This document shows positions 1-64,000 of a stretch of DNA of 64,000 bases, piece after piece. The DNA is from Rhodococcus xishaensis. GTDB taxonomy: Bacteria > Actinomycetota > Actinomycetes > Mycobacteriales > Mycobacteriaceae. The translations under genes were made by a program, and so were the position numbers. The notes under the pieces are model-generated. The model was not told the DNA's origin and searched no databases. It was given only the letters and a program-made list of their open reading frames with translations. The stretch covers positions 124,001 through 188,000 of the forward strand of contig NZ_RKLO01000006.1 of the NCBI RefSeq assembly GCF_004011825.1. Direction: 5' to 3'. Position 1 is the stretch's first letter. Each line of letters opens with the position of its first letter.

Positions 1-191
1 TGCTTGGTCTTGGCGATCGCAGCCTCGAGCTCCGGGTAGGTCATCGTTGCCGACGCCAGGATTCCCAGGCCACCCGCGTTCGCCGTCGCGGAGGTCAGGC
101 GCGGTCCGGAGACCCAGCCCATGCCGGTCTGCACGATCGGGTGCTCGACACCGACCAGCTCGGTGAACGGGGTCTTCAACAGTTGGGTCAT
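1..191 (-). CDS. ipdC: IpdC, flavin-dependent reductase (5' part only)
   Basis: This is the N-terminal 63 residues of a nitronate monooxygenase/enoyl-reductase-like TIM-barrel flavoprotein; the rest lies off the left edge. The visible protein starts MTQLLKTPFTELVGVEHPIV and continues with the family's GMGWVSGPRLTSATANAGGL region, where FMN phosphate binding begins. Its ATG overlaps the ipdB stop by 4 nt (ATGA), so translation is probably coupled. Sitting directly after ipdA-ipdB matches Rv3553 (IpdC) of M. tuberculosis. That enzyme acts on a hydroxylated indanone-CoA intermediate late in cholesterol ring C/D breakdown. Function is inferred from family and synteny. Confidence 0.85.
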   Translation of the reverse strand, partial: MTQLLKTPFTELVGVEHPIVQTGMGWVSGPRLTSATANAGGLGILASATMTYPELEAAIAKTK

Positions 192-961
192 GACGCTACC
201 TCGCGATCACGCAGGTTCTTCGGATCGAGAACCTCACGGATGATGCGCAGTTCCTCGGTGGTGGGCTCGCGGGTGGTGCCCGCCGAGTCGAGGCCGGCCA
301 CCTCGAACGACGTGTTCGATACGACGTCGTCTGCGGCGACGCCCGGGTGCAGGGTCAGCGCGCGCATTGTGCGGTCGGGGCCGCCGAAGTCGAACACCCC
401 GAGGTTGGTGACGACGCGGTGCAGGTGCAGGAACCTGAACGCCGGGTTCTGCGGGTCGACCTTGTCGTAGCCGACACCTGAGACGACGTCGACCTTGTCG
501 CAGAACACGCGCGTACTGTGCTTGCCGACCCAGTAGCTGGTGGCGTGGTTGATCGTGTTTCCGGGGGCGCCGCGGACACCGAACATCTGACGGGTCGGGT
601 GTTGCAGCGGCCCGAATGCCGACAGGTTCTGGTTGCCGTACTTGTCGATCTGGTTGGCACCCATGACGACGTGGCGACGACCCGACGCGACGACGTCGAA
701 TACCTTGCGGAACGGCATCCAGCCCTCGATGGGTCCCTTCTTGCCCACGGGCGGGGTGTCCGCGAGGATCAGCGCCTCTCCGTCGGTGATGAGCAGGTCC
801 GGCTCGGAGGTCAGGCGGGCCAGTCGGGCGCCGATGAGCGGCAACGTCGCCATCGGGCTGGCCATGATCTCGCCGGCACCGGAGAAGATCTCGGCGCACG
901 CGATCGCGCAGTACTCGGCCCGAGTCACGGTGCGAGTGTCGGTGTCTTCCGTGGAGGTCAT
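188..961 (-). CDS. ipdB: IpdB, beta subunit of the ring-opening CoA-ester hydrolase
   Basis: 257 residues, type I CoA-transferase fold. IpdA and IpdB form a heteromer that resembles CoA transferases but hydrolyses a carbon-carbon bond in a cyclic 2-oxo-CoA thioester (COCHEA-CoA), opening the last steroid ring. Visible family features include the N-terminal TRAEYCAIACAEIFSGAGEI segment and the GANQIDKYGNQNLSAFG region. The start overlaps the ipdA stop by 4 nt and the stop overlaps the ipdC start by 4 nt. The echA20-ipdA-ipdB-ipdC order equals Rv3550-Rv3553. The operon is probably repressed by KstR2 from the site upstream of echA20. Confidence 0.93.
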   Translation of the reverse strand: MTSTEDTDTRTVTRAEYCAIACAEIFSGAGEIMASPMATLPLIGARLARLTSEPDLLITDGEALILADTPPVGKKGPIEGWMPFRKVFDVVASGRRHVVMGANQIDKYGNQNLSAFGPLQHPTRQMFGVRGAPGNTINHATSYWVGKHSTRVFCDKVDVVSGVGYDKVDPQNPAFRFLHLHRVVTNLGVFDFGGPDRTMRALTLHPGVAADDVVSNTSFEVAGLDSAGTTREPTTEELRIIREVLDPKNLRDREVAS

Positions 962-1842
962 GCCTGCTGCTCCTCTGCGAACTTCTTGACGGCGGCCTGG
1001 TAGTCGTCCTCGGACCCGGACAGGAACCGGTCGACGAACGCCTGCCAGGCTTCGGGCGACTCAGCCGACTTCGCATAGTGGCGCTGGAACTTCTCGTCGC
1101 GGCCGTAGCTATCGCCGGCCAGCGTGAAGTGGGCGCCGTTCGGGGCCTCGACGACACCGTCGACCATCATGCGGTTGAGGATCAGTTGCTGCAGCGGAAC
1201 CTCCTTGACGAGCTGTTCGGTGTCGACCACCTTCTCGACGGAGACATAGCGCTTCTCGGCGGCCAGGCAGTAGAGGTCGTCGAAGTACGGGTCGACGCCC
1301 AGGTAGCCGGCGTTGCCGTGGGCGTCACCGATGTTCAGGTGCACGAACGACGCGTCCAGGTTCAGTGCCGGCATCGCGATGAGCGTTTCGGCCTCGCCCG
1401 ACTGGCTCGGGTACGGCGAGGTGACGGTCCTCAGCTCGTCGCCCCAGAAGTTGAGGACGTCCGAGCCGAGGCCCGCGCGGATCGGGAGGAACGGGAGGCG
1501 GGCGGCCGCGGCCTCGAGGCCGCACTTGACCATGCCCTCGTCCATCTCGCGGACCTCGATCTCGCCATTGGTGCGGGCCTTGGCGAACCATGGGTCGTAG
1601 AAGGGCGCCGAGTCGAGCGAGACGAAGCCGTAGTAGGCCTTCCTGACCTTGCCGGCCGAGCAGAGCAGGCCCAGGTCCGGTCCGCCGTAGGTGACAACGG
1701 TCAGGTCCTCGAGATCAGAACGCAGGATCGCGCGCACGAACGCCATCGGCTTGCGGCGCGAGCCCCAACCGCCGAGGCCGATCGTCATGCCGCTGCGCAG
1801 CTCGCCGACGACCTCGTCGAGCGACTTCCTCTTGTCACGCAT
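958..1842 (-). CDS. ipdA: IpdA, alpha subunit of the ring-opening CoA-ester hydrolase
   Basis: 294 residues, CoA-transferase family I alpha subunit. It begins MRDKRKSLDEVVGELRSGMT and carries the glycine-rich IGLGGWGSRRKP loop near residues 21-32, typical of the CoA-binding start of this fold. It pairs with IpdB in cytoplasmic degradation of steroid rings C/D. The start is set by a GGGAG-type Shine-Dalgarno 9-10 nt ahead of the ATG. It lies 14 nt after echA20 and overlaps ipdB by 4 nt, so all four genes look like one transcript. In pathogenic actinomycetes ipdAB mutants accumulate CoA intermediates and are attenuated (literature knowledge). Confidence 0.93.
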   Translation of the reverse strand: MRDKRKSLDEVVGELRSGMTIGLGGWGSRRKPMAFVRAILRSDLEDLTVVTYGGPDLGLLCSAGKVRKAYYGFVSLDSAPFYDPWFAKARTNGEIEVREMDEGMVKCGLEAAAARLPFLPIRAGLGSDVLNFWGDELRTVTSPYPSQSGEAETLIAMPALNLDASFVHLNIGDAHGNAGYLGVDPYFDDLYCLAAEKRYVSVEKVVDTEQLVKEVPLQQLILNRMMVDGVVEAPNGAHFTLAGDSYGRDEKFQRHYAKSAESPEAWQAFVDRFLSGSEDDYQAAVKKFAEEQQA

Positions 1843-1856
1843 AGTTTTCCAACTCC

Positions 1857-2618
1857 CTACTTGTTCGCGCGCGGCTTGCCGGTGGCAACGAACTCGTCGC
1901 GGTGCTCATCGGAGATGCCGGCCAGGTTCAGCTCGAAGGTGAAGCCCTGCTCCAGGCGGTAGCTCGTGTGCACGTCCTGGACGTCGATCCGGTTGATCGC
2001 CTCCTTGGCCCGCCGAATGATCCGAGTGTCCTTCTCGGCGATCGCACTGGCGATCTCGCGCGCGGCAGCATCGAGTTCCTCGCGCGGGACGACGTCGTAG
2101 ACCGACCCGAAATGCTTGAGCGTCTGCGCGTCGACGTTCTTGGCGGTGTAGTAGAGCGTGCGCATCATGTGCTGTGGGACCAGTCGGGCAAGGTGGGTGG
2201 CCGCGCCGAGGGCGCCCCGATCGACTTCCGGGAGGCCGAAGACTGCGTCGTCGGAGGCGACGATGACGTCGGCGTTGCCGACCAGACCGATGCCGCCGCC
2301 GACGCAGAAGCCGTTGACGGCGACGACGACGGGAACTTCACAGTCGTAGACCGCGGCGAACGCAGCCGCGCAGCCGCGGTTGGCGTCGATGAGGGCGCCG
2401 TGGCCCTCGGTGGCTTGCATCTCCTTGATGTCGACGCCGGCATTGAAGCCGCGTCCTTCTGCGCGCAGGATCACGACGTGAGTGTTGTGGTCCTTTCCCG
2501 CCTCGAGGATTGCGTCGGCCAATTCGAACCAGCCCTGGGAAGGGATGGCGTTCACGGGCGGGTAATCGACGGTGACCGTGGTGATCCCGGCACCGTCCGA
2601 GGTCGAGGTGATGCCCAT
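1857..2618 (-). CDS. echA20: EchA20, crotonase-family ring hydrolase
   Basis: 253 residues, enoyl-CoA hydratase/isomerase (crotonase) fold. Characterised homologues (Rv3550) open ring D of an indene-carboxyl-CoA intermediate by hydrolysis rather than simple hydration. Crotonase features are visible: an oxyanion-hole region around EGRGFNAGVDIKEM and the GFCVGGGIGLVGNADVIVAS segment near residues 103-122. An AAGGAA Shine-Dalgarno supports the ATG at 2618. First gene of the minus-strand operon, divergent from an SDR gene, with a palindromic operator in the 96-nt gap. Confidence 0.92.
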   Translation of the reverse strand: MGITSTSDGAGITTVTVDYPPVNAIPSQGWFELADAILEAGKDHNTHVVILRAEGRGFNAGVDIKEMQATEGHGALIDANRGCAAAFAAVYDCEVPVVVAVNGFCVGGGIGLVGNADVIVASDDAVFGLPEVDRGALGAATHLARLVPQHMMRTLYYTAKNVDAQTLKHFGSVYDVVPREELDAAAREIASAIAEKDTRIIRRAKEAINRIDVQDVHTSYRLEQGFTFELNLAGISDEHRDEFVATGKPRANK

Positions 2619-2645
2619 GGCATGTTCCTTACGTCTGTTGACCGA

Positions 2646-2663
2646 ACCAAGCGATTGCTTGGT
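2646..2663. promoter_or_regulatory. Palindromic operator, candidate KstR2 site
   Basis: ACCAAGC-gatt-GCTTGGT is a perfect inverted repeat with 7-nt arms and a 4-nt centre. It sits in the divergent gap between echA20 and the SDR gene. Homologous genes in mycobacteria are controlled by KstR2, whose published motif is AnCAAGnnCTTGnT. The CAAG/CTTG half-sites are present here, but 6 nt apart instead of 2. A single site could serve both operons. Assignment to KstR2 is inference. Confidence 0.6.
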
Positions 2664-2714
2664 AAGTTATCACAGGCGGGTGCAGATGGCCCGTGTCGCT
2701 CAGGAAGGAACAAC

Positions 2715-3500
2715 GTGGATCTCGGTCTCGAAGGCAAGGTCGTACTGGTGACCGGCGGAGTGCGCGGAGTCGGTGCGGGGATCAGTCGGGCGTTCCTGCG
2801 CGCCGGGGCGACTGTTGTGACGTGCGCACGCCGTCCCCGCGAAGACACTGCCGAGCCAGTCGAGGTCGACGGCCGCAGCATCGAGTTCGTCCAGTGCGAC
2901 GTGCGTGACCCCGAGCAAGTGCAGGCGTTGATCGACGGGATCGTCGACAGGCACGGCCGACTCGACACCGTCGTGAACAACGCCGGCGGCGCTCCCTTCG
3001 CGATGGCGGCCGACGTGAGCCCGAAGTTCCACGCAAAGATCGTCGAGCTGAACCTGCTTGCACCCCTTCTGATCTCACAGATCGCTAATGAGGTCATGCA
3101 GAAGCAGGAGGACGGGGGATCGATCGTGATGATCTCCAGCGTCAGCGGCAGCCGTCCCTCCCCGGGCACTGCGGCCTATGGTGCCGCGAAGGCCGGGATC
3201 GACAGCCTCGCGGCCAGCTTGTCGGTCGAATGGGCCCCCAAGGTGCGGGTCAACTCGATCATTGTCGGGCTGGTGCAGACCGAGTTGAGCCACTTGCACT
3301 ACGGCGACGAGGCCGGTATCGAGGCGGTGGGCGCTACCGTACCGCTGGGTCGGATGGCACGTCCCGAGGACATCGGCAACTGTGCGACGTTCCTGGCATC
3401 ACCGTTGGCGGCCTACGTCAGCGGGTCGACACTTACCGTCCACGGTGGCGGCGAACGCCCGGCCTTCCTGGCCGCGGCAAATACGGAGGAGAACAAGTGA
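2715..3500 (+). CDS. Short-chain dehydrogenase (Rv3549c-like)
   Basis: 261 residues, NAD(P)-dependent SDR. The cofactor loop TGGVRGVGAGISRAF is near residues 14-28, the NNAGG motif follows, and the catalytic Ser with Y-x-x-x-K (AAYGAAKAG) lies in the middle; the C-terminal part is also classical. Start is GTG 2715, preceded by AGGAAGGA; reading further upstream would run through the divergent echA20. Position beside ipdAB-echA20 and co-directional overlap with the next SDR match Rv3549c/Rv3548c, members of the KstR2 regulon. The exact substrate, a hydroxylated CoA intermediate of ring C/D degradation, is not evident from sequence. Confidence 0.85.
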   Translation: MDLGLEGKVVLVTGGVRGVGAGISRAFLRAGATVVTCARRPREDTAEPVEVDGRSIEFVQCDVRDPEQVQALIDGIVDRHGRLDTVVNNAGGAPFAMAADVSPKFHAKIVELNLLAPLLISQIANEVMQKQEDGGSIVMISSVSGSRPSPGTAAYGAAKAGIDSLAASLSVEWAPKVRVNSIIVGLVQTELSHLHYGDEAGIEAVGATVPLGRMARPEDIGNCATFLASPLAAYVSGSTLTVHGGGERPAFLAAANTEENK

Positions 3501-4411
3501 GCGGATTGCTTGACGGTCGAGTCGTGATCATCACCGGCGCCGGCCGCGGAATCGGTCGTGCCCACGCCCTGGCCTTCGCGGCCGAGGGCGCCAAAGTCGT
3601 CGTCAACGACATCGGTGTCGGCGGCGATGGTTCCGTCACCGGTGAGACCCCAGCCGAGCAGGTCGTCGCCGACATCCAGGCGGCAGGCGGCACGGCGGTA
3701 GTCAATGGCGACGACGTCGCGTCGTGGGATGGCGCCCAGAACCTGATCAAGACGGCTTTGGACAACTTCGGGAGACTCGACGTTCTCGTCAACAATGCAG
3801 GCTTTCTGCGTGACCGCATGCTGGTCGGCATGAGCGAGGAGGAGTGGGACGCGGTGATACGCGTGCACCTCAAGGGCCACTTCGCACCGCTGCGGCACGC
3901 TGCCGCCTACTGGCGTGCCGAAGCCAAGGCAGGACGCCCGGTCGATGCCCGCATCATCAACACGAGCTCCGGCGCGGGCCTGATGGGCTCGATCGGTCAG
4001 GGCAACTACGCCGCCGCCAAGGCAGGCATCGCGGAGATGACCATCCAGGCTGCCGCCGAGCTGAGGAACTACGGCGTGCGGGTCAACGCGATCGCGCCCG
4101 CGGCTCGCACCCGCATGACGCTCGGTGCCGGTGGTCCGATGGCCGACGCGATGGCAGCCCCGGAGAATGGCTTCGACGCGATGGCGCCGGAGAACATCTC
4201 CCCGCTGGTCGTCTGGCTCGGTTCGGCGGAGTCGAAGGATGTGACCGGACGCGTCTTCGAGGTCGAGGGCGGCAAGATCACCGTTGCCGAGGGCTGGCGC
4301 CACGGACCCACCCAGGACAAGGGTGATCGCTGGGATCCCAGCGAACTCGGACCGGTCGTCGCCGACCTGCTGGCGAAGGGCGAGAACCCGCCTCCGGTTT
4401 ACGGCGCGTAG
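3497..4411 (+). CDS. Short-chain dehydrogenase, Rv3548c-like
   Basis: 304 residues, the same length as Rv3548c. It resembles the dehydrogenase part of peroxisomal multifunctional 3-hydroxyacyl-CoA enzymes: TGAGRGIGRAHALAFA cofactor loop, NNAGFLRDRM, catalytic YAAAKAGI, and a longer C-terminus than plain SDRs. GTG start overlaps the previous stop (GTGA), indicating translational coupling. Likely oxidises a 3-hydroxyacyl-CoA-type group on a steroid-ring fragment; this is a family inference. The gene ends before a bidirectional terminator. Confidence 0.86.
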   Translation: MSGLLDGRVVIITGAGRGIGRAHALAFAAEGAKVVVNDIGVGGDGSVTGETPAEQVVADIQAAGGTAVVNGDDVASWDGAQNLIKTALDNFGRLDVLVNNAGFLRDRMLVGMSEEEWDAVIRVHLKGHFAPLRHAAAYWRAEAKAGRPVDARIINTSSGAGLMGSIGQGNYAAAKAGIAEMTIQAAAELRNYGVRVNAIAPAARTRMTLGAGGPMADAMAAPENGFDAMAPENISPLVVWLGSAESKDVTGRVFEVEGGKITVAEGWRHGPTQDKGDRWDPSELGPVVADLLAKGENPPPVYGA

Positions 4412-4479
4412 CCGCAACCGGCGACGCCGACACATAGGGTCGGCCAAACACGGAGTGACCGAAACACAGGGTCACCGAA

Positions 4480-4528
4480 ACACGAGAATGCCTGCGCGCA
4501 CCTGCTCTGCGCGCGGGCATTCTCGTGT
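4480..4528. terminator. Bidirectional hairpin terminator
   Basis: Two 20-nt arms (4480-4499 and 4509-4528) pair with one mismatch around a 9-nt loop, between convergent genes (SDR on plus, GNAT on minus). Short direct repeats of an ACACAGGGTC/GACCGAAACAC kind lie just before it, from about 4432. Confidence 0.8.
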
Positions 4529-4537
4529 TCCAGGCCT

Positions 4538-5209
4538 CTACGCGGGCGCGCGGACGATCAGCGTCGTGCCGGGGAAGTACGCGGCGAGCTCGGTGCGTGC
4601 CTGCTTGAGCGACGCCGTGCCGTAGCCCCGCTTGCGTACCTCCGGTGCCACCCAGATCGCGACGTCCACCTCGTTGCCGGTCAACTCGCCGAACACCATG
4701 CCGACGCTGTCCGGCTGCTCTCCCGTTGTGCACTCCGCGACGAACCAGGCAGCCGACTCATCGGCTATCCGTGCCAGGCCGCCCTTCCGCTCGTTCTCGA
4801 TGCGCTCGGCGTTCCACGGGACGCCGGCGTCGTCGAGGCGCTCGGCGGAACGCTTACCGAATAGCCGGGAGTCAGAGTCCGAACTGGTGAAAAGGCGGAG
4901 GCGAACCCCCGACCCCGTGCTGTAGGGCCGCTGCTCCGGAAGCCACGCGAGGGTAGCGTCAAGGTCCTTGAGCTCGGCGCGGATGCGGTCGCGCTCCCTG
5001 ACCGTGAGCCGGTCGAAGTGCAGGTTCAGCACCGCGTCGGCGCAGAAATCGGTGGTGTCGAGCAGTTTGCGCACGGCGGTCACGGCCGCATCTCGGTCTT
5101 TGCTCTCGACGATGGCGTCCAAGACCTCATGGCGCCGGTCCAACGCTTTGAGTAGCGCCAAAGCGATTTCGCGCCGGTCGATCGCACGGTCGTGGTTCTT
5201 CACTGTCAT
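4538..5209 (-). CDS. GNAT acetyltransferase with gyrase-A-like helical N-terminus
   Basis: 223 residues from the ATG at 5209, chosen because GAGGAGGAA lies 6-12 nt ahead; longer in-frame readings lack a better site. Residues 12-92 are helical and resemble the coiled-coil linker region of DNA gyrase subunit A (LNLHFDRLTVRERDRIRAEL at 61-80). Residues 100-223 look like a GNAT N-acetyltransferase: WFVAECTTG, then the acetyl-CoA loop VRKRGYGTASL. It could acetylate a small molecule or protein, or protect gyrase; neither is shown. It interrupts the steroid genes and has no obvious metabolic link to them. Confidence 0.7.
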   Translation of the reverse strand: MTVKNHDRAIDRREIALALLKALDRRHEVLDAIVESKDRDAAVTAVRKLLDTTDFCADAVLNLHFDRLTVRERDRIRAELKDLDATLAWLPEQRPYSTGSGVRLRLFTSSDSDSRLFGKRSAERLDDAGVPWNAERIENERKGGLARIADESAAWFVAECTTGEQPDSVGMVFGELTGNEVDVAIWVAPEVRKRGYGTASLKQARTELAAYFPGTTLIVRAPA

Positions 5210-5374
5210 GTTTCGACGTTCCTCCTCGAGAACCGGTGTGCCCGGCGCCGGTGCATGCCGGGCGTCGCCCCCATTATTCCCGCCGGACGCCGAGCGGGGG
5301 AGTGCTGCGAGTGATTCGCAAACGATCACCTCGCGAACGGCCAAACCGCCGCCGGGCCCGAGGCAGAAACCGCG

Positions 5375-6595
<1,221 letters not shown>

Positions 6596-6683
6596 CTACC
6601 GGGCAAGGATCGAGGCGGTCGACTATTCGGGTTGACTGCTAGCTAGTTCTTCCCCGGACCGACGCTCTGTGATTCAATGCGTG

Positions 6684-6697
6684 TAGAACGTGTTCCA
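6684..6697. promoter_or_regulatory. KstR operator for cyp125
   Basis: TAGAACGTGTTCCA, a KstR box with intact GAAC-n2-GTTC core, 38 nt before the cyp125 GTG start. It is separate from the fadA5 box, so the divergent genes seem to have individual operators. Confidence 0.8.
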
Positions 6698-6735
6698 CAT
6701 CGCTTCGCGTCTGGTCGCAAGGGTAGGAGACAGCA

Positions 6736-7986
6736 GTGGCGCAGCCCAATATTCCTTCAGGGTTCGATTTTACGGATCCCGACATCTATGCACACCGACT
6801 CCCTGTCGAGGAACTTGCGGAGGTTCGCAAGACCCAGCCGGTGTTCTGGGTCGATCAACCCGATGGCGTCGGCGGATTCAACGACGGTGGCTACTGGCTC
6901 GTCACCAGGCTCGAGGACGTCAAGGACATCTCGATGCGGAACGACGTCTTCTCGACGTGGCAGAACACCGTGATCCCGCGCTTCCAGGACGACATCGAAC
7001 GCGAGAACATCGAACTGCAGCGTTTCGTGCTGCTGAACAAGGACGCACCCGAGCACACCAAGCTGCGCAAGCTGGTCTCGCGTGGGTTCACCCCGCGCGC
7101 CATCAACGGCCTCAGGAAGGAACTGACCGACCGCTCCGAGGCGATCGTCAAGGGCGCAGCCGAGGAGGGTGAGGGCAACTTCGTCACGCAGGTTGCGGCC
7201 GAGCTCCCGCTACAGACCATCGCAGAGATGATGGGGGTGCCACAGGAGGACCGCCAGAAGCTCTTCGACTGGTCCAACCAGATGACCGGCTACGACGATC
7301 CGGAACTCGACATCGATCCGCAGGCCGCGTCGATGGAGATCCTCGCCTACGCCTACCAGCTGGCCGAGGCGAAGAAGAAGAACCCGGCGAACGATATCGT
7401 CACCACGCTCATCGAGGCGGACGTCGACGGTGAGGAACTCAGCCCTGAAGAGTTCGGCTTCTTCGTGATCTTGCTCGCCGTCGCAGGCAACGAGACCACG
7501 CGCAACGCCACCACGCACGGTATGAAGGCCTTCATGGACAACCCCGAGCAGTGGGAGCTCTACAAGAAGGAGCGGCCCAAGACCGCTGCCGACGAGATCC
7601 TCCGCTGGGCCACCCCGGTCGCCGCATTCCAGCGCACCGCACTGGAGGACACCGAGGTCGGCGGCGTCGAGATCAAGAAGGGGCAGCGGCTGGTCCTGAG
7701 CTACCTCTCGGCCAACTTCGACGAGGAAGTCTTCGACGAGCCCCAAAAGTTCGACATCACCCGTGATCCCAACCCGCACGTGTCGTTCGGTGGTACCGGC
7801 GCCCACTACTGCCTGGGCGCCAACCTGGCCCGCATGCAGATCGATCTGATCTTCAACGCCATCGCGGACTACCTGCCGGACATCACCGAGGTTGCCGACC
7901 CGCGGCGTCTACGCTCCGGCTGGCTCAACGGCCTCAAGGAGTACCAGGTGGACTACAAGACCTCGGGCTGCCCGGTCAAGCACTAG
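6736..7986 (+). CDS. cyp125: CYP125, steroid C26/C27 monooxygenase
   Basis: 416 residues, soluble cytochrome P450. It oxidises the terminal methyl of cholesterol or cholest-4-en-3-one to alcohol, aldehyde and acid, starting side-chain degradation. Visible: I-helix AGNETT (residues 250-255), ExxR helix in ADEILRWATP, and the haem loop FGGTGAHYCLGAN with ligand Cys359. GTG start 6736 follows GGTAGGAGA. The N-terminal NIPSGFDFTDPDIYAHRLP is characteristic of CYP125. It needs a ferredoxin partner; the one at 21990 is a candidate. Confidence 0.95.
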   Translation: MAQPNIPSGFDFTDPDIYAHRLPVEELAEVRKTQPVFWVDQPDGVGGFNDGGYWLVTRLEDVKDISMRNDVFSTWQNTVIPRFQDDIERENIELQRFVLLNKDAPEHTKLRKLVSRGFTPRAINGLRKELTDRSEAIVKGAAEEGEGNFVTQVAAELPLQTIAEMMGVPQEDRQKLFDWSNQMTGYDDPELDIDPQAASMEILAYAYQLAEAKKKNPANDIVTTLIEADVDGEELSPEEFGFFVILLAVAGNETTRNATTHGMKAFMDNPEQWELYKKERPKTAADEILRWATPVAAFQRTALEDTEVGGVEIKKGQRLVLSYLSANFDEEVFDEPQKFDITRDPNPHVSFGGTGAHYCLGANLARMQIDLIFNAIADYLPDITEVADPRRLRSGWLNGLKEYQVDYKTSGCPVKH

Positions 7987-8005
7987 GTCCAGCGAGCACG
8001 GACTC

Positions 8006-8046
8006 GGTAGCGCCAGCGAGGCCCCTCGTCTCTCGCTGGCGCTACC
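8006..8046 (+). terminator. Hairpin terminator after cyp125
   Basis: Perfect 15-bp stem (8006-8020 with 8032-8046), 11-nt loop, 20 nt after the cyp125 stop. No strong T-run follows. Confidence 0.7.
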
Positions 8047-8113
8047 ACTAGTTTGGGAGCCTCTCGTCTGGGAGCCTTCGGGCGCGCAACGAGAGAGTCA
8101 CGGGTACAACGAA

Positions 8114-8146
8114 AGTGGGCGGTCACCGATCCGGTGACCGCCCACT
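8114..8146 (-). terminator. Hairpin terminator of the minus-strand ltp operon
   Basis: Perfect 15-bp stem AGTGGGCGGTCACCG (8114-8128) with its complement (8132-8146) and a 3-nt loop, 16 nt beyond the stop of the last gene of the minus operon. Confidence 0.75.
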
Positions 8147-8162
8147 TCAGGTTTGTGAGACC

Positions 8163-8594
8163 TCAGACCTGCTTTATCGTCTTCATCGCCCGCTCGAGTT
8201 CCCAGAAGGCCCGCAGCGACTGCAGCTTCCCGTCGGCGTTGACGCGATAGATGAACACTCCCTCCGCGTCCACCTGGCTGCCGGCGAGGACGGTGCGGAT
8301 CGTACCGATGTTGACGTTCTCATCGCCGCATACCAGTGAGTCCGTTATGAAGAACTCGAGTGAGTCGGTGTTGGCGATCGTCATGTCATAGAACCGCGAG
8401 AGGGCCTCGCGGCCGTGGTGCCCCTTGCCCTCTGGATCGAAGCCCGATGGGCCGACCGGATCCTCGACCCAGCCGTCCTCGGCGAACAGATCCAGCCACT
8501 CCTGCTTACGCCTTCCGCTCGCGGCTGACTGCGACGCCCGGGCGGCGACGCGCGCGGGGTGTTCGGGGGCGGCGGACTCGGTTTCTGCGGTCAT
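8163..8594 (-). CDS. NTF2-like / ketosteroid-isomerase-like protein
   Basis: 143 residues from ATG 8594. Cone-shaped SnoaL/NTF2 fold is suggested by the WLDLFAEDGWVEDPVGPSGF, HHGREALSRFYD and FIYRVNADGKLQSLRAFWE segments. Such domains isomerise, hydrate or bind small hydrophobic ligands; a steroid-derived ligand is plausible here but unproven. Last gene of the ltp operon, 8 nt after the oxidoreductase. The N-terminal 30 residues are Ala/Glu-rich and look disordered. Confidence 0.75.
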   Translation of the reverse strand: MTAETESAAPEHPARVAARASQSAASGRRKQEWLDLFAEDGWVEDPVGPSGFDPEGKGHHGREALSRFYDMTIANTDSLEFFITDSLVCGDENVNIGTIRTVLAGSQVDAEGVFIYRVNADGKLQSLRAFWELERAMKTIKQV

Positions 8595-8602
8595 GTCAGC
8601 TC

Positions 8603-9466
8603 CTAGTGGATGTACAGATCGGCGAACTTGCGTAGCGAATCCTGTTTGGCCTCGAGTGGGGCGTCGAATCCGAGACCATCGAAGATCCACGGGACGACGA
8701 TGCTGTCGGTGATACCCGCTTCGGCCATCTGGGCGTACCCGTCCTTGCCGAATCGGTCGATGCAGACCGCCTGGATCTCGAAAGGCTCTTCTAACCGGCC
8801 GTATTCGGTCCGAAGTTCCTTCAGCCGCGCCATCGTCGTGACGAGGTCGTCGAACTTCATCATCGCCGACGTCCAGCCGTCCCCGACTCGCGCCGCGCGG
8901 CGCAGCGCGACGTCGGTGTGGCCACCCACGTAGAACGGCACCGGCTTGCTCGGGGCGGGGCTTATCTGGAGCCGGTCGAAGTCGAAGAACTTGCCGTGGT
9001 ACTCGACCATGCCGCCACCGAGGACCAGCTTGATGACCTCGATCATTTCGTCGACGCGGGCGCCGCGCTTGCTGTACGGCACGCCGCACCACTCGAACTC
9101 CTCCGGGGCCCACCCGATCCCGACACCGAACCCGAATCGGTTGCCCGTCAGGTTGGCCACCGAGCCCACCTGCCGCGCGAGTAGCAGAGGGTTGCGGGAG
9201 CCGAGTTTGAGCACGTTCGTGTAGAACCCGATCGTGCTGGTGACGGCGCCCATCGCGGCCGCCGCGATCAACGGGTCCACCCACGGCGTCTCCGCGTTCC
9301 ACATGCGCGATCCATCGGGGGTGTACGGGTAGTCCGCGGCGGCCGTCTCCATGAAGAACAAGGAGTCGGGCAATGCGACGTTGCTGAAACCACACTCTTC
9401 CGCGGTCTGCGCCAGAGCCGTCAACTGCTCCAGCGGGCTCATCGCGATGCCGACCGTGAACTTCAT
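8603..9466 (-). CDS. LLM-class flavin/F420-dependent oxidoreductase
   Basis: 287 residues, luciferase-like TIM barrel of the F420-dependent subgroup. Seen: MKFTVGIAMSPLEQL start, NVLKLGSRNPLLLARQVGSV and GNRFGFGVGIGWAPEEFEWCGV, motifs common to probable F420-dependent enzymes of actinomycetes. It lies between ltp3 (15 nt upstream) and an NTF2-like gene (8 nt downstream), so it probably reduces or oxidises a sterol side-chain or ring intermediate. Cofactor F420 versus FMN cannot be decided from sequence alone. Confidence 0.82.
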   Translation of the reverse strand: MKFTVGIAMSPLEQLTALAQTAEECGFSNVALPDSLFFMETAAADYPYTPDGSRMWNAETPWVDPLIAAAAMGAVTSTIGFYTNVLKLGSRNPLLLARQVGSVANLTGNRFGFGVGIGWAPEEFEWCGVPYSKRGARVDEMIEVIKLVLGGGMVEYHGKFFDFDRLQISPAPSKPVPFYVGGHTDVALRRAARVGDGWTSAMMKFDDLVTTMARLKELRTEYGRLEEPFEIQAVCIDRFGKDGYAQMAEAGITDSIVVPWIFDGLGFDAPLEAKQDSLRKFADLYIH

Positions 9467-9481
9467 GGCTGGTTCCTCTCC

Positions 9482-10675
9482 CTAGTTGGTCGGACGGTCG
9501 GTGCCGACCACCCACATCGAGAAGTACTGCGAGCCACCACCGTACGCGTGACCCAGGGCTTTGCGTGCACCATCGACCTGATGGTCGCCGGCGCGCTCCA
9601 TGACCTGCATGGCGGCCTCGGCGTACCGGATCATGCCGGACGCACCGATCGGGTTGGACGAGAGCACACCACCCGAAGCGTTGACCGGGAGCTGTCCGCC
9701 GATCGCTGTCTCACCGGCCTCGGTGAGCTTCCAGCCCTGGCCCTCCGGCATGAAGCCGAGGTTCTCGAGCCACATCGGCTCGAACCACGAGAACGGCACG
9801 TAGATCTCGGCCGCGTCGATCTCCTTCAACGGGTTGGTGATCCCGGCGGCCTTCCACAGCGCGGCGGCGGCAATCTGGCCGGCCTGCGGGTTCACCTGGT
9901 CGCGACCGGCGTACGTCGTGGGCTCGGTACGCATTGCGGTGGCGTGGATCCATGCGACCTTGCGTCCCTCCGACAGGACGTCCTGTGCGGCTTCTTCGTT
10001 GCCCATCACGATCGCGCAGGCACCGTCCGACGACGGACATGTCTCGTCGTAGCGGATCGGGTCCCACAGCATCTGCGACGCCTGCACCGACTCGACGGTG
10101 ATGTCGGGCTGCTTGAGGTGCGAGTAGGGATTGAGCGCACCGTTGTGACGGTCCTTCACCACAACCAGCGCGCCGATGTGCTCGGGCGCGCCGGAGCGGC
10201 GGATGTAGGAGCGTACGTGCGGAGCGAAGTAGCCGCCGGCACCAGCTCCGACCGGCATCGTGAACGGCACCGGGGTGGACAGGGCCCACATCGCGTTCGA
10301 CTCGGACTGCTTCTCCCACGACACGGCGAGCACGCGCTTGTGAGCACCGGCCTGTACGAGGCTGGCCGCAACGTTGCCCGTGGAACCGCCCACGGATCCG
10401 GCGGTGTGCACGCGGAGCAGCGGCTTGCCGTTGGCGCCCAGCGCATCCGACATCGCGAGCTCCGGCATCATCGAGCCCTCGAACAGGTCGGGGGCCTTGC
10501 CGACCACGATGGCGTCGATGTCGTCCCAGCCGACGTGGGCGTCGGCCATCGCGCGGTCGACGGCCTCGCGGACGAGGCCCGCCATCGTGACGTCCTGGCG
10601 CTTGGCGACGTAGTGGGTCTGCCCGGTGCCGAGGACGGCGGCCAGCTGCTTACCTCGGGAAATGTCACTCGCCAT
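9482..10675 (-). CDS. ltp3: Ltp3, SCP2-type thiolase-like aldolase
   Basis: 397 residues, close to Rv3523 (394). Thiolase-fold protein of the SCP-x/lipid-transfer type. The position of the thiolase nucleophile reads VHTAGSVGGSTG (residues 89-100) without a cysteine, so ordinary thiolysis is unlikely. Related Ltp2 is a retro-aldolase, and Rhodococcus ltp3/ltp4 are reported as needed for C24-branched sterol side chains. The C-terminal GHAYGGGSQYFSMWVVG is the usual GG-rich active-site loop. Its ATG overlaps the ltp4 stop (TGATG). Likely works with Ltp4 and the OB-fold protein encoded just upstream. Confidence 0.88.
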   Translation of the reverse strand: MASDISRGKQLAAVLGTGQTHYVAKRQDVTMAGLVREAVDRAMADAHVGWDDIDAIVVGKAPDLFEGSMMPELAMSDALGANGKPLLRVHTAGSVGGSTGNVAASLVQAGAHKRVLAVSWEKQSESNAMWALSTPVPFTMPVGAGAGGYFAPHVRSYIRRSGAPEHIGALVVVKDRHNGALNPYSHLKQPDITVESVQASQMLWDPIRYDETCPSSDGACAIVMGNEEAAQDVLSEGRKVAWIHATAMRTEPTTYAGRDQVNPQAGQIAAAALWKAAGITNPLKEIDAAEIYVPFSWFEPMWLENLGFMPEGQGWKLTEAGETAIGGQLPVNASGGVLSSNPIGASGMIRYAEAAMQVMERAGDHQVDGARKALGHAYGGGSQYFSMWVVGTDRPTN

Positions 10676-11742
10676 CAGTTGTTGCGTCCTTCCATGACTG
10701 CGACCAGGTTCTGCTGCAGCACAGGGCCGCTGGTGGCATGAGCGAGGGTGCGCTGTGCTTCGCCATTCATGATCTTGCGAGCCGCGTAGCCGATGCGTTC
10801 GAGGCCGCCGGAGAACATCGGATTGCCGGTGAGCGGGCCACCCGACGGGTTGATCGTGGCGGCGTCGGTGAGGCCGATCGCCTCGCGCAGGATCAGCTCC
10901 TGGTGCGTGAACGGTGCGTGGAGTTCGGCGACATCGACGCTCTTCGCGTCGCCGCCGGTTGCTGCCCGGGCCGCCGCGGCGGTGGAGGGCGACGTGGTCA
11001 GGTCACGTGCACCGATGTTGGGTGAGTCGATACGGTGCTCGATGCCGGTGATCCACGCCGGGCGCTCGCATAGTTCGCGGGCGCGGTCGCCGCGTGCGAG
11101 GACGACTGCGGCGGCACCGTCGGTGATCGGGGCACAGTCGTGCGCCCGCAACGGATCCGCGACGAACTCGGAGGCCAGCAGCGTCTCGACGTCGACCTCA
11201 CCGGAGACCTGCGCGTTGGGGTTGCTCATGGCGGCGGCTCTGCTGCGCTTGGCGACCTCGGCCATGTCCGCGGTCGTCCACTTGCCGGCCTCGAGGCCCA
11301 GCCGGGCCTGCAGGCCGGCGACCGAGATCGAGTCCGGCCACAGCGGGGCCACGAGGTAGGGGTCCATCTGCATGGCCAGGACCTGCCGGAGGTTGCCGGC
11401 GGAGGACTTGCCGAAGCCGTACACGAGGGCGGTGTCGACCTCGCCGGTCAGCAGCTTGATCCATGCCTCGTACAGCGCCCAGGCGGCGTCCATCTCGACG
11501 TGCGACTCGTTGATCGGCGGCACGGGGCCGACCGCGTCCACCGCGGAGATGAACGAGAAGGCTCGCCCGGCCAGGTAGTCGGAGGAACCGGAGCACCAGA
11601 ATCCGATGTCGGACTTGGTGATTCCGAGGGTCGAGTACAACTCCTGGAAACAGGGGACCAGCATCTCGACACCGTTGGTGGTGCCGGTGGTCTCGCGCAC
11701 ATGGGGGGCCTGTGCGAAGCCGACGACTGCAATGTCTGTCAT
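10675..11742 (-). CDS. ltp4: Ltp4, thiolase-like lipid-transfer protein
   Basis: 355 residues from ATG 11742 (MTDIAVVGFAQAPHVRETTG); Rv3522 has 354. A longer in-frame reading would overlap the upstream gene and is rejected. Thiolase-like fold, but the nucleophile region reads ESHVEMDAAWAL (79-90) with no cysteine, like its partner Ltp3. Expected to cleave C-C bonds as an aldol-lyase in C24-branched (phytosterol) side chains, probably in complex with the DUF35 protein 14 nt upstream. The complex is inferred from the Ltp2-ChsH2 precedent. Confidence 0.88.
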   Translation of the reverse strand: MTDIAVVGFAQAPHVRETTGTTNGVEMLVPCFQELYSTLGITKSDIGFWCSGSSDYLAGRAFSFISAVDAVGPVPPINESHVEMDAAWALYEAWIKLLTGEVDTALVYGFGKSSAGNLRQVLAMQMDPYLVAPLWPDSISVAGLQARLGLEAGKWTTADMAEVAKRSRAAAMSNPNAQVSGEVDVETLLASEFVADPLRAHDCAPITDGAAAVVLARGDRARELCERPAWITGIEHRIDSPNIGARDLTTSPSTAAAARAATGGDAKSVDVAELHAPFTHQELILREAIGLTDAATINPSGGPLTGNPMFSGGLERIGYAARKIMNGEAQRTLAHATSGPVLQQNLVAVMEGRNN

Positions 11743-11756
11743 GGTTCTCGAGGCTC

Positions 11757-12734
11757 CTAGAGGTGGTGCTTGTAGGTGTCGTAGTCCGCGTCCGGCTCGC
11801 CGGTGGGACGGAAGTGCGAAATGTTCTTGAGCGAGTACTCCCACTCGTCCTTCGGCTTCCACACGGCCTCGATACGCATGCCCATCCGGACTTCGGAAGC
11901 ATCGCAGTCGAGAATCAGGTGGAGGAACGGGATGTCGGCGCCGTCGAGCAGGACGTAGGCCGCCACGTACGGCGGCTTGATCTGCTGGCCCATGAAGGGG
12001 ACGTTGACGATGCAGAAGGTCGTGACGATGCCCTTGTCGGAGACTTCGACCTGCTCCGTCGTCGGGATGCCTTCGGTCGGGCTCGCGCTGCGCGGCGGGA
12101 CGTAGACCTTGGCGCCCGGTCCGGTGCGTCCGCCGATCACCTTGCCCGCGGCGAGGCCGCGGAGGTAGAAGCTCTCCTCGAACGACGCGGTGTGCGTGTA
12201 GTCCAGGTCGACCGGTGTGATGATCCCGGTTACCGGGTCGCCGCCGGAAGCTGTTGCGGTGGATGCTGAGTCACTCTCACCGGGCTCGAAGCAGGCGATG
12301 TCCCGGATGTGTCCGGTGCGCTCGTCGGCCCAGCGAACTCGCACCCGCATCCCGGTGCTCATCGCGTCCGGGGACCCGGCATCGACGGCGTGCAGGATCG
12401 ACGTGTCGGCACCGTCGAGCTTGATCAGGGCCCACGCGAACGGATGCGTCAGGGGTTGGCCGTCGATCGGATCGGGCATCCACGTCCAGCTGACGACGGT
12501 TCCGGTGTCCGAGACGTCCACGAAGTCGGTCATCGGTTCGTGGGTCGAGGGATCGAATTCCGGTGGCGGCACGTGGATGCGGCCGTCGGATCCGCGGGCA
12601 CCGATGACCTTACGGTCACGAAGAGCCGTAACGAACGCTCCGATGGTCGGCCCCACCGATCGGGTGTAGTCGAATTTCAGATTAAGTGGTGCTCTCAGTG
12701 GCTGCTCGGCCACTCCGCTCTTTCCAGGGGTCAC
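11757..12734 (-). CDS. Tandem DUF35 OB-fold protein (Rv3521-like)
   Basis: 325 residues with two related OB-fold halves: about 20-150 (IHVPPPEFDPSTHEPMTDFV, ... MRVRVRWADERTG) and about 170-310 (VYVPPRSASPTEGIPTTEQV, ... MRIEAVWKPKDEWEY). DUF35 proteins partner with SCP2-type thiolase-like enzymes; ChsH2 supplies one to Ltp2. The zinc-ribbon cysteines of many DUF35 proteins are not seen. First gene of the ltp operon with a KstR box directly upstream. Role is probably a structural or substrate-binding subunit for Ltp3/Ltp4. Confidence 0.8.
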   Translation of the reverse strand: MTPGKSGVAEQPLRAPLNLKFDYTRSVGPTIGAFVTALRDRKVIGARGSDGRIHVPPPEFDPSTHEPMTDFVDVSDTGTVVSWTWMPDPIDGQPLTHPFAWALIKLDGADTSILHAVDAGSPDAMSTGMRVRVRWADERTGHIRDIACFEPGESDSASTATASGGDPVTGIITPVDLDYTHTASFEESFYLRGLAAGKVIGGRTGPGAKVYVPPRSASPTEGIPTTEQVEVSDKGIVTTFCIVNVPFMGQQIKPPYVAAYVLLDGADIPFLHLILDCDASEVRMGMRIEAVWKPKDEWEYSLKNISHFRPTGEPDADYDTYKHHL

Positions 12735-12743
12735 AGAATCGAG

Positions 12744-12757
12744 TAGAACAGGTTCTT
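12744..12757. promoter_or_regulatory. KstR operator, ltp operon / LLM gene
   Basis: TAGAACAGGTTCTT, 12 of 14 to the perfect box. It lies 10 nt upstream of the DUF35 gene and 50 nt upstream of the divergent LLM oxidoreductase, in a 73-nt gap, so one site could repress both. Confidence 0.78.
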
Positions 12758-12807
12758 ATTATCGTGGCAAGAGTCACGCCTGATCACCGCTGATACGGAG
12801 GCACGCA

Positions 12808-13848
12808 ATGAAGCTTGGGTTGCAACTTGGGTACTGGGGCGCACAGCCTCCGGCCAACGCACAGGAGTTGGTGAACGAGGCGGACGCCTCCGGGTTCGAC
12901 TCCGTGTTCTCGGCCGAGTCGTGGGGCAACGATGCCTTCACTCCGCTTGCGTGGTGGGGTTCGAACAGCGAGCGCATCCGGCTGGGTACCTCGGTGGCGC
13001 AGTTGTCGGCGCGGACGCCCACGAACTGCGCGATGCACGCCCTCACGCTCGACCACCTGTCCGGTGGGCGAGCGATCCTCGGCCTCGGCGTGTCCGGCCC
13101 GCAGGTCGTCGAGGGCTGGTACGGGCAGCCGTTCAAGAAGCCGTTGGCCCGCACTCGCGAGTACGTCTCGATCGTGCGTCAGGTCCTCGCGCGTGAAGCG
13201 GCGGTTCGCAACGACGGTCCGCACTATCCGCTGCCGTACACCGGGCCCAACTCGATGGGACTCGGCAAGCCGCTCAAGCCGATCACCCATCCGCTGCGAG
13301 CCGATCTACCGATCTGGCTGGGTTCTGAGGGACCCAAGAACGTTGCGCTGACCGCCGAGATCGCGGACGGCTGGCTGGCGATCTACTACACGCCGCGACT
13401 GGCACCGATGTACAACGAGTGGCTCGACGAGGGATTCGCACGTCCGGGCGCGCGACGCAGCCGCGAGGACTTCGAGGTGGCCGCGACATGCCAGGTCGTC
13501 ATCACGGATGATCGCAAGGCGGAGATCGACAACCTCAAGCCGATCACCGCGCTGTACGTCGGCGGCATGGGTGCGGCCGAGATGAACTTCCATGCCCAGG
13601 TGTACACCCGGATGGGATACGGCGACGAGGTCAAGGAAATCCAGCGTCTGTTCCTGTCCGGACGCAAGGAAGAGGCCGCCGCCATCGTGCCCGACCAGAT
13701 GGTCACGGACACGATGATCATCGGCAACATCGACGAGGTGCGTACGCAGGTCAAGCAGTGGGAGGACGCCGGCGTAACGATGCTGTTGGTGACGTGCCGC
13801 TCCGTCGAGCAAATGCGTCAGCTCGCGGCAGCCGTCGGCACGGCCTGA
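12808..13848 (+). CDS. LLM-class F420-dependent oxidoreductase (Rv3520c-like)
   Basis: 346 residues against 347 for Rv3520c, which also sits divergent to Rv3521. Luciferase-like TIM barrel: MKLGLQLGYWGAQPPANAQE at the N-terminus, GRAILGLGVSGPQVVEGWYG, and PIWLGSEGPKNVALTAEIAD. Expected to use F420 and act on a sterol catabolite; no experimental role is evident. RBS ACGGAGG lies 7 nt ahead of the ATG. Terminates at a strong hairpin. Confidence 0.85.
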   Translation: MKLGLQLGYWGAQPPANAQELVNEADASGFDSVFSAESWGNDAFTPLAWWGSNSERIRLGTSVAQLSARTPTNCAMHALTLDHLSGGRAILGLGVSGPQVVEGWYGQPFKKPLARTREYVSIVRQVLAREAAVRNDGPHYPLPYTGPNSMGLGKPLKPITHPLRADLPIWLGSEGPKNVALTAEIADGWLAIYYTPRLAPMYNEWLDEGFARPGARRSREDFEVAATCQVVITDDRKAEIDNLKPITALYVGGMGAAEMNFHAQVYTRMGYGDEVKEIQRLFLSGRKEEAAAIVPDQMVTDTMIIGNIDEVRTQVKQWEDAGVTMLLVTCRSVEQMRQLAAAVGTA

Positions 13849-13862
13849 TCTCCTCGGATACG

Positions 13863-13910
13863 CAAAAGGGGCGGCCCGTGGTGGGAATCCACCACGGGCC
13901 GCCCCTTTTG
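13863..13910. terminator. Strong bidirectional terminator
   Basis: Stem of about 22 bp with a 4-nt loop, flanked by A4 and T4, between convergent genes (LLM gene ends 13848, echA19 ends 13956). It works as a rho-independent terminator in both directions. Confidence 0.9.
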
Positions 13911-13955
13911 GTGTTGCGCGGGCGATGCTCGGCGGCTAACCGGGCCGCCCGGTGG

Positions 13956-14780
13956 CTACCGGCCGGTGAATTTGGGGGCGCGCTTCTCGGCGAAGGAGCG
14001 CGGGCCCTCCTTGGCGTCGTCACTCTTGAACACCGCGGCCCCGATCTCGGCCTCGAGCTTGAACGCGTCCTCTTCGTGCATGCCCTCGGTGTCGCGGATG
14101 GTCTTCAGGATCGCCTGTACCGCGATCGGGCCGTTGGCGGCGATCTGCTCAGCGATCTCGAGCGCCCTGTCCAGTGCTCGACCGTCGGGGACGACGTGGC
14201 TGATCAGCCCGATCTCCTTGGCCTCCGGCGCGGGCACCGTCCGGCCGGTGAGCAGGATCTCGGCGGCGAGGGTGTAGGGGAGCTGGCGGACGAGGCGGAC
14301 CGCGGAGCCACCAAGGGGGAACAGGCCCAGTCGTGCCTCGGAGACGCCGAAGCGCGCGCTCTCGCCGGCGACGCGAATGTCGGTGCCCTGAAGAATCTCG
14401 GTGCCGCCCGCGATCGCCGGGCCCTCGACCGCGGCGATGAGCGGCTTGCTGAGGCGGCGGCCCTTGAGTAGTGCCGGGAGCTTGGTCAGGTCCATCCCGC
14501 CCTCGCCGAACCTGTCGCCGGGGGCGTTCCGGTTCATCTCCTTGAGGTCCATGCCCGCACAGAACGTGCCACCCGCACCAGTGAGAATCGCGACGCGGAT
14601 GTCGGGATCCGAGTCGACCCGGTCCCAGGCCTCGGCCATGATCGCCATCATCTCGCCTGACAGCGCATTGCGCGCCTCGGGCCGGTTCATGGTCACGATG
14701 AGGACGTGGCCGCGCTTCTCGACCAGGCAGTGAGGCGATTTCGCCGAAACGTCAGATTTCTCGGTGGTTTCGGTGGACAC
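13956..14780 (-). CDS. echA19: EchA19, steroid enoyl-CoA hydratase
   Basis: 274 residues, crotonase fold. Oxyanion-hole motif [16 protein letters not shown], the active-site [20 protein letters not shown] segment and the [18 protein letters not shown] segment are clear. It hydrates side-chain enoyl-CoA made by FadE26-FadE27 or related dehydrogenases. Divergent from fadD19 around a KstR box, exactly as Rv3516/Rv3515c. The first 15 residues are a variable Thr/Ser/Glu-rich lead. Confidence 0.9.
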
Positions 14781-14836
14781 TTAGGCGCTCCCTGGATGTA
14801 TGTGAGTTGAGTCTCAGATTGGGTCTTGTCAGTGAC

Positions 14837-14850
14837 AGTAACACGTTCTA
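14837..14850. promoter_or_regulatory. KstR operator, echA19/fadD19
   Basis: AGTAACACGTTCTA, 12 of 14 to the perfect box. It ends only 10 nt before the fadD19 GTG, and TACTTT at 14849-14854 could be a -10 element overlapping it, so fadD19 may be transcribed leaderless. Confidence 0.75.
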
Positions 14851-14860
14851 CTTTGTTGAC

Positions 14861-16510
14861 GTGGCCATACATATCGCAGACCTCGTAGAGCACTCGATCG
14901 ACCTCAACCCGGACCGCCTCGCGCTGGTTGATGCGGAGCGCGGGATCACTTTCGCGCAGCTGGAGGAGCGCGCCAACCGGCTGGCCAATTACCTGCGTGA
15001 TCAGGGCGTCAAGCCGGGCGACAAGGTGGGCATCTACAGTCGCAACACCATCGAAGCCATCGAATCGATGGTCGCGGTGTTCAAGGCTCGCGCCATGATG
15101 GTCAACGTCAACTTCCGGTACGTCGAGAACGAGTTGCAGTACATCTTCGAGAACTCGGACATGGTTGCACTCATCCACGAGCGTCGCTACGCGGACAAGG
15201 TGGCCACCGTCCTGCCGAACACCCCGCTGGTCAAGACGGCGATCGTGGTCGAGGACGGAACGGATCTCGACTACTCGTCGTACGGCGGCGTCGAGTACGA
15301 GACCGCACTGTCGAAGGGTTCTCCGGAGCGGAACTTCGGTGACCGCAGCCCCGACGACATCTTCATCCTCTACACCGGCGGCACCACAGGCATGCCCAAG
15401 GGCGTCATGTGGCGGCACGAGGACTGGTGGCGGGTACTCGGCGGCGGCATCAACTTCGTCACCGGCGAATACGTCAAGGACGAATGGGAGGTGGCGAAGA
15501 TCGGCGCCGAGAACCCGGCGATGATCCGCTTCCCGATTCCGCCGATGATCCACGGCGGGTCGCAGTCCGCGGTGTTCCACAGCCTCTTCGGCGGCGGCAC
15601 CCTGGTGATGGTGCCCGAGTTCGACGGGCATGCGGTGTGGCAGGCCATCGACCGGCACAAGGTCAACCTCATCTTCATCACCGGTGACGCGATGGCCCGT
15701 CCGATGATCGACGCGCTCCTCGAGGGCAACCCGGAGACCGGTGAACCGTACGACCTCTCCTCGCTCTACGTCATCGCCAGCAGCGCGGCACTGTTCTCCC
15801 CGGCGCTGAAGGAGCAGTTCCTCGAGCTGCTGCCGAACCGGATGCTGACCGACTCGATCGGCTCGTCCGAGACCGGATTCGGCGGCCTTGCGACCATCAC
15901 CAAGGGTTTCGAGCACTCCGGTGGTCCGCGGGTGAAGATCGATGCCGCGACCGTCGTCCTCGACGACGAGGGCAACCAGATCGAGCCCGGTTCGGGCAAG
16001 GTCGGCATGCTCGCGCGCAGCGGCCACATTCCCGTCGGTTACTACAAGGACGAGGAGAAGACCAAGGCGACGTTCAAGCTCATCAACGGGACCCGATACT
16101 CGATCCCCGGTGACTATGCCACGGTCGAGGAGGACGGCACCGTCACGATGCTCGGACGCGGATCGGTCTCGATCAACAGCGGCGGCGAGAAGATCTACCC
16201 CGAAGAGGTCGAAGGCGCCATCAAGACACACCCGGATGTCTTCGACGTGCTCGTGGTCGGCATGCCCGACGAGCGCTGGGGCAACCGTGTCGTCGCTGTC
16301 ATCGCACCGCGCCCCGGAACTCGTCCGAGCCTGGCCGACATCGTCAAGTCGGCCCGCAACGAGATCGCCGGGTACAAGGTGCCGCGCAGCATGTGGCTGG
16401 TCGACGAGATCAAGCGTTCGCCTGCCGGCAAGCCCAACTACAAGTGGGCCACCGCGCAGACCCAGTCTCGTGAAGCGGACGACCACCTGACCAACGGCAA
16501 GGACGCGTGA
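14861..16510 (+). CDS. fadD19: FadD19, steroid-26-oate CoA ligase
   Basis: 549 residues (family about 548). Adenylate-forming enzyme that activates the sterol side-chain carboxylate; in Rhodococcus it is linked to C24-branched sterols. P-loop ILYTGGTTGMPKGVMWRHED, DSIGSSETGFGG and the hinge region GRGSVSINSGGEKIYPEEVE are visible. GTG 14861 is chosen because VAIHIADLVEH aligns with the mycobacterial N-terminus; no Shine-Dalgarno precedes it, consistent with a leaderless message. The stop overlaps the next ATG (TGATG). Confidence 0.92.
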   Translation: MAIHIADLVEHSIDLNPDRLALVDAERGITFAQLEERANRLANYLRDQGVKPGDKVGIYSRNTIEAIESMVAVFKARAMMVNVNFRYVENELQYIFENSDMVALIHERRYADKVATVLPNTPLVKTAIVVEDGTDLDYSSYGGVEYETALSKGSPERNFGDRSPDDIFILYTGGTTGMPKGVMWRHEDWWRVLGGGINFVTGEYVKDEWEVAKIGAENPAMIRFPIPPMIHGGSQSAVFHSLFGGGTLVMVPEFDGHAVWQAIDRHKVNLIFITGDAMARPMIDALLEGNPETGEPYDLSSLYVIASSAALFSPALKEQFLELLPNRMLTDSIGSSETGFGGLATITKGFEHSGGPRVKIDAATVVLDDEGNQIEPGSGKVGMLARSGHIPVGYYKDEEKTKATFKLINGTRYSIPGDYATVEEDGTVTMLGRGSVSINSGGEKIYPEEVEGAIKTHPDVFDVLVVGMPDERWGNRVVAVIAPRPGTRPSLADIVKSARNEIAGYKVPRSMWLVDEIKRSPAGKPNYKWATAQTQSREADDHLTNGKDA

Positions 16511-17625
16511 TGCGCACGGATCTCGCCGAGAAGTTCGGCGTCCAGTACCCGATCTTCGGGTTCACGCCGTCCGAGCACGTCGCTGCCGCGATCTCGCGTG
16601 CCGGTGGCCTCGGCGTCCTGGGATGCGTCCGGTTCAACGACCCGGACGAACTCGACGCCACCCTGACGTGGATGGACGAGAACACCGACGGCAAGCCGTA
16701 CGGTGTCGACATCGTGATGCCGGCCAAGGTGCCCACCGAGGGTGCCGTGGTCGATCTCGACAAGCTCATCCCCGCCGAGCACAAAGCGTTCGTCAACCGC
16801 ACTCTCGACGAGCTCGGTGTGCCGCCGCTCTCCGACGACGTCGAGCACGCCACGGGTGTGCTCGGCTGGCTGCACTCGGTCGCACGCTCGCATGTCGACG
16901 TCGCGCTCAAGCACCGGATCTCGTTGATCGCCAACGCTCTCGGCTCTCCGCCGAAGGACGTCATCGATCTGGCCCACGAGAAGGGTGTTCCGGTCGCAGC
17001 GCTCGCCGGTGCCGTCGACCACGCTCGGAGCCATGTCGCGAACGGTGTGGACATCGTCATCGCCCAGGGCTACGAGGCCGGCGGGCACACCGGTGAGATC
17101 GCGTCGATGGTGCTCGTCCCCGAGATCGTCGACGCCGTCGGCGGGGACGCCGCGGTGCTTGCGGCCGGCGGAATCGGCAGCGGCCGACAGGTCGCGGCAG
17201 CGTTGGCACTCGGCGCATCCGGCGTGTGGATGGGTTCCTACTGGCTCACCACGAGCGAGTACAGGCTGGGCGCAGTAGCCGAAGGACCGACCTCGGTCCA
17301 GCGTGCGCTCCTCGCCGCGTCATCCTCCGATACGGTCCGTTCCCGGATCTTCTCCGGCAAGCCCGCCCGGCTGTTGAAGACCAAGTGGACCGAGGCGTGG
17401 GCCAAGCCCGATGCGCCCGAACCGCTTCCGATGCCGTTGCAGAACATTCTCGTCAGCGAGGCACATCAGCGAATCTCCGCCGGCGGCGATTCCGAGGTCG
17501 TGGCGATGCCGGTCGGACAGATCGTCGGGCGGATGAACGAGATCCGGCCGGTCGCCGAGGTCATGGCCGAGTTGATCGAGGGATTCGAGTCCACGCTCTC
17601 GCGGCTCGACGGTCTGAAGAACTGA
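16510..17625 (+). CDS. Nitronate monooxygenase-like flavoprotein
   Basis: 371 residues, 2-nitropropane dioxygenase/enoyl-reductase-type TIM barrel with FMN. The N-terminus MRTDLAEKFGVQYPIFGFT, GGLGVLGCVRF, the QGYEAGGHTGEIASMVLVPE loop and VLAAGGIGSGRQVAAALALG phosphate-binding motif are visible. Coupled to fadD19 through TGATG (GTG 16507 is an alternative start). Probably a reductase or oxidase for a sterol CoA intermediate, as its relative IpdC is; true nitronate oxidation is less likely in this context. Confidence 0.82.
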   Translation: MRTDLAEKFGVQYPIFGFTPSEHVAAAISRAGGLGVLGCVRFNDPDELDATLTWMDENTDGKPYGVDIVMPAKVPTEGAVVDLDKLIPAEHKAFVNRTLDELGVPPLSDDVEHATGVLGWLHSVARSHVDVALKHRISLIANALGSPPKDVIDLAHEKGVPVAALAGAVDHARSHVANGVDIVIAQGYEAGGHTGEIASMVLVPEIVDAVGGDAAVLAAGGIGSGRQVAAALALGASGVWMGSYWLTTSEYRLGAVAEGPTSVQRALLAASSSDTVRSRIFSGKPARLLKTKWTEAWAKPDAPEPLPMPLQNILVSEAHQRISAGGDSEVVAMPVGQIVGRMNEIRPVAEVMAELIEGFESTLSRLDGLKN

Positions 17626-17640
17626 CGCGCAAGTAGAGCT

Positions 17641-17676
17641 ACAGCGCCCCGGGACGAGGTTGTTCCGGGGCGCTGT
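17641..17676. terminator. Bidirectional hairpin terminator
   Basis: ACAGCGCCCCGG (17641-17652) pairs perfectly with 17665-17676 around a 12-nt loop, between the convergent flavoprotein and fadD17 genes. Confidence 0.8.
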
Positions 17677-17685
17677 TGTCGGTTG

Positions 17686-19317
17686 CTATGCGCGTGCGTT
17701 CCGTGGTTCCAGCGTGCGCGCGAGTTCCGGAGTGAGAAGAGTGAACTCGTCCTGGCCGTGGTCGCGTAGCCAGACCGGGTCGTCGCAGTGCCAGCGCTCC
17801 GCGCTCAACGTTCGGGTGAGGACCTTGAACGTCGCGGTCCGGGGGAACTGTGCGCACACCCGCACCAGGGTCGGCCGCTGCTTGGGGCCGAGGTCGGGCT
17901 GGTCGTCGAGGAACCGGGCGAAGGTTACCGGGTCGAACTCGACGACGCTGTCGGTCGGGATGACGGCCGCCATCACTCGGTCGCCCACCTCGCTGTCCGG
18001 CACCCCGTACACGGATACGTGGGCGAATCCGGGGTAGCGGAGCAGGACGCGTTCGATCGGTGCTGTGCCCAGGTTCTCGCCGTCGACCCGCAGCCAGCCC
18101 GAACTGCGGCCTGCGAAATACACGAAACCGTCGGCGTCGCGATACCCGAGGTCGCCGCTCCAGTACTTGCCGTCGCGGAGCCGCTCGGCGTCGGCCTCGG
18201 GATTCTTGTAGTAGCCTGCGAAGGCGCCGGCGCCGCTCACGTTCACCAACTCTCCGGTCGCCTTGTCCGCGTTCACGATCCGCCCGAACTCGTCGAACTC
18301 AGCAGGAGGACAGGGCATTCCGGTGTCAGTGTCCAGGATCTCGACACCGTCCGGTAGTTGGCCCAGCGCGCCCAGAGGTGCATCGGGGTGGGCAGGAATG
18401 GAGACACCACCCTCGGTGGAGCCGAAGCCGTCGAGCACTAGTGTGCCGAATCGACGGGCGAACTCCCGGGCCACCGGCGCCGAACCCTCGTTGCCGTACA
18501 TGATCTTCAGCGAGTTGTCGGCATCATCGGGCTGCTCGGGCGTGGCGAGGATGTACGACAGCGGCTTTCCGACGTAGTTGGCGTAGGTGACGCCGTACCG
18601 GCGGACGTCCGGTAGGAAGCCGGATGCGGAGAATCTGCGCCGGAGTGCGATTCCACACTGTCCGTGTACTGCTACGGACCACGCCGCCATCATGGCGTTG
18701 GAGTGGAACATCGGCATTGCCATGTACACGACGTCGTCGGTCGAGAGGCCGAATCGTTCGGCCAGCATGATGCCGGGGACGGTGAACTTCGCGTGGGTGC
18801 AGCGCACCGCCTTCGGGTCTCCGCTGGTGCCCGAGGTGAAGATGAGCATCAGCAGGTCGTCGGGCCGGGCCGTGGAGGGGACGACGGGGCTGTCGGCGAA
18901 TGGCTCCAGCAGTTCAGGCCATTCGGGTGAATCCACGTTGATTATCCGTGTGCCGTCGAGATCGAGTCCGTCGAGCAGGTGCGCCTGGGCGTTCTCGGTG
19001 AACACGATCTGACAGTCGGACAGCGCGATGTCCCGGGCCAGGGCGTCACCTCGGCGAGTGGTGTTGAGGCCGACGAGGACAGTGCCGGAGAACGCCGCCG
19101 CGCCCACTAGCGACGAGAACTCCGGGATGTTGTCGAACAGCACCCCGAAGTGCCGAGGGCGGGCCGGGTCGAGCAGAGCGTTCAGCAGGGCCGCGCGGTC
19201 GTACATTCCGTGGACGTGTTCCGCCCACGGAATGTACGAGTCCTCGAATCGGATTCCGTGTGTGTCGACATCGCAGAGCGGCTCGAGGAGATCCGCGATG
19301 GTGGGATTAGCTTTCAT
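17686..19317 (-). CDS. fadD17: FadD17, steroid-CoA ligase
   Basis: 543 residues from ATG 19317; GTG 19323 two codons upstream is an alternative and neither has a clear Shine-Dalgarno. Adenylate-forming family: P-loop LIFTSGTSGDPKAVRCTH, DGFGSTEGGVS, YWSGDLGYRDADGFVYFAGR. In M. tuberculosis fadD17 stands next to fadE27 and fadE26 (Rv3506-Rv3504), as here, and the protein activates steroid side-chain acids of C24/C27 type. The longer N-terminus relative to the roughly 500-residue homologue should be checked. Confidence 0.85.
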   Translation of the reverse strand: MKANPTIADLLEPLCDVDTHGIRFEDSYIPWAEHVHGMYDRAALLNALLDPARPRHFGVLFDNIPEFSSLVGAAAFSGTVLVGLNTTRRGDALARDIALSDCQIVFTENAQAHLLDGLDLDGTRIINVDSPEWPELLEPFADSPVVPSTARPDDLLMLIFTSGTSGDPKAVRCTHAKFTVPGIMLAERFGLSTDDVVYMAMPMFHSNAMMAAWSVAVHGQCGIALRRRFSASGFLPDVRRYGVTYANYVGKPLSYILATPEQPDDADNSLKIMYGNEGSAPVAREFARRFGTLVLDGFGSTEGGVSIPAHPDAPLGALGQLPDGVEILDTDTGMPCPPAEFDEFGRIVNADKATGELVNVSGAGAFAGYYKNPEADAERLRDGKYWSGDLGYRDADGFVYFAGRSSGWLRVDGENLGTAPIERVLLRYPGFAHVSVYGVPDSEVGDRVMAAVIPTDSVVEFDPVTFARFLDDQPDLGPKQRPTLVRVCAQFPRTATFKVLTRTLSAERWHCDDPVWLRDHGQDEFTLLTPELARTLEPRNARA

Positions 19318-19392
19318 GTCCACATCATGACGGGTATTTCGCCGATTACTCTACGAATTCCACATTCTTGGGACCGCTTGTGCCCGAGACGC

Positions 19393-20514
19393 TTACGCGG
19401 GAGTCACAGCCAGAACCGAACCCAGGCGGCGCAGATGGTCGGTTGCCGACCCGAGCAGGAACTCCTGGCGCTTCGCGGCGAGGAAGTAGCGATGGGTGGG
19501 GTGGTCTTCGTCCAGACCAACACCGCCGTGGACGTGGACCACGGTGTGTGCGACCCGGTGGCCGGCGTCGGCAGCCCAGAACTTCGCGGTGTCGACCTCG
19601 CCTTCGACGGGCAGTCCCTCGGCAAGACGGAAGGCCGCCTGCCACAGTGTCAGTCGTACGCCCTTCACGTCGATGTACCCGTCGGCAAGGCGCTGGGCGA
19701 CGGCCTGGAAGCTGCCGATCGGACGGTCGAACTGGACGCGCTCGCGGGCGTACTCGGCGGTCATCTTCAGGGCTTGGTCGAGAACACCGAACTGGAAGGC
19801 GCTCGAGCCGACCGCGCCACGGTCGAGGATCCAGTCGACGATCTCACGCCCGCTCTGGACGGAGCCGAGGATGCGATCCTCGCCCAGGCGGACGTCGGTG
19901 AACTCGACGATGCCGACGCACCCGAAATCGGTTGTCTGCTGGCGGGTGACCGAGACGCCGGCGTCGTCGGCCTGGACCAGGAACACCGCGGTGCCGTTGT
20001 CGGTGGCGGCCGGGACCAGGAACAGGTCCGCGATCGGCGCACCGTCGACGACGATCTTGGTACCCCGTAGCGTCCACCCGTCTGCGGTCGTCTCGGCCCG
20101 GGTAACGGGTGCCGCGGGGTTGTCGTTGAGGTCCTCGGCGAGTGCGACGGCGAGGACCTTCGAGCCGGTAGCTGCCGGAGCAGCCCACTCCGAACGCTGT
20201 GCGTCCGAGCCGAACTCGGCGATCGCACCCGCGGCCATGACGATCGACGACAGGTAGGGCACCGGAGCGACGCCGCGACCCAGTTCGATCAGGATGCTGC
20301 ACTGCTCGAGAACTCCGAACCCGTCGCCGCCGACCGACTCGGGCAGGGCAGCGCTCAGCACGCCGGAACTCGCGAGCGCATCCCATAGTTTGCGATCGAA
20401 GCGGTCCTCGGCCGAGTCGAGTTCACGCAGGTGCTCGTTCGTGACAATTTCCGAGACGATGCCGTTGGTGAGGCCGGCCAAGTCGTTCTGGGCCTCGGTG
20501 AGGGAGAAGTCCAT
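19393..20514 (-). CDS. fadE27: FadE27 (ChsE5), acyl-CoA dehydrogenase subunit
   Basis: 373 residues, acyl-CoA dehydrogenase fold. FadE26 and FadE27 homologues form an alpha2beta2 heterotetramer (ChsE4-ChsE5) that dehydrogenates sterol-CoA esters with C8 or C5 side chains. Seen: MDFSLTEAQNDLAGLTNGIV helix, FGVLEQCSILIELGRGVAPV, and the FAD-region VHVHGGVGLDEDHPTHRYF near the C-terminus. Only one subunit of such pairs carries the catalytic base. Starts 15 nt after fadE26. Confidence 0.9.
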   Translation of the reverse strand: MDFSLTEAQNDLAGLTNGIVSEIVTNEHLRELDSAEDRFDRKLWDALASSGVLSAALPESVGGDGFGVLEQCSILIELGRGVAPVPYLSSIVMAAGAIAEFGSDAQRSEWAAPAATGSKVLAVALAEDLNDNPAAPVTRAETTADGWTLRGTKIVVDGAPIADLFLVPAATDNGTAVFLVQADDAGVSVTRQQTTDFGCVGIVEFTDVRLGEDRILGSVQSGREIVDWILDRGAVGSSAFQFGVLDQALKMTAEYARERVQFDRPIGSFQAVAQRLADGYIDVKGVRLTLWQAAFRLAEGLPVEGEVDTAKFWAADAGHRVAHTVVHVHGGVGLDEDHPTHRYFLAAKRQEFLLGSATDHLRRLGSVLAVTPA

Positions 20515-20529
20515 TGTCGTGGTCCTTAC

Positions 20530-21711
20530 TTATCGCTTGGAGGCGGGCTGGCCGAGGGCAGTCATCGCGATGATGTCGCGCTGGATCTCGTTGGTGCCGC
20601 CACCGAAGGTGAGGATCAACGCGGAGCGGTGCATCCGCTCTAGTCGTCCGCGCAGAAGGACACCGGCCGAGTTCTGGCGGACAGTGGCCGACGGACCCAG
20701 GATCTCCATCAGCAGTCGGTAGGCCTCGGTGGCGAACTCGGTGCCGAACACCTTGTTGGCCGATGCGGCTTCGGGTCCGGGAGCGTGGTCCTGGGCCGAT
20801 GCGATCTCCCAGTTCATGAGCTTCAGGTATTCGGTCTTGGCGTGGACCCGAGCCAGGTTGATCTGCACCCACTCCTGGTCGATCACCCGTCGACCGTCCG
20901 CCAGCTTCGTGTTCTGTGCCCACTCGCGGACTTCCTGCAGAGCCGTCATGATCGGACCCGCCGACGTGAGGGCGACACGTTCGTGGTTGAGCTGGTTCGT
21001 CACTAGCTTCCAGCCGCCGTTCTCCTCGCCGACGCGGGAGCTCTGCGGCACGCGCACGTCCTGGTAGTAGGTGGCGCTGGTGTCCGGGCCCGCCATGGTG
21101 TGGACCGGCGTGTACGAGAAGCCTTCGGCAGTGGTCGGCACGATGATCATGCTGATGCCACGGTGCTTCTTGGCAGTCGGGTCGGTCCGGCACGCGAGCC
21201 ACACGTAGTCGGCGTACTGGATGAGGCTGGTCCACATCTTCTGACCGTTGATGACGTAGTCGTCACCGTCCTTGACCGCGGACGTGCGCAGCGACGCGAG
21301 GTCGGTGCCGGCTCCCGGCTCGGAGTAGCCGATCGAGAAGTGCAGCTCGCCGGCCGAGATCTTGGGGAGGAAGAACGCCTTCTGCTCGGGGGTGCCGAAG
21401 TGCATGATCGTGGGCGCGACCGAGTTGATGGTCAGGAAGGGGACCGGCGCGCCGGCAATGGCGGCCTCGTCGGTGAAGATCAGCTGATCCATGGCGGACC
21501 GCTCCTGGCCGCCGTATTCCTTGGGCCAGCCGAGGGTGAGCCAGCCGTCCTCGCCCATCTGCTGGACGACCTCGCGGTAGACGTTGCCCTCGCCGTACTC
21601 CCCGGTCGTCGCGGCGAGCGCCTCACGACGTTCGGGGGTCATCAATTTGGCAAAGTAGCTTCGCAGCTCCTCGCGCAGCTGCTGCTGCTGCGGGGTGTAG
21701 GTGATATCCAC
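20530..21711 (-). CDS. fadE26: FadE26 (ChsE4), acyl-CoA dehydrogenase subunit
   Basis: 393 residues from GTG 21711 (VDITYTPQQQQLREELRSYF), supported by GGAGAA 6 nt ahead and by the mycobacterial start; extending to 21942 would add a 77-residue low-complexity lead. Acyl-CoA dehydrogenase motifs: HFSIGYSEPGAGTDLASLRT (FAD/substrate), YVINGQKMWTS, and the C-terminal LTFGGGTNEIQRDIIA. Partner of FadE27. The KstR box lies 178 nt upstream, implying a long leader or an unseen promoter nearer the gene. Confidence 0.9.
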   Translation of the reverse strand: MDITYTPQQQQLREELRSYFAKLMTPERREALAATTGEYGEGNVYREVVQQMGEDGWLTLGWPKEYGGQERSAMDQLIFTDEAAIAGAPVPFLTINSVAPTIMHFGTPEQKAFFLPKISAGELHFSIGYSEPGAGTDLASLRTSAVKDGDDYVINGQKMWTSLIQYADYVWLACRTDPTAKKHRGISMIIVPTTAEGFSYTPVHTMAGPDTSATYYQDVRVPQSSRVGEENGGWKLVTNQLNHERVALTSAGPIMTALQEVREWAQNTKLADGRRVIDQEWVQINLARVHAKTEYLKLMNWEIASAQDHAPGPEAASANKVFGTEFATEAYRLLMEILGPSATVRQNSAGVLLRGRLERMHRSALILTFGGGTNEIQRDIIAMTALGQPASKR

Positions 21712-21888
21712 GTGGCTTCTCCATTCCAGGGCAATCGTCGGCGCTGATTCGCCCGATTCGGCACTGTCTGCTGAAATGATCGCGGACACTGCTGATCTTG
21801 TACGAGGCTGTGACAGCGGCCTTTCCGTCACCGTGCCGACCGTGCGGTTGGCAGGGTGAGGATGGTCGCCCGAATCATTGCACAGCGG

Positions 21889-21902
21889 TGGAACGGGTTC
21901 TA
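21889..21902. promoter_or_regulatory. KstR operator, fadE26 / ferredoxin
   Basis: TGGAACGGGTTCTA, a KstR box with GAAC-n2-GTTC core, in the divergent gap between fadE26 (start 21711) and the ferredoxin (start 21990). Confidence 0.72.
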
Positions 21903-21989
21903 GTCTAATGGCGGAATGTAGTTGCATCACAGCCCGGTGCACCGTGCATCCTTCTACCCTCCCAAACTAGCGTGAAATGAGGAATGGCC

Positions 21990-22178
21990 ATGGAGGTCAG
22001 GGTCGACAGGGACCGCTGCGAAGCCAACGGTGTCTGCGTCGGAATAGCTCCCGACATCTTCGAACTGGATGACGACGAGGAGTTGATCATCACGGCGCCC
22101 GTGCCTCCCGCGGATCGCGAAGCGGACGTTCGCTCGGCCATCGCGCAGTGCCCACGCGCTGCGCTCACCGAGCACTAG
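21990..22178 (+). CDS. fdxD: FdxD, small 3Fe-4S/4Fe-4S ferredoxin
   Basis: 62 residues (Rv3503c homologue has 63). Cluster ligands fall in DRDRCEANGVCVGIAPDIF and the C-terminal QCPRAAL; the pattern C-x5-C...C, with no central CxxC cysteine, fits a 3Fe-4S-type P450 ferredoxin. ATG 21990 is favoured over 21984 because GAGGA then sits about 7 nt ahead. Likely electron donor for a steroid P450 such as CYP125 or for another sterol oxidoreductase. Confidence 0.85.
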   Translation: MEVRVDRDRCEANGVCVGIAPDIFELDDDEELIITAPVPPADREADVRSAIAQCPRAALTEH

Positions 22179-22186
22179 AACGCCTT

Positions 22187-22220
22187 GCGGCCAATGTAGA
22201 ACACGTTCTACATTGGCCGC
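22187..22220. promoter_or_regulatory. KstR box inside a 34-bp palindrome
   Basis: A perfect TAGAACACGTTCTA (22197-22210) forms the core of an inverted repeat with 16-nt arms (22187-22202 and 22205-22220) that is exact apart from its central AC. It starts 9 nt after the ferredoxin stop and ends 73 nt before hsd4A. It is an operator for hsd4A and, as RNA, could also form a terminator-like hairpin for the ferredoxin gene. Confidence 0.85.
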
Positions 22221-22293
22221 GTCGTCGACAGCCGCGGCGACAGCCACCGACCGGCGCGAGGCCGGTCGACGTCACGGGTACGGGAGTGCGTCC

Positions 22294-23208
22294 ATGAGTG
22301 CAGACAGCAGCCGCGAGGTCAGCTTGGAGGGCAAGGTCGCGATCGTGACCGGGTCGGGATCGGGTCTCGGTCGGGCCGAGGCGATCGGTCTGGCGCAGTC
22401 CGGTGCGGCCGTGGTCGTCAACGATCTCGTGGTCAGTGATGCTGTCGAGTCGACGCTCGAGGATCTCCGTGCCCTCGGGGGCAAGGTCGAATTCGTAGCC
22501 GGCGATGTCGGCGAGCGGTCCACCGCGGACGCGCTCATGGCCGCCGCGCAAGGACTCGGCGGCGTGGACATCGTCGTCAACAATGCGGGCATCGTTCGCG
22601 ACCGCATGCTGTTCAGCATGTCCGACGAGGAGTGGGATCTCGTCCTCAAGGTTCACCTGCGCGGTCACTTCCTGCTTTCCCGCAATGCAGCAGCGTTCTG
22701 GCGCGACAAGTCGAAGGCGGAGGGCGCCCCCGTCTACGGTCGGCTGATCAATACATCGTCCGAGGCGGGTCTTCTGGGTCCGGCGGGGCAGCCGAACTAC
22801 GGTGCCGCCAAGGCCGGCATCACGGCTCTCACCTTGTCGGCCGCCCGTGGTCTGTCCCGCTACGGCGTGCGCTCCAATGCCATCTGCCCACGGGCCCGGA
22901 CGTCGATGACAGAGTCCGTGTTCGGCGATGCACCCGAGGGCGAGGTCGATCCGCTGTCGCCGGAGCACGTCGCCGCTCTGGTGTCCTACCTGGCCTCGCC
23001 GGCCGCCGAGAAGATCAACGGCCAGGTCTTCGTCGTCTACGGCCCGATGGTCGCGCTGATGGCGGCCCCCGTGGTCGAGCAGCGGTTCGATGCAGACGCG
23101 GCCCAGTGGACGCCCGCAGCTCTCGCGGACGAGATGGCGGCCTACTTCGATGGCCGCGACCCGGAGCGCACCTTTTCGGCGTCGGAGGCGCTGGGGAGCC
23201 TCGGCTGA
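22294..23208 (+). CDS. hsd4A: Hsd4A, side-chain 3-hydroxyacyl-CoA dehydrogenase
   Basis: 304 residues from ATG 22294 (GGGAG ahead). SDR of the multifunctional-enzyme-type-2 kind: TGSGSGLGRAEAIGLA, NNAGIVRDRMLFSMSDEEWD, catalytic NYGAAKAGI. Homologue of Rv3502c, reported as 17-beta-hydroxysteroid/beta-hydroxyacyl-CoA dehydrogenase in the first side-chain cycle. It shares a close paralogue in this window at 3497 (same NNAG-RDRM signature). Its own KstR box is 22197. Confidence 0.88.
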   Translation: MSADSSREVSLEGKVAIVTGSGSGLGRAEAIGLAQSGAAVVVNDLVVSDAVESTLEDLRALGGKVEFVAGDVGERSTADALMAAAQGLGGVDIVVNNAGIVRDRMLFSMSDEEWDLVLKVHLRGHFLLSRNAAAFWRDKSKAEGAPVYGRLINTSSEAGLLGPAGQPNYGAAKAGITALTLSAARGLSRYGVRSNAICPRARTSMTESVFGDAPEGEVDPLSPEHVAALVSYLASPAAEKINGQVFVVYGPMVALMAAPVVEQRFDADAAQWTPAALADEMAAYFDGRDPERTFSASEALGSLG

Positions 23209-23395
23209 CTTTTGCCGTTCGAATCGGGCGGCGTATCCTGCTGGTGGCCCCGCAATCTTCCTGTGATGGGGGATCCCGAGGATCTCGATCCATACAGGAC
23301 GAATCCCGACACGGGCGGGGCCGGTGGGTGGCGTGTTCGGATCACTCTAGGTAGGGCGGGGCCGGGACGTGCCGGAATGAGACGCACTTTGGGTC

Positions 23396-23409
23396 TAGAA
23401 CACGTTCTA
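23396..23409. promoter_or_regulatory. KstR operator, distal mce4 site
   Basis: TAGAACACGTTCTA, a perfect box, 443 nt upstream of yrbE4A and 188 nt after hsd4A. Confidence 0.8.
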
Positions 23410-23722
23410 ATTGTGTAGACGTTCCGACCGGAGATCCGGGGTGCCCGCGATCGCATCCATCGACCCGTCGTGCCCCGTCCAACGGCCTCGGTTCCCAACC
23501 CCCGGGTTCTGTTTTCCTTGCGCGCGACTACCGTGCCCACAGCTTGTCTGGTGTAGATAATGCCTGCTCAAAGCCGATTGTTGAATGTCCGGGCGTCAGG
23601 CGCTGTCCTCGCAGGGATCGTTCTGGGATTGCCCTACTGCGCGCGCGGAACTGTTGGTTGCGGCGGATGCGGATGAGATCTGCCCGCCATTCAGAAGCTT
23701 TGACAACCGAACGTTTTGACAC

Positions 23723-23736
23723 CTGAACACGTTCTA
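23723..23736. promoter_or_regulatory. KstR operator, proximal mce4 site
   Basis: CTGAACACGTTCTA, 12 of 14 to the perfect box, 116 nt upstream of yrbE4A; TAGTATGACT follows it and may hold a -10 element. Confidence 0.78.
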
Positions 23737-23851
23737 GTTAGTATGACTTGGATCACACAGAGTTTGTCCCGTTTCGGGTGCTTTTAGGGTGTTTTGTGTG
23801 GCTTTCGCCACGTATTGTGATCAACCGTGACGAGGATGGTGAGGAGGTAAC

Positions 23852-24616
23852 GTGGTCGACCTCCTCGAGGTCCCATTGCGGGCCGCCGGCGGCTTCTTCG
23901 CGATGTCGGCAGATACCCTCAGGGCCGTGGCCTCGCGCCCGTTCCAGCGGCGCGAGTTCATCGATCAGGCGTGGTTCGTCGCTCGGGTCTCGATGGTTCC
24001 GACTGTGCTCGTGGCCATTCCGTTCACTGTCCTGGTGAGCTTTACGATCAACATTCTCCTGCGAGAGATCGGGGCGGCAGACCTGAGCGGCGCGGGTGCC
24101 GCACTCGGAGCCGTCACACAGGTTGGACCGATCGTCACGGTTCTCATCGTCGCCGGTGCCGGGGCGACCGCCATCTGCGCCGATCTCGCCGCGCGCACCA
24201 TTCGCGAGGAGATCGACGCGATGCGGGTGCTCGGCATCAATCCGATCCACCGACTGGTCGTGCCGCGCGTCCTGGCGTCCACCGTCGTTGCGCTGCTGCT
24301 CAATGGCCTGGTCTGCACGATCGGCATCCTCGGTGGCTTCTTGTTCTCCGTGTACGTGCAGGATGTGAACCCCGGCGCGTTCGTCAACGGCATCACACTG
24401 CTCACCGGATTCGGCGAGTTGATGATCTCGATGGTCAAGGCGGGTCTGTTCGGAATGATCGCGGGCCTGATGGCCGCGTACCTCGGACTCAACGTCAAAG
24501 GCGGTGCCAAAGCCGTCGGTGACGCCGTCAACCAGACTGTCGTCTTCTCCTTCATGGCGCTCTTCGTGGTCAATGTGCTCGTCACGGCCGTCGGCATCAA
24601 GCTGACGGCTGGGTGA
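23852..24616 (+). CDS. yrbE4A: YrbE4A, MlaE-type permease of Mce4
   Basis: 254 residues, integral membrane permease of the Mce sterol transporter. MlaE-family features: an amphipathic N-terminal region, about five to six hydrophobic helices, and the conserved EEIDAMRVLGINPIHRLVVP cytoplasmic loop. GTG start with GAGGAGGTAAC directly ahead. First gene of a ten-gene operon with 4-nt overlaps at most junctions. With YrbE4B and an ATPase encoded elsewhere it imports cholesterol. Confidence 0.95.
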   Translation: MVDLLEVPLRAAGGFFAMSADTLRAVASRPFQRREFIDQAWFVARVSMVPTVLVAIPFTVLVSFTINILLREIGAADLSGAGAALGAVTQVGPIVTVLIVAGAGATAICADLAARTIREEIDAMRVLGINPIHRLVVPRVLASTVVALLLNGLVCTIGILGGFLFSVYVQDVNPGAFVNGITLLTGFGELMISMVKAGLFGMIAGLMAAYLGLNVKGGAKAVGDAVNQTVVFSFMALFVVNVLVTAVGIKLTAG

Positions 24617-24630
24617 GCGGGGGTGAACTA

Positions 24631-25482
24631 ATGGCTTTGGTCGCGTCAGGGCGATTCCTTCGTACCCGACGACGAGTCGCGCGCGTATCACGCGCGATCG
24701 ATCGACTCGGCGAGCAGGCGCTGTTTTACTGGCGTGCTCTGATCTGGGCGCCCCGTGCGCTCGTCCACTATCGGAAGGAAGTGCTGCGGCTCGTCGCCGA
24801 GATCAGCATGGGCACGGGCGCGCTCGCGGTCATCGGCGGCACCGTCGTCATCGTGGGCTTTCTGACGCTGTTCACCGGTGGCACCATCGCGGTCCAGGGC
24901 TTCAGCTCACTCGGCAACATCGGCGTCGAGGCGCTCACCGGCTTCTTCGCGGCGTTCATCAACGTGCGCATCGCGGCACCGGTGATCGCCGGCATCGGCC
25001 TGGCCGCCACCATCGGTGCCGGTTCGACCGCGCAGCTCGGTGCCATGAGGGTTTCCGAAGAAGTGGACGCGCTCGAGTCCATGGCGATCCCGTCGATTCC
25101 GTACCTGGTCTCGACCCGCGTGATGGCCGGCATGATCGCGATCGTCCCGCTGTACTCGCTCGCGGTGATCGCGTCCTTCGTGGCCAGCCGGTTCGCGACG
25201 GTGTTCCTGTACAACCAGTCTCCCGGTGTCTACGACCACTACTTCACGACGTTCCTGATCCCGACGGACATCCTGTGGTCGTTCGCGCAGGCGATCGTCA
25301 TGGCGTTGGCTGTCATGCTGATTCACACCTACTACGGGTTCAATGCGAGTGGCGGTCCCGTGGGTGTGGGCGTGGCCGTCGGTAAGGCCGTTCGTGCGTC
25401 GCTCATCGCGGTCGTGACCGTGACCCTGCTGATCTCGCTGGCGATCTACGGCCAGTCCGGCAACTTCAACCTGTCGGGTTAG
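24631..25482 (+). CDS. yrbE4B: YrbE4B, MlaE-type permease of Mce4
   Basis: 283 residues from ATG 24631 (GGGGG 7 nt ahead; mycobacterial homologue 280). GTG 24613, overlapping the yrbE4A stop, is an alternative. Membrane permease with the EEVDALESMAIPSIPYLVST loop typical of MlaE/YrbE proteins and hydrophobic helices throughout. Forms the permease dimer with YrbE4A. Confidence 0.93.
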   Translation: MALVASGRFLRTRRRVARVSRAIDRLGEQALFYWRALIWAPRALVHYRKEVLRLVAEISMGTGALAVIGGTVVIVGFLTLFTGGTIAVQGFSSLGNIGVEALTGFFAAFINVRIAAPVIAGIGLAATIGAGSTAQLGAMRVSEEVDALESMAIPSIPYLVSTRVMAGMIAIVPLYSLAVIASFVASRFATVFLYNQSPGVYDHYFTTFLIPTDILWSFAQAIVMALAVMLIHTYYGFNASGGPVGVGVAVGKAVRASLIAVVTVTLLISLAIYGQSGNFNLSG

Positions 25483-25494
25483 AGCGGAGGGACC

Positions 25495-26676
25495 ATGCCC
25501 GAAGCAAGGTGGAAGACGAAACTCGCCGCGACCGTGATGGTGTTCGGTCTGGTGGCGATCGTTGTGCTGGCGTTGACGATGTTCGTCGGTGGTTTCACGA
25601 GGAGCGAGCCGGTGACGGTGACCGCGCCTCGTTCGGGTCTGGTCATGGATCCCGACGCCAAAGTCAAGATGCGCGGCGTCGAAGTCGGCCGTGTGGCCTC
25701 CATCGACGAGATCGGCGGTCAGGCGGAGCTCCGATTGGACATCGATCCGTCCCAGATGCATCTCATCCCGTCGAACTCGACCGTCGAGATCAAGTCCACC
25801 ACCGTGTTCGGTGCCAAGTACGTCAATTTCGTTGCGCCCGAGCATCCGTCGCGGACGTCGTTGCAGCCGGGTGCCGTGATCAGCGCGAACAGCGTGACGG
25901 TCGAGTTCAACACGCTGTTCCAGCACCTGTCGGAGTTGCTTCAGCAGATCGAACCGGAGAAGCTCAACGCGACACTCGGAGCCATCTCGTCGGCGCTCAA
26001 CGGTCGCGGCGACGATCTGGGCCAGCTTCTCTCCGAGTCCGACGCCTACCTCAAGACGATCAATCCGGTACTGCCTCAACTTCAGGCGGACCTGGATTCG
26101 ACGGCGATCGTGGCCAACCTCTACGCGGACGTCACACCCGACCTGATGGCCTTTCTCGACAATGCGACTGTGACCAGCGGCACCCTCGCCGACGAGCGGG
26201 ACAACCTGCGAATGACGCTGGAGAACGTGGCCGCGTTGGCGAGGACCGGGAACCTGGTGCTCACCGACAACGAGGCAGACCTGACCCGATCGCTCGCGCT
26301 GCTCGAACCGACGACGGCCCTACTGGCCGGGTACTCGCCGAGCATCTCCTGCACCATCGTCGGGCTCAACAATGCTCGCCCCGCCGCCGAGGCGATCGAG
26401 GGCGGCAACCAGCCTGGCTTCGCGATGAGCGCGAGCTTCATACCCGGATTCGAGCCCTACACCTACCCGGACAACCTCCCGGTGGTCAACGCCACCGGCG
26501 GACCGAACTGTTGGGGTCTGCCGGACTTCGATCCAAGGCGTGACGGCGACGCGCCGTTCGTGGTCGCGGATACCGCGATCGTGCCGTACGTGCCGTCGAC
26601 CGAGGCTTCGCTGAACGTGCCCAAGCTGTTCCAGTGGCTGTATGGGGGCATTGCCCCACAGGAGGGGCAGAATTGA
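25495..26676 (+). CDS. mce4A: Mce4A, substrate-binding MCE protein
   Basis: 393 residues. One N-terminal transmembrane helix (about 10-32, MVFGLVAIVVLALTMFVGGF), then the MCE/MlaD domain (VTAPRSGLVMDPDAKVKMRG, GVEVGRVASI, KYVNFVAPEH; about 35-120), then a long helical domain that in assembled complexes builds a lipid channel across the cell envelope. RBS GGAGGG 4 nt before ATG. The stop overlaps the mce4B ATG. Mce4A-F together carry cholesterol. Confidence 0.94.
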   Translation: MPEARWKTKLAATVMVFGLVAIVVLALTMFVGGFTRSEPVTVTAPRSGLVMDPDAKVKMRGVEVGRVASIDEIGGQAELRLDIDPSQMHLIPSNSTVEIKSTTVFGAKYVNFVAPEHPSRTSLQPGAVISANSVTVEFNTLFQHLSELLQQIEPEKLNATLGAISSALNGRGDDLGQLLSESDAYLKTINPVLPQLQADLDSTAIVANLYADVTPDLMAFLDNATVTSGTLADERDNLRMTLENVAALARTGNLVLTDNEADLTRSLALLEPTTALLAGYSPSISCTIVGLNNARPAAEAIEGGNQPGFAMSASFIPGFEPYTYPDNLPVVNATGGPNCWGLPDFDPRRDGDAPFVVADTAIVPYVPSTEASLNVPKLFQWLYGGIAPQEGQN

Positions 26677-27701
26677 TGCGTGCGACGACGGTGAAGCTGC
26701 TCGCCTTCGCTACGGTGATGGTGCTGGTCTTCGCCGGCCTGGCTATCGTTTTCAGCCAGGCACGGTTCACCAGCACCGTCGGCTATCGCGCTGAGTTCAC
26801 CAACGCCTCCGGTCTGAAGACCGGCGACAAGGTGCGGATCGCCGGGGTCCCCGTTGGCTCGGTCAACGATGTCAAGGTGGGCTCCGACAACCTCGCGCAC
26901 GTGAGCTTCAACGTGGATACCCAGTACCCGTTGCTGCAGAGCGTCCGGGCCACGGTCCGCTACGAGAACCTCGTCGGCGACCGGTATCTCGAGCTCATGG
27001 AGGGAGCCGGATCCGCCGAGACGCTCGCCAAGGGCGGCACGATCCCCGAGTCCCAGACCGCGCCGGCATTGGACCTCGATCTGCTGCTCGGCGGATTCAA
27101 ACCACTGCTCCGCGGTCTGAGCGCGGATCAGGTCAACGATTTGACCGGCTCTCTGCTGCACGTTCTGCAGGGCCAGGGGGGCACCTTGGTGTCGTTGCTG
27201 GGCAGCACCAGCTCGTTCACCTCCGCGCTCGCGGACCGGGACGAGCTGATAGGGGACGTCGTCAACAACCTGAACGCCACCTTGAAGACGATCAATGACA
27301 GGGGCGATCAGTTCTCGTCCACGATCGATCAGCTTCAGCAGTTGGTCAGCGGCTTGGCTCAGGACCGGGATCCGATCGGCGCAGCGATTCCCCGGATTGC
27401 CACGTCCACCAATGATCTGGCGGTGCTCCTGCAAGGCACGCGCCCGGACCTGCAATCGACGATCACCGAGGCGGGCAACCTCGCCACGAATCTGCAGAAC
27501 GGCCAGGACGAAATCAACTGGGTGCTCGAACGGTTGCCCGACGCGTACACGAAGCTGATCCGGACGGGCACCTACGGCGGCTTCTTCCAGTTCTACACGT
27601 GCGAGGTGGCATTCAAGTTCTCCGGACCGGAGGGGCAGGAGCTGCGAGTGGATCTGCCGACTACTCCGGAACAGACGACCGGAAGGTGTGAGATGCAGTG
27701 A
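26676..27701 (+). CDS. mce4B: Mce4B
   Basis: 341 residues from ATG 26676 (AGGAGGGG ahead), which overlaps the mce4A stop (TGATG). N-terminal helix LLAFATVMVLVFAGLAIVF, MCE domain with YRAEFTNASGLKTGDKVRIA and AGVPVGSVNDVKVG, followed by a helical region and a short C-terminus with two cysteines (YTCEVAF, GRCEMQ) that may pair. Subunit of the Mce4 tunnel. Confidence 0.93.
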   Translation: MRATTVKLLAFATVMVLVFAGLAIVFSQARFTSTVGYRAEFTNASGLKTGDKVRIAGVPVGSVNDVKVGSDNLAHVSFNVDTQYPLLQSVRATVRYENLVGDRYLELMEGAGSAETLAKGGTIPESQTAPALDLDLLLGGFKPLLRGLSADQVNDLTGSLLHVLQGQGGTLVSLLGSTSSFTSALADRDELIGDVVNNLNATLKTINDRGDQFSSTIDQLQQLVSGLAQDRDPIGAAIPRIATSTNDLAVLLQGTRPDLQSTITEAGNLATNLQNGQDEINWVLERLPDAYTKLIRTGTYGGFFQFYTCEVAFKFSGPEGQELRVDLPTTPEQTTGRCEMQ

Positions 27702-28750
27702 GCACGCGCGAACGAAATCTCCTGCGGACCGGCATCATCGGCGTGGCGGTCTCGGCGGCGCTGGTCCTGGCCGGCCTGCAGTACGACCGGCTGCCATTCC
27801 TGTTCGGCGGTGTGCGCTACGAGGCGCTCTTCGAGGACGCGGGTGGTCTGCTTCCCGGTGACTTCGTGACCGTCGCCGGTGTCAACGTCGGCAAGGTCGA
27901 GGACGTCGAACTCGACGGGAGCGTCGTGCGGGTGTCCTTCTCGATGAACGAGGGTATTCGACTCGGTGACGACACCGGCGCCGACATCAAGACCAACACG
28001 ATCCTCGGAAGAAAGTCGTTGCAGGTGACTCCCGAGGGGTCCGACGTCATGCGGGTGGGCAGCACAATCCCTCTGACACGCACCAATTCCCCATACTCGC
28101 TCAACGACGCGTTAGGGGATCTGACCGCGACGGTCTCCGACTTGGACACGAACCAGCTGAACGACTCTCTCAACGCGATATCGGACTCGCTGACCGACAC
28201 ACCGCCCGAACTCAGGGCGGCACTCGACGGTGTCACCCGTTTGTCGCAGAGCATCAACTCGCGCGATGAGTCCCTGGAAGAACTCTTGGCAAGGGCCGAA
28301 GGCGTGACGGAGATCCTCGCGGACCGCAGCGATCAGATCAACGCACTGATCCTCGACGGCAACTTGTTGCTCGGCGAACTCGATCGCCGGCGTAACGCGA
28401 TCAGTGAGCTGATCACCAACGTCTCCGCCGTCTCCCAGCAGCTCACCGGTCTGGTGCACGACAACGAGCAGCAGATCAAGCCGACCCTCGACAAGCTGAA
28501 CGCCGTCGTTGCCAACCTGCAGAACAATAAGGACAACATCGGCCGGGCCATTGACGGGCTGGGCCCCTATGCGCGTTCACTCGGCGAGGCCGTCGGCAGC
28601 GGCCCGTTCTTCATGGCCTACGTTGCGAACTTCAGTGTCGGAGCCCTTACCCAGACGTTCGTCGATCAGTTGGTGTGGCCCGAACACGTCCCGCAGGACC
28701 TGGAGCAGTTCCCGCCGCTGACGACCCAACTCCAGGATCCGAACCGATGA
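27698..28750 (+). CDS. mce4C: Mce4C
   Basis: 350 residues, GTG start overlapping the mce4B stop (GTGA). N-terminal helix GIIGVAVSAALVLAGLQY, MCE domain with YEALFEDAGGLLPGDFVTVA and AGVNVGKVEDVELDG, then long helical repeats rich in Leu, Asn and Gln. Structural subunit of the Mce4 sterol importer. Confidence 0.93.
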   Translation: MSTRERNLLRTGIIGVAVSAALVLAGLQYDRLPFLFGGVRYEALFEDAGGLLPGDFVTVAGVNVGKVEDVELDGSVVRVSFSMNEGIRLGDDTGADIKTNTILGRKSLQVTPEGSDVMRVGSTIPLTRTNSPYSLNDALGDLTATVSDLDTNQLNDSLNAISDSLTDTPPELRAALDGVTRLSQSINSRDESLEELLARAEGVTEILADRSDQINALILDGNLLLGELDRRRNAISELITNVSAVSQQLTGLVHDNEQQIKPTLDKLNAVVANLQNNKDNIGRAIDGLGPYARSLGEAVGSGPFFMAYVANFSVGALTQTFVDQLVWPEHVPQDLEQFPPLTTQLQDPNR

Positions 28751-30042
28751 GCGACGACAAGAAGCAGACGAATCCGAGGAAGCGGTGGCTGATCGTCGGC
28801 GGTGCCGCGGTTGTCGCCGTCGCCGTCCTCGTTGCCGGCGTCCTCTATCTGTTCCCGGGTCTAGGGAAGACCACGATCACCGCCCACTTTCTCTCCACCA
28901 CAGGCCTGTACGCCGGTGACGACGTCCGGGTGCTCGGGGTGAAAGTCGGGACTATCGAGAGCATCGACCCGAACGGCACCGGTGCCACGGTCGTCATGAA
29001 TGTCGACCGTTCCGTGGACATTCCGGCCGACGCCAAGGCTGTGATCATCGCGCCCAGTCTCGTTGCGGCGCGGTTCATCCAGCTGACCCCTGTCTACACG
29101 GGTGGTCCGGAAATGGCCGACGGCAGCGAGATCCCACTCGAACGTACTGCGGTTCCGGTGGAGTGGGACGAGATCAAGGCCGAGCTGACCAGGTTGTCGA
29201 ACGCACTCGGGCCGCAGGGCGCCGCGGACCAGGGTTCGCTCGGCAACTTCATCGACACCGTGGGCGACAACCTCGACGGCAACGGCGATGCACTGCGCGA
29301 TACCCTGGTCGAGCTCTCCGACACGATCGAGACGCTGTCGGACGGTCGGACAGACTTGTTCGGGACCGTTCGGAACCTGCAGCAGTTCGTGTCCGCGCTG
29401 GCCGCCAGCGATGAGCAGATCGTGCAGTTCGGAGGCCGACTCCAATCGGTGTCGTCACTACTCGCGGAGACCAGCGACGAACTCGGGAGAGCCCTGCAGG
29501 ACCTCGATGTCGCAATCGGCGAGGTGAACCGGTTCGTGAACGAGAACCGGGAATCGTTGACCGAGCAGGTCGGCCGGCTGGCGGACGTGACGTCCGTTCT
29601 CGCCGAAAAGCGATCGCAGCTCGAGCTGGTGCTGCACATCGCGCCGAACGCACTGGCGAACTTCAACAACCTCTACAGTCCCAAGCAGGGATCCCTGAAC
29701 GGGGTGCTCGCGGCCAGCAATGCGCGGAACCCCATCACCATGGTGTGTGGCCTGATCGCGGGGCTCGAGACCAACGACTCGGATCGGTCGGCCGAACTGT
29801 GCGCGCAGTACCTGGGCCCGGTCCTCAACTCGGTCGCTACGAACTACCCGGGCCTGCTGACCAATCCCGCGATCTCCCAGGCCGCCCGGCCCGACCAGAT
29901 CGCCTTCAGCCCGCCGAGCCTGGCGAGTGAGGTGCCCACGCGTTCGGCGCCCACGACCATCGCCGGCCCGCTGGCCGCCCTGCCGACGGTCTCTGTGCCG
30001 AACGGTCTCGGGGCGCTACTCAATCCCGGAGGTGGGCGATGA
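28747..30042 (+). CDS. mce4D: Mce4D
   Basis: 431 residues from ATG 28747, overlapping the mce4C stop (ATGA). Positively charged N-terminus, helix LIVGGAAVVAVAVLVAGVLY, MCE domain (HFLSTTGLYAGDDVRVLG, GVKVGTIESI), helical region, then a Pro/Ala/Thr-rich C-terminal tail after about residue 370 suited to the cell wall. Subunit of Mce4. Confidence 0.93.
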   Translation: MSDDKKQTNPRKRWLIVGGAAVVAVAVLVAGVLYLFPGLGKTTITAHFLSTTGLYAGDDVRVLGVKVGTIESIDPNGTGATVVMNVDRSVDIPADAKAVIIAPSLVAARFIQLTPVYTGGPEMADGSEIPLERTAVPVEWDEIKAELTRLSNALGPQGAADQGSLGNFIDTVGDNLDGNGDALRDTLVELSDTIETLSDGRTDLFGTVRNLQQFVSALAASDEQIVQFGGRLQSVSSLLAETSDELGRALQDLDVAIGEVNRFVNENRESLTEQVGRLADVTSVLAEKRSQLELVLHIAPNALANFNNLYSPKQGSLNGVLAASNARNPITMVCGLIAGLETNDSDRSAELCAQYLGPVLNSVATNYPGLLTNPAISQAARPDQIAFSPPSLASEVPTRSAPTTIAGPLAALPTVSVPNGLGALLNPGGGR

Positions 30043-31238
30043 TCGAGCGTGGCAAACGCACCCGCGTCGCGACGGCGTCCGCCATCGCCGTGACGTTGAC
30101 GCTGGCCGTGTCGGGGTGCGCGTGGAACGGGCTGAATTCGGTGGCGTTGCCCGGCACCGAAGGCCGCGGGGAAGGGGCGTACAGCGTTCAGATCGAGATG
30201 CCGAATGTGACTACGCTGTCGCAGAACTCGCCGGTCCGGGTCAACGATGTCGCGGTCGGTGCGGTCACCGGCATCGAGGTGCAGGACTGGCACGCACTCG
30301 TCACCGTGTCGCTGAACCCCGATGTGCATCTGCCCGCGAACGCGACCGCGAAGATCGGGCAGACAAGCCTGCTCGGATCCCAGCATCTCGAACTGGCGCC
30401 GCCGCTCGGTGTGGCACCGGAGGGCACCCTGAGGGACGGGGATGTGATCCCGCTCGAGCGGGCGGGCGCGTATCCGACTACCGAGCAGACGCTGTCGTCG
30501 CTGTCGGTGGTGATCAACGGTGGAGGCCTCGCCCAGATCAACGACGTCACACGCGAACTCAACGCGGCCCTGAACGGACGCGAGGACTCGATCCGCGACC
30601 TGCTGCCGCAACTCGACCAACTCGTCGGCAGCCTCGACGGTCAGCGCGCCGAGATCGTCTCCGCGATGGAGGGTATCGATCGACTCGCCGGAACCGTCAA
30701 CGCCCAGACCGATATCCTGACCCGGGCCCTGGACGATGTTCCGCCGGCGCTCGAGGTGCTGGTGGGGCAGCGACAGAACCTGACCAACGCGCTCATCGCC
30801 CTCGGCGACCTCAGCGACACCGCGACTCGAGTGATCAACGAGAGTGGCGACGACCTGAAATCGAACCTCGCCTCGCTGTCACCGGTTCTGGCGGAGCTGG
30901 CCGGTACCGGTGACTCGCTGACGGAGGTGCTGTCGCTGCTGCTCACCTTCCCGTTCTCGATGAAGACCATCGATCAGGTCTTTCAGGGCGACTACGCGAA
31001 CCTGAACATGATGATCGACCTGACCAATCAGCGACTGGACGATAACTTCCTGGCAGATACCGGTCTGGGCGTAACGCTCGGTGGCCTCGAGGGCGCGCTG
31101 GGCTCGATCGCGGGTGTGGCAGGGCAGGCGAACGATCCGCTCGGCATTCCCGAGCCGAGCGGGCCCGACCTGATCCAGCCTGAGCCGACACCTGTATCGG
31201 CAGAAAGTGATTCGCCCGGAGGAGCGCCGACGCCATGA
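30039..31238 (+). CDS. mce4E: Mce4E, lipoprotein subunit (LprN-like)
   Basis: 399 residues. Lipoprotein signal peptide with lipobox LAVSGC, lipidated Cys27, so this Mce subunit is anchored by lipid rather than by a transmembrane helix, as in all Mce operons at position E. MCE domain follows (SVQIEMPNVTTLSQNSPVRV, VNDVAVGAVTGIE), then helical segments and a Pro/Ser-rich tail. Start overlaps the mce4D stop by 4 nt. Confidence 0.94.
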   Translation: MIERGKRTRVATASAIAVTLTLAVSGCAWNGLNSVALPGTEGRGEGAYSVQIEMPNVTTLSQNSPVRVNDVAVGAVTGIEVQDWHALVTVSLNPDVHLPANATAKIGQTSLLGSQHLELAPPLGVAPEGTLRDGDVIPLERAGAYPTTEQTLSSLSVVINGGGLAQINDVTRELNAALNGREDSIRDLLPQLDQLVGSLDGQRAEIVSAMEGIDRLAGTVNAQTDILTRALDDVPPALEVLVGQRQNLTNALIALGDLSDTATRVINESGDDLKSNLASLSPVLAELAGTGDSLTEVLSLLLTFPFSMKTIDQVFQGDYANLNMMIDLTNQRLDDNFLADTGLGVTLGGLEGALGSIAGVAGQANDPLGIPEPSGPDLIQPEPTPVSAESDSPGGAPTP

Positions 31239-32647
31239 ACCTCTCGAAGTTCGTCCGTGTCCAGCTGGTGATCTTCTCGATCCTCACGGTGGTCGGTCTG
31301 GTGGTGATGACCACCCAGTACGTGCAGGTGCCGGCAATGCTGGGGATCGGTCAGTACCGGGTGACAGTGCAGTTGCCGTCGACCGGGGGACTGTACTCGA
31401 ACGCCAACGTCGCGTTCCGTGGCACCAATGTCGGCAAGGTCGAGGACGTGGTGCTCACCGAGGACGGTGTGGATGCGAAACTGTCCATCAGCAGCGGCTA
31501 CCGCATTCCGGCGGATTTGGATGCGGCGGTCAAGAGCGTGTCTGCGGTCGGTGAGCAGTACGTGGATCTGATCCCGCGCACCGACTCCGAACCGTTCCTT
31601 GCGAACGGTGACGTGATCCCGGTCGAGGACACCTCGGTTCCGCAGGATGTCGGCGAAATGCTCGATCAGGCGGACGTTCTGGTCCAGAGCATCTCGAATA
31701 CCAAGTTACGCATGGTCGTAGACGAGTCCTTCCGGGCGTTCAATGGCGCCGGTCCGGACCTGCAGCGGTTGATCGACTCGGCGCGCCTGTTCGTCCAGGA
31801 GGCGAACAACAACGTCGACGCGACGAAGACTCTGATCGAACAGGCGGAAGGGCTTCTCGATACGCAGCTGGACACGAGCGACGCGATCCGTTCGTGGACG
31901 CGGGATCTCGTGACGTTCTCGGATCAGCTGCGTGCCAGCGACCCTCAGATCCGTGGTGTGCTGGAGGCAGCCCCGGACGCGGGCGCGCAGGCCACTGAGC
32001 TGTTCCAGGGTCTCCAGCCGACGTTGCCGTTGTTGCTGGCCAACCTTGTGAGTGTCGGCGAGGTCACCACGATCTACCACAAGAGCATCGAGCAGGTGCT
32101 GGTGATCTACCCGCCACTGGTGGCGGCTTTGGTGACATCTGCGCTCAAGGGGCCGATCGACGACGGTGCGATCGTGAACTTCGCCCTCGAATTGAACGAT
32201 CCGCCGCCGTGCACCACCGGCTTCCTCCCCGCCGATCAGTGGCGAGCAGCCAACGAGCGGACGGTTCCCCCCACCCCAACGGACCTGTTCTGCAAGGCGG
32301 CCCAGGACGATCCGACGACGGTCCGCGGCGCGCGTAACTACCCGTGCATGGAGGTCCCGGGTAGGCGGGCGCCGTCTCCCGAGGAGTGCCGTAGCGATAC
32401 GGGATTCGTTCCGGAGGGCAACAACCCGCCCAGTGGGCCACCACAGGATCCGTCTGTACCCTCTTACACGACCGCCCCGGCGGCCTATGACGGGGCGTCC
32501 GTGCCGGCCACGGCCCGCCCCTACGACCCGACGACGGGTAAGTACACCGGACCGGACGGTCTGCTGTACTCGCAGCCCGGGTTGGCGGATGGAACACCGA
32601 GAGAGGACACGACGTGGCAGACGATGATGACACGTCAGCAGGACTGA
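31235..32647 (+). CDS. mce4F: Mce4F
   Basis: 470 residues, ATG overlapping the mce4E stop. N-terminal helix VQLVIFSILTVVGLVVMTT, MCE domain (RVTVQLPSTGGLYSNANVAF, GTNVGKVEDVVL), helical domain, and a roughly 100-residue Pro/Thr/Tyr-rich C-terminal tail typical of Mce F subunits. The last 34 nt overlap the next gene in another frame. Confidence 0.93.
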   Translation: MNLSKFVRVQLVIFSILTVVGLVVMTTQYVQVPAMLGIGQYRVTVQLPSTGGLYSNANVAFRGTNVGKVEDVVLTEDGVDAKLSISSGYRIPADLDAAVKSVSAVGEQYVDLIPRTDSEPFLANGDVIPVEDTSVPQDVGEMLDQADVLVQSISNTKLRMVVDESFRAFNGAGPDLQRLIDSARLFVQEANNNVDATKTLIEQAEGLLDTQLDTSDAIRSWTRDLVTFSDQLRASDPQIRGVLEAAPDAGAQATELFQGLQPTLPLLLANLVSVGEVTTIYHKSIEQVLVIYPPLVAALVTSALKGPIDDGAIVNFALELNDPPPCTTGFLPADQWRAANERTVPPTPTDLFCKAAQDDPTTVRGARNYPCMEVPGRRAPSPEECRSDTGFVPEGNNPPSGPPQDPSVPSYTTAPAAYDGASVPATARPYDPTTGKYTGPDGLLYSQPGLADGTPREDTTWQTMMTRQQD

Positions 32648-33459
32648 CACTGGACGCACAAGAGCGCCCGCGGCGTCGGCGAGCTAGCCGCGGTGCCGGG
32701 CCCGCGAACGGGACCATCCCCTCGAAGCCTGTCGGTGAAACACGAGTTCCCGAGATCGGCGAGGGCGCCGAGGCCACGGTGTCGTCGCAGAAGGGGTCGT
32801 CGCAGAAGGAGTCGTCGGCAAACGAGTCGTCGGAAGAGAAGCCGTCGGAGAAGGACTCGTCGGACAGGGACCACGAGACGGCGACCACGACCGGCGAAAC
32901 CGCGGCGGTCGAAAGGCCCGAGGCCGAGACGGATTCCGGTGACCACCCGGCCACGACCACCGGCAGGGGTGCGCGGAGTGGTCGACTGTTCGCCGCCATC
33001 GCGGCCGGGGCGGCGCTCGTCGTCGCGCTCCTCGGTGCGGGCGGTTGGCTGTTCTTCCAGCAGAACGCTGCCGACGAGCGCGACGCGCACCGAGACGCGG
33101 TCGTGAAGGTCGCTCGTGAGACGGTGCTCAATCTGACGACGATCAAGCCGGAGACGGCCGAGGAGGACGTGGACAAGATCCTCGCCGGTGCGAGCGGCGC
33201 GTTCGAGGCCGAGTTCGACGGTCGGGTGGACCCCTTCGTCAGCGTGGTGAAGGAGGCGGGTGTGACAACGGTCGGGACGATCCTGGAGGCGGGGATCGAG
33301 AGCGAAGACGGCAACACCGCAAAGGTTCTCGTAGCCGCGCGTGCGGACGTCAGCACTCCCGACGGCACCCAGGGCGGGCCCCGCGACTTCCGGATGAGGG
33401 TCACGGTCACCGACGACGGAGGGGTCATGACGGCATCGCAGGTGGAGTTCGTGCCATGA
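32614..33459 (+). CDS. Mce-associated membrane protein (Rv3493c-like)
   Basis: 281 residues from GTG 32614, which lies inside the mce4F end (34-nt overlap). The first 120 residues are acidic and repetitive, with SSQK/SSQKES/SSANES/SSEEK runs. One transmembrane helix (about 128-150, FAAIAAGAALVVALLGAGGW) is followed by an exported SnoaL-like domain common to Mce-associated (Mam) proteins. Probably stabilises the Mce4 complex at the membrane. Confidence 0.85.
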   Translation: MADDDDTSAGLTLDAQERPRRRRASRGAGPANGTIPSKPVGETRVPEIGEGAEATVSSQKGSSQKESSANESSEEKPSEKDSSDRDHETATTTGETAAVERPEAETDSGDHPATTTGRGARSGRLFAAIAAGAALVVALLGAGGWLFFQQNAADERDAHRDAVVKVARETVLNLTTIKPETAEEDVDKILAGASGAFEAEFDGRVDPFVSVVKEAGVTTVGTILEAGIESEDGNTAKVLVAARADVSTPDGTQGGPRDFRMRVTVTDDGGVMTASQVEFVP

Positions 33460-33947
33460 TCGACAAGACACTGACCAAGGTGCTGGCGGCAGTCGCCGGA
33501 GCGGTGGTTCTCGCGCTCGTCGTCGGCGTCGGGATCTTGTCCAAGGGGTATCTGGACGATCGCGCTACCGAGCAGGCCCGTATCGATGCTGTCCAGGCGG
33601 CGACCAACCAGGCGACCGCGATGCTCTCCTACAACTACAACGACGTGGACGAGCAGTTGGCGGCCGCGGCAGACGGACTCACCGGGGACTTCAAGGACGA
33701 GTACGACAAGCTGGTGCAGGAAACCATTGCGCCGGGGGCGAAGGAGGGGAAGATCACCGTCGAGGCCACCGTGCAGGCGGGCTCGATCGTCTCCGCAACC
33801 CCGGAGGATGCGGTGGTGCTGCTGTTCGTCAATCAGATCACGACGAGCGATGAGTCGCCCGATGCGGCCACCACGGGCAGCCGCGTGCGGATGTACATGC
33901 ACAAGGAAGGCGACCGTTGGCTCACAGGGCGGCTGACACCGGTGTAG
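33456..33947 (+). CDS. Mce-associated membrane protein (Rv3492c-like)
   Basis: 163 residues, ATG overlapping the previous stop (ATGA). N-terminal helix VLAAVAGAVVLALVVGVGIL and an external NTF2-like domain (AMLSYNYNDVDEQLAAAADG, VLLFVNQITT). Last gene of the mce4 operon, ending before a strong terminator. Mam proteins support Mce complex stability in mycobacteria. Confidence 0.87.
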   Translation: MIDKTLTKVLAAVAGAVVLALVVGVGILSKGYLDDRATEQARIDAVQAATNQATAMLSYNYNDVDEQLAAAADGLTGDFKDEYDKLVQETIAPGAKEGKITVEATVQAGSIVSATPEDAVVLLFVNQITTSDESPDAATTGSRVRMYMHKEGDRWLTGRLTPV

Positions 33948-33972
33948 CTGATCAGCGAACCGACCGACCCGA

Positions 33973-34003
33973 GAAGGGCTCCCGCGCGAAGCGGGAGCCC
34001 TTC
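33973..34003. terminator. Terminator of the mce4 operon
   Basis: Perfect 13-bp stem GAAGGGCTCCCGC/GCGGGAGCCCTTC with a 5-nt loop, between the convergent mce4 operon and otsA; usable from both sides. Confidence 0.88.
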
Positions 34004-34053
34004 GTCGTCAGGTGACAGAGTCGTATGGTTGGCAGGGTTGTTCGGCGACAGAG

Positions 34054-35595
34054 CTATTCGCTGATCTCGCCGTCGGACGGCAGCAGTGCAGACCCGGCGA
34101 CGCCATGCTGCCCGAGTGCGTCGAGGAACGAGCGGGCCCAGCGGTCGACGTCGTGCGCGAGGACCTGGCGGCGCAAGGCACGCATGTGGCGGCGGCCGTC
34201 CTCACGCTTTTGATTGAGCGCCTCCTCCATCTTGTCCTTGACGTCGTCGAGGTCATGCGGATTGCACAGGAATGCCTGACGGAGTTCTGCTGCGGCGCCG
34301 GTGAATTCGCTCAACAGGAGCGCGCCACCTAGGTCGCTGCGGCAGGCCACGTACTCCTTGGCGACCAGGTTCATTCCGTCGCGCAGGGGTGTCACCAGCA
34401 TGAGGTCGGCGGCAACGAAGAACGCGATCAGCTCGTCGCGCCCGATGGGACGGTGGATGTAGTGCACGACCGGCCGGCCGACCTGGGCGTACTCGCCGTT
34501 GATGCGGCTGACGGTCTGTTCGATCGCGCCGCGCATCTGCACATAGCTCTCCACACGCTCGCGGCTCGGGGTCGCGAGCTGGACCATGACCGTGTCGGTG
34601 GGGTCGATGCGCCCCTCCTCGAGAAGTTCGTACAGAGCGTCGAGCCGGACATCGATGCCCTTGGTGTAGTCGAGGCGGTCGACGCCCAACATGATGTACT
34701 TGGGGCTACCGAGTTCCTTGCGAATTTGCTTGGCACGGTGGCGAATCGACCTGCGTCGCGATAAGTCGTCGAGCTGGCCCGAGTCGATCGAGATGGGAAA
34801 CGCGCCGACGCGGACGGTGCGGAACCCGACCTGCACCACGCCCAGCTTGGACCGGACTCCGACAGCTCCGCGGGAGGTCTGCTGCCCCGCGAGGCGACGG
34901 GCCAGGTACATGAAATTCTGTGCGCCACCTGGGAGATGGAAACCGATGAGGTCGGCCCCGAGTAGCCCCTCGACGATCTCACGTCGCCACGGCATCTGCA
35001 TGAAGAGCTCGACCGGGGGGAACGGGATGTGCAGGAAGAAGCCGATGGTCAGGTCGGGGCGCAGCATCCGCAGCATTTTCGGTACCAGCTGCAGTTGATA
35101 GTCCTGGATCCACACCGTGGCGCCCTCGGCGGACGCTGAGGATGTGGCCTCCGCGAAGCGACGGTTCACCTCGACGTACGCGTTCCACCACTCGCGCCGG
35201 TACTCCGGCTTGACGATGACGTCGTGGTACAGCGGCCAGAGGGTGGCGTTGGAGAAGCCCTCGTAGTAGTCGGCGACTTCCTGCGCGCTCAACCGCACGG
35301 GGTAGAGATCGAGACCGTCTTCGACGATCGGGTCGAGGTCGACGTCGGCGACACCGGGCCAGCCCACCCAGGCGCCCTGGTTACTGCGCAGGATCGGCTC
35401 CAGCGCGGTGACGAGTCCGCCAGGGCTGCGCTTCCAGCGGGTCGTACCGTCGGGCAGCTTCTCTAGATCGACCGGGAGCCGGTTCGCGACGACGACGAAC
35501 TTGGATCCGGTGCTACCTGCGTTGTCGGCCTCCGCAGATGCTTCCACAGATACGGAACCCTCGGAACTCGTAGTCGATCCCGAGGGCGCAGTCAC
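34054..35595 (-). CDS. otsA: OtsA, trehalose-6-phosphate synthase
   Basis: 513 residues, glycosyltransferase family 20. Joins UDP- or ADP-glucose to glucose-6-phosphate, giving trehalose-6-phosphate for trehalose and cell-wall glycolipid supply. Motifs: [55 protein letters not shown], and [15 protein letters not shown]. The first 30 residues are a disordered Ser/Ala/Glu-rich lead. Position after mce4 equals Rv3490 in M. tuberculosis. Confidence 0.96.
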
Positions 35596-35682
35596 CGGAT
35601 TTCCCGCTCCTTCTGTTTTGTCTGTGTTGTGTTTGCTCGTGCTGTGTCGTGTTCGGGAAGCTGCCGTTCTTGGAAGTCGGGG

Positions 35683-35856
35683 TCAGTCGCTCTTCGGGTT
35701 CGGGCCGATCCCGAGCATCGAGAGCAGCATCCGGCATTCGTCGGCATCGGCGGCGTAAGCAGCGACGACGCGCTGGGCCTGCCGGGCGGTCTCGTCGGCT
35801 ACGGGCTCGAGGTCCTCATCCGCGATGTCGTTCTCGGTGGTCGTCTTCGCGGCCAT
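35683..35856 (-). CDS. Small conserved acidic protein upstream of otsA
   Basis: 57 residues (MAAKTTTENDIADEDLEPVA ... MLLSMLGIGPNPKSD). ATG 35856 has a strong Shine-Dalgarno (GGAAGGA, 5 nt). Codon choice is GC3-rich like real genes here. No transmembrane segment; the C-terminal half is probably helical, with Cys45. It precedes otsA by 87 nt on the same strand, as a small unknown gene does in M. tuberculosis (Rv3489). Function unknown. Confidence 0.7.
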   Translation of the reverse strand: MAAKTTTENDIADEDLEPVADETARQAQRVVAAYAADADECRMLLSMLGIGPNPKSD

Positions 35857-36064
35857 CTTGTTCCTTCCGGGCTTGCTGGGACTTCTCCGCAGGCGGTTCT
35901 GACTGCGACTCTATGAGAACGGCACCGGTCGGCGCTACTTGCCGTCCCGTAAGGGTGTTTTCACTCCAGTGATATGTGTTCACTCGAGGGATTCGGGGAA
36001 CCGTTCTGGCTCCTCGGTGCTGTATTGGCCGCCGGGGCGGGGGCTCGGCGACCTCAGCTGGGCT

Positions 36065-37003
36065 TCAGCGCCCCAAATACCCGCCTCCATGTGGGAAGAA
36101 CTCTCGGCCCGGCACCTCGGTGCCGTCGTCGAGGCGAACGCGCTCGATGACGAGACCCTTGTTCTGCCCCGTGCGGGCGTCGGGTCCGGCCACGATCACC
36201 ATGCCGTCGCCCTCGTGGATGAACACGCGGCCCGGGGTGCCGCCGTAGTTGCCCTTCGACACCGACGACCGCAACACCCGAATCCGCCGGCCCTTGAACG
36301 TGGTGAACGCGTTGGGGTAGGGATCCGATTGGGCGCGCACCAGACGCTCGATGGCGTCGGCCGGCCAGGTCCAGTCGATGCGACTGTCCTCCTCGGAGCG
36401 CTTGTGGAAGAACGTGGCCTTCGAGCGGTCCTGCGGCGTCCAGTCGGTTCGGCCGGACTCGATGAGCGCGAGCGCGTCGAGCGTGATGGGGCCGATCATG
36501 TCCACCGTGCGGTGGAACAGGTCGGTCACGGTGTCCTTCGGGCCGACTGGGGTACGGCGCTGCAGGACGATATCGCCTGCATCGAGTTCCTCGTCCATCA
36601 GGTGTGCGGTCAGGCCCACCTCTTCCTCGCCGTTGATGAGCGCCCAGATCAGCGGGGAGAAACCGGTGTACTTCGGTAGCAGCGAGTCGTGGATGTTGAG
36701 AGTGCCGTAGCGCGGCGCGTCGAACACGTCACGCGGCAGCCACGTCCGCCAGTTGTTGGCGACGATGATGTCCGGCTGGGCTGTCTTGAGCGCGGCCTTG
36801 AAATCTTCGTCGGGTCGGTTCGCGATGTGAACAGGGACCCCGTGCTCGGCGGCGAGGTCGGCGACCGAGTCCGCCCACATCTTCTCGTAGGCGTGCTCAC
36901 TCTTCGGGTGGGTGATGGCCAGGACCACCTCATGATCGGAGTCGAGGACGGCCTGCAGGGTACGGTGGCCCCAGGTTTGGTAGCCCAGCGTGGCGACTCT
37001 CAA
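36065..37003 (-). CDS. rhbA: Hydroxyornithine N-formyltransferase of siderophore cluster
   Basis: 312 residues from TTG 37003, chosen because AGGAGG lies 7 nt ahead and RVATLGYQTWGHRTLQ aligns with formyltransferase N-termini; further upstream reading would cross the IdeR box. Formyltetrahydrofolate-dependent, methionyl-tRNA formyltransferase-like. The catalytic Asn, His and Asp are visible (TLNIHDSLLPKYTG; MDEELDAGDIVLQ). Expected to convert N5-hydroxyornithine to N5-formyl-N5-hydroxyornithine, an NRPS building block. Symbol assigned from the published rhbABCDE order by inference. Confidence 0.85.
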   Translation of the reverse strand: MRVATLGYQTWGHRTLQAVLDSDHEVVLAITHPKSEHAYEKMWADSVADLAAEHGVPVHIANRPDEDFKAALKTAQPDIIVANNWRTWLPRDVFDAPRYGTLNIHDSLLPKYTGFSPLIWALINGEEEVGLTAHLMDEELDAGDIVLQRRTPVGPKDTVTDLFHRTVDMIGPITLDALALIESGRTDWTPQDRSKATFFHKRSEEDSRIDWTWPADAIERLVRAQSDPYPNAFTTFKGRRIRVLRSSVSKGNYGGTPGRVFIHEGDGMVIVAGPDARTGQNKGLVIERVRLDDGTEVPGREFFPHGGGYLGR

Positions 37004-37059
37004 CGCGATCCTCCTGGTCGGGTTGTGCCGGTACAGCCGCCACTCGCGACGACGATGAA

Positions 37060-37078
37060 TTAGGTTACCCAACCCTAT
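37060..37078. promoter_or_regulatory. IdeR/DtxR iron box, rhbA/rhbB
   Basis: TTAGGTTACCCAACCCTAT, close to the IdeR consensus TTAGGTTAGGCTAACCTAA. It lies between the divergent formyltransferase (start 37003) and hydrolase (start 37113), so iron-bound IdeR would silence both. Confidence 0.82.
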
Positions 37079-37112
37079 TCGATGGAGTGAACGCAGCACG
37101 AGGAAGGCCGAC

Positions 37113-37913
37113 ATGCCCATTGCGACCGTCAACGGGATTCCCCTGAACTACCAGGTCAAGGGCGAGGGAGACCTCGTCGTCCTGATCATGGGGACGGGCA
37201 GCCCGGGCCGTGTATGGGATCTGCACCAAGTCCCGTCGCTGGTCGCTGCCGGCTACCGGGTGTGCACGTTCGACAACCGCGGCATCGCCCCGTCGGGGGA
37301 GAGCGCCGACGGCATCGCCATCGAGGACATGGTGGCCGACACCGCCGGCCTGATCGAGCTGCTCGGCGGTTCCGCGCACGTCGTGGGCACGTCGATGGGC
37401 GCCCGGATCGCGCAGGAGCTGGCGCTCGCGCGACCCGAACTCGTTCACAGGGCCGTCTTCCTCGCCAGTCACGCGCGAATGGACCGTTTCCAGCAAACCC
37501 TCAACGAGGGTGAACGCGACCTGATGGACTCCGGCATCACGTTGCCGTCGAAGTACCGCGCGGCCGTGACCGCGGTCATGAATCTCTCGCCCGCGACGCT
37601 CGCCGACCAGCACGCGGCCCGCGACTGGCTCGACGTCTTCGAGTTCTCCGGTGGAGAAACCTCGCCTGGCTTGCGCGCACAGTTGGCGATGGACCGCGAC
37701 TTCGACCGGCGCGGCGCCTACCGGGGCATCACCCGCCCTTGCCTGGCTGTCGGCTTCGCGGACGACCGGATGATCCCCGCCTACCTCGCGAAGGAGGTTG
37801 CGGACGCCATTCCGGGCGCTCTCTACCAGGAGATCTCCGACGTCGGGCACTACGGCTACCTCGAGCGCCCCGAGGCTGTGAACAAGGTGATCCTGGACTT
37901 CCTCGCCGGCTGA
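37113..37913 (+). CDS. rhbB: Alpha/beta hydrolase of siderophore cluster
   Basis: 266 residues. Alpha/beta-hydrolase fold with nucleophile elbow GTSMG (Ser94), FDNRGIAPSG, an acid in GFADDRMIP and a His in SDVGHYGYLE. No signal peptide, so cytoplasmic. In siderophore clusters such enzymes act as editing thioesterases or release the iron by hydrolysing the siderophore; which applies here is open. It is divergent from the formyltransferase and precedes the NRPS by 133 nt, which include a second iron box. Symbol by cluster order. Confidence 0.78.
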   Translation: MPIATVNGIPLNYQVKGEGDLVVLIMGTGSPGRVWDLHQVPSLVAAGYRVCTFDNRGIAPSGESADGIAIEDMVADTAGLIELLGGSAHVVGTSMGARIAQELALARPELVHRAVFLASHARMDRFQQTLNEGERDLMDSGITLPSKYRAAVTAVMNLSPATLADQHAARDWLDVFEFSGGETSPGLRAQLAMDRDFDRRGAYRGITRPCLAVGFADDRMIPAYLAKEVADAIPGALYQEISDVGHYGYLERPEAVNKVILDFLAG

Positions 37914-37971
37914 TTTCGGGCGGCGGATCTCGCCGGACGAGCGGGGTGAGCGGGCAGATGGTCGCGACGAC

Positions 37972-37990
37972 GTGGGTTAGCCTATCCTAA
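37972..37990. promoter_or_regulatory. IdeR/DtxR iron box upstream of the NRPS
   Basis: GTGGGTTAGCCTATCCTAA matches the IdeR consensus at 15 of 19 positions, 56 nt before the NRPS ATG. Confidence 0.78.
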
Positions 37991-38046
37991 AGTTCGTTTT
38001 CTGCGGCCGTCTCGTACGGTGCACCACGACGGACGATCGGATTTGT

Positions 38047-41000
38047 ATGTCTGCGGACCACCACTCGGCTGCCCCCTTGCTCGACGGGGCGGTGGCCAAT
38101 CTGCCCGTCACCGCAGCACAGTCCGAGATCCTCGTCGCGCAGCAACTCGACCCGCTGAGCACCGTCTACAACCTCTCCCTCGTCGCCGAGGTCACGGGTG
38201 CGATCGACTTGGACGGGCTGGCCTTGGCGATCCGTCGTACCGTCGCCGACGCTGAGGCTCTGCACGTCCGGTTCCGGGTGGGCGATGATCACACCCTGCA
38301 CCAAGTGCCCGCACCGGCCGATGCGTGGCCGCTCGATGTGGTCGATGTGCGTGGCGCCGCCGACCCCGAGGCCGCAGCGCAGGCCTGGATGGACCGCGAC
38401 ATGGCGACGGTCGTCGACGTCACTGGCGACGACGCGCTGTTCGCGCACGCGCTGTTCCGCCTCGCCGACGACCACGTCGTCTGGTACCAGCGCTACCACC
38501 ACAGCATCGTCGACGGCCTCGGCATTTCGCTGATCGTCGCGGACGTGGTGGCGCGCTACAGCGATTCGAACCTCGGGGATCCGGAACTCGAGTCGAAGGC
38601 GGGGCAGTGGTCGCTGCGGGACCTCGTCGACGCCGACGTCGAGTACCGCAGTTCGGCCCGGTTCACCGCCGACCGCGACTACTGGCTCACCGAGATCCTC
38701 GAGGCGCCCGAGCCGCCGCAGTTATGTGCCGGAGGTACCGACGGGGCAGGGATTTCGGGGCCACCCGAGTCCACGACGGTTCTCATCGACGCCGCCATCG
38801 CCGATGCGCTGTACGCATTCGCGGCGGAGGCGGGAATCCGACGCACCCGCCTGCCGATGGCGCTGCTCGTTGCGTATCTGCACCGCATCACCGGCCTGCG
38901 GGACCTCACTCTGTCGATACCGATGGCGGCCCGTGTCGGGCGCGCGATGCGCCGTACACCGGGAATGGCGTCAACGATCCTGCCGGTGACGTTCCACGTG
39001 GACCCGGAGTCGACGGTCGGGGAGCTCGCCCGCGCGATCGACGCACGGTTGGTCACGGCGTTGCGGCACGGCCGTTACCGCGGTGGGGATCTCGACCGCG
39101 AGGTGCGGGCGATAGACCCGGACCGTCGCGTCTTCGGGCCGGGCATCAACTCGATGATGTTCGAGCATCCGGTCGAGCTCGACGGCAACCCGACGCGCAT
39201 CCGTAGCTCGGTCACCGGGCCGGTACGAGACCTTGACTTCTCCATCCAGGGCGGCGAGGACGGCGAGCCGATCCGCATCGACCTGCGTGCACCTGCCGGA
39301 AATCGCGACGAGCTGATGCGGCACCGGGATCGACTGACACACTTCATCTCTCAGTTCCTGAAAGATCCCGTGGTCACCGTGGGTGCGCTCGAACCGATGA
39401 CCGACGACGAGCGCCGGCGGGTGCTCGTGGGCTGGAACGACACCGACGAACCGCAGCCGTCGCACACTGTGCCGCAACTCTTCGCCGATGCCGTCCGCCG
39501 GGACGCCGACGCCGAGGCACTCGTGGCGGGCGACCGCCGGCTCACCTACCGCGAGCTCTCCGAGCGTGTCGCGCAGTTGGCGCACCACCTGCGCGAGCGG
39601 GGGCTGGCGCCGGAGGAGGTCGTGGCGGTGGCACTGCCGCGGTCGGCGGAGATGGTCGTCGGCCTGCTCGCGGTGTTGTGCGCGGGCGGCGCGTTCGTGC
39701 CGCTCGATCCGTCGTGGCCACAGGAGCGCCGGGACCGGGTCCGCGCCGACGCGCGCGCCCGCCTGGTGCTCACCGGACCGGGCGGCGTCGACGGGGGGGC
39801 GGATTCCGTCCTGGTCGATCTCGACGACTGGGCGCACGCAGACCTGCCCACCGACCTACCGGATCCCGAACTCGACGGCCGTCGCCTCGCGTACGTGATC
39901 TTCACATCCGGCTCGACGGGACGACCCAAGGGCGCGATGATCCGCCATGAGGCGATCGGCGCGCGCCTCGTGTGGCAGCGCGAACGGGTCCTCGGCTTCG
40001 GTCCCGACGATGCGTCGTTGTTCAAGGCGCCGCTGTCGTTCGACATTTCGATCAACGAGATCCTGCTGCCGCTCGTATCGGGCGGGCGCCTGGTCGTCAC
40101 CGAACCGGGCGGCGAGCGTGATCCGCAGTACCTGCTCGATCTCATTGCGCGCGAACGGGTCACGTTCGTGTACCTGGTGTCGTCGATGCTGGACGTTCTG
40201 CTCGACCTCGCCCGCGGCACCGACCTGCTGTCCGGGCTGCGGCACGTGTGGTGCGGCGGGGAGGTACTGACCCCGGACCTGTTCGACCGGTTCCGGCGCC
40301 AGCTGTCGACGACGCTCTACCACGGGTACGGGCCCGCCGAGGCAACCATCGGCGTCTCACACGTGATCTACCGCGACGATGCCGCTCGCATCGCGACGTC
40401 GATCGGCCGTCCCAACCCCAATACCCAGCTGTACGTGCTCGACTCCCAGTTGCGCCCGGTACCCGAGGGGATCGGCGGGGAGTTGTACGCGGGTGGCTAT
40501 CTCCTCGGACGCGGGTACGTCGGCGCGTCCGGTCTCACGGCCGCGCGTTTCGTCGCGAACCCGTTCGCGGACGACGGCTCGCGGCTCTATCGCACGGGCG
40601 ATCTGGCGCGGTGGGCCCCGGACGGCAGCCTGGACTTCCTAGGTCGTGCGGACAATCAGGTCAAGATCCGCGGAATGCGCCTCGAACTGGAGGACGTCGA
40701 AGCCGCACTGGCCTCCAACCCGGACGTGCGGCACGGTGCCGTCCTGGTCCGCAAGACACCGGTCGGGGCTAACTACCTGGCAGCGTATGTCGTTGCGAAC
40801 GGTGATCGGGAGGTCACCGCTGACGACCTACGGGCCTGGGCGGCGGACAGACTGCCCGAGTACATGGTGCCGTCGGCGTTCGTGATGCTCGACGCGTTTC
40901 CGCTGACCCCGAACGGGAAGTTGGACCGCCGGGCGCTGCCCGAACCCGATCTGACCGCGGCCGCCGAGCACGTCGCACCGCGCACCGACCTCGAGGCGAC

Positions 41001-44000
41001 GCTGTGCGCGTTGATCGCCGGCGTACTCGGGCTGGAGCGGGTGGGCGTGACGGACGACTTCTTCGCGCTCGGCGGTGACAGCATCGTCGCGATACAGCTC
41101 GTGAGCCAGGCTCGGCGTGAAGGTCTTTCGGTCAGCGCCCGTGACGTGTTCCAGCTACGGACCGCGGGCGCGCTCGCGGCCGCGTTGTACGGACGGGTAA
41201 CCGACCGCGCCGACGCCGACGACGTCGCGGCGGGCGCAGTCGCGGCGACGCCGGTCGTCGCCCGGGTGTGCGGTGCCGGCGCAAGCGTGCGCACTTTCCA
41301 CCAGTGGGTGCTGGTGCAGATACCGGCCGGGCTCGGCGAGGAGACCGCGACCGCGGCCCTGCAGGCGGTCGTCGACCGGCACGACGCACTGCGGGCACGC
41401 TGGGATCGGCAGACCGGAACGCTCGTGGTGCCCGACGAGAGTGTGCCGGCGACGGTGCACGTTTCCGAACTCCCCGACGGCTCCGATGCCGCCGACGCCG
41501 TCATCGCCGCAGAGCGTGCGGCCGCCGTCGACCTGCTCGACCCCGAGTCCGGAATCATGTTGCAGGCAGTGCTGTTCCACCGCGCGGATGCGCCCGGGCA
41601 ACTATTGCTCGTGGGTCATCACCTCGTCGTCGACGGGGTGTCCTGGCGGATCCTCGTCGAGGACTTCGCCCGCGCCGCCACCGCCCTCGCCGGTGGGACC
41701 CAGGCCCCGGCCGCCGTGGAGCTGCCCCCGGTCGGGACGTCGCTGCGCCGGTGGTCCCAGTTGCTGGACGAGCGGGTCCGCGGCGGGGCGTTCGAAGACG
41801 AACTCGACTACTGGCGGTCGGTGACTGCCACCGGTTCGCTCGAGATCGGCTCACGCGCCGTCGATCCCGCACTCGACACGTGGGCCGAAGCGGACGCCAC
41901 GACCGTGCAGACGATGCCGGAGGTCACCGCACCGCTGCTCGCCGAGGTGCCCGTCGCCTACCACACCGGTGTCGGTGACGTCCTCGTCGCTGCTTTGGCG
42001 CTGGCGCTGCGGCGCTGGCGCGGTAGCGACCGCGCCGACGTCCTGGTCGACCTCGAGGGACACGGCCGCGAGGAACACCTGGTGCGCCTTCCGGGCACCG
42101 CACTGGACGTCTCGCGGACGGTCGGATGGTTCACCACCGTCTACCCGGTCCGCCTGCAGATGGAGACCGACAACGTCCCGTCCGCGCTTCGGTCCGTCAA
42201 GGAACAGCTTCGTCGCATCCCGAACAACGGATTCGGTTACGGCGCGCTGCGATTCCTGAGCGGAGTGGGTGGCGATCTTGCAGCCGGCACCACGCCGCCG
42301 GTGCTGTTCAACTACCTCGGCCGGGTCACGTCCGGTGCGGGCGTCGACTGGCTTCCCGCCGCGACCGGCGGCGGCAGTGATCCCGCGATGCCGATCGGAC
42401 ACGCCCTCACCGTCGACGTGATCGCCACTGACGGCCCCGACGGACCGACGTTGCACACCACGCTCACTCGGGCCGGGGGTGTGCTGTCTCAGGCCGAGGT
42501 CGACGAGTTCGCCGCCCACTGGGCTGCTGCGCTGCGCGAGGTCGCCGCGTCCGCAACGGACGGTGGCCACACCCCGTCGGACTTCCCGTTGGTGCCGATG
42601 GCACAGGCGGACGTCGACCAGCTCGCCGAGTCGACACCGACGTTGTCCGACGTCCTGCCGACCACCCCACTGCAGGACGGCATCTACTTCCACAGCGTCT
42701 ACGAGCGTGGCATTCACGAGCGTGACGGGTCCGTGGACACGGAACCCGACCCGTACGTCGTCCAGCAGGTGGTGGAGTTGACCGGCGAGGTCGACGCGAT
42801 CGCAATGCACCGAGCGCTGCAAGGCGTCGTCGACCGGCACGACGTGCTCCGGGCGGGGCTGCGCCCGCTGTCCGACGGCCGTGTGGTGCAGGTGATCTCG
42901 GCGCGAGCCGACGTCCCCATCGCGGTGCTGGACCTTTCCGGCGACCCCGACTGGTTGGACGCGGTCGACCGCCTCCTCGCCGCTGATCGGGTGCGCGGCT
43001 TCGACTTCGAACATCCGCCTCTCGTCCGCTACACCCTGGTGCGGATCGATCAGGCGAGGTTCCTGCTGTTGCAGTCGATCCACCACGTCGTCGCGGACGG
43101 CTGGTCGGTGCCGGTGATGCTTCGCGAGCTCATGGCGCTCTACAGTCCGGCGGGTCCGCCGCCCGCCCTTCCCGCCCCGGCGCCGTACCGCGCCTACCTC
43201 GAGTGGCTGGCGTCCCGCGACCGCGACAGGTCGCTCGAGGCGTGGCGCGTCGCGCTTGCCGGAGCGGACGAGCCACCCGCCCTGCCTGGGACCCCGACCG
43301 CTGGTGCGACCGAGGTTCGGAGCGTGGAGGTTGCGCTGTCGGCGGTCGCGACGGAGGCGCTCGAGCGGCTCGGCCGTGAGCGCGGACTGACGACCAGCAC
43401 GCTCATCCACGGTGCGTGGGGCATGCTGCTGGCCCGCTTGACCGGACGTCGCGACGTGCTGTTCGGGTCGACGGTATCCGGCCGAGGCGGCGATCTGCCC
43501 GGCATCGAGGCGATGGTCGGCTTGTTCATCAACACGGTTCCCGCTCGGCTGCGACTGTCCACCGAGGAGACCCCGGCGGAGATCCTCTCGCGCTGGCAGT
43601 CCGAGCAGTCGGGACTGCTCGACCACCAGTACGTGGGCCTCGGTGAACTGCGTCGCCTGACCGGGCTGCAGGAACTGTTCGAGACGCTCGTCGTGGTCGA
43701 GAACTATCCGATCGGCAACACGTCGATCGCCGATCCGTCGGGCGCTGTGCAGATCGCCGGAATCCGGTTCGACGAGCACCCGCCGTACCCGTTGACACTC
43801 ATCGCGGTTCCCGGCGACCGGTTGCGGTTGGAGGTGAAGTACGACGCCGCACGCGTCGGCGACGCGACCGCGGCGCAGATGGCCGATGGTCTGCTGGCCG
43901 TGCTGTCTCTGCTCCCGGAGACCATCGACGGCCCGGTCGCCGCGGTGGAGTTGGCCGACCGGCCCGCGCCCACCCCGCGGACCGAGTTCCCGGACGCGAC

Positions 44001-47000
44001 CGTCCCCGCACTGCTCGAGGCACGGGCCGAGCGGAACCCCGACGCGATCGCGGTGGAGTTCGAGGGCCGCTCGCTGACGTACGCGCAGCTCCACGAGCGG
44101 GCAAACCGACTGGCGCACCTGCTGATCGAGCGTGGGGTCCGCCCTGAGTCGAGGGTGGCCGTTGCGTTGCCGCGCTCCCTCGAACTGGTGGTGGCACTGC
44201 TCGCAGTTGGCAAAGCCGGCGGCGCCTACGTCCCCCTCGACACCGGGTACCCCGCCGAACGACTGGGGTACATGCTCGAGGACTCTGCTCCGGTGTGCTT
44301 GCTGACGTCGGCGGATGCCGTCGCGGATCTGCCGCGTGGTGGAGCGGAGACGATCGCCGTCGACGAGGTCGACCTCGACGCGTACCCGACTGATCGACCC
44401 CGAGTCGCACTGTGCCCGCAGCATGCGGCCTACGTGATCTACACGTCCGGCTCCACCGGACGGCCCAAGGGTGTCGTGGTCCCGCACACGGGCGTGGTGA
44501 ACCGGCTCCTGTGGATGCAGTCCTTCCGACCGATCCTCGCCACCGATCGTGTGCTGCAGAAGACACCGTCGAGTTTCGACGTCTCGGTGCCGGAGTTCTT
44601 CGGCCCCCTCCTCGCCGGGGCGACGCTGGTTCTGGCACGGCCCGACGGACACCGTGATCCGCAGTACCTGGCGGAGTTGATCGCCGAGGCACGGATCACC
44701 CGCGCGCACTTCGTGCCGTCGATGCTGGAGTTGTTCCTCGCCGAGCCGAAGGCACGGGCGTGCGGTGGGATGCGCGTGGTCGCCTCCAGTGGTGAAGCTC
44801 TGCCGCTCGCGGTGGCTCGCCGGTTCTCCGAGGTGCTCCCCGGGGCCGTGCTCGACAACCTGTACGGACCCACCGAGGCCTCGGTGGAGGTCAGCTTCGC
44901 CGCGGCGGTGCAGGCCCTGTCAGCCGAAGCGACCGTGGTGCCGATCGGTGTACCGGTCTCGAATACCGCTCTGTACGTCCTGGATCCGTATCTACTACCT
45001 GTCGCCGACGGGGGAGTGGGCGAGCTGTACCTGGCCGGGCCGCAGCTGGCGCGTGGCTACCTCGGCCGCCCCGCTGCCACGGGCGACCGGTTCGTCGCCG
45101 ATCCGTTCGGCGCGCCCGGCGACCGCATGTACCGCACCGGCGACGTCGTGCGCCGAAACGGGGACGGCGCGATCGAGTTCCTGGGACGCGCCGACGACCA
45201 GGTCAAGCTGCGGGGCTTCCGCGTCGAGTTGGGGGAGATCGAGGCGCAGTTGGCGTCGCACCCCGACGTGACCCGGGCTGCCGCGGTGATCCGCGAGGAC
45301 GTCCCCGGCCACCAGCAACTCGTCGGGTACCTCGTTGCCGATCCCGCTCTCGACACCGAGACCGTTCGCCGCCACCTCGCACGGACGTTGCCCGGGTTCA
45401 TGGTGCCCGCCGCGTTCGTGGTCGTCGACGCTCTCCCGCTGAGCCCGAGCGGCAAGCTGGACCGGCGCGCCCTCCCGGCACCGAACGTCGCGACACCCAC
45501 GCCTACAACGGATTCGGCCTTGTCTCCTCTTGTGTCGGCGTCCCCTCGTGTGTCGACCCTCGTGGGACTGGTCGCCGAGGTGCTCGGTCTCGACGCCGTC
45601 GGGGAGGACGACGACTTCTTCGCCCTCGGGGGCGACAGCATTCTCGCGATCCGGCTCGTGAACCTGGCTCGCCGCGAGAACATCTCGATCACCCCCCGGC
45701 AGATCTTCGAACAACGCACCGCACGAGCCCTTGCCCGACTGATCGGCGACGACGCGCCTGTCGTGCAGCAAGACGCTGTGCGCGAACGGGTCGACCCCAC
45801 CGGCGACCTGCCTCCGTTGCCCGTCGTCCACCGGCTCTCGGAGTGGAGCGGTGGCACCAATCGGTTCAACCAGGCCGTGCTGCTGCACAGTCCCGTCGGT
45901 GCGACCACCCAGAACCTCACGGCCGCATTGCAGTCCGTTCTCGACCATCACGACGGACTCCGTCAGCAGTTGACCCGGCATGCGGCGGGAGTGTGGTCGC
46001 TGCACATCGCCGCCTCGGGCTCAGTCGTACCGTCGCTGCACCGGGTCGACGTCGCCGGCTACGACGACACGCAGTTGCGAGCGGTGATCGAGTCCGAGTC
46101 GAACGCTGCGGCGGACCGCCTCGACCCAGAGTCGGGCGCGATGCTCGAGGCCGTGTGGTTCGACGCGGGCGACGCCGAACCCGGGCGACTGCTGCTGGTT
46201 GCGCACCACCTCGTCGTCGACGGCGTCTCGTGGCGGGTACTGCTCGAGGACCTGCCGATGTCGTGGGTGGCGGCGCAGTCCGGCCAGCCCGCCGCGCTGG
46301 ACCCGGTGGGCACTTCCGTGAAGGAGTACGCGGAACTGGTCGCCGCTCAGGCGCAGCGGCCCGCCCGCCTGCGCGAGCTGGCGCACTGGACCGCGGTCAC
46401 CGCTCCGGGAGCCGAACTGGTGCCGTCCGCGCAGGGGGACGCCACGATCGCGACCGGATCCCGCCGGAGTGTGCGGCTGTCGGTCGCCGACACCGAAGCC
46501 GTGCTCATGGCCGTGCCCGCTCTCGCGCACGCCGACGTCACCGACGTTCTGGTGGCCGCGCTGCGCATCGCGGTAGACCGCTGGTTCGCCGGGCAGGGCC
46601 GCGAGGCCGACCTGCTGATCGACCTCGAACGGCACGGCCGTGAGGAACTGGTGCCTGGCATCGACCTGTCCCGCACCGTCGGCTGGTTCACCAACATCAC
46701 CCCGGTCCGCTTGCGTGGGACCTTGTCCGTGGGCGCGTCTGTGACTTCCGGGGGGACTTCCGGGGGCTCGCCGATCGAGGTCCTCAAGGACGTCAAGGAG
46801 AGCCTCCGGGCGGCACCGGATGGTGGCATCGGTTTCGGCATGCTCCGCTACGTCAACGGCCGAACCGCCGGGTTGCTGCGGTCCGGCGCTCAGGCGCAGG
46901 TGCTGTTCAACTACCTCGGCCGGACACCCGCCGGCCTTGTCGGTCCGTGGACGACCGCTCCCGAAACCGACTCGTTGGCAACCGATCCCGACATCGACAT

Positions 47001-50000
47001 GGGCGGACCGTACCGTCTGCTGGTGAACGCACTGTGCGAGGACACCCCCGATGGCCCGGTGCTCGGTGCGGTGTTCGGGTGGTCCGAGCCGGACCTGTCC
47101 GCATCGGATGCCGAGACGATCAGCGACGGCTGGGCGGTCGCGTTGCAGGAACTCGCGGCGATCGCGTCCGATCACTCCGGGCCGGGACTGCTCACCCCGT
47201 CCGACGTTCCACTCGCCGCGCTCACCCAGTCCGAGATCGACACGGTCACCGCGGCAGCCCCGGCTGGGGTGGAGACCATCTGGCCGCTGTCACCGCTGCA
47301 GGAGGGCCTGTACTTCCAGGCCGCAATCGCTGACGGCGCCGACATCTACACGGCCCAGTTCTCGCTGGACTTCGATCGGCACCTGGATCTGGAGCGGCTC
47401 GCCACCGCCATCCGCACGCTGCAGCGCCGCAACCCGACGCTGCGCGCCGGGTTCGTCAGCGCCGGGCTGACTGCCCCGGTGCAGTTCGTCAGCGCCGGAC
47501 TGGACGTTCCGATCATCGAGGTCGACCTGCGCGACCTGGATGATGAGGCACGCGAGGTCCGCGCCACGCAGCTGATGCTCGAGGACCGGCTCACCCCGTT
47601 CGATCTGACTGCACCGCCGCTGTGGCGCGCGATGGTCCTGCGACTGTCCGACGCGCGCGACCGCCTGGTGATCAACCGTCAGTTCCTGCTGTGGGACGGC
47701 TGGTCCAACGGCCTCGTCGTCAGCCAGCTCCTCGCGCTGTACGAGGAGGGTGGCGACGACACCGGATTCTTCACTCCCGAAAACGGATTCGACGACTACC
47801 TGTCCTGGCTCGCCAGGCGGGACGGAGACGTTGCGAACGGTGCATGGGCACGGGCGCTGTCCGGGATCGAGGAGCCGACATTGCTCGCTCGGCGCACCGG
47901 CGAGCCCGCGGGACTTCCCGACCGCCGCGACGCGGTGCTCTCCCGCGAACTCGGCGAGCGGCTACACACACAAGCCGCCCGTACCGGCGTGACGCTCAAC
48001 GCCATCCTCAGCGCGGCACTCGGGCTCGTGCTCGCCGGCGCGACCGGCCGCACCGACGTCGTGTTCGGTGCAACCGTCGCGGGCCGGCCTCCTGAGGTGC
48101 CGGGCATAGACTCCGTGGCCGGCATGTTCCTGAACACCGTGCCAGTGCGGATGTCGTTGCGACCGAACGAGTCCGTCGCGGATCTCATGCGTCGCACACA
48201 GTCGGGGCGGCTCGAACTGATGCCGTACGACTACCTCGGACTCGCGACGATCCAGCGAGCGAGCGAGCACCGCGAACTCTTCGACGTGCTGTACGTGTTG
48301 CAGAACTTCGTCGACGAGCGGCAGGTGTCGGCGCTGCATGCCGCCCACGACATCAGCGGCGGCGACAGCATCGACCACACGCACTACCCGCTGACAGTGG
48401 TCGTCACCCCGGGCACCGAGACCAAGGTGAAGTTCGAGTTCCATCCCGACAAGGTGTCGGCGTCCGACACCGAACGCCTGCTGGCGGGATTCGTGCGGTT
48501 GCTCGAGCAGTTCGCCGATGACGTGGACGTGCCCGTCGGGCGGACGGGCACTCTCGCACCGCCTGACCGCGCCCGCCTGGAAGCCCGGCTCACCGAGACC
48601 ACACACCCGGTGCCGGAGAAGACGATCGCGGACCTGTTCACCGCGACCGCACAGCGGATCCCCGACGCGACCGCGCTGGTGTTCGGCGACGACCTCGTCA
48701 CCTACGCGGACCTCGACGCGAGGATCAACCGCCTGGCGCGGATGCTGCTCGCACACGGTGCCGGCCCGGAACGGATCGTCGCTCTGGCACTGCCGCGGTC
48801 GGTGGAGACCGTCGTCGCGCTTTTCGCAGTGCTGCGGACCGGCGCCGCGTATCTCCCGCTCGAACTCGATCACCCCTCCGAGCGCCTGGTCGGGATGCTC
48901 GAGGACGCACGACCGGTGACGATGGTGACCACCACGGCGGTCGCCGAAACCCTCAGCGCGGCAACGGTCGATGTGATCCTGCTCGACGACTCGGCGGTTC
49001 ACGACACGCTCCGAGCCACCGACGACTCGGTCCTCGCCGACGCCGAACTCGGCGGCTTCGCACCCGGAACCCCGGGCCGCATGGACCATCCCGCGTACGT
49101 GATCTACACGTCGGGCTCCACCGGCAAGCCCAAGGGTGTGGTGACGCCGTACCGCGGCTTGACCAACATGCAGTTCAACCACCGCGAGGAGATCTTCGAA
49201 CCCATCGTTCGTTCCGGGGGCGGGCGCACGCTGCGCATCGCTCACACCGTGTCGTTCGCGTTCGACATGTCCTGGGAAGAGTTGCTGTGGCTCGTCGAGG
49301 GGCACGAGGTGCACATCTGCGACGAGACGCTGCGTCGTGACGCGCGGGCGCTCGTCGAGTACGGCGACCGGCACGCGATCGACGTCGTCAACGTGACGCC
49401 GACCTACGCACGGCACCTGATCGAGGACGGGTTGCTCGAGGACGGGCCGGGACAGCACCGGCCCCCGCTGGTCCTGCTCGGCGGTGAAGCCGTCTCCGAC
49501 CAGGTGTGGGACGCGTTGCGCGAGACCGACGGAACCTGCGGCTACAACCTGTACGGCCCCACCGAGTACACCATCAACACGCTCGGCGGTGGCACCAGCG
49601 ACAGTGTGACGCCCACGGTGGGCCGGCCGATCTGGAACACCGTCGCGCACATCCTCGACGGCTGGCTCCGCCCCGTCCCGGACGGGGTCGCGGGCGAACT
49701 GTACATCTCCGGTGTCGGACTCGCGCGCGGCTACCTCGGCCGGTTCGGCCTGACCGCTGAGCGGTTCGTCGCCGACTCGATCGTCGGCGGTGGCGCTCGC
49801 ATGTACCGCACCGGCGATCTCGTCAGACGTGGACCCGACGGCAACATCGACTTCCTCGGGCGCACCGACGACCAGGTGAAGATCCGCGGGCATCGCGTGG
49901 AACTGGGCGAGGTCGAAGCGGTGCTGGCCGCGCACGACTCGGTGCGGCAGGCCGCGGTGATCGCCGACGCCGGGCCCGGCGGCATCAAGCGCCTGGTCGC

Positions 50001-53000
50001 CTACGTGGTGTCGGCACACGCGACCCCGTCCGCGGAGGTGGCCGCTCACGCGCGCAAGGCGCTGCCGGACTACATGGTTCCGGTCGCTTTCATCGCCGTC
50101 GAGACGTTGCCGATGACCGTCAACGGCAAACTCGACGTGCGCGCGCTGCCGTCTGCGGACACCGTCCTCGGACGCGCCGGGGGTGAGTCCCGCGCGCCGC
50201 GGAACCCCGTCGAAGACACGCTGTGCCGGCTGTTCGGCGAGGTTCTCGAGCTTCCCGAGGACACGGGACCCGGGATCGACGACAACTTCTTCGACCTCGG
50301 CGGTCACTCATTGCTCGCGACCCGGCTCATGAGCCGGGCACGTGCCGAATTGTCCGCCGAGTTGACGATGCGGGACCTGTTCGAGGCGCCCACTGTGGCC
50401 GAACTCGCGGAGCGCATCGCGGGTCGATCCGAGTCGATCCGTCCGGTCCTGGTCACGGGACAGCGACCCGACCATCTGCCGCTCTCGCCTGCGCAACAGC
50501 GGCTGTGGCTGATCCAGCAGATCGAGAAGGGCAGCCAGGAGGGCACAGAGAAGGGCACCGAGCAGGACACAGCGGCGTCCTCCGCCTACAACTTCCCGAT
50601 CGTTCTGCGCCTACGCGGTCTCCTCGACGTCGAGGCGTTCACACAGGCCCTCGGTGACGTCGTCGCCCGACACGAGGTGCTCCGCACTGTGTTCGACGAG
50701 CACGAAGGCGATCCGGTCCAGGTGATCCTGGACGACGCCCACCTCGAGGTGAACGTTCTCGACGCCCAACCCGACGACGCAGAGCCCGACGAGGCCAGCC
50801 GCCTAGTGGCGGCCGCCGTCGCCCGACCGTTCGACCTAGCCTCCGAGATCCCCGTGCGTGCCACGGTGATCCGTGTCGGTGATGACGAGTACGTTCTTGC
50901 CCTCGTTCTGCATCACATTGCAACCGACGAATGGTCGGACCGGCCGTTCCTGCGGGACCTGATGGTCGCCTACGCGGCCCGCATCCACGGCGCGGCACCC
51001 GAATGGACGCCACTACCGGTGCAGTACGCGGACTACACGTTGTGGCAGCGGGCGTTGCTCGGCGATCCGTCCGATGCCGACTCGCTGATCAGCCGCCAAC
51101 TCGACTACTGGACAGAGGTTCTCGACGGCGCGCCCGAGGAACTGGCGCTGCCCACCGACCGCACGCGGGCTGCCCGGCCCAGCTTCGCCGGCGGTGCAAT
51201 CGAACTGGACCTTGCCGCAGAGACAACCGTCGCCCTGCGAGCCCTCGCCCGTGAACGCGGCGCGAGCATGTTCATGGTGCTGCACGCCGCTTCGGCGGCT
51301 CTGCTGCACCGGCTGGGTGCCGGCGACGACCTGCCGTTGGGGGCGCCGGTCGCCGGGCGCGCCGAGCAGGGCCTCGACGATCTCGTCGGCTTCTTCGTCA
51401 ACACCGTCGTGCTCCGCACCGATGTCTCGGGCGACCCGACGTTCGCGCAGCTGCTGGGCCGGGTCAAGGAGCTCGACCTGGCGGCGTTCTCGCACGCGGA
51501 CGTGCCGTTCGAGTCGGTCGTCGAACGCGTCAATCCGGCGCGCACGCTGGCCCGGAATCCGTTGTTCCAGGTGATGGTCGGCTACCACAGCCGAGTCGCC
51601 GAGGCGGTGTCGTCGCCGGAGCTGACGCTCGCGTCGGTGTCGTCGTCGGACCTGGCGCTCGCGCCGGTGTCGATCGAGGAGCGCAGCGCCAAATTCGATC
51701 TCGCGTTCAACTGGACCGAGTTCCTCGACGAGGACCGGGTGCAATTGCGGCTCGAGTACAGCGCCGACCTGTTCGACCACGACACCGCCACGCGCATAGC
51801 GCGCCGCCAAGCGGCCGTACTCGGTGCTGTCGCGTCGAATCCCACGGCCCGTGTATCCGCCGTCGACGTGTTCCTCGACGGTGAACGCGGCGCCGTCCTG
51901 CACCAGTTCAACGACACGCTCCGCCCGGTCGAGGAGCTGACGTTGCCGGACGCCTTCGACCGCTGGGTGCGGTGGACCCCCGATGCTGTGGCCGTGTCGG
52001 ACCGGGACGGCGCGGCCACCTTCGCCGAGCTCGACGAGCGGTCCCGGCGCATTGCCGGAGTGCTCGCCTCACGTGGGATTCGCACTGAAAGCGTTGTGGG
52101 TCTAGCGGTCCCGAGGTCGATCGACATGGTCGCCGCGGTCCTCGGGGTGCTGCGGCTGGGCGCGGCGTACCTGCCGCTCGATCTCACCCATCCGGCGGAC
52201 CGCATAACGTACATGCTCGAGGACTCGGGTGCTCAGATCCTGCTCACCACAGCGCCCGAATCGGCGCGAATCGTGACCGACGTGACCAGGGTGCTGCTCG
52301 ACGATCCGGACGTGCGGGGCGAACTCGCAGGTCCACTGCCCGACGACCTGCCAACCCCGCCTGGGGGCCTCGACCATGCGGCCTACGTCATCTACACGTC
52401 TGGATCGACGGGACGGCCCAAGGGCGCTGTGCTGCCGCACGAGGGCATCATGAGCTTGGTCGCCACGGCCGAGGACCGGATGAGGCTCACGACCGGTTCG
52501 GTGGTCATGCAGTTCGCGTCTGTCGGCTTCGACGTCGCTGTGTTCGAGTTGTCGATGGCGCTGTGCACAGGGTCGAGGTTGGTGATCATCCCGGAGGAGG
52601 CGCGGGTTGCCGGACCGGAGCTCACCGATTTCATGCACGAGCGTGGCGTCACGCATGCGATCCTGCCGCCGTCGCTGATGGCGGCGCTGCCTCCGGGATG
52701 CCTTGTACCGGAGGGTTGCACCGTGCTTGTGGGCACCGAGACGGTGCCGCCGGACCTCGTCGGACGCTGGGCCGAGCGACTGAATCTGTTGGCCGCCTAC
52801 GGGCTCACCGAGGCAACCGTCAACAACACTCTGTGGCAGGCGCAGCCGGGCTGGACCGAGGCGGTGCCGATCGGCATCCCCGACCCCAACGAACAGGCAT
52901 ACGTGCTCGACGACCTGCTGCGTCCGGTACCGCCGGGCATCGCCGGCGAGCTGTACATCGCCGGGCGTGGCCTGGCTCGTGGCTACCTCGGCAGGCCGGC

Positions 53001-54993
53001 GCTCACGGCGGGACGGTTCGTCGCGAACCCGTTCGGTCCCGGCCGCATGTACCGCACCGGGGACCGAGCCCGGTGGCGGGTGGACGGGAACATCGACTTC
53101 CTCGGCCGCGTCGACGACCAGGTGAAGATCCGCGGATTCAGGATCGAACTCGGCGAGATCATTGCCGCGCTCTCGAGCCATCCGGCGGTCAGCCAGGCCG
53201 CGGTGGTCGCGGATCGGGACGTCGGCATCACCCGCCTCGTCGGGTATGTCTCGCCCGAGTTCGACGACGGCGCGGACTCCGTTGTCGCCGTGGACGCCTC
53301 CGACGTCAAGGCACATGCTGCGGGACTGCTGCCGGACTACATGGTGCCCACCATGGTCGTGGTATTGCCGGGTGCACTGCCCCTCACCCCGAACGGCAAG
53401 CTCGACCGCCGGGCGCTGCCCGCGCCGGACTGGGCGGCCCTGGCCGGAGATGGCACTCCGCGCGACGAGGTCGAACGGCAACTCTGCGAGATCTTCTCGG
53501 AGATCCTGCATCTGCCGGCGGTCGGCGTCCACGACGGCTTCTTCGACCTCGGAGGGCACTCCATGGCGTCGATGAGACTCGTCGGACGGGTCCGCGCCCT
53601 GTTCGGGTGCGAGATCACCATCCGGGACATCTTCGACACCCCGACGGTGGCAGAACTGGCCGAGGTCGTTCGCCGCCGCAACACACCCGCTCGGCCGGCG
53701 CTCGTCGCGGCCGGCGCCGCGACACCCGTTCCGTTGGCGCCCGCACAGCGACTGCACTGGTTGCGGCATCGTGCGGCGGGTTCGTCCGCGCGCGCCGACC
53801 ACGCGCTCGCGCTGCGACTGCACGAGACGATCGACGCGGACGTGTTGGCACGGGCGCTCGATGATGTCGTCGACCGCCATGTCACGCTGCGAACCGTGTT
53901 CGCTCCAGATGGTTCGGAGGTGTTCGCCTACGACGGTCCGCGGCCAGGAATCGACGTCATCGAGGTGGGTGATGACGACCTGTACCGTCGGGCGTACGAG
54001 TTGGCGCAGTTGCGGATCGACCTCACCGGAGAAGCGCCGCTGCGAGTGCATGTGGTCAGTGACGACGCCGGACGTCAGGTGCTCCTGCTGACGATGCACC
54101 ATCTCGCGGTCGACGAGTGGTCGGTAGTGCCGCTACTCGGAGACCTGTTGTCCGCGTATGTATTCCGTTCTTCTGGTGTCGAGCCGCAGTGGGAGCCACT
54201 CACGGTGGAGTACCCCGACTACGTGCGGTGGCAGCACGTGGTGCTCGGCGATCCGGCCGATCCGGATAGTCGGCACGCGCGCCAGCTCGACTACTGGCGG
54301 AAGCGGTTGTCGGGCATGCCGGCCCGGATCCCTCTCCCCGCCCCGGCGGGGATGCGAGAGGCGCGCCGCGAGATGGTGCCAATCGAGATCGATGCCGGTC
54401 TGCACGAGGGGATCGACCGGCTAGCCGGCCGCACCGGGACAAGCATGTTCATGGTGCTGCAAGCGGCGTTGGCGACGCTATTGACGATGCACGGTGCGGG
54501 CAGCGACATTCCGATCGGTGCGCTCGTCGCGGGGCGGACGGAGGACGCGCTCGCGCCGATGGTCGGGTGCTTCTTCAACCTCGTTGTGATGCGGACCGAC
54601 ACGAGCGGAACGCCCGACTTCGAGGAGTTGCTCGCCCGGATCCGCGTCTCCAATCTCGACGCGCTCGATCATCCGGATGTCGGTTTCGCCGACGTCGCCG
54701 CCGAAATCGATGGCGTGGGATCCGGAAGCCGCTTCCCCCAGGTGATGCTGATACACCACGAGCAGGCGCGCTTCGACGCGCTCGACGGCGTACTGGACGG
54801 GTTCTTGCCGGTGCCGGTCGGGTTGCCGTCCGCGGAGTTGGCGCTCAGCTTCTACGAACCGGTCGGCCCCGGTCCGGTCCATGCCTACTTCGAGTTCTCG
54901 ACCGCAACCGTCGATGGTGACGTTGTCGCGGCATGGGCGCGCGAGCTGCCGGCGCTGCTGACCTCGGTCGTGGATGCCAGCGAAGGAAGGTGA
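38047..54993 (+). CDS. rhbC: Tetramodular NRPS for a hydroxamate siderophore
   Basis: 5648 residues. Order: C1-A1-T1-E1-C2-A2-T2-E2-C3-A3-T3-C4-A4-T4-C5. Landmarks: C1 HHSIVDG 151; A1 P-loop 616; T1 Ser1012; E1 HHLVVDG 1191; C2 HHVVADG 1679; A2 2129; T2 Ser2531; E2 HHLVVDG 2720; C3 degenerate at 3212; A3 3684; T3 Ser4088; C4 HHIATDE 4289; A4 4780; T4 Ser5172; C5 HHLAVDE 5351. Specificity codes read by hand: A1 DINYWGGIGK (formyl-hydroxyornithine type), A2 DVPHASLVEK (serine-like), A3 DMENLGLINK (hydroxyornithine), A4 DVFILGAVNK (unclear, acyl-hydroxyornithine likely). No thioesterase; terminal C5 may release by cyclisation, as in erythrochelin/foroxymithine-type lines. The same four-residue product is published for RhbC of R. 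equi. Confidence 0.93.
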   Translation: MSADHHSAAPLLDGAVANLPVTAAQSEILVAQQLDPLSTVYNLSLVAEVTGAIDLDGLALAIRRTVADAEALHVRFRVGDDHTLHQVPAPADAWPLDVVDVRGAADPEAAAQAWMDRDMATVVDVTGDDALFAHALFRLADDHVVWYQRYHHSIVDGLGISLIVADVVARYSDSNLGDPELESKAGQWSLRDLVDADVEYRSSARFTADRDYWLTEILEAPEPPQLCAGGTDGAGISGPPESTTVLIDAAIADALYAFAAEAGIRRTRLPMALLVAYLHRITGLRDLTLSIPMAARVGRAMRRTPGMASTILPVTFHVDPESTVGELARAIDARLVTALRHGRYRGGDLDREVRAIDPDRRVFGPGINSMMFEHPVELDGNPTRIRSSVTGPVRDLDFSIQGGEDGEPIRIDLRAPAGNRDELMRHRDRLTHFISQFLKDPVVTVGALEPMTDDERRRVLVGWNDTDEPQPSHTVPQLFADAVRRDADAEALVAGDRRLTYRELSERVAQLAHHLRERGLAPEEVVAVALPRSAEMVVGLLAVLCAGGAFVPLDPSWPQERRDRVRADARARLVLTGPGGVDGGADSVLVDLDDWAHADLPTDLPDPELDGRRLAYVIFTSGSTGRPKGAMIRHEAIGARLVWQRERVLGFGPDDASLFKAPLSFDISINEILLPLVSGGRLVVTEPGGERDPQYLLDLIARERVTFVYLVSSMLDVLLDLARGTDLLSGLRHVWCGGEVLTPDLFDRFRRQLSTTLYHGYGPAEATIGVSHVIYRDDAARIATSIGRPNPNTQLYVLDSQLRPVPEGIGGELYAGGYLLGRGYVGASGLTAARFVANPFADDGSRLYRTGDLARWAPDGSLDFLGRADNQVKIRGMRLELEDVEAALASNPDVRHGAVLVRKTPVGANYLAAYVVANGDREVTADDLRAWAADRLPEYMVPSAFVMLDAFPLTPNGKLDRRALPEPDLTAAAEHVAPRTDLEATLCALIAGVLGLERVGVTDDFFALGGDSIVAIQLVSQARREGLSVSARDVFQLRTAGALAAALYGRVTDRADADDVAAGAVAATPVVARVCGAGASVRTFHQWVLVQIPAGLGEETATAALQAVVDRHDALRARWDRQTGTLVVPDESVPATVHVSELPDGSDAADAVIAAERAAAVDLLDPESGIMLQAVLFHRADAPGQLLLVGHHLVVDGVSWRILVEDFARAATALAGGTQAPAAVELPPVGTSLRRWSQLLDERVRGGAFEDELDYWRSVTATGSLEIGSRAVDPALDTWAEADATTVQTMPEVTAPLLAEVPVAYHTGVGDVLVAALALALRRWRGSDRADVLVDLEGHGREEHLVRLPGTALDVSRTVGWFTTVYPVRLQMETDNVPSALRSVKEQLRRIPNNGFGYGALRFLSGVGGDLAAGTTPPVLFNYLGRVTSGAGVDWLPAATGGGSDPAMPIGHALTVDVIATDGPDGPTLHTTLTRAGGVLSQAEVDEFAAHWAAALREVAASATDGGHTPSDFPLVPMAQADVDQLAESTPTLSDVLPTTPLQDGIYFHSVYERGIHERDGSVDTEPDPYVVQQVVELTGEVDAIAMHRALQGVVDRHDVLRAGLRPLSDGRVVQVISARADVPIAVLDLSGDPDWLDAVDRLLAADRVRGFDFEHPPLVRYTLVRIDQARFLLLQSIHHVVADGWSVPVMLRELMALYSPAGPPPALPAPAPYRAYLEWLASRDRDRSLEAWRVALAGADEPPALPGTPTAGATEVRSVEVALSAVATEALERLGRERGLTTSTLIHGAWGMLLARLTGRRDVLFGSTVSGRGGDLPGIEAMVGLFINTVPARLRLSTEETPAEILSRWQSEQSGLLDHQYVGLGELRRLTGLQELFETLVVVENYPIGNTSIADPSGAVQIAGIRFDEHPPYPLTLIAVPGDRLRLEVKYDAARVGDATAAQMADGLLAVLSLLPETIDGPVAAVELADRPAPTPRTEFPDATVPALLEARAERNPDAIAVEFEGRSLTYAQLHERANRLAHLLIERGVRPESRVAVALPRSLELVVALLAVGKAGGAYVPLDTGYPAERLGYMLEDSAPVCLLTSADAVADLPRGGAETIAVDEVDLDAYPTDRPRVALCPQHAAYVIYTSGSTGRPKGVVVPHTGVVNRLLWMQSFRPILATDRVLQKTPSSFDVSVPEFFGPLLAGATLVLARPDGHRDPQYLAELIAEARITRAHFVPSMLELFLAEPKARACGGMRVVASSGEALPLAVARRFSEVLPGAVLDNLYGPTEASVEVSFAAAVQALSAEATVVPIGVPVSNTALYVLDPYLLPVADGGVGELYLAGPQLARGYLGRPAATGDRFVADPFGAPGDRMYRTGDVVRRNGDGAIEFLGRADDQVKLRGFRVELGEIEAQLASHPDVTRAAAVIREDVPGHQQLVGYLVADPALDTETVRRHLARTLPGFMVPAAFVVVDALPLSPSGKLDRRALPAPNVATPTPTTDSALSPLVSASPRVSTLVGLVAEVLGLDAVGEDDDFFALGGDSILAIRLVNLARRENISITPRQIFEQRTARALARLIGDDAPVVQQDAVRERVDPTGDLPPLPVVHRLSEWSGGTNRFNQAVLLHSPVGATTQNLTAALQSVLDHHDGLRQQLTRHAAGVWSLHIAASGSVVPSLHRVDVAGYDDTQLRAVIESESNAAADRLDPESGAMLEAVWFDAGDAEPGRLLLVAHHLVVDGVSWRVLLEDLPMSWVAAQSGQPAALDPVGTSVKEYAELVAAQAQRPARLRELAHWTAVTAPGAELVPSAQGDATIATGSRRSVRLSVADTEAVLMAVPALAHADVTDVLVAALRIAVDRWFAGQGREADLLIDLERHGREELVPGIDLSRTVGWFTNITPVRLRGTLSVGASVTSGGTSGGSPIEVLKDVKESLRAAPDGGIGFGMLRYVNGRTAGLLRSGAQAQVLFNYLGRTPAGLVGPWTTAPETDSLATDPDIDMGGPYRLLVNALCEDTPDGPVLGAVFGWSEPDLSASDAETISDGWAVALQELAAIASDHSGPGLLTPSDVPLAALTQSEIDTVTAAAPAGVETIWPLSPLQEGLYFQAAIADGADIYTAQFSLDFDRHLDLERLATAIRTLQRRNPTLRAGFVSAGLTAPVQFVSAGLDVPIIEVDLRDLDDEAREVRATQLMLEDRLTPFDLTAPPLWRAMVLRLSDARDRLVINRQFLLWDGWSNGLVVSQLLALYEEGGDDTGFFTPENGFDDYLSWLARRDGDVANGAWARALSGIEEPTLLARRTGEPAGLPDRRDAVLSRELGERLHTQAARTGVTLNAILSAALGLVLAGATGRTDVVFGATVAGRPPEVPGIDSVAGMFLNTVPVRMSLRPNESVADLMRRTQSGRLELMPYDYLGLATIQRASEHRELFDVLYVLQNFVDERQVSALHAAHDISGGDSIDHTHYPLTVVVTPGTETKVKFEFHPDKVSASDTERLLAGFVRLLEQFADDVDVPVGRTGTLAPPDRARLEARLTETTHPVPEKTIADLFTATAQRIPDATALVFGDDLVTYADLDARINRLARMLLAHGAGPERIVALALPRSVETVVALFAVLRTGAAYLPLELDHPSERLVGMLEDARPVTMVTTTAVAETLSAATVDVILLDDSAVHDTLRATDDSVLADAELGGFAPGTPGRMDHPAYVIYTSGSTGKPKGVVTPYRGLTNMQFNHREEIFEPIVRSGGGRTLRIAHTVSFAFDMSWEELLWLVEGHEVHICDETLRRDARALVEYGDRHAIDVVNVTPTYARHLIEDGLLEDGPGQHRPPLVLLGGEAVSDQVWDALRETDGTCGYNLYGPTEYTINTLGGGTSDSVTPTVGRPIWNTVAHILDGWLRPVPDGVAGELYISGVGLARGYLGRFGLTAERFVADSIVGGGARMYRTGDLVRRGPDGNIDFLGRTDDQVKIRGHRVELGEVEAVLAAHDSVRQAAVIADAGPGGIKRLVAYVVSAHATPSAEVAAHARKALPDYMVPVAFIAVETLPMTVNGKLDVRALPSADTVLGRAGGESRAPRNPVEDTLCRLFGEVLELPEDTGPGIDDNFFDLGGHSLLATRLMSRARAELSAELTMRDLFEAPTVAELAERIAGRSESIRPVLVTGQRPDHLPLSPAQQRLWLIQQIEKGSQEGTEKGTEQDTAASSAYNFPIVLRLRGLLDVEAFTQALGDVVARHEVLRTVFDEHEGDPVQVILDDAHLEVNVLDAQPDDAEPDEASRLVAAAVARPFDLASEIPVRATVIRVGDDEYVLALVLHHIATDEWSDRPFLRDLMVAYAARIHGAAPEWTPLPVQYADYTLWQRALLGDPSDADSLISRQLDYWTEVLDGAPEELALPTDRTRAARPSFAGGAIELDLAAETTVALRALARERGASMFMVLHAASAALLHRLGAGDDLPLGAPVAGRAEQGLDDLVGFFVNTVVLRTDVSGDPTFAQLLGRVKELDLAAFSHADVPFESVVERVNPARTLARNPLFQVMVGYHSRVAEAVSSPELTLASVSSSDLALAPVSIEERSAKFDLAFNWTEFLDEDRVQLRLEYSADLFDHDTATRIARRQAAVLGAVASNPTARVSAVDVFLDGERGAVLHQFNDTLRPVEELTLPDAFDRWVRWTPDAVAVSDRDGAATFAELDERSRRIAGVLASRGIRTESVVGLAVPRSIDMVAAVLGVLRLGAAYLPLDLTHPADRITYMLEDSGAQILLTTAPESARIVTDVTRVLLDDPDVRGELAGPLPDDLPTPPGGLDHAAYVIYTSGSTGRPKGAVLPHEGIMSLVATAEDRMRLTTGSVVMQFASVGFDVAVFELSMALCTGSRLVIIPEEARVAGPELTDFMHERGVTHAILPPSLMAALPPGCLVPEGCTVLVGTETVPPDLVGRWAERLNLLAAYGLTEATVNNTLWQAQPGWTEAVPIGIPDPNEQAYVLDDLLRPVPPGIAGELYIAGRGLARGYLGRPALTAGRFVANPFGPGRMYRTGDRARWRVDGNIDFLGRVDDQVKIRGFRIELGEIIAALSSHPAVSQAAVVADRDVGITRLVGYVSPEFDDGADSVVAVDASDVKAHAAGLLPDYMVPTMVVVLPGALPLTPNGKLDRRALPAPDWAALAGDGTPRDEVERQLCEIFSEILHLPAVGVHDGFFDLGGHSMASMRLVGRVRALFGCEITIRDIFDTPTVAELAEVVRRRNTPARPALVAAGAATPVPLAPAQRLHWLRHRAAGSSARADHALALRLHETIDADVLARALDDVVDRHVTLRTVFAPDGSEVFAYDGPRPGIDVIEVGDDDLYRRAYELAQLRIDLTGEAPLRVHVVSDDAGRQVLLLTMHHLAVDEWSVVPLLGDLLSAYVFRSSGVEPQWEPLTVEYPDYVRWQHVVLGDPADPDSRHARQLDYWRKRLSGMPARIPLPAPAGMREARREMVPIEIDAGLHEGIDRLAGRTGTSMFMVLQAALATLLTMHGAGSDIPIGALVAGRTEDALAPMVGCFFNLVVMRTDTSGTPDFEELLARIRVSNLDALDHPDVGFADVAAEIDGVGSGSRFPQVMLIHHEQARFDALDGVLDGFLPVPVGLPSAELALSFYEPVGPGPVHAYFEFSTATVDGDVVAAWARELPALLTSVVDASEGR

Positions 54994-55061
54994 CGGGGAA
55001 GGGAAGTGATGGCTTTGTGACGAGCCACACCCTGTCCGAATGATCCCTTAGGGTTACTTAA

Positions 55062-55080
55062 TGAGGATAGCCTTTGCTAT
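55062..55080. promoter_or_regulatory. Probable IdeR box upstream of ornithine hydroxylase
   Basis: TGAGGATAGCCTTTGCTAT shares 12 of 19 positions with the IdeR consensus and lies 54 nt before the monooxygenase start, in a 141-nt gap after the NRPS. Weaker than the other two boxes. Confidence 0.55.
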
Positions 55081-55134
55081 CTTCTGCAACGGACAAAGAA
55101 CGAACCAAACAGGCTACGAAGACGGGTATGAGCG

Positions 55135-56469
55135 ATGACTGAGGATCGACCATTCGACACCGAAACATTCGACGTAGTCGGGATCGGGTTCGGCCCGTCG
55201 AACCTCGCGCTGGCGATCGCGATCGAGGAGCACAACGCGGGCTGCGGCCCCGACGAGAAGATCACCGCATGCTTCATCGAGAAGCAGCAGCAGTTCAGCT
55301 GGCACGCTGGCATGCTGCTCGACGGCGCAACCATGCAGATCGCATTCCCCAAGGATCTGGTCACCTTCCGCAACCCGCGCAGTAGCTACAGCTTCTTCTC
55401 GTATCTGCATGACCGCGGTCGTCTGGTCGACTTCGTGAACCAGCAGACGTTCTTCCCCACCCGAGTCGAGTTCCAGGACTACCTACAGTGGGCGGCCGGG
55501 CGCGTCACCGCAGACGTCCGGTACGGCACCACCGTCACAGCCGTTGATGGCGTCGATGGCGGGGCAGTCGTAGACCGCCTCGCAGTGTCGCTGTCCGACG
55601 GCACCACCGTTCACGCCCGAAACGTCGTGGTGGCTGCGGGGTTGCGTGAACGGCTACCGGAGTGGGCGACGCCCTCGGCGCGGTGCTTCCACAACCACCA
55701 GTTCCTCCACCGGATCGCCGCTATGCCCGAGCCTGTGCATCAGCGGTTCGTCGTTCTCGGTGCCGGTCAGAGTGCCGCCGAGGTCGTTCAGTACCTGCAC
55801 AGCAACTACCCGCAGGCCGAGGTCCACAGCGTTTTCTCCAAGTTCGGGTACAGCCCGGCCGACGACAGTCCGTACGCGAACCGGATCTTCGATCCTGCCG
55901 CAGTGGACGAACTGTACGCGGCACCCGCGTCCGCGCGTGAGCACCTACTCGAAGTGCACCGAAGCACCAACTACTCGGCGGTCGACATCGAGTTGATCAA
56001 CGAGCTCTACGCCACCGAGTACCAGGAGCGGGTCCAGGGACAGCGGCGTCTGTTCATGCGGCGTGCATCCGAGGTCAGCGCAGTCCAGGAGACGGGCGAC
56101 GGCATCGAGGTGTCGGTGACCAGCGCACTCGACGGGCTCACCGACGCACTGATGTGCGACGCTCTGGTGCTGGCTACCGGCTTCGAGCCGACCCCGCTGG
56201 AGTCGTTGTTCGGTGCGTCGATGCCCGGGATCGGTACGCACCAAGATGTGGGACGTGACTACAGGCTCGAGGTCGGTCCGGCCGGTCACGCCGGCATCTA
56301 TCTACAGGGCGGAACGGAGAAAACACACGGTCTGACATCGTCGTTGTTGTCGAATGCCGCGGTGCGTGCGGGGGACATACTCAATTCGATTCTCGCTCAT
56401 CGAGATATTAGCGCTGGCCTTGCTAGGCTGAGCGAAGACAACCCATACGCGACAAGCGAGGTTAGATGA
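55135..56469 (+). CDS. rhbD: L-ornithine N5-monooxygenase
   Basis: 444 residues, SidA/PvdA/IucD-type flavin monooxygenase. FAD site [14 protein letters not shown] (14-27), NADPH site [14 protein letters not shown], and the ATGFEPTP motif near the C-terminus are all present. It hydroxylates the side-chain amine of free ornithine with NADPH and O2, making N5-hydroxyornithine for the formyltransferase and for the NRPS. Overlaps the MbtH gene by 4 nt. A lysine substrate cannot be excluded by motifs, but the NRPS codes favour ornithine. Confidence 0.92.
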
Positions 56470-56699
56470 GCACCAACCCGTTCGACGACGAAGACGGCCG
56501 CTTCTACGTGCTGGTCAACGACGAAGATCAGCACTCCTTGTGGCCCACGTTCTCCGAGGTCCCGCAGGGCTGGAGGATTGTTTTCGGTGAGGATTCGCGT
56601 CAGGCGTGTGTCGAGTACGTAGAGAAGAACTGGACCGACATGCGGCCCAAGAGCCTGCGTGAAGCCATGGAGCAGGACCAGAAGAACGCCGACAAGTGA
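56466..56699 (+). CDS. rhbE: MbtH-like NRPS activator
   Basis: 77 residues: [20 protein letters not shown], then [15 protein letters not shown] and the [11 protein letters not shown] signature. MbtH proteins bind adenylation domains and are often needed for their folding and activity. Translationally coupled to the ornithine hydroxylase (ATGA). It most likely serves the NRPS at 38047. Confidence 0.95.
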
Positions 56700-56765
56700 T
56701 ACGCCCGCTCCGGTTACCGAAGTGCTAGGCGCACCGGAACCGGACACGGAAATGCTCATCACCAC

Positions 56766-56796
56766 ACTGCGTCGCCCGAATCGCGGGCGGCGCAGT
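56766..56796. terminator. Hairpin terminator after siderophore operon
   Basis: ACTGCGTCGCCCG (56766-56778) pairs with 56784-56796 with one mismatch; TTT follows. It sits between the MbtH gene and a convergent NTF2-like gene. Confidence 0.72.
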
Positions 56797-56817
56797 TTGG
56801 CGTTTCGGCATAAAGCC

Positions 56818-56850
56818 GTATTTCTCCGTATTTCTCCGTATTGCTCCGAA
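56818..56850. repeat. Short tandem repeat
   Basis: Three copies of an 11-nt unit CCGTATTTCTC, the third reading CCGTATTGCTC. Between convergent genes; no function evident. Confidence 0.6.
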
Positions 56851-56907
56851 CCCGTCGCGGCTGCCGTCTCGAGGAGACTGCCGATCGACGCCTGAGACTC
56901 GCGCGCG

Positions 56908-57288
56908 TCAGAGGTCGGTGACGAGATCCTTGTCGGTGAGCTCGGTGGCCTCCAGTGCGGCCTCGAGGGTTTCGTGCCGGAAGACGGCGGTTACCTGATC
57001 GTTCACGACGCGGAAGGCGGTACCCACAGTGCTGGACTCGCCCGGCTTCGACGCCAAGGTGGCCTGCTCCTCTACCACGATGACACCGTCGTGCTGGAAC
57101 ATTCGGCCGGGCACCAGTCTGATGTCTGCCGATGCCGCCCACTCCCGCAGTGCGGCCAAGCCCTGCGCTGCCCCCTCGGAATCGGCGAGTTCGATGTCGT
57201 CGCTCGAGACCATGAGCAGCGTCTCGATGTCCGAGTCGTTGAGTGCGTCGTGCCACGCGAGAACGGTGGCGATCTCCGAGATGCTCAT
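56908..57288 (-). CDS. NTF2-like (SnoaL-type) protein
   Basis: 126 residues. N-terminal helix MSISEIATVLAWHDALND, then SDIETLLMVSSDDIELADSE and a beta-rich second half (MFQHDGVIVVEEQATL, STVGTAFRVVNDQVTAVFRH), the usual layout of SnoaL/NTF2 cone folds. No catalytic residues can be assigned. Stands alone between the siderophore cluster and tRNA-Thr. Function unknown. Confidence 0.75.
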   Translation of the reverse strand: MSISEIATVLAWHDALNDSDIETLLMVSSDDIELADSEGAAQGLAALREWAASADIRLVPGRMFQHDGVIVVEEQATLASKPGESSTVGTAFRVVNDQVTAVFRHETLEAALEATELTDKDLVTDL

Positions 57289-57371
57289 GCGACAACGCTA
57301 ACGAAGTCGGGCGGTCGGGGCACCGGTACGCGTTCCACCGTGGGCTATGGATATGATGGGCGCGCTCGACT

Positions 57372-57443
57372 GCCTCCTTAGCTCAGTGGTAGAGCACTCG
57401 CCTTGTAAGCGAGCGGTCGTCAGTTCAATCCTGACAGGGGGCT
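57372..57443 (+). tRNA. tRNA-Thr (anticodon TGT)
   Basis: 72-nt cloverleaf: acceptor GCCTCCT with AGGGGGC (one G-U pair), D arm GCTC/GAGC, anticodon stem CTCGC/GCGAG with loop CTTGTAA, T arm GTCAG/CTGAC with loop TTCAATC, discriminator T. CCA is not encoded. The anticodon TGT reads ACA and other ACN threonine codons. Confidence 0.93.
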
Positions 57444-57450
57444 CCGCTAA

Positions 57451-57491
57451 GAAGGCCCCCTACCTGCAGTGATGCAAGGTAGGGGGCCTTC
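57451..57491 (+). terminator. Terminator after tRNA-Thr
   Basis: Perfect 15-bp stem (57451-57465 with 57477-57491) and an 11-nt loop, 7 nt after the tRNA. Confidence 0.85.
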
Positions 57492-57629
57492 GGCGTTCTC
57501 GGTTACCCCGTCTCGTTGTCACAGGATGTCACAAGAGCCTCCAAACTCGCCGCGGCGGCTTGCGTCCTCCTACCGCGACACAGGTAAGCCGTCACCAGGC
57601 CGCTGCGCCGCGCCGACGGAGCCTGTCGA

Positions 57630-58991
57630 TCAGAACGGCCAGGTCAGTTCTTCGAGGCTGCCGAACGGCCCGGTCGAAGGTGCGTCGGTGATCTCGAGGA
57701 CGACGGGCAGCGCGGCGCCGTCACCGATTCCGTTGCTCGCGGTGACGGTGAACTCGAACCGTCCGGTGGTAGTGGGGGTTCCGGACAGAACACCGTCGGC
57801 ACTGAGCTTGACCCCGTCGGGCAGGGCGCCGGCCGTGACGGTGGTGGTCGGGTTGGGCCGTCCGGTGAGGGTGAAGGCGTATTCGTAGGGCTGCCCAACG
57901 GCACCGGCAGGAGGAATGCCGGACAGGGCCGGTGCCTGCTCGATCGCGATCACCGACACCGTGTTGTCCTGCTCGTTGGCGACGTAGGCGTGGGCCCCGT
58001 TGGGGCTGACCGCCACCCCGGTCGGGCCGTCGCCGACGTCGATGGTGGTGGTGACGGTGTTGGTGCCGGTGTCGATCACCGACACCGTGTCGTCGTCCAT
58101 GTTGGTGACGTACGCGCGGGTGCCATCGGGGGTGATCGCGAGAAGGGCGGGACCATCCCCTACCGTGACGGTCTCGACCACCATGTTGGTGCCGGTGTCG
58201 ATCACCGACACTGTGTCGCCGTTGAAGTTGGTGACGTAGGCGCGGGTGCCGTCGGGGGTGAATGCCACCCCGATCGGGTCGTCGCCGACGTCGATAGTGC
58301 TGGTGACAGTTTCAGTGATGGTGTCGATCACCGACACCGAGTCGGAGCCGCCCCACCGGTCGGTGACATAGGCGCGGGTGCCGTCGGGGATAATTGCCAC
58401 GCCGAGCATGCCGACGCCGACGTCGATGGTGCCGGTGACGGAATTGGTCGCGGTGTCGATCACCGACACCGTGTTGCCGTTGACGTTGGTGATGTAGGCG
58501 TGGGTGCCATCAGGAGTGATTGCCACCCCGATCGGCCCCGAGCCGACGTCGATGGTGTCGACGATGGTGTTGGTGGCGGTGTCGATCACCGCCACCTGGC
58601 CGACGACGTCGCCGACGCTGTGGGTGATGTAGGCGCGGGTGCCGTCAGGGGTGATCGCCATCCCGGCTGGATTCTCTTCGATGGGAATGGTGGCGGTGAC
58701 GGTGTTGGTGGCGGTGTCGATCACCGACACGGTGTCGCTGAGTCCGTTGGTGACGTGGCCGATGTTGGTCACGTAGGCGCGGGTGCCGTCGGGAGTGATC
58801 GCCACAACGAACGGGTCGGTGCCGACCTGAATCGTGGAGGTGACGGTGTCGGCGTGCGCGGCCGGGGACGTCGTGAACAACAGCCCCGCGGCTAGGGCGG
58901 CGACGAGTCCCGCCGTGCGCTGCCGCCGGCCGGGGTGCCCCGAACGCGCGTTGCTCCCCCGTCGGGACGGGTCAATGACGTTGAGAGGCAT
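57630..58991 (-). CDS. Secreted YVTN beta-propeller protein with Ig-like domain
   Basis: 453 residues from ATG 58991 (GAAGGAG ahead); longer in-frame readings lack an RBS. Signal peptide 1-47, with hydrophobic LVAALAAGLLFTTSP and cut at AHA-DTV. Residues 50-350 hold seven to eight repeats of about 42 residues built on VxITPDGTRAYVTNxxxDTVSVIDTxTNTV, the surface-layer YVTN propeller. Residues about 355-435 form a putative Ig-like (He_PIG) domain (LPDGVKLSADGVLSGTPTTT). Likely an exported cell-surface protein; ligand unknown. The repeats are also visible in the DNA as a roughly 126-129-nt period. Confidence 0.85.
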   Translation of the reverse strand: MPLNVIDPSRRGSNARSGHPGRRQRTAGLVAALAAGLLFTTSPAAHADTVTSTIQVGTDPFVVAITPDGTRAYVTNIGHVTNGLSDTVSVIDTATNTVTATIPIEENPAGMAITPDGTRAYITHSVGDVVGQVAVIDTATNTIVDTIDVGSGPIGVAITPDGTHAYITNVNGNTVSVIDTATNSVTGTIDVGVGMLGVAIIPDGTRAYVTDRWGGSDSVSVIDTITETVTSTIDVGDDPIGVAFTPDGTRAYVTNFNGDTVSVIDTGTNMVVETVTVGDGPALLAITPDGTRAYVTNMDDDTVSVIDTGTNTVTTTIDVGDGPTGVAVSPNGAHAYVANEQDNTVSVIAIEQAPALSGIPPAGAVGQPYEYAFTLTGRPNPTTTVTAGALPDGVKLSADGVLSGTPTTTGRFEFTVTASNGIGDGAALPVVLEITDAPSTGPFGSLEELTWPF

Positions 58992-59415
58992 CGTGATCGG
59001 ACTCCTTCGACCGATGAGTGTGGATAGACGCGACATCTCTGCGGGCGCAGCGCCGTAGGATGAATAATGAAAACCGAATGGTCTCCCCGCGTAGGTGCGG
59101 ACTATACGGGACAAAGCGGACACCCTTTTTGATCGACACGACCTGCTGGGGTGCTGACCTCGGTCCCGCGAGTGCCAGCCAACTTGGAATTGATCGGTGA
59201 GCTGGGGCGTCCAACCCCACATGGACCCGATCGAAGCGGCAGTAATCCGCGACGAAGGCTTCAACCGTTTCGACCCGCACCTGCGTGCAGTGACTCTTCG
59301 GGGTTCGAGTCCCTGTGGTCAGTAGGCGGCGCCCTCCATTCGCGCCGGATAGTTCTCGGCAGGATGGCGCGGACTGTCCGGCGATGTCTGGCGCGCAAGG
59401 GGAAGAATCGCCGAC
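58992..59415. other. Intergenic region with a tRNA-like fragment
   Basis: No convincing gene in 424 nt. CGGGG-TTCGAGT-CCCTG at 59299-59315 looks like a tRNA T arm (5-bp stem with one G-T pair, 7-nt loop) followed by TGGTC. No matching 5' half or anticodon arm was found, so it is at most a tRNA remnant or a chance match. Confidence 0.35.
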
Positions 59416-59724
59416 ATGAAGGTGGAGATTCTGTATTTCGACGGGTGCCCGAACTGGCGGGAGGCAGCCGACCGTGTCCGCGAGGCGGCGACAGTGATCG
59501 GGCGTCCGGGTATCGAGATTGGGTATCGGCGGATCGCTTCGGACGCGGAGGCGGCGAGGTCGCCGTTCTCAGGCTCACCCACGATCCTCGTCGACGGTGT
59601 CGATGCGTTCGACGATGCGGTGCCTGTGACCGAGCTCGCGTGCCGCGTCTACGCGACCGAGACCGGGTTGGCTGGGCTGCCGACCCTGGAACAGCTGGCC
59701 AGCGCGCTGCGCGCAAGAGGCTAG
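59416..59724 (+). CDS. Thioredoxin-like small protein
   Basis: 102 residues: MKVEILYFDGCPNWREAADR, then a central strand and loop ending in GSPTILVDGVDAFDD. This matches the thioredoxin-like family with a single active-site Cys11 (GCPNW) and the cis-Pro-type SPT turn, often found in actinobacteria near alkylmercury lyase or metal genes. Only one of the usual two redox cysteines is present; Cys76 is too far away to complete a CxxC. Function uncertain. Its stop overlaps the stop of an IS30 remnant on the other strand. Confidence 0.75.
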   Translation: MKVEILYFDGCPNWREAADRVREAATVIGRPGIEIGYRRIASDAEAARSPFSGSPTILVDGVDAFDDAVPVTELACRVYATETGLAGLPTLEQLASALRARG

Positions 59725-59879
59725 GCGGCGCTGGTGTTGAGCTTGTGAGCGACGCGTTCGAGCTCGACGGGGCTGTGGATCGACAGGTCCGTGCGTTCCG
59801 GGAAGTGTTGACGCAGTGGCCCGTTGGTCTTCTCGTTCGAACCTCGCTGCCACGGGTAGGCGGGATCGCAGTAGTAGAC
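59721..59879 (-). pseudogene. IS30-family transposase, C-terminal remnant
   Basis: The minus strand reads 52 residues including CDPAYPWQRGSNEKTNGPLR and QHFPERTDLS, the diagnostic end of the IS30-family DDE domain (FCDPxxPWQRGxNENTNGLLR). Upstream sequence on that strand (to about 59940) is open but no longer IS30-like. No intact terminal inverted repeats were seen. A scar of a past insertion. Confidence 0.8.
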
Positions 59880-59977
59880 GATCAGTTCGCTCCCCCGGCG
59901 CTGTGGAACGGCACAGGCCTCAACGTCGGGCAGGCCGGGCGCTGATCATGACCATCGGATCGCCGTTGGTCGAGCGA

Positions 59978-60739
59978 CTAACGCTCTCCGGCCATCTCTG
60001 TCAGCCGGGTTTCTCTGAGCGCGCTCACCTCAGACCGAAGCGTCTCGATCTGAGCAGTCAACCCGATGATGTGTTCGCGCGTGACGGCTTGATTCGCCTC
60101 GTCCTCTTCTCCGATGCGCTGCACAAGATAGGACGCGAGGGTTGCAGTCACGACACCGAGCAACGCGATGCCGGCGACCATCAGGCCCACCGCAATGACG
60201 CGTCCGGTTGTTGTGACTGGTGCGTAGTCCCCGTAGCCGACGGTGGTGACGGTAACGGTCGACCACCATAGTGCGTCGGGATATGTGGTGATGCCGGCGT
60301 CCGGAGCGCCTCTCTCGGCGTCGAGCATCGCGAGTGACGAAACCAGAATCAGCAGGATCGTGGATCCGGCTGCGTAACTGACGACCCTTCCACGTAGCGC
60401 CGTTCCGACGGAGCGTTGGAGGACGCCGAAAAGAGTGACGAGCCGGAGCAACTTCAGAGGTCTCAGTAGTGGTAGCACCACCATCGCGAGCTCGTGGAGG
60501 TGACGAAGCAGCCATTGCCCGCGTTGTTCGGCGAGTGCAAGTCTGACGAAGAAGTCCACCGCGAACAGGCCCCATGTGAGGGTCATTGTTGTGGCCGTGA
60601 TCTGTGCCGATGCACCCGCAGGTTGGGCGAGAACGTTGAAGGCATAGGCACTGAGGAAAACGATCGATGCTCCGATCATTGGCCACTCGGTTCGTCGCCG
60701 CCAAGACTCAGTGCTCATACCCGTGGTGCTCATACCCAT
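59978..60739 (-). CDS. Voltage-gated-like potassium channel
   Basis: 253 residues from ATG 60739 (60733 and 60718 are alternatives). Membrane segments near 20-38, 48-70, 84-108 and 120-140, pore helix, selectivity filter TVGYGD (166-171), final helix 181-208. An S4-like stretch RPLKLLRLVTLF (93-104) carries only a few positive charges. The C-terminus 215-248 (IIGLTAQIETLRSEVSALRE) is a coiled coil suited to tetramer assembly. The N-terminal sensor appears shorter than in full six-helix channels. Confidence 0.88.
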   Translation of the reverse strand: MGMSTTGMSTESWRRRTEWPMIGASIVFLSAYAFNVLAQPAGASAQITATTMTLTWGLFAVDFFVRLALAEQRGQWLLRHLHELAMVVLPLLRPLKLLRLVTLFGVLQRSVGTALRGRVVSYAAGSTILLILVSSLAMLDAERGAPDAGITTYPDALWWSTVTVTTVGYGDYAPVTTTGRVIAVGLMVAGIALLGVVTATLASYLVQRIGEEDEANQAVTREHIIGLTAQIETLRSEVSALRETRLTEMAGER

Positions 60740-60809
60740 GTCCGATTCATACCAAATCTGTCGATGCTCGAGCGGACTGCCACTGTTTAGCTGTGGACCC
60801 CTCGACGCA

Positions 60810-60849
60810 CACCAGAGGCCGGTCTTGGAGACGGAACCGGCCCCTGGTG
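60810..60849 (-). terminator. Hairpin terminator of small ORF
   Basis: 14-nt arms (60810-60823 and 60836-60849) with one mismatch, 10 nt after the stop of the 61-residue protein on the minus strand. Its CACCAGGGG side is nearly shared with the hairpin at 61485. Confidence 0.65.
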
Positions 60850-60858
60850 CTCTTCGCT

Positions 60859-61044
60859 CTACAGAGCGAAGCCGTCGCCCGCGTTCGGGGCGGCGATTGT
60901 GAAGGTCGGGTGCTTCTGGCCTGCGCCGTGCTTCTTGAGCTGGACACGGAAACCGGACGCACCGCGGCGGGGGCCGACGACTCGGCCGAAGCACCAGTCT
61001 CCGTTGTCCAGTGAAACGAGCGTCTTTCGCCCGCGACGCATCAT
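60859..61044 (-). CDS. Small basic protein, unknown function
   Basis: 61 residues: MMRRGRKTLVSLDNGDWCFG, FRVQLKKHGAGQKHP. GGGAGAG lies 6 nt ahead of the ATG (61044, with 61041 as alternative) and a hairpin follows the stop, so a real gene is likely. Basic and soluble, possibly nucleic-acid binding. No family recognised. Confidence 0.5.
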   Translation of the reverse strand: MMRRGRKTLVSLDNGDWCFGRVVGPRRGASGFRVQLKKHGAGQKHPTFTIAAPNAGDGFAL

Positions 61045-61484
61045 GGCTCACTCTCCCAAACTTCCCGACGACCCGACGCATTCAGAATCCCGCTTCGGTA
61101 ACGGGGGGGACACGTCCGAAGTACCCATCCGACTACCTGTTTCGGCCCCGTGGGTATACATCAGCTGCCGTGAGCAGGCCCGATCCGGTTGATCGTGGGC
61201 TGTGCGGCCGTGTGCCGGGTCACTGCCGTGGCGTCACTGTGACCTATCCCGCACGCCCCGAGCGGCCGCGCCTGTCGGATCCGATCAGTTGGTCCGTCGG
61301 CTTCGCAGTGTGGGCGCGGTCTCTGCAGCGCGGACTCGGCGAGCTCGATCACGTTGGGTGAGTTCGTGGGCGTGGCACCGATCACTGCCTCACTGTGGGT
61401 CGTGTCCCTGCCCACCGATGTGCGATCTATATCGACGGGCCGCGGCCGGTCACCCCGACGGCGGGCTTGCGTTGATCGAGAAGA

Positions 61485-61526
61485 ACAAGCACCAGGGCAC
61501 GGATTCGGCCGCGCCCTGGTGCTTGT
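61485..61526 (-). terminator. Hairpin terminator
   Basis: Perfect 14-bp stem ACAAGCACCAGGGC (61485-61498) with 61513-61526; on the minus strand TTGTTCTTCTC follows, so termination is for minus-strand transcripts coming from the small ORF at 61772. Confidence 0.72.
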
Positions 61527-61637
61527 GTCGGGTATGTCGTCCGCCGTCGCTCGGGCAGCGGCCGCTAGATCTCGATCCTCGCGTTCTGCTGCCGACGACG
61601 GGTAGGTGCTGCGTGCGTCAGTTCCGTCGAGTGCCCT

Positions 61638-61772
61638 TTATCGGTCCTGGGGCGCGGTGGCGGGTGCATCTTCGAACATTGCCGCGATGCGAGACTTTAT
61701 CTCTTCGGTGCTGATCGTTCCGGTGCGGAGTTCGCTCGCGTTGGTCTGACGGCTGTTCGTGGGGTGATTCAT
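61638..61772 (-). CDS. Possible 44-residue protein
   Basis: MNHPTNSRQTNASELRTGTI continues through a helical EEIKSRIAAMFEDAPA stretch to a TAA stop. No good Shine-Dalgarno (GGAAGG is about 14 nt away), so a weak call. A minus-strand terminator lies 112 nt downstream. No family recognised. Confidence 0.35.
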   Translation of the reverse strand: MNHPTNSRQTNASELRTGTISTEEIKSRIAAMFEDAPATAPQDR

Positions 61773-62012
61773 ACGACTGTGTCCGTGCCTTCCAGGTAAA
61801 TCGTTTGCCGTCCGGCAATTTTCGATACCGGAGTGATCGGTAGCGTGGCCTACGGGTCGGGTCGCAGCGCCAAGATCAGGTTAGTGACGGGCAGGCCACC
61901 CGGAAGCGAACCGAACGAGTGGTTATACAACCGGAATCAACGTGCTCCGAACGGTAGCGCAATCGTTACGACCGCCCGGCGTGTCCGGGACGATGGTCCC
62001 TAGGCTCGGGGA

Positions 62013-62732
62013 ATGTCCGCACTTTCGGTCCCCGCCCCCGACGGTCCGATCGACGCCGTACTCGAAACTCCCGGCGATGCGATACCTTCGCCGTGGCCGG
62101 GTGTGGTCGTGGTGCACGACGCCCTCGGCGTCGGGCGCGACATCCGAGGCATCACCTCGAGAGTCGCCTCCCACGGCTATCTGACACTGACCCCGGACCT
62201 GTACTCGCGTGGAGGCCGTGCTCGGTGCGTCGTCCGGGTCTTCCGTGAACTGATCGCCCAACAAGGCCGGGCCGTCGACGACCTGCTCGCGGCTCGCGAT
62301 CTGCTCGCCGCCCGTCCGGACTGCACCGGTCGGGTCGGGGTCATCGGATTCTGCATGGGCGGCGGGTTCGCACTCGTCCTCGCGCCCAAGGACTTTTCGG
62401 CGTCGGCGCCCTTCTACGGGCTGCTGCCACGCAATATCGACGACGCACTGCGCGGTTCCTGTCCGATCGTCGGGAGTTACGGCCGACGGGACCCGACGTT
62501 GTGGAAGGCAGGGCCACGGTTGGATGCAGCCCTGACTCGACTCGATGTCGAGCACGATGTAAAGGCCTACCCGGGTGTGGGGCACAGTTTCGCGAACCGC
62601 CTCGCAACCGGGAACACGGGCAACACTCTCCTGCGGATTGTCGGTATGGGGTACGACTACGAGAAGTCCGAGGACGCGTGGCGTCGAGTCTTTACCTTCT
62701 TCGACGACCACCTGTCAGGTGGGGCCGAGTGA
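62013..62732 (+). CDS. Dienelactone hydrolase family protein
   Basis: 239 residues, alpha/beta-hydrolase of the dienelactone hydrolase type. Nucleophile elbow GFCMGGGFA with Cys114; Asp in YGRRDPTL; His in PGVGHSFANR. An early VVVVHDALGVGRDIRGITSR segment is typical. Substrate unknown: lactones from aromatic degradation, or other small esters. The last 18 nt overlap the end of the convergent gene. Confidence 0.88.
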   Translation: MSALSVPAPDGPIDAVLETPGDAIPSPWPGVVVVHDALGVGRDIRGITSRVASHGYLTLTPDLYSRGGRARCVVRVFRELIAQQGRAVDDLLAARDLLAARPDCTGRVGVIGFCMGGGFALVLAPKDFSASAPFYGLLPRNIDDALRGSCPIVGSYGRRDPTLWKAGPRLDAALTRLDVEHDVKAYPGVGHSFANRLATGNTGNTLLRIVGMGYDYEKSEDAWRRVFTFFDDHLSGGAE

Positions 62733-63491
62733 CAGGTCGGGCCCGCGGACGCCCTTGAGCCAACGCCCGGGGAAGCGTCCGGCGAGGTCGCCGAGCGGGC
62801 CCACCGCGGCATTGAGGATCCCGACGGTCTCCTGCAGGACGTCGATGCTGGCACCCATACGTTGCAGGTTCGGCGCCAGCGACGTCAGCGTTTCGGACAG
62901 CGCGACGATCTGATCGAGCGGACCGCCTTCGGCGATCAGCCGTTCGAACGCGCCCTCCTCGGCAAGGATCGTGTCGAGGATGCCGTTCTCGGCAAGTGCC
63001 TTGTCGACGATGCCCCCCTTTTTCGTGAGCCGTTCGAGTGCTCCGTCGTCGGCGGTGAGCCTGTCGAGCAGACCGCCCGGCGCGAGGAGACGTTCCAGCG
63101 GCCCGTCCTCCGCGAGGACGCGATCGAGGGGCCCGTCCTCGGCGAGTACCCGCTCGAGCGGGCCACCCGGAGCGAGCACACGCTCGAGCGGGCCACCGTC
63201 GGATGTGAGGCGGTCGATGACGCCACCCGGCGCGAGTAGACGGTCCAGCGGACCCTCCGGCTGCAGCGCCTGGCCGAGCGGGCGGTCTTCGGAGGCGAGC
63301 GCTGCGAGCTGCTGGACCAGCTGGAGCGGGCCTCGCGGGTTGGCGAGCGGCACTGCACCCACGCTCGCCGCAGTGGTGCTGGACAGAGCCACCCGCGCGG
63401 TCGACAGCACGATCTCGGCGCCCTCGAGGGCCGAGACCGCGATGGTGAACCCGGCTCGGACCGGAATCGAGACGGCTGACACCAGGTTCAT
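62715..63491 (-). CDS. Decapeptide-repeat protein, unknown function
   Basis: 258 residues from ATG 63491 (GGGAG about 12 nt ahead; GTG 63515 is an alternative). N-terminal 60 residues are hydrophobic-helical (VSIPVRAGFTIAVSALEGAE) and could contact membrane. Residues 81-190 are eleven consecutive repeats of exactly 10 residues, consensus [PLIV]-[LI]-[DE]-R-[LV]-[LT]-A-x-[GD]-G. The C-terminal 60 residues look like a helical hairpin with Gly/Pro turns. No family recognised; the regular repeat suggests a solenoid or a surface with alternating charge. Convergent 18-nt overlap with the hydrolase gene. Confidence 0.75.
   Translation of the reverse strand: MNLVSAVSIPVRAGFTIAVSALEGAEIVLSTARVALSSTTAASVGAVPLANPRGPLQLVQQLAALASEDRPLGQALQPEGPLDRLLAPGGVIDRLTSDGGPLERVLAPGGPLERVLAEDGPLDRVLAEDGPLERLLAPGGLLDRLTADDGALERLTKKGGIVDKALAENGILDTILAEEGAFERLIAEGGPLDQIVALSETLTSLAPNLQRMGASIDVLQETVGILNAAVGPLGDLAGRFPGRWLKGVRGPDLSLGPT
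62922..63251 (-). repeat. Eleven in-frame 30-nt repeats
   Basis: Codes the eleven decapeptide units (residues 81-190) of the preceding gene. Units such as PLERVLAPGG, PLERVLAEDG, PLDRVLAEDG are near-identical in protein and DNA; outer units have diverged. Confidence 0.85.
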
Positions 63492-63533
63492 CGGTTTACT
63501 GTAACTCCCGCGCACGGCAAAACGGGCGGTCGG

Positions 63534-63848
63534 TCAGTGCAGGACCTTGAGTCCGATGACACCGCCGATGATGGCGACGACCAGCAGCCCCTTCGCGATC
63601 GAGGCGCTCTCGCTGCCGGTGAGCATCGCGAACGCGACCGTGAGTGATGCGCCGATTCCAACCCACACCGCGTAAGAGGTGCCCGTGGGTAGGGTGCGCA
63701 TCGCGTAGCCCAGTCCAACCATGCTCAACAGCAGCGCGACCCCGAAGACGACCGTCGGCCAGAGCCTTGCGAATCCTTCGGACCTTCCGAGTGCAGTGGC
63801 CCACACCGCTTCCAGGACACCGGAGATCACGAGGACGATCCAAGCCAT
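63534..63848 (-). CDS. SMR-family exporter, Gdx (SugE)-like
   Basis: 104 residues, four membrane helices, conserved Glu13 in VISGVLEAVWATAL. The sequence is closer to SugE/Gdx guanidinium exporters (MAWIVLVISGVLEAVWA, MRTLPTGTSYAVWVGIGA) than to EmrE-type drug pumps. It exchanges guanidinium for protons in characterised relatives. A guanidine-III riboswitch lies directly upstream, and GGGGAG between riboswitch and ATG serves as Shine-Dalgarno, so ligand-controlled translation is likely. Confidence 0.9.
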   Translation of the reverse strand: MAWIVLVISGVLEAVWATALGRSEGFARLWPTVVFGVALLLSMVGLGYAMRTLPTGTSYAVWVGIGASLTVAFAMLTGSESASIAKGLLVVAIIGGVIGLKVLH

Positions 63849-63866
63849 GATGATTCAACTCCCCAG

Positions 63867-63907
63867 ACACCGTCTTGTCGCTGGCCGGGTACGGTGTGCT
63901 CGTCCGG
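63867..63907 (-). ncRNA. Guanidine-III (ykkC-III) riboswitch
   Basis: The minus strand from 63907 reads CCGGACGAGC, then ACACCGTACCCGGCCAG, then CGACAAGACGGTGT. This closely follows the guanidine-III aptamer I remember from Thermobifida fusca (CCGGACGAG...CGUACCCGG...GACAAGACGG). Stem ACACCGT/ACGGTGT and the pseudoknot pairing CCGG with CCGG are both possible. It sits 18 nt upstream of an SMR gene, the known target class. Recognised from memory, not by a covariance search. Confidence 0.88.
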
Positions 63908-64000
63908 GTGTCGATCGACAGGTTCAAAAATACCCAATCCGATCACCGATTCCCGCAATGGTTGCCCAAATCACCGCCTTCCCCCATTTCCTGAACGGTA

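Follow-up and report, generated by a model that had tools for sequence, protein, structure and literature searches.

The loss of the second, catalytic histidine from the HHxxxDG motif of C3, the third condensation (C) domain of a nonribosomal peptide synthetase (NRPS) from Rhodococcus xishaensis, is real and strongly patterned, and it marks a C-domain variant associated with hydroxyornithine modules that mostly lie inside the chain. Where canonical LCL and DCL condensation domains have HHxxxDG with its second histidine, C3 reads QFLLWDG. As judged from sequence comparison, it nevertheless most likely works as a C domain, on an unusual nucleophile. No description of the pattern was found in the open full-text literature searched, and the role of the second histidine in C domains is itself presented as still debated (PMC11546977, PMC8097023).

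The window, the whole stretch of 64,000 nucleotides that was analysed, contains this synthetase and its neighbouring genes (Table 1). The domain order of the 5,648-aa protein was assigned with profile models made from its own C, adenylation (A) and epimerisation (E) domains, and its four carrier (T) domains were identified with Pfam. The codes of A1 to A4 were read at what we take to be the adenylation code positions, and that of A2, by its likeness to other codes, is presumably Ser-like. With E2 upstream of C3 and this code in A2, a D-seryl group is a plausible, putative donor. The codes DINYWGGIGK, DFWN[IV]GMVHK and DMENLGLINK are found in coelichelin-like three-module lines (L156, L157 and L162), and a review lists formyl-hydroxyornithine, Thr and hydroxyornithine as what the three modules of CchH take (PMC9854754); A1 would thus take formyl-hydroxyornithine and A3 hydroxyornithine.

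Table 1. Features of the NRPS and adjoining genes in the window (nucleotide positions of the window)
Feature	Position	Strand	Remarks
NRPS ORF, 5,648 aa	38047..54993	+	C1-A1-T-E1-C2-A2-T-E2-C3-A3-T-C4-A4-T-C5; rhequichelin/erythrochelin-like line
C1, N-terminal C domain	38098..39396	+	motif HHSIVDG
A1, code DINYWGGIGK	39466..40950	+	formyl-hydroxyornithine type; same code in first module of coelichelin-like lines
E1, epimerisation domain	41257..42552	+	motif HHLVVDG
C2	42652..43953	+	motif HHVVADG
A2, code DVPHASLVEK	43999..45489	+	Ser-like; substrate presumed from similar codes
E2, epimerisation domain preceding C3	45805..47160	+	motif HHLVVDG
C3, condensation domain without catalytic His	47275..48552	+	profile models, AlphaFold2 model, PDB matches
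QFLLWDG where HHxxxDG is expected, residues 3212-3218	47680..47700	+	codons CAG TTC CTG CTG TGG GAC GGC
A3, code DMENLGLINK	48622..50166	+	N5-hydroxyornithine; same code in third module of coelichelin-like lines
C4	50473..51870	+	motif HHIATDE
A4, code DVFILGAVNK	51940..53436	+	acyl-hydroxyornithine type, presumed from position
C5, terminal C domain	53722..54990	+	HHLAVDE at 54097; presumed diketopiperazine release
L-ornithine/L-lysine N-monooxygenase family	55135..56469	+	PF13434, E 3.8e-101; presumably hydroxyornithine supply
Formyltransferase	36065..37132	-	PF00551/PF02911; presumably for N5-hydroxyornithine

The synthetase is built like those for rhequichelin, erythrochelin and foroxymithine, with four modules for acyl-hydroxyornithine, a second residue X, hydroxyornithine and acyl-hydroxyornithine, a terminal C domain, and an adjoining ornithine N5-monooxygenase gene; an acyl/formyltransferase gene is also in the cluster (roles assigned by family). 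This module pattern was found in 63 stretches. The siderophore of the rhequichelin cluster type is described as not characterised in detail (PMC7824959). Four consecutive MCE-family genes (TIGR00996) lie upstream of the siderophore cluster (27698-32647, + strand), and a glycosyltransferase family 20 gene (PF00982) lies near it (34054-35595, - strand).

The motif stands exactly where the sequence-only reading had placed it, and no proper HH pair occurs anywhere else in C3. QFLLWDG aligns onto the motif of solved C domains in three alignments (one with McyB, 8hlk, and two with PvdL C3). A sequencing error is unlikely, given that separate assemblies of Prescottella agglutinans (L067) and R. hoagii (L068) also read QFLLWDG. 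All six of the other C and E domains (C1, E1, C2, E2, C4 and C5) keep HH, as that reading had claimed, but in C4 and C5 the motif closes with DE instead of DG. The DxxxxD motif of heterocyclization domains is absent from C3, where QFLLWDG takes its place. The proposed subtype is recognised by a position directly before an A domain with the code DMEN[LM]GL[IV]NK, the lack of the second histidine and the retention of Asp-Gly, all of which are seen in C3. What the sequence-only reading did not see is the distribution of the loss, which throughout Actinobacteriota characterises hydroxyornithine modules and chiefly those inside the chain, or the likely reason for it, a hydroxylamine nucleophile.

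In annotated loci, the C domain lacks the second histidine (and is here called His-less) in 177 of the 216 countable modules with the N5-hydroxyornithine-type code DMEN[LM]GL[IV]NK, while the histidine is kept in 450/450 countable modules with other adenylation codes, a contrast that goes beyond chance. Its position in the His-less domains is filled by Leu (97), Phe (63), Val (9), Ala (6), Met (1) or Gln (1). Left out of the counts were 13 of 229 DME-type A domains: five paired a His-less motif with a gapped code, one had its HH motif 220 aa off, and for seven the stretch showed no motif. A further 182 of the 632 A domains with other codes were left out because of gaps, truncated ends, too great a distance or the absence of a C domain in front. 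Among the latter, 36 modules had a C match but were too distant or had a gapped code; 29 of them have the second histidine, three are gapped, and four read DMIAGDA, a heterocyclization-type motif. The loci overlap partly, with some genomes represented twice; the numbers at 95% identity are 154 His-less and 32 HH hydroxyornithine modules, with the second histidine in 419/419 of the others; at 80% identity the corresponding numbers are 95, 19 and 289/289.

These figures combine two surveys. The first took C3 as the query against 251 genomes from the family, with 36 regions read, and drew A3-like domains from named genome contigs (the best 80 of at least 588 confirmed loci). All 123 DMENLGLIN modules lacked the second histidine and all 296 other modules had it. 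Other codes taken as hydroxyornithine-derived were uniformly accompanied by the histidine in these first-survey loci (DVFILGAVNK 73/73, DINYWGGIGK 18/18, DAQEGGLVDK 17/17). The rule suggested by the 123/123 count, that the hydroxyornithine code always brings a His-less C domain, proved wrong. The first picture was biased because its loci had been picked by their closeness to C3 or A3, and wider sampling brought in hydroxyornithine modules that keep HH. Of 261 matching plasmid records the wider survey opened twelve, and it searched the peptide FDMSWEE in sets of 251, 249 and 296 genomes, of which 81, 66 and 38 had a match; 80 of the matching regions were fetched. The genome searches were centred on Actinobacteriota, the only phylum surveyed in depth, and the DMEN code was absent from the four proteobacterial records among the twelve plasmid matches opened. 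In four loci (L220, L221, L222 and L226) hydroxyornithine modules have the odd motif WFGCFDGG; these loci also hold the heterocyclization-type DMIAGDA and represent a different siderophore type.

The two kinds of hydroxyornithine module differ in their place in the chain. The module is the last in the stretch read for 38 of 39 HH cases and for 22 of 177 His-less ones, where last means the last domain found in a stretch, some stretches being cut and L161 running on further. Another C domain follows in 154 of the 177 His-less modules. The adenylation code alone does not, therefore, dictate the loss. Both kinds can occur in one protein, most clearly in L161, L163, L175 and L185, with the His-less C domain earlier and the HH domain on a later hydroxyornithine module. 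A Streptomyces-family protein with three tandem hydroxyornithine modules (L183, + strand ORF from position 1) reads HALLWDGW, HHIAGDEW and HHIAGDEW, the middle one having HH though it is not last. Immediately upstream of the His-less domain an E/C domain is present in 105 cases and absent in 56, and donor codes vary widely. The loss thus tracks the acceptor and its place in the chain rather than the donor. Five loci (L033, L034, L038, L039 and L040) have, right before the His-less domain, a C/E-family domain with a degenerate motif (PAGLVDET, AAGLIDDV, PAALVDET) that is possibly a dead epimerase.

In trees of C domains built with the motif masked, most His-less domains fall in one main clade. 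A separate clade carries QVALL, EVALV or ELILL and has sisters that keep the second histidine, and HALLW domains form a possible third group. A single origin of all His-less domains is rejected (p-AU 0.0027), and a joint origin of the main group and HALLW is not rejected (p 0.457), so that two losses are claimed, not three. The loss thus arose at least twice, both times in hydroxyornithine modules; independent losses are few (two to three), since one clade holds most of the domains. Among representatives, Trp directly precedes the motif Asp in 61/71 of the main group, 5/5 of HALLW and 0/4 of the QVALL group. The search for a replacement acid or base covered columns conserved to 80% or more in the main group but to 30% or less in the other HH domains, and it turned up no ionisable residue specific to all three His-less groups. 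D3205 and R3388 are hallmarks of the main group; HH hydroxyornithine domains have R3466 and D3468 just as often.

C3 is predicted to have the CAT-like, two-lobe fold of C domains. The AlphaFold2 model (58 aligned domains) has a mean pLDDT of 94.2 and a pTM of 0.91, the domain matches PF00668, and the top eight PDB matches of the model are C domains of SrfA-C, TycB and PvdL (TMq 0.82-0.89). Mean identity to the window in 26 lines of equal architecture is 65.2% for C3, second best of the seven C/E domains (C1 54.6, C2 60.8, C4 66.2, C5 54.5, E1 53.6 and E2 61.3%). The dN/dS ratio of C3 in four close pairs is 0.14-0.19, by which measure the domain is under purifying selection. This conservation and these ratios disfavour decay of C3 or skipping of its module. 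In the motif region, 80/80 His-less representatives retain Asp, Gly and Ser.

LCL and DCL condensation domains such as PvdL C3, TycB and SrfA-C resemble C3 in fold, in their place between a donor T/E and an acceptor A-T, and in the Asp-Gly-Trp-Ser that follows the motif; in the trees C3 sits among C domains with HHxxxDGW motifs. Unlike them, it has lost both motif histidines, has a hydrophobic residue at the catalytic position and shares the Trp before Asp that is usual in its main group. The ORF18 C domain, which has HQxxxDM and the aminoglycoside acceptor streptothrisamine, is reported to work without the second histidine (PMC11546977), as is proposed for C3. In ORF18, however, Gln stands for the histidine and its mutation lowers activity (PMC11546977), whereas the His-less group has Leu, Phe, Val, Ala or Met in 176/177 and Gln once.

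Hydroxylamines are mostly unprotonated at neutral pH and are strong nucleophiles. Hydroxyornithine within the chain is acylated on the hydroxylamine nitrogen in exochelin, erythrochelin, foroxymithine and coelichelin. In the diketopiperazine products the ring takes up both α-amines, which leaves only the side chain for the bond with residue 2. Module order and these siderophore structures point to C3 as probably an active C domain of an unusual subtype, which would acylate the side-chain N-OH group of hydroxyornithine and form a backbone hydroxamate with no base needed. The acceptor would be N5-hydroxyornithine on the third carrier protein. Its side-chain hydroxylamine nitrogen would take the seryl carbonyl, so that the backbone gains a hydroxamate as one of its three iron ligands, and its α-amine would be left free for diketopiperazine release by C5. 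With a hydrophobic residue in place of the second histidine and the motif Asp and Gly retained, C3 may only hold and orient the two thioesters. A general base would be dispensable because the nucleophile is already unprotonated and reactive; the survey suggests that the reactivity of hydroxyornithine suffices for coupling in the absence of the catalytic histidine. Without a base the α-ammonium group of hydroxyornithine would compete less, so that the loss may enforce regioselectivity. Such an attack is made feasible by a published calculation, in which the C-N bond forms before deprotonation and water may substitute for the histidine (PMC8097023).

The number of hydroxamates per product supports the side-chain reading, though it is not proof. 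Acyl-hydroxyornithine codes and His-less modules together give three hydroxamates in the 63 stretches with the module pattern of the window and in three exochelin-like lines (L141, L144 and L146). The latter have codes in the order formyl-hydroxyornithine, β-Ala-like, hydroxyornithine, Thr-like, hydroxyornithine, and both of their hydroxyornithine C domains lack the second histidine. Four Amycolatopsis lines reach three if the terminal DAQEGGLVDK residue is cyclic hydroxyornithine. Many other stretches are cut or have fewer than three; coelichelin-like lines have two and would need one residue to be used twice. An HH hydroxyornithine module is found in the line of L231, with the codes DADDVGLVDK, which we take to be Arg/Orn-like, then a Gly-like code and the hydroxyornithine code; in this order the line looks like that of heterobactin. 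The residue order of heterobactin A is given as (N-OH)-Orn-Gly-Orn-DHB (PMC10972888), and m/z 438.197 is reported for heterobactin B (PMC7824959). For DHB-Orn-Gly-hydroxyornithine that has given up one more water, as expected where the terminal hydroxyornithine is cyclic, the calculated mass is 438.198. This match, in one case and in mass alone, suggests that the terminal hydroxyornithine is cyclic, so that its α-nitrogen carries the peptide.

The histidine is also lost where the acceptor is presumably not a hydroxylamine. Tyr occupies the second-His position in 70 of 84 terminal C domains that follow the last DVF..GAVNK module, a count that includes two HH rows resembling epimerisation domains. 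The nucleophile of such terminal domains should be an α-amine, in an intramolecular reaction, and loss is therefore not exclusive to hydroxylamine acceptors. BasB is reported to couple N-hydroxyhistamine (PMC12005286), and if it keeps HH, the loss would not be forced by a hydroxylamine acceptor alone. The terminal domain of the window keeps HH, unlike most lines of the rhequichelin, erythrochelin and foroxymithine type; with that of a close relative (L064) it is among the 14 that do. The terminal domains with Tyr make up another group poor in this histidine, which may have to do with intramolecular diketopiperazine release.

Two further readings of C3 have to be weighed against acylation of the side chain. 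It is unlikely that C3 forms an ordinary peptide bond to the α-amine without the histidine, with water or another residue as the base, the motif being a peculiarity of the lineage that travels with the C-A pair. The concentration of most His-less domains in one clade and the loss in terminal C domains would agree with such a peculiarity; other C domains are reported to tolerate mutation of this histidine, and HQxxxDM occurs as a natural variant (PMC11546977). Against it stand two or more independent losses, all of them in hydroxyornithine modules and none among the 450 other modules counted, the HH domains that accompany the identical adenylation code further along the same proteins, and the lack of a conserved ionisable residue specific to all three His-less groups. 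It is scarcely credible that attack begins at the hydroxylamine oxygen and the resulting O-acyl ester then rearranges to nitrogen, C3 acting only as a template. That route would need no base either, and N-hydroxy compounds can be O-acylated, but nothing specific speaks for it.

C3 could also be catalytically dead, a spacer or gate, with the step left to C2, C4, C5 or a separate enzyme, or with module 3 skipped. Interface and X domains provide the precedent, being relatives of C domains with altered HHxxxDG motifs that do not condense. They partner a hydroxylase or P450, the X domain sitting in the terminal module and recruiting a P450. C3 is instead internal, the sole C domain before a full A3-T module, and no β-hydroxylase partner, the interface-domain trait, was found among ten neighbouring ORFs scanned with Pfam. 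A dead C3 is very unlikely, given a conservation like that of the best C/E domains, the dN/dS values, and the Asp and Gly retained in every His-less representative. The sequence-only reading had left three options, and the one in which the family condenses without the histidine is favoured by the 177/216 count, the purifying selection and the predicted well-folded C3. Its other two, that another domain does the step or that the module is skipped, fit badly with the coelichelin-like lines L156 and L157, in which the His-less domain is the last C domain and yet hydroxyornithine is among the residues listed for coelichelin (PMC9854754).

For the wider family the chances seem about even that base-free C domains for hydroxamate bonds evolved repeatedly, that deletion of the histidine confers chemoselectivity for the N-hydroxy side chain, and that the motif predicts the linkage, to the side chain where the histidine is missing and to the α-nitrogen where HH is kept, usually in a terminal and cyclised residue. 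A natural set of His-less domains with a special acceptor, together with HH modules that share the code and sometimes the protein, offers a ready test of the role of the histidine. If the rule is true, C domains would be on offer for engineering N-hydroxy peptide bonds, and the connectivity of hydroxamate siderophores would be readable from sequence, beyond what the adenylation code alone gives.
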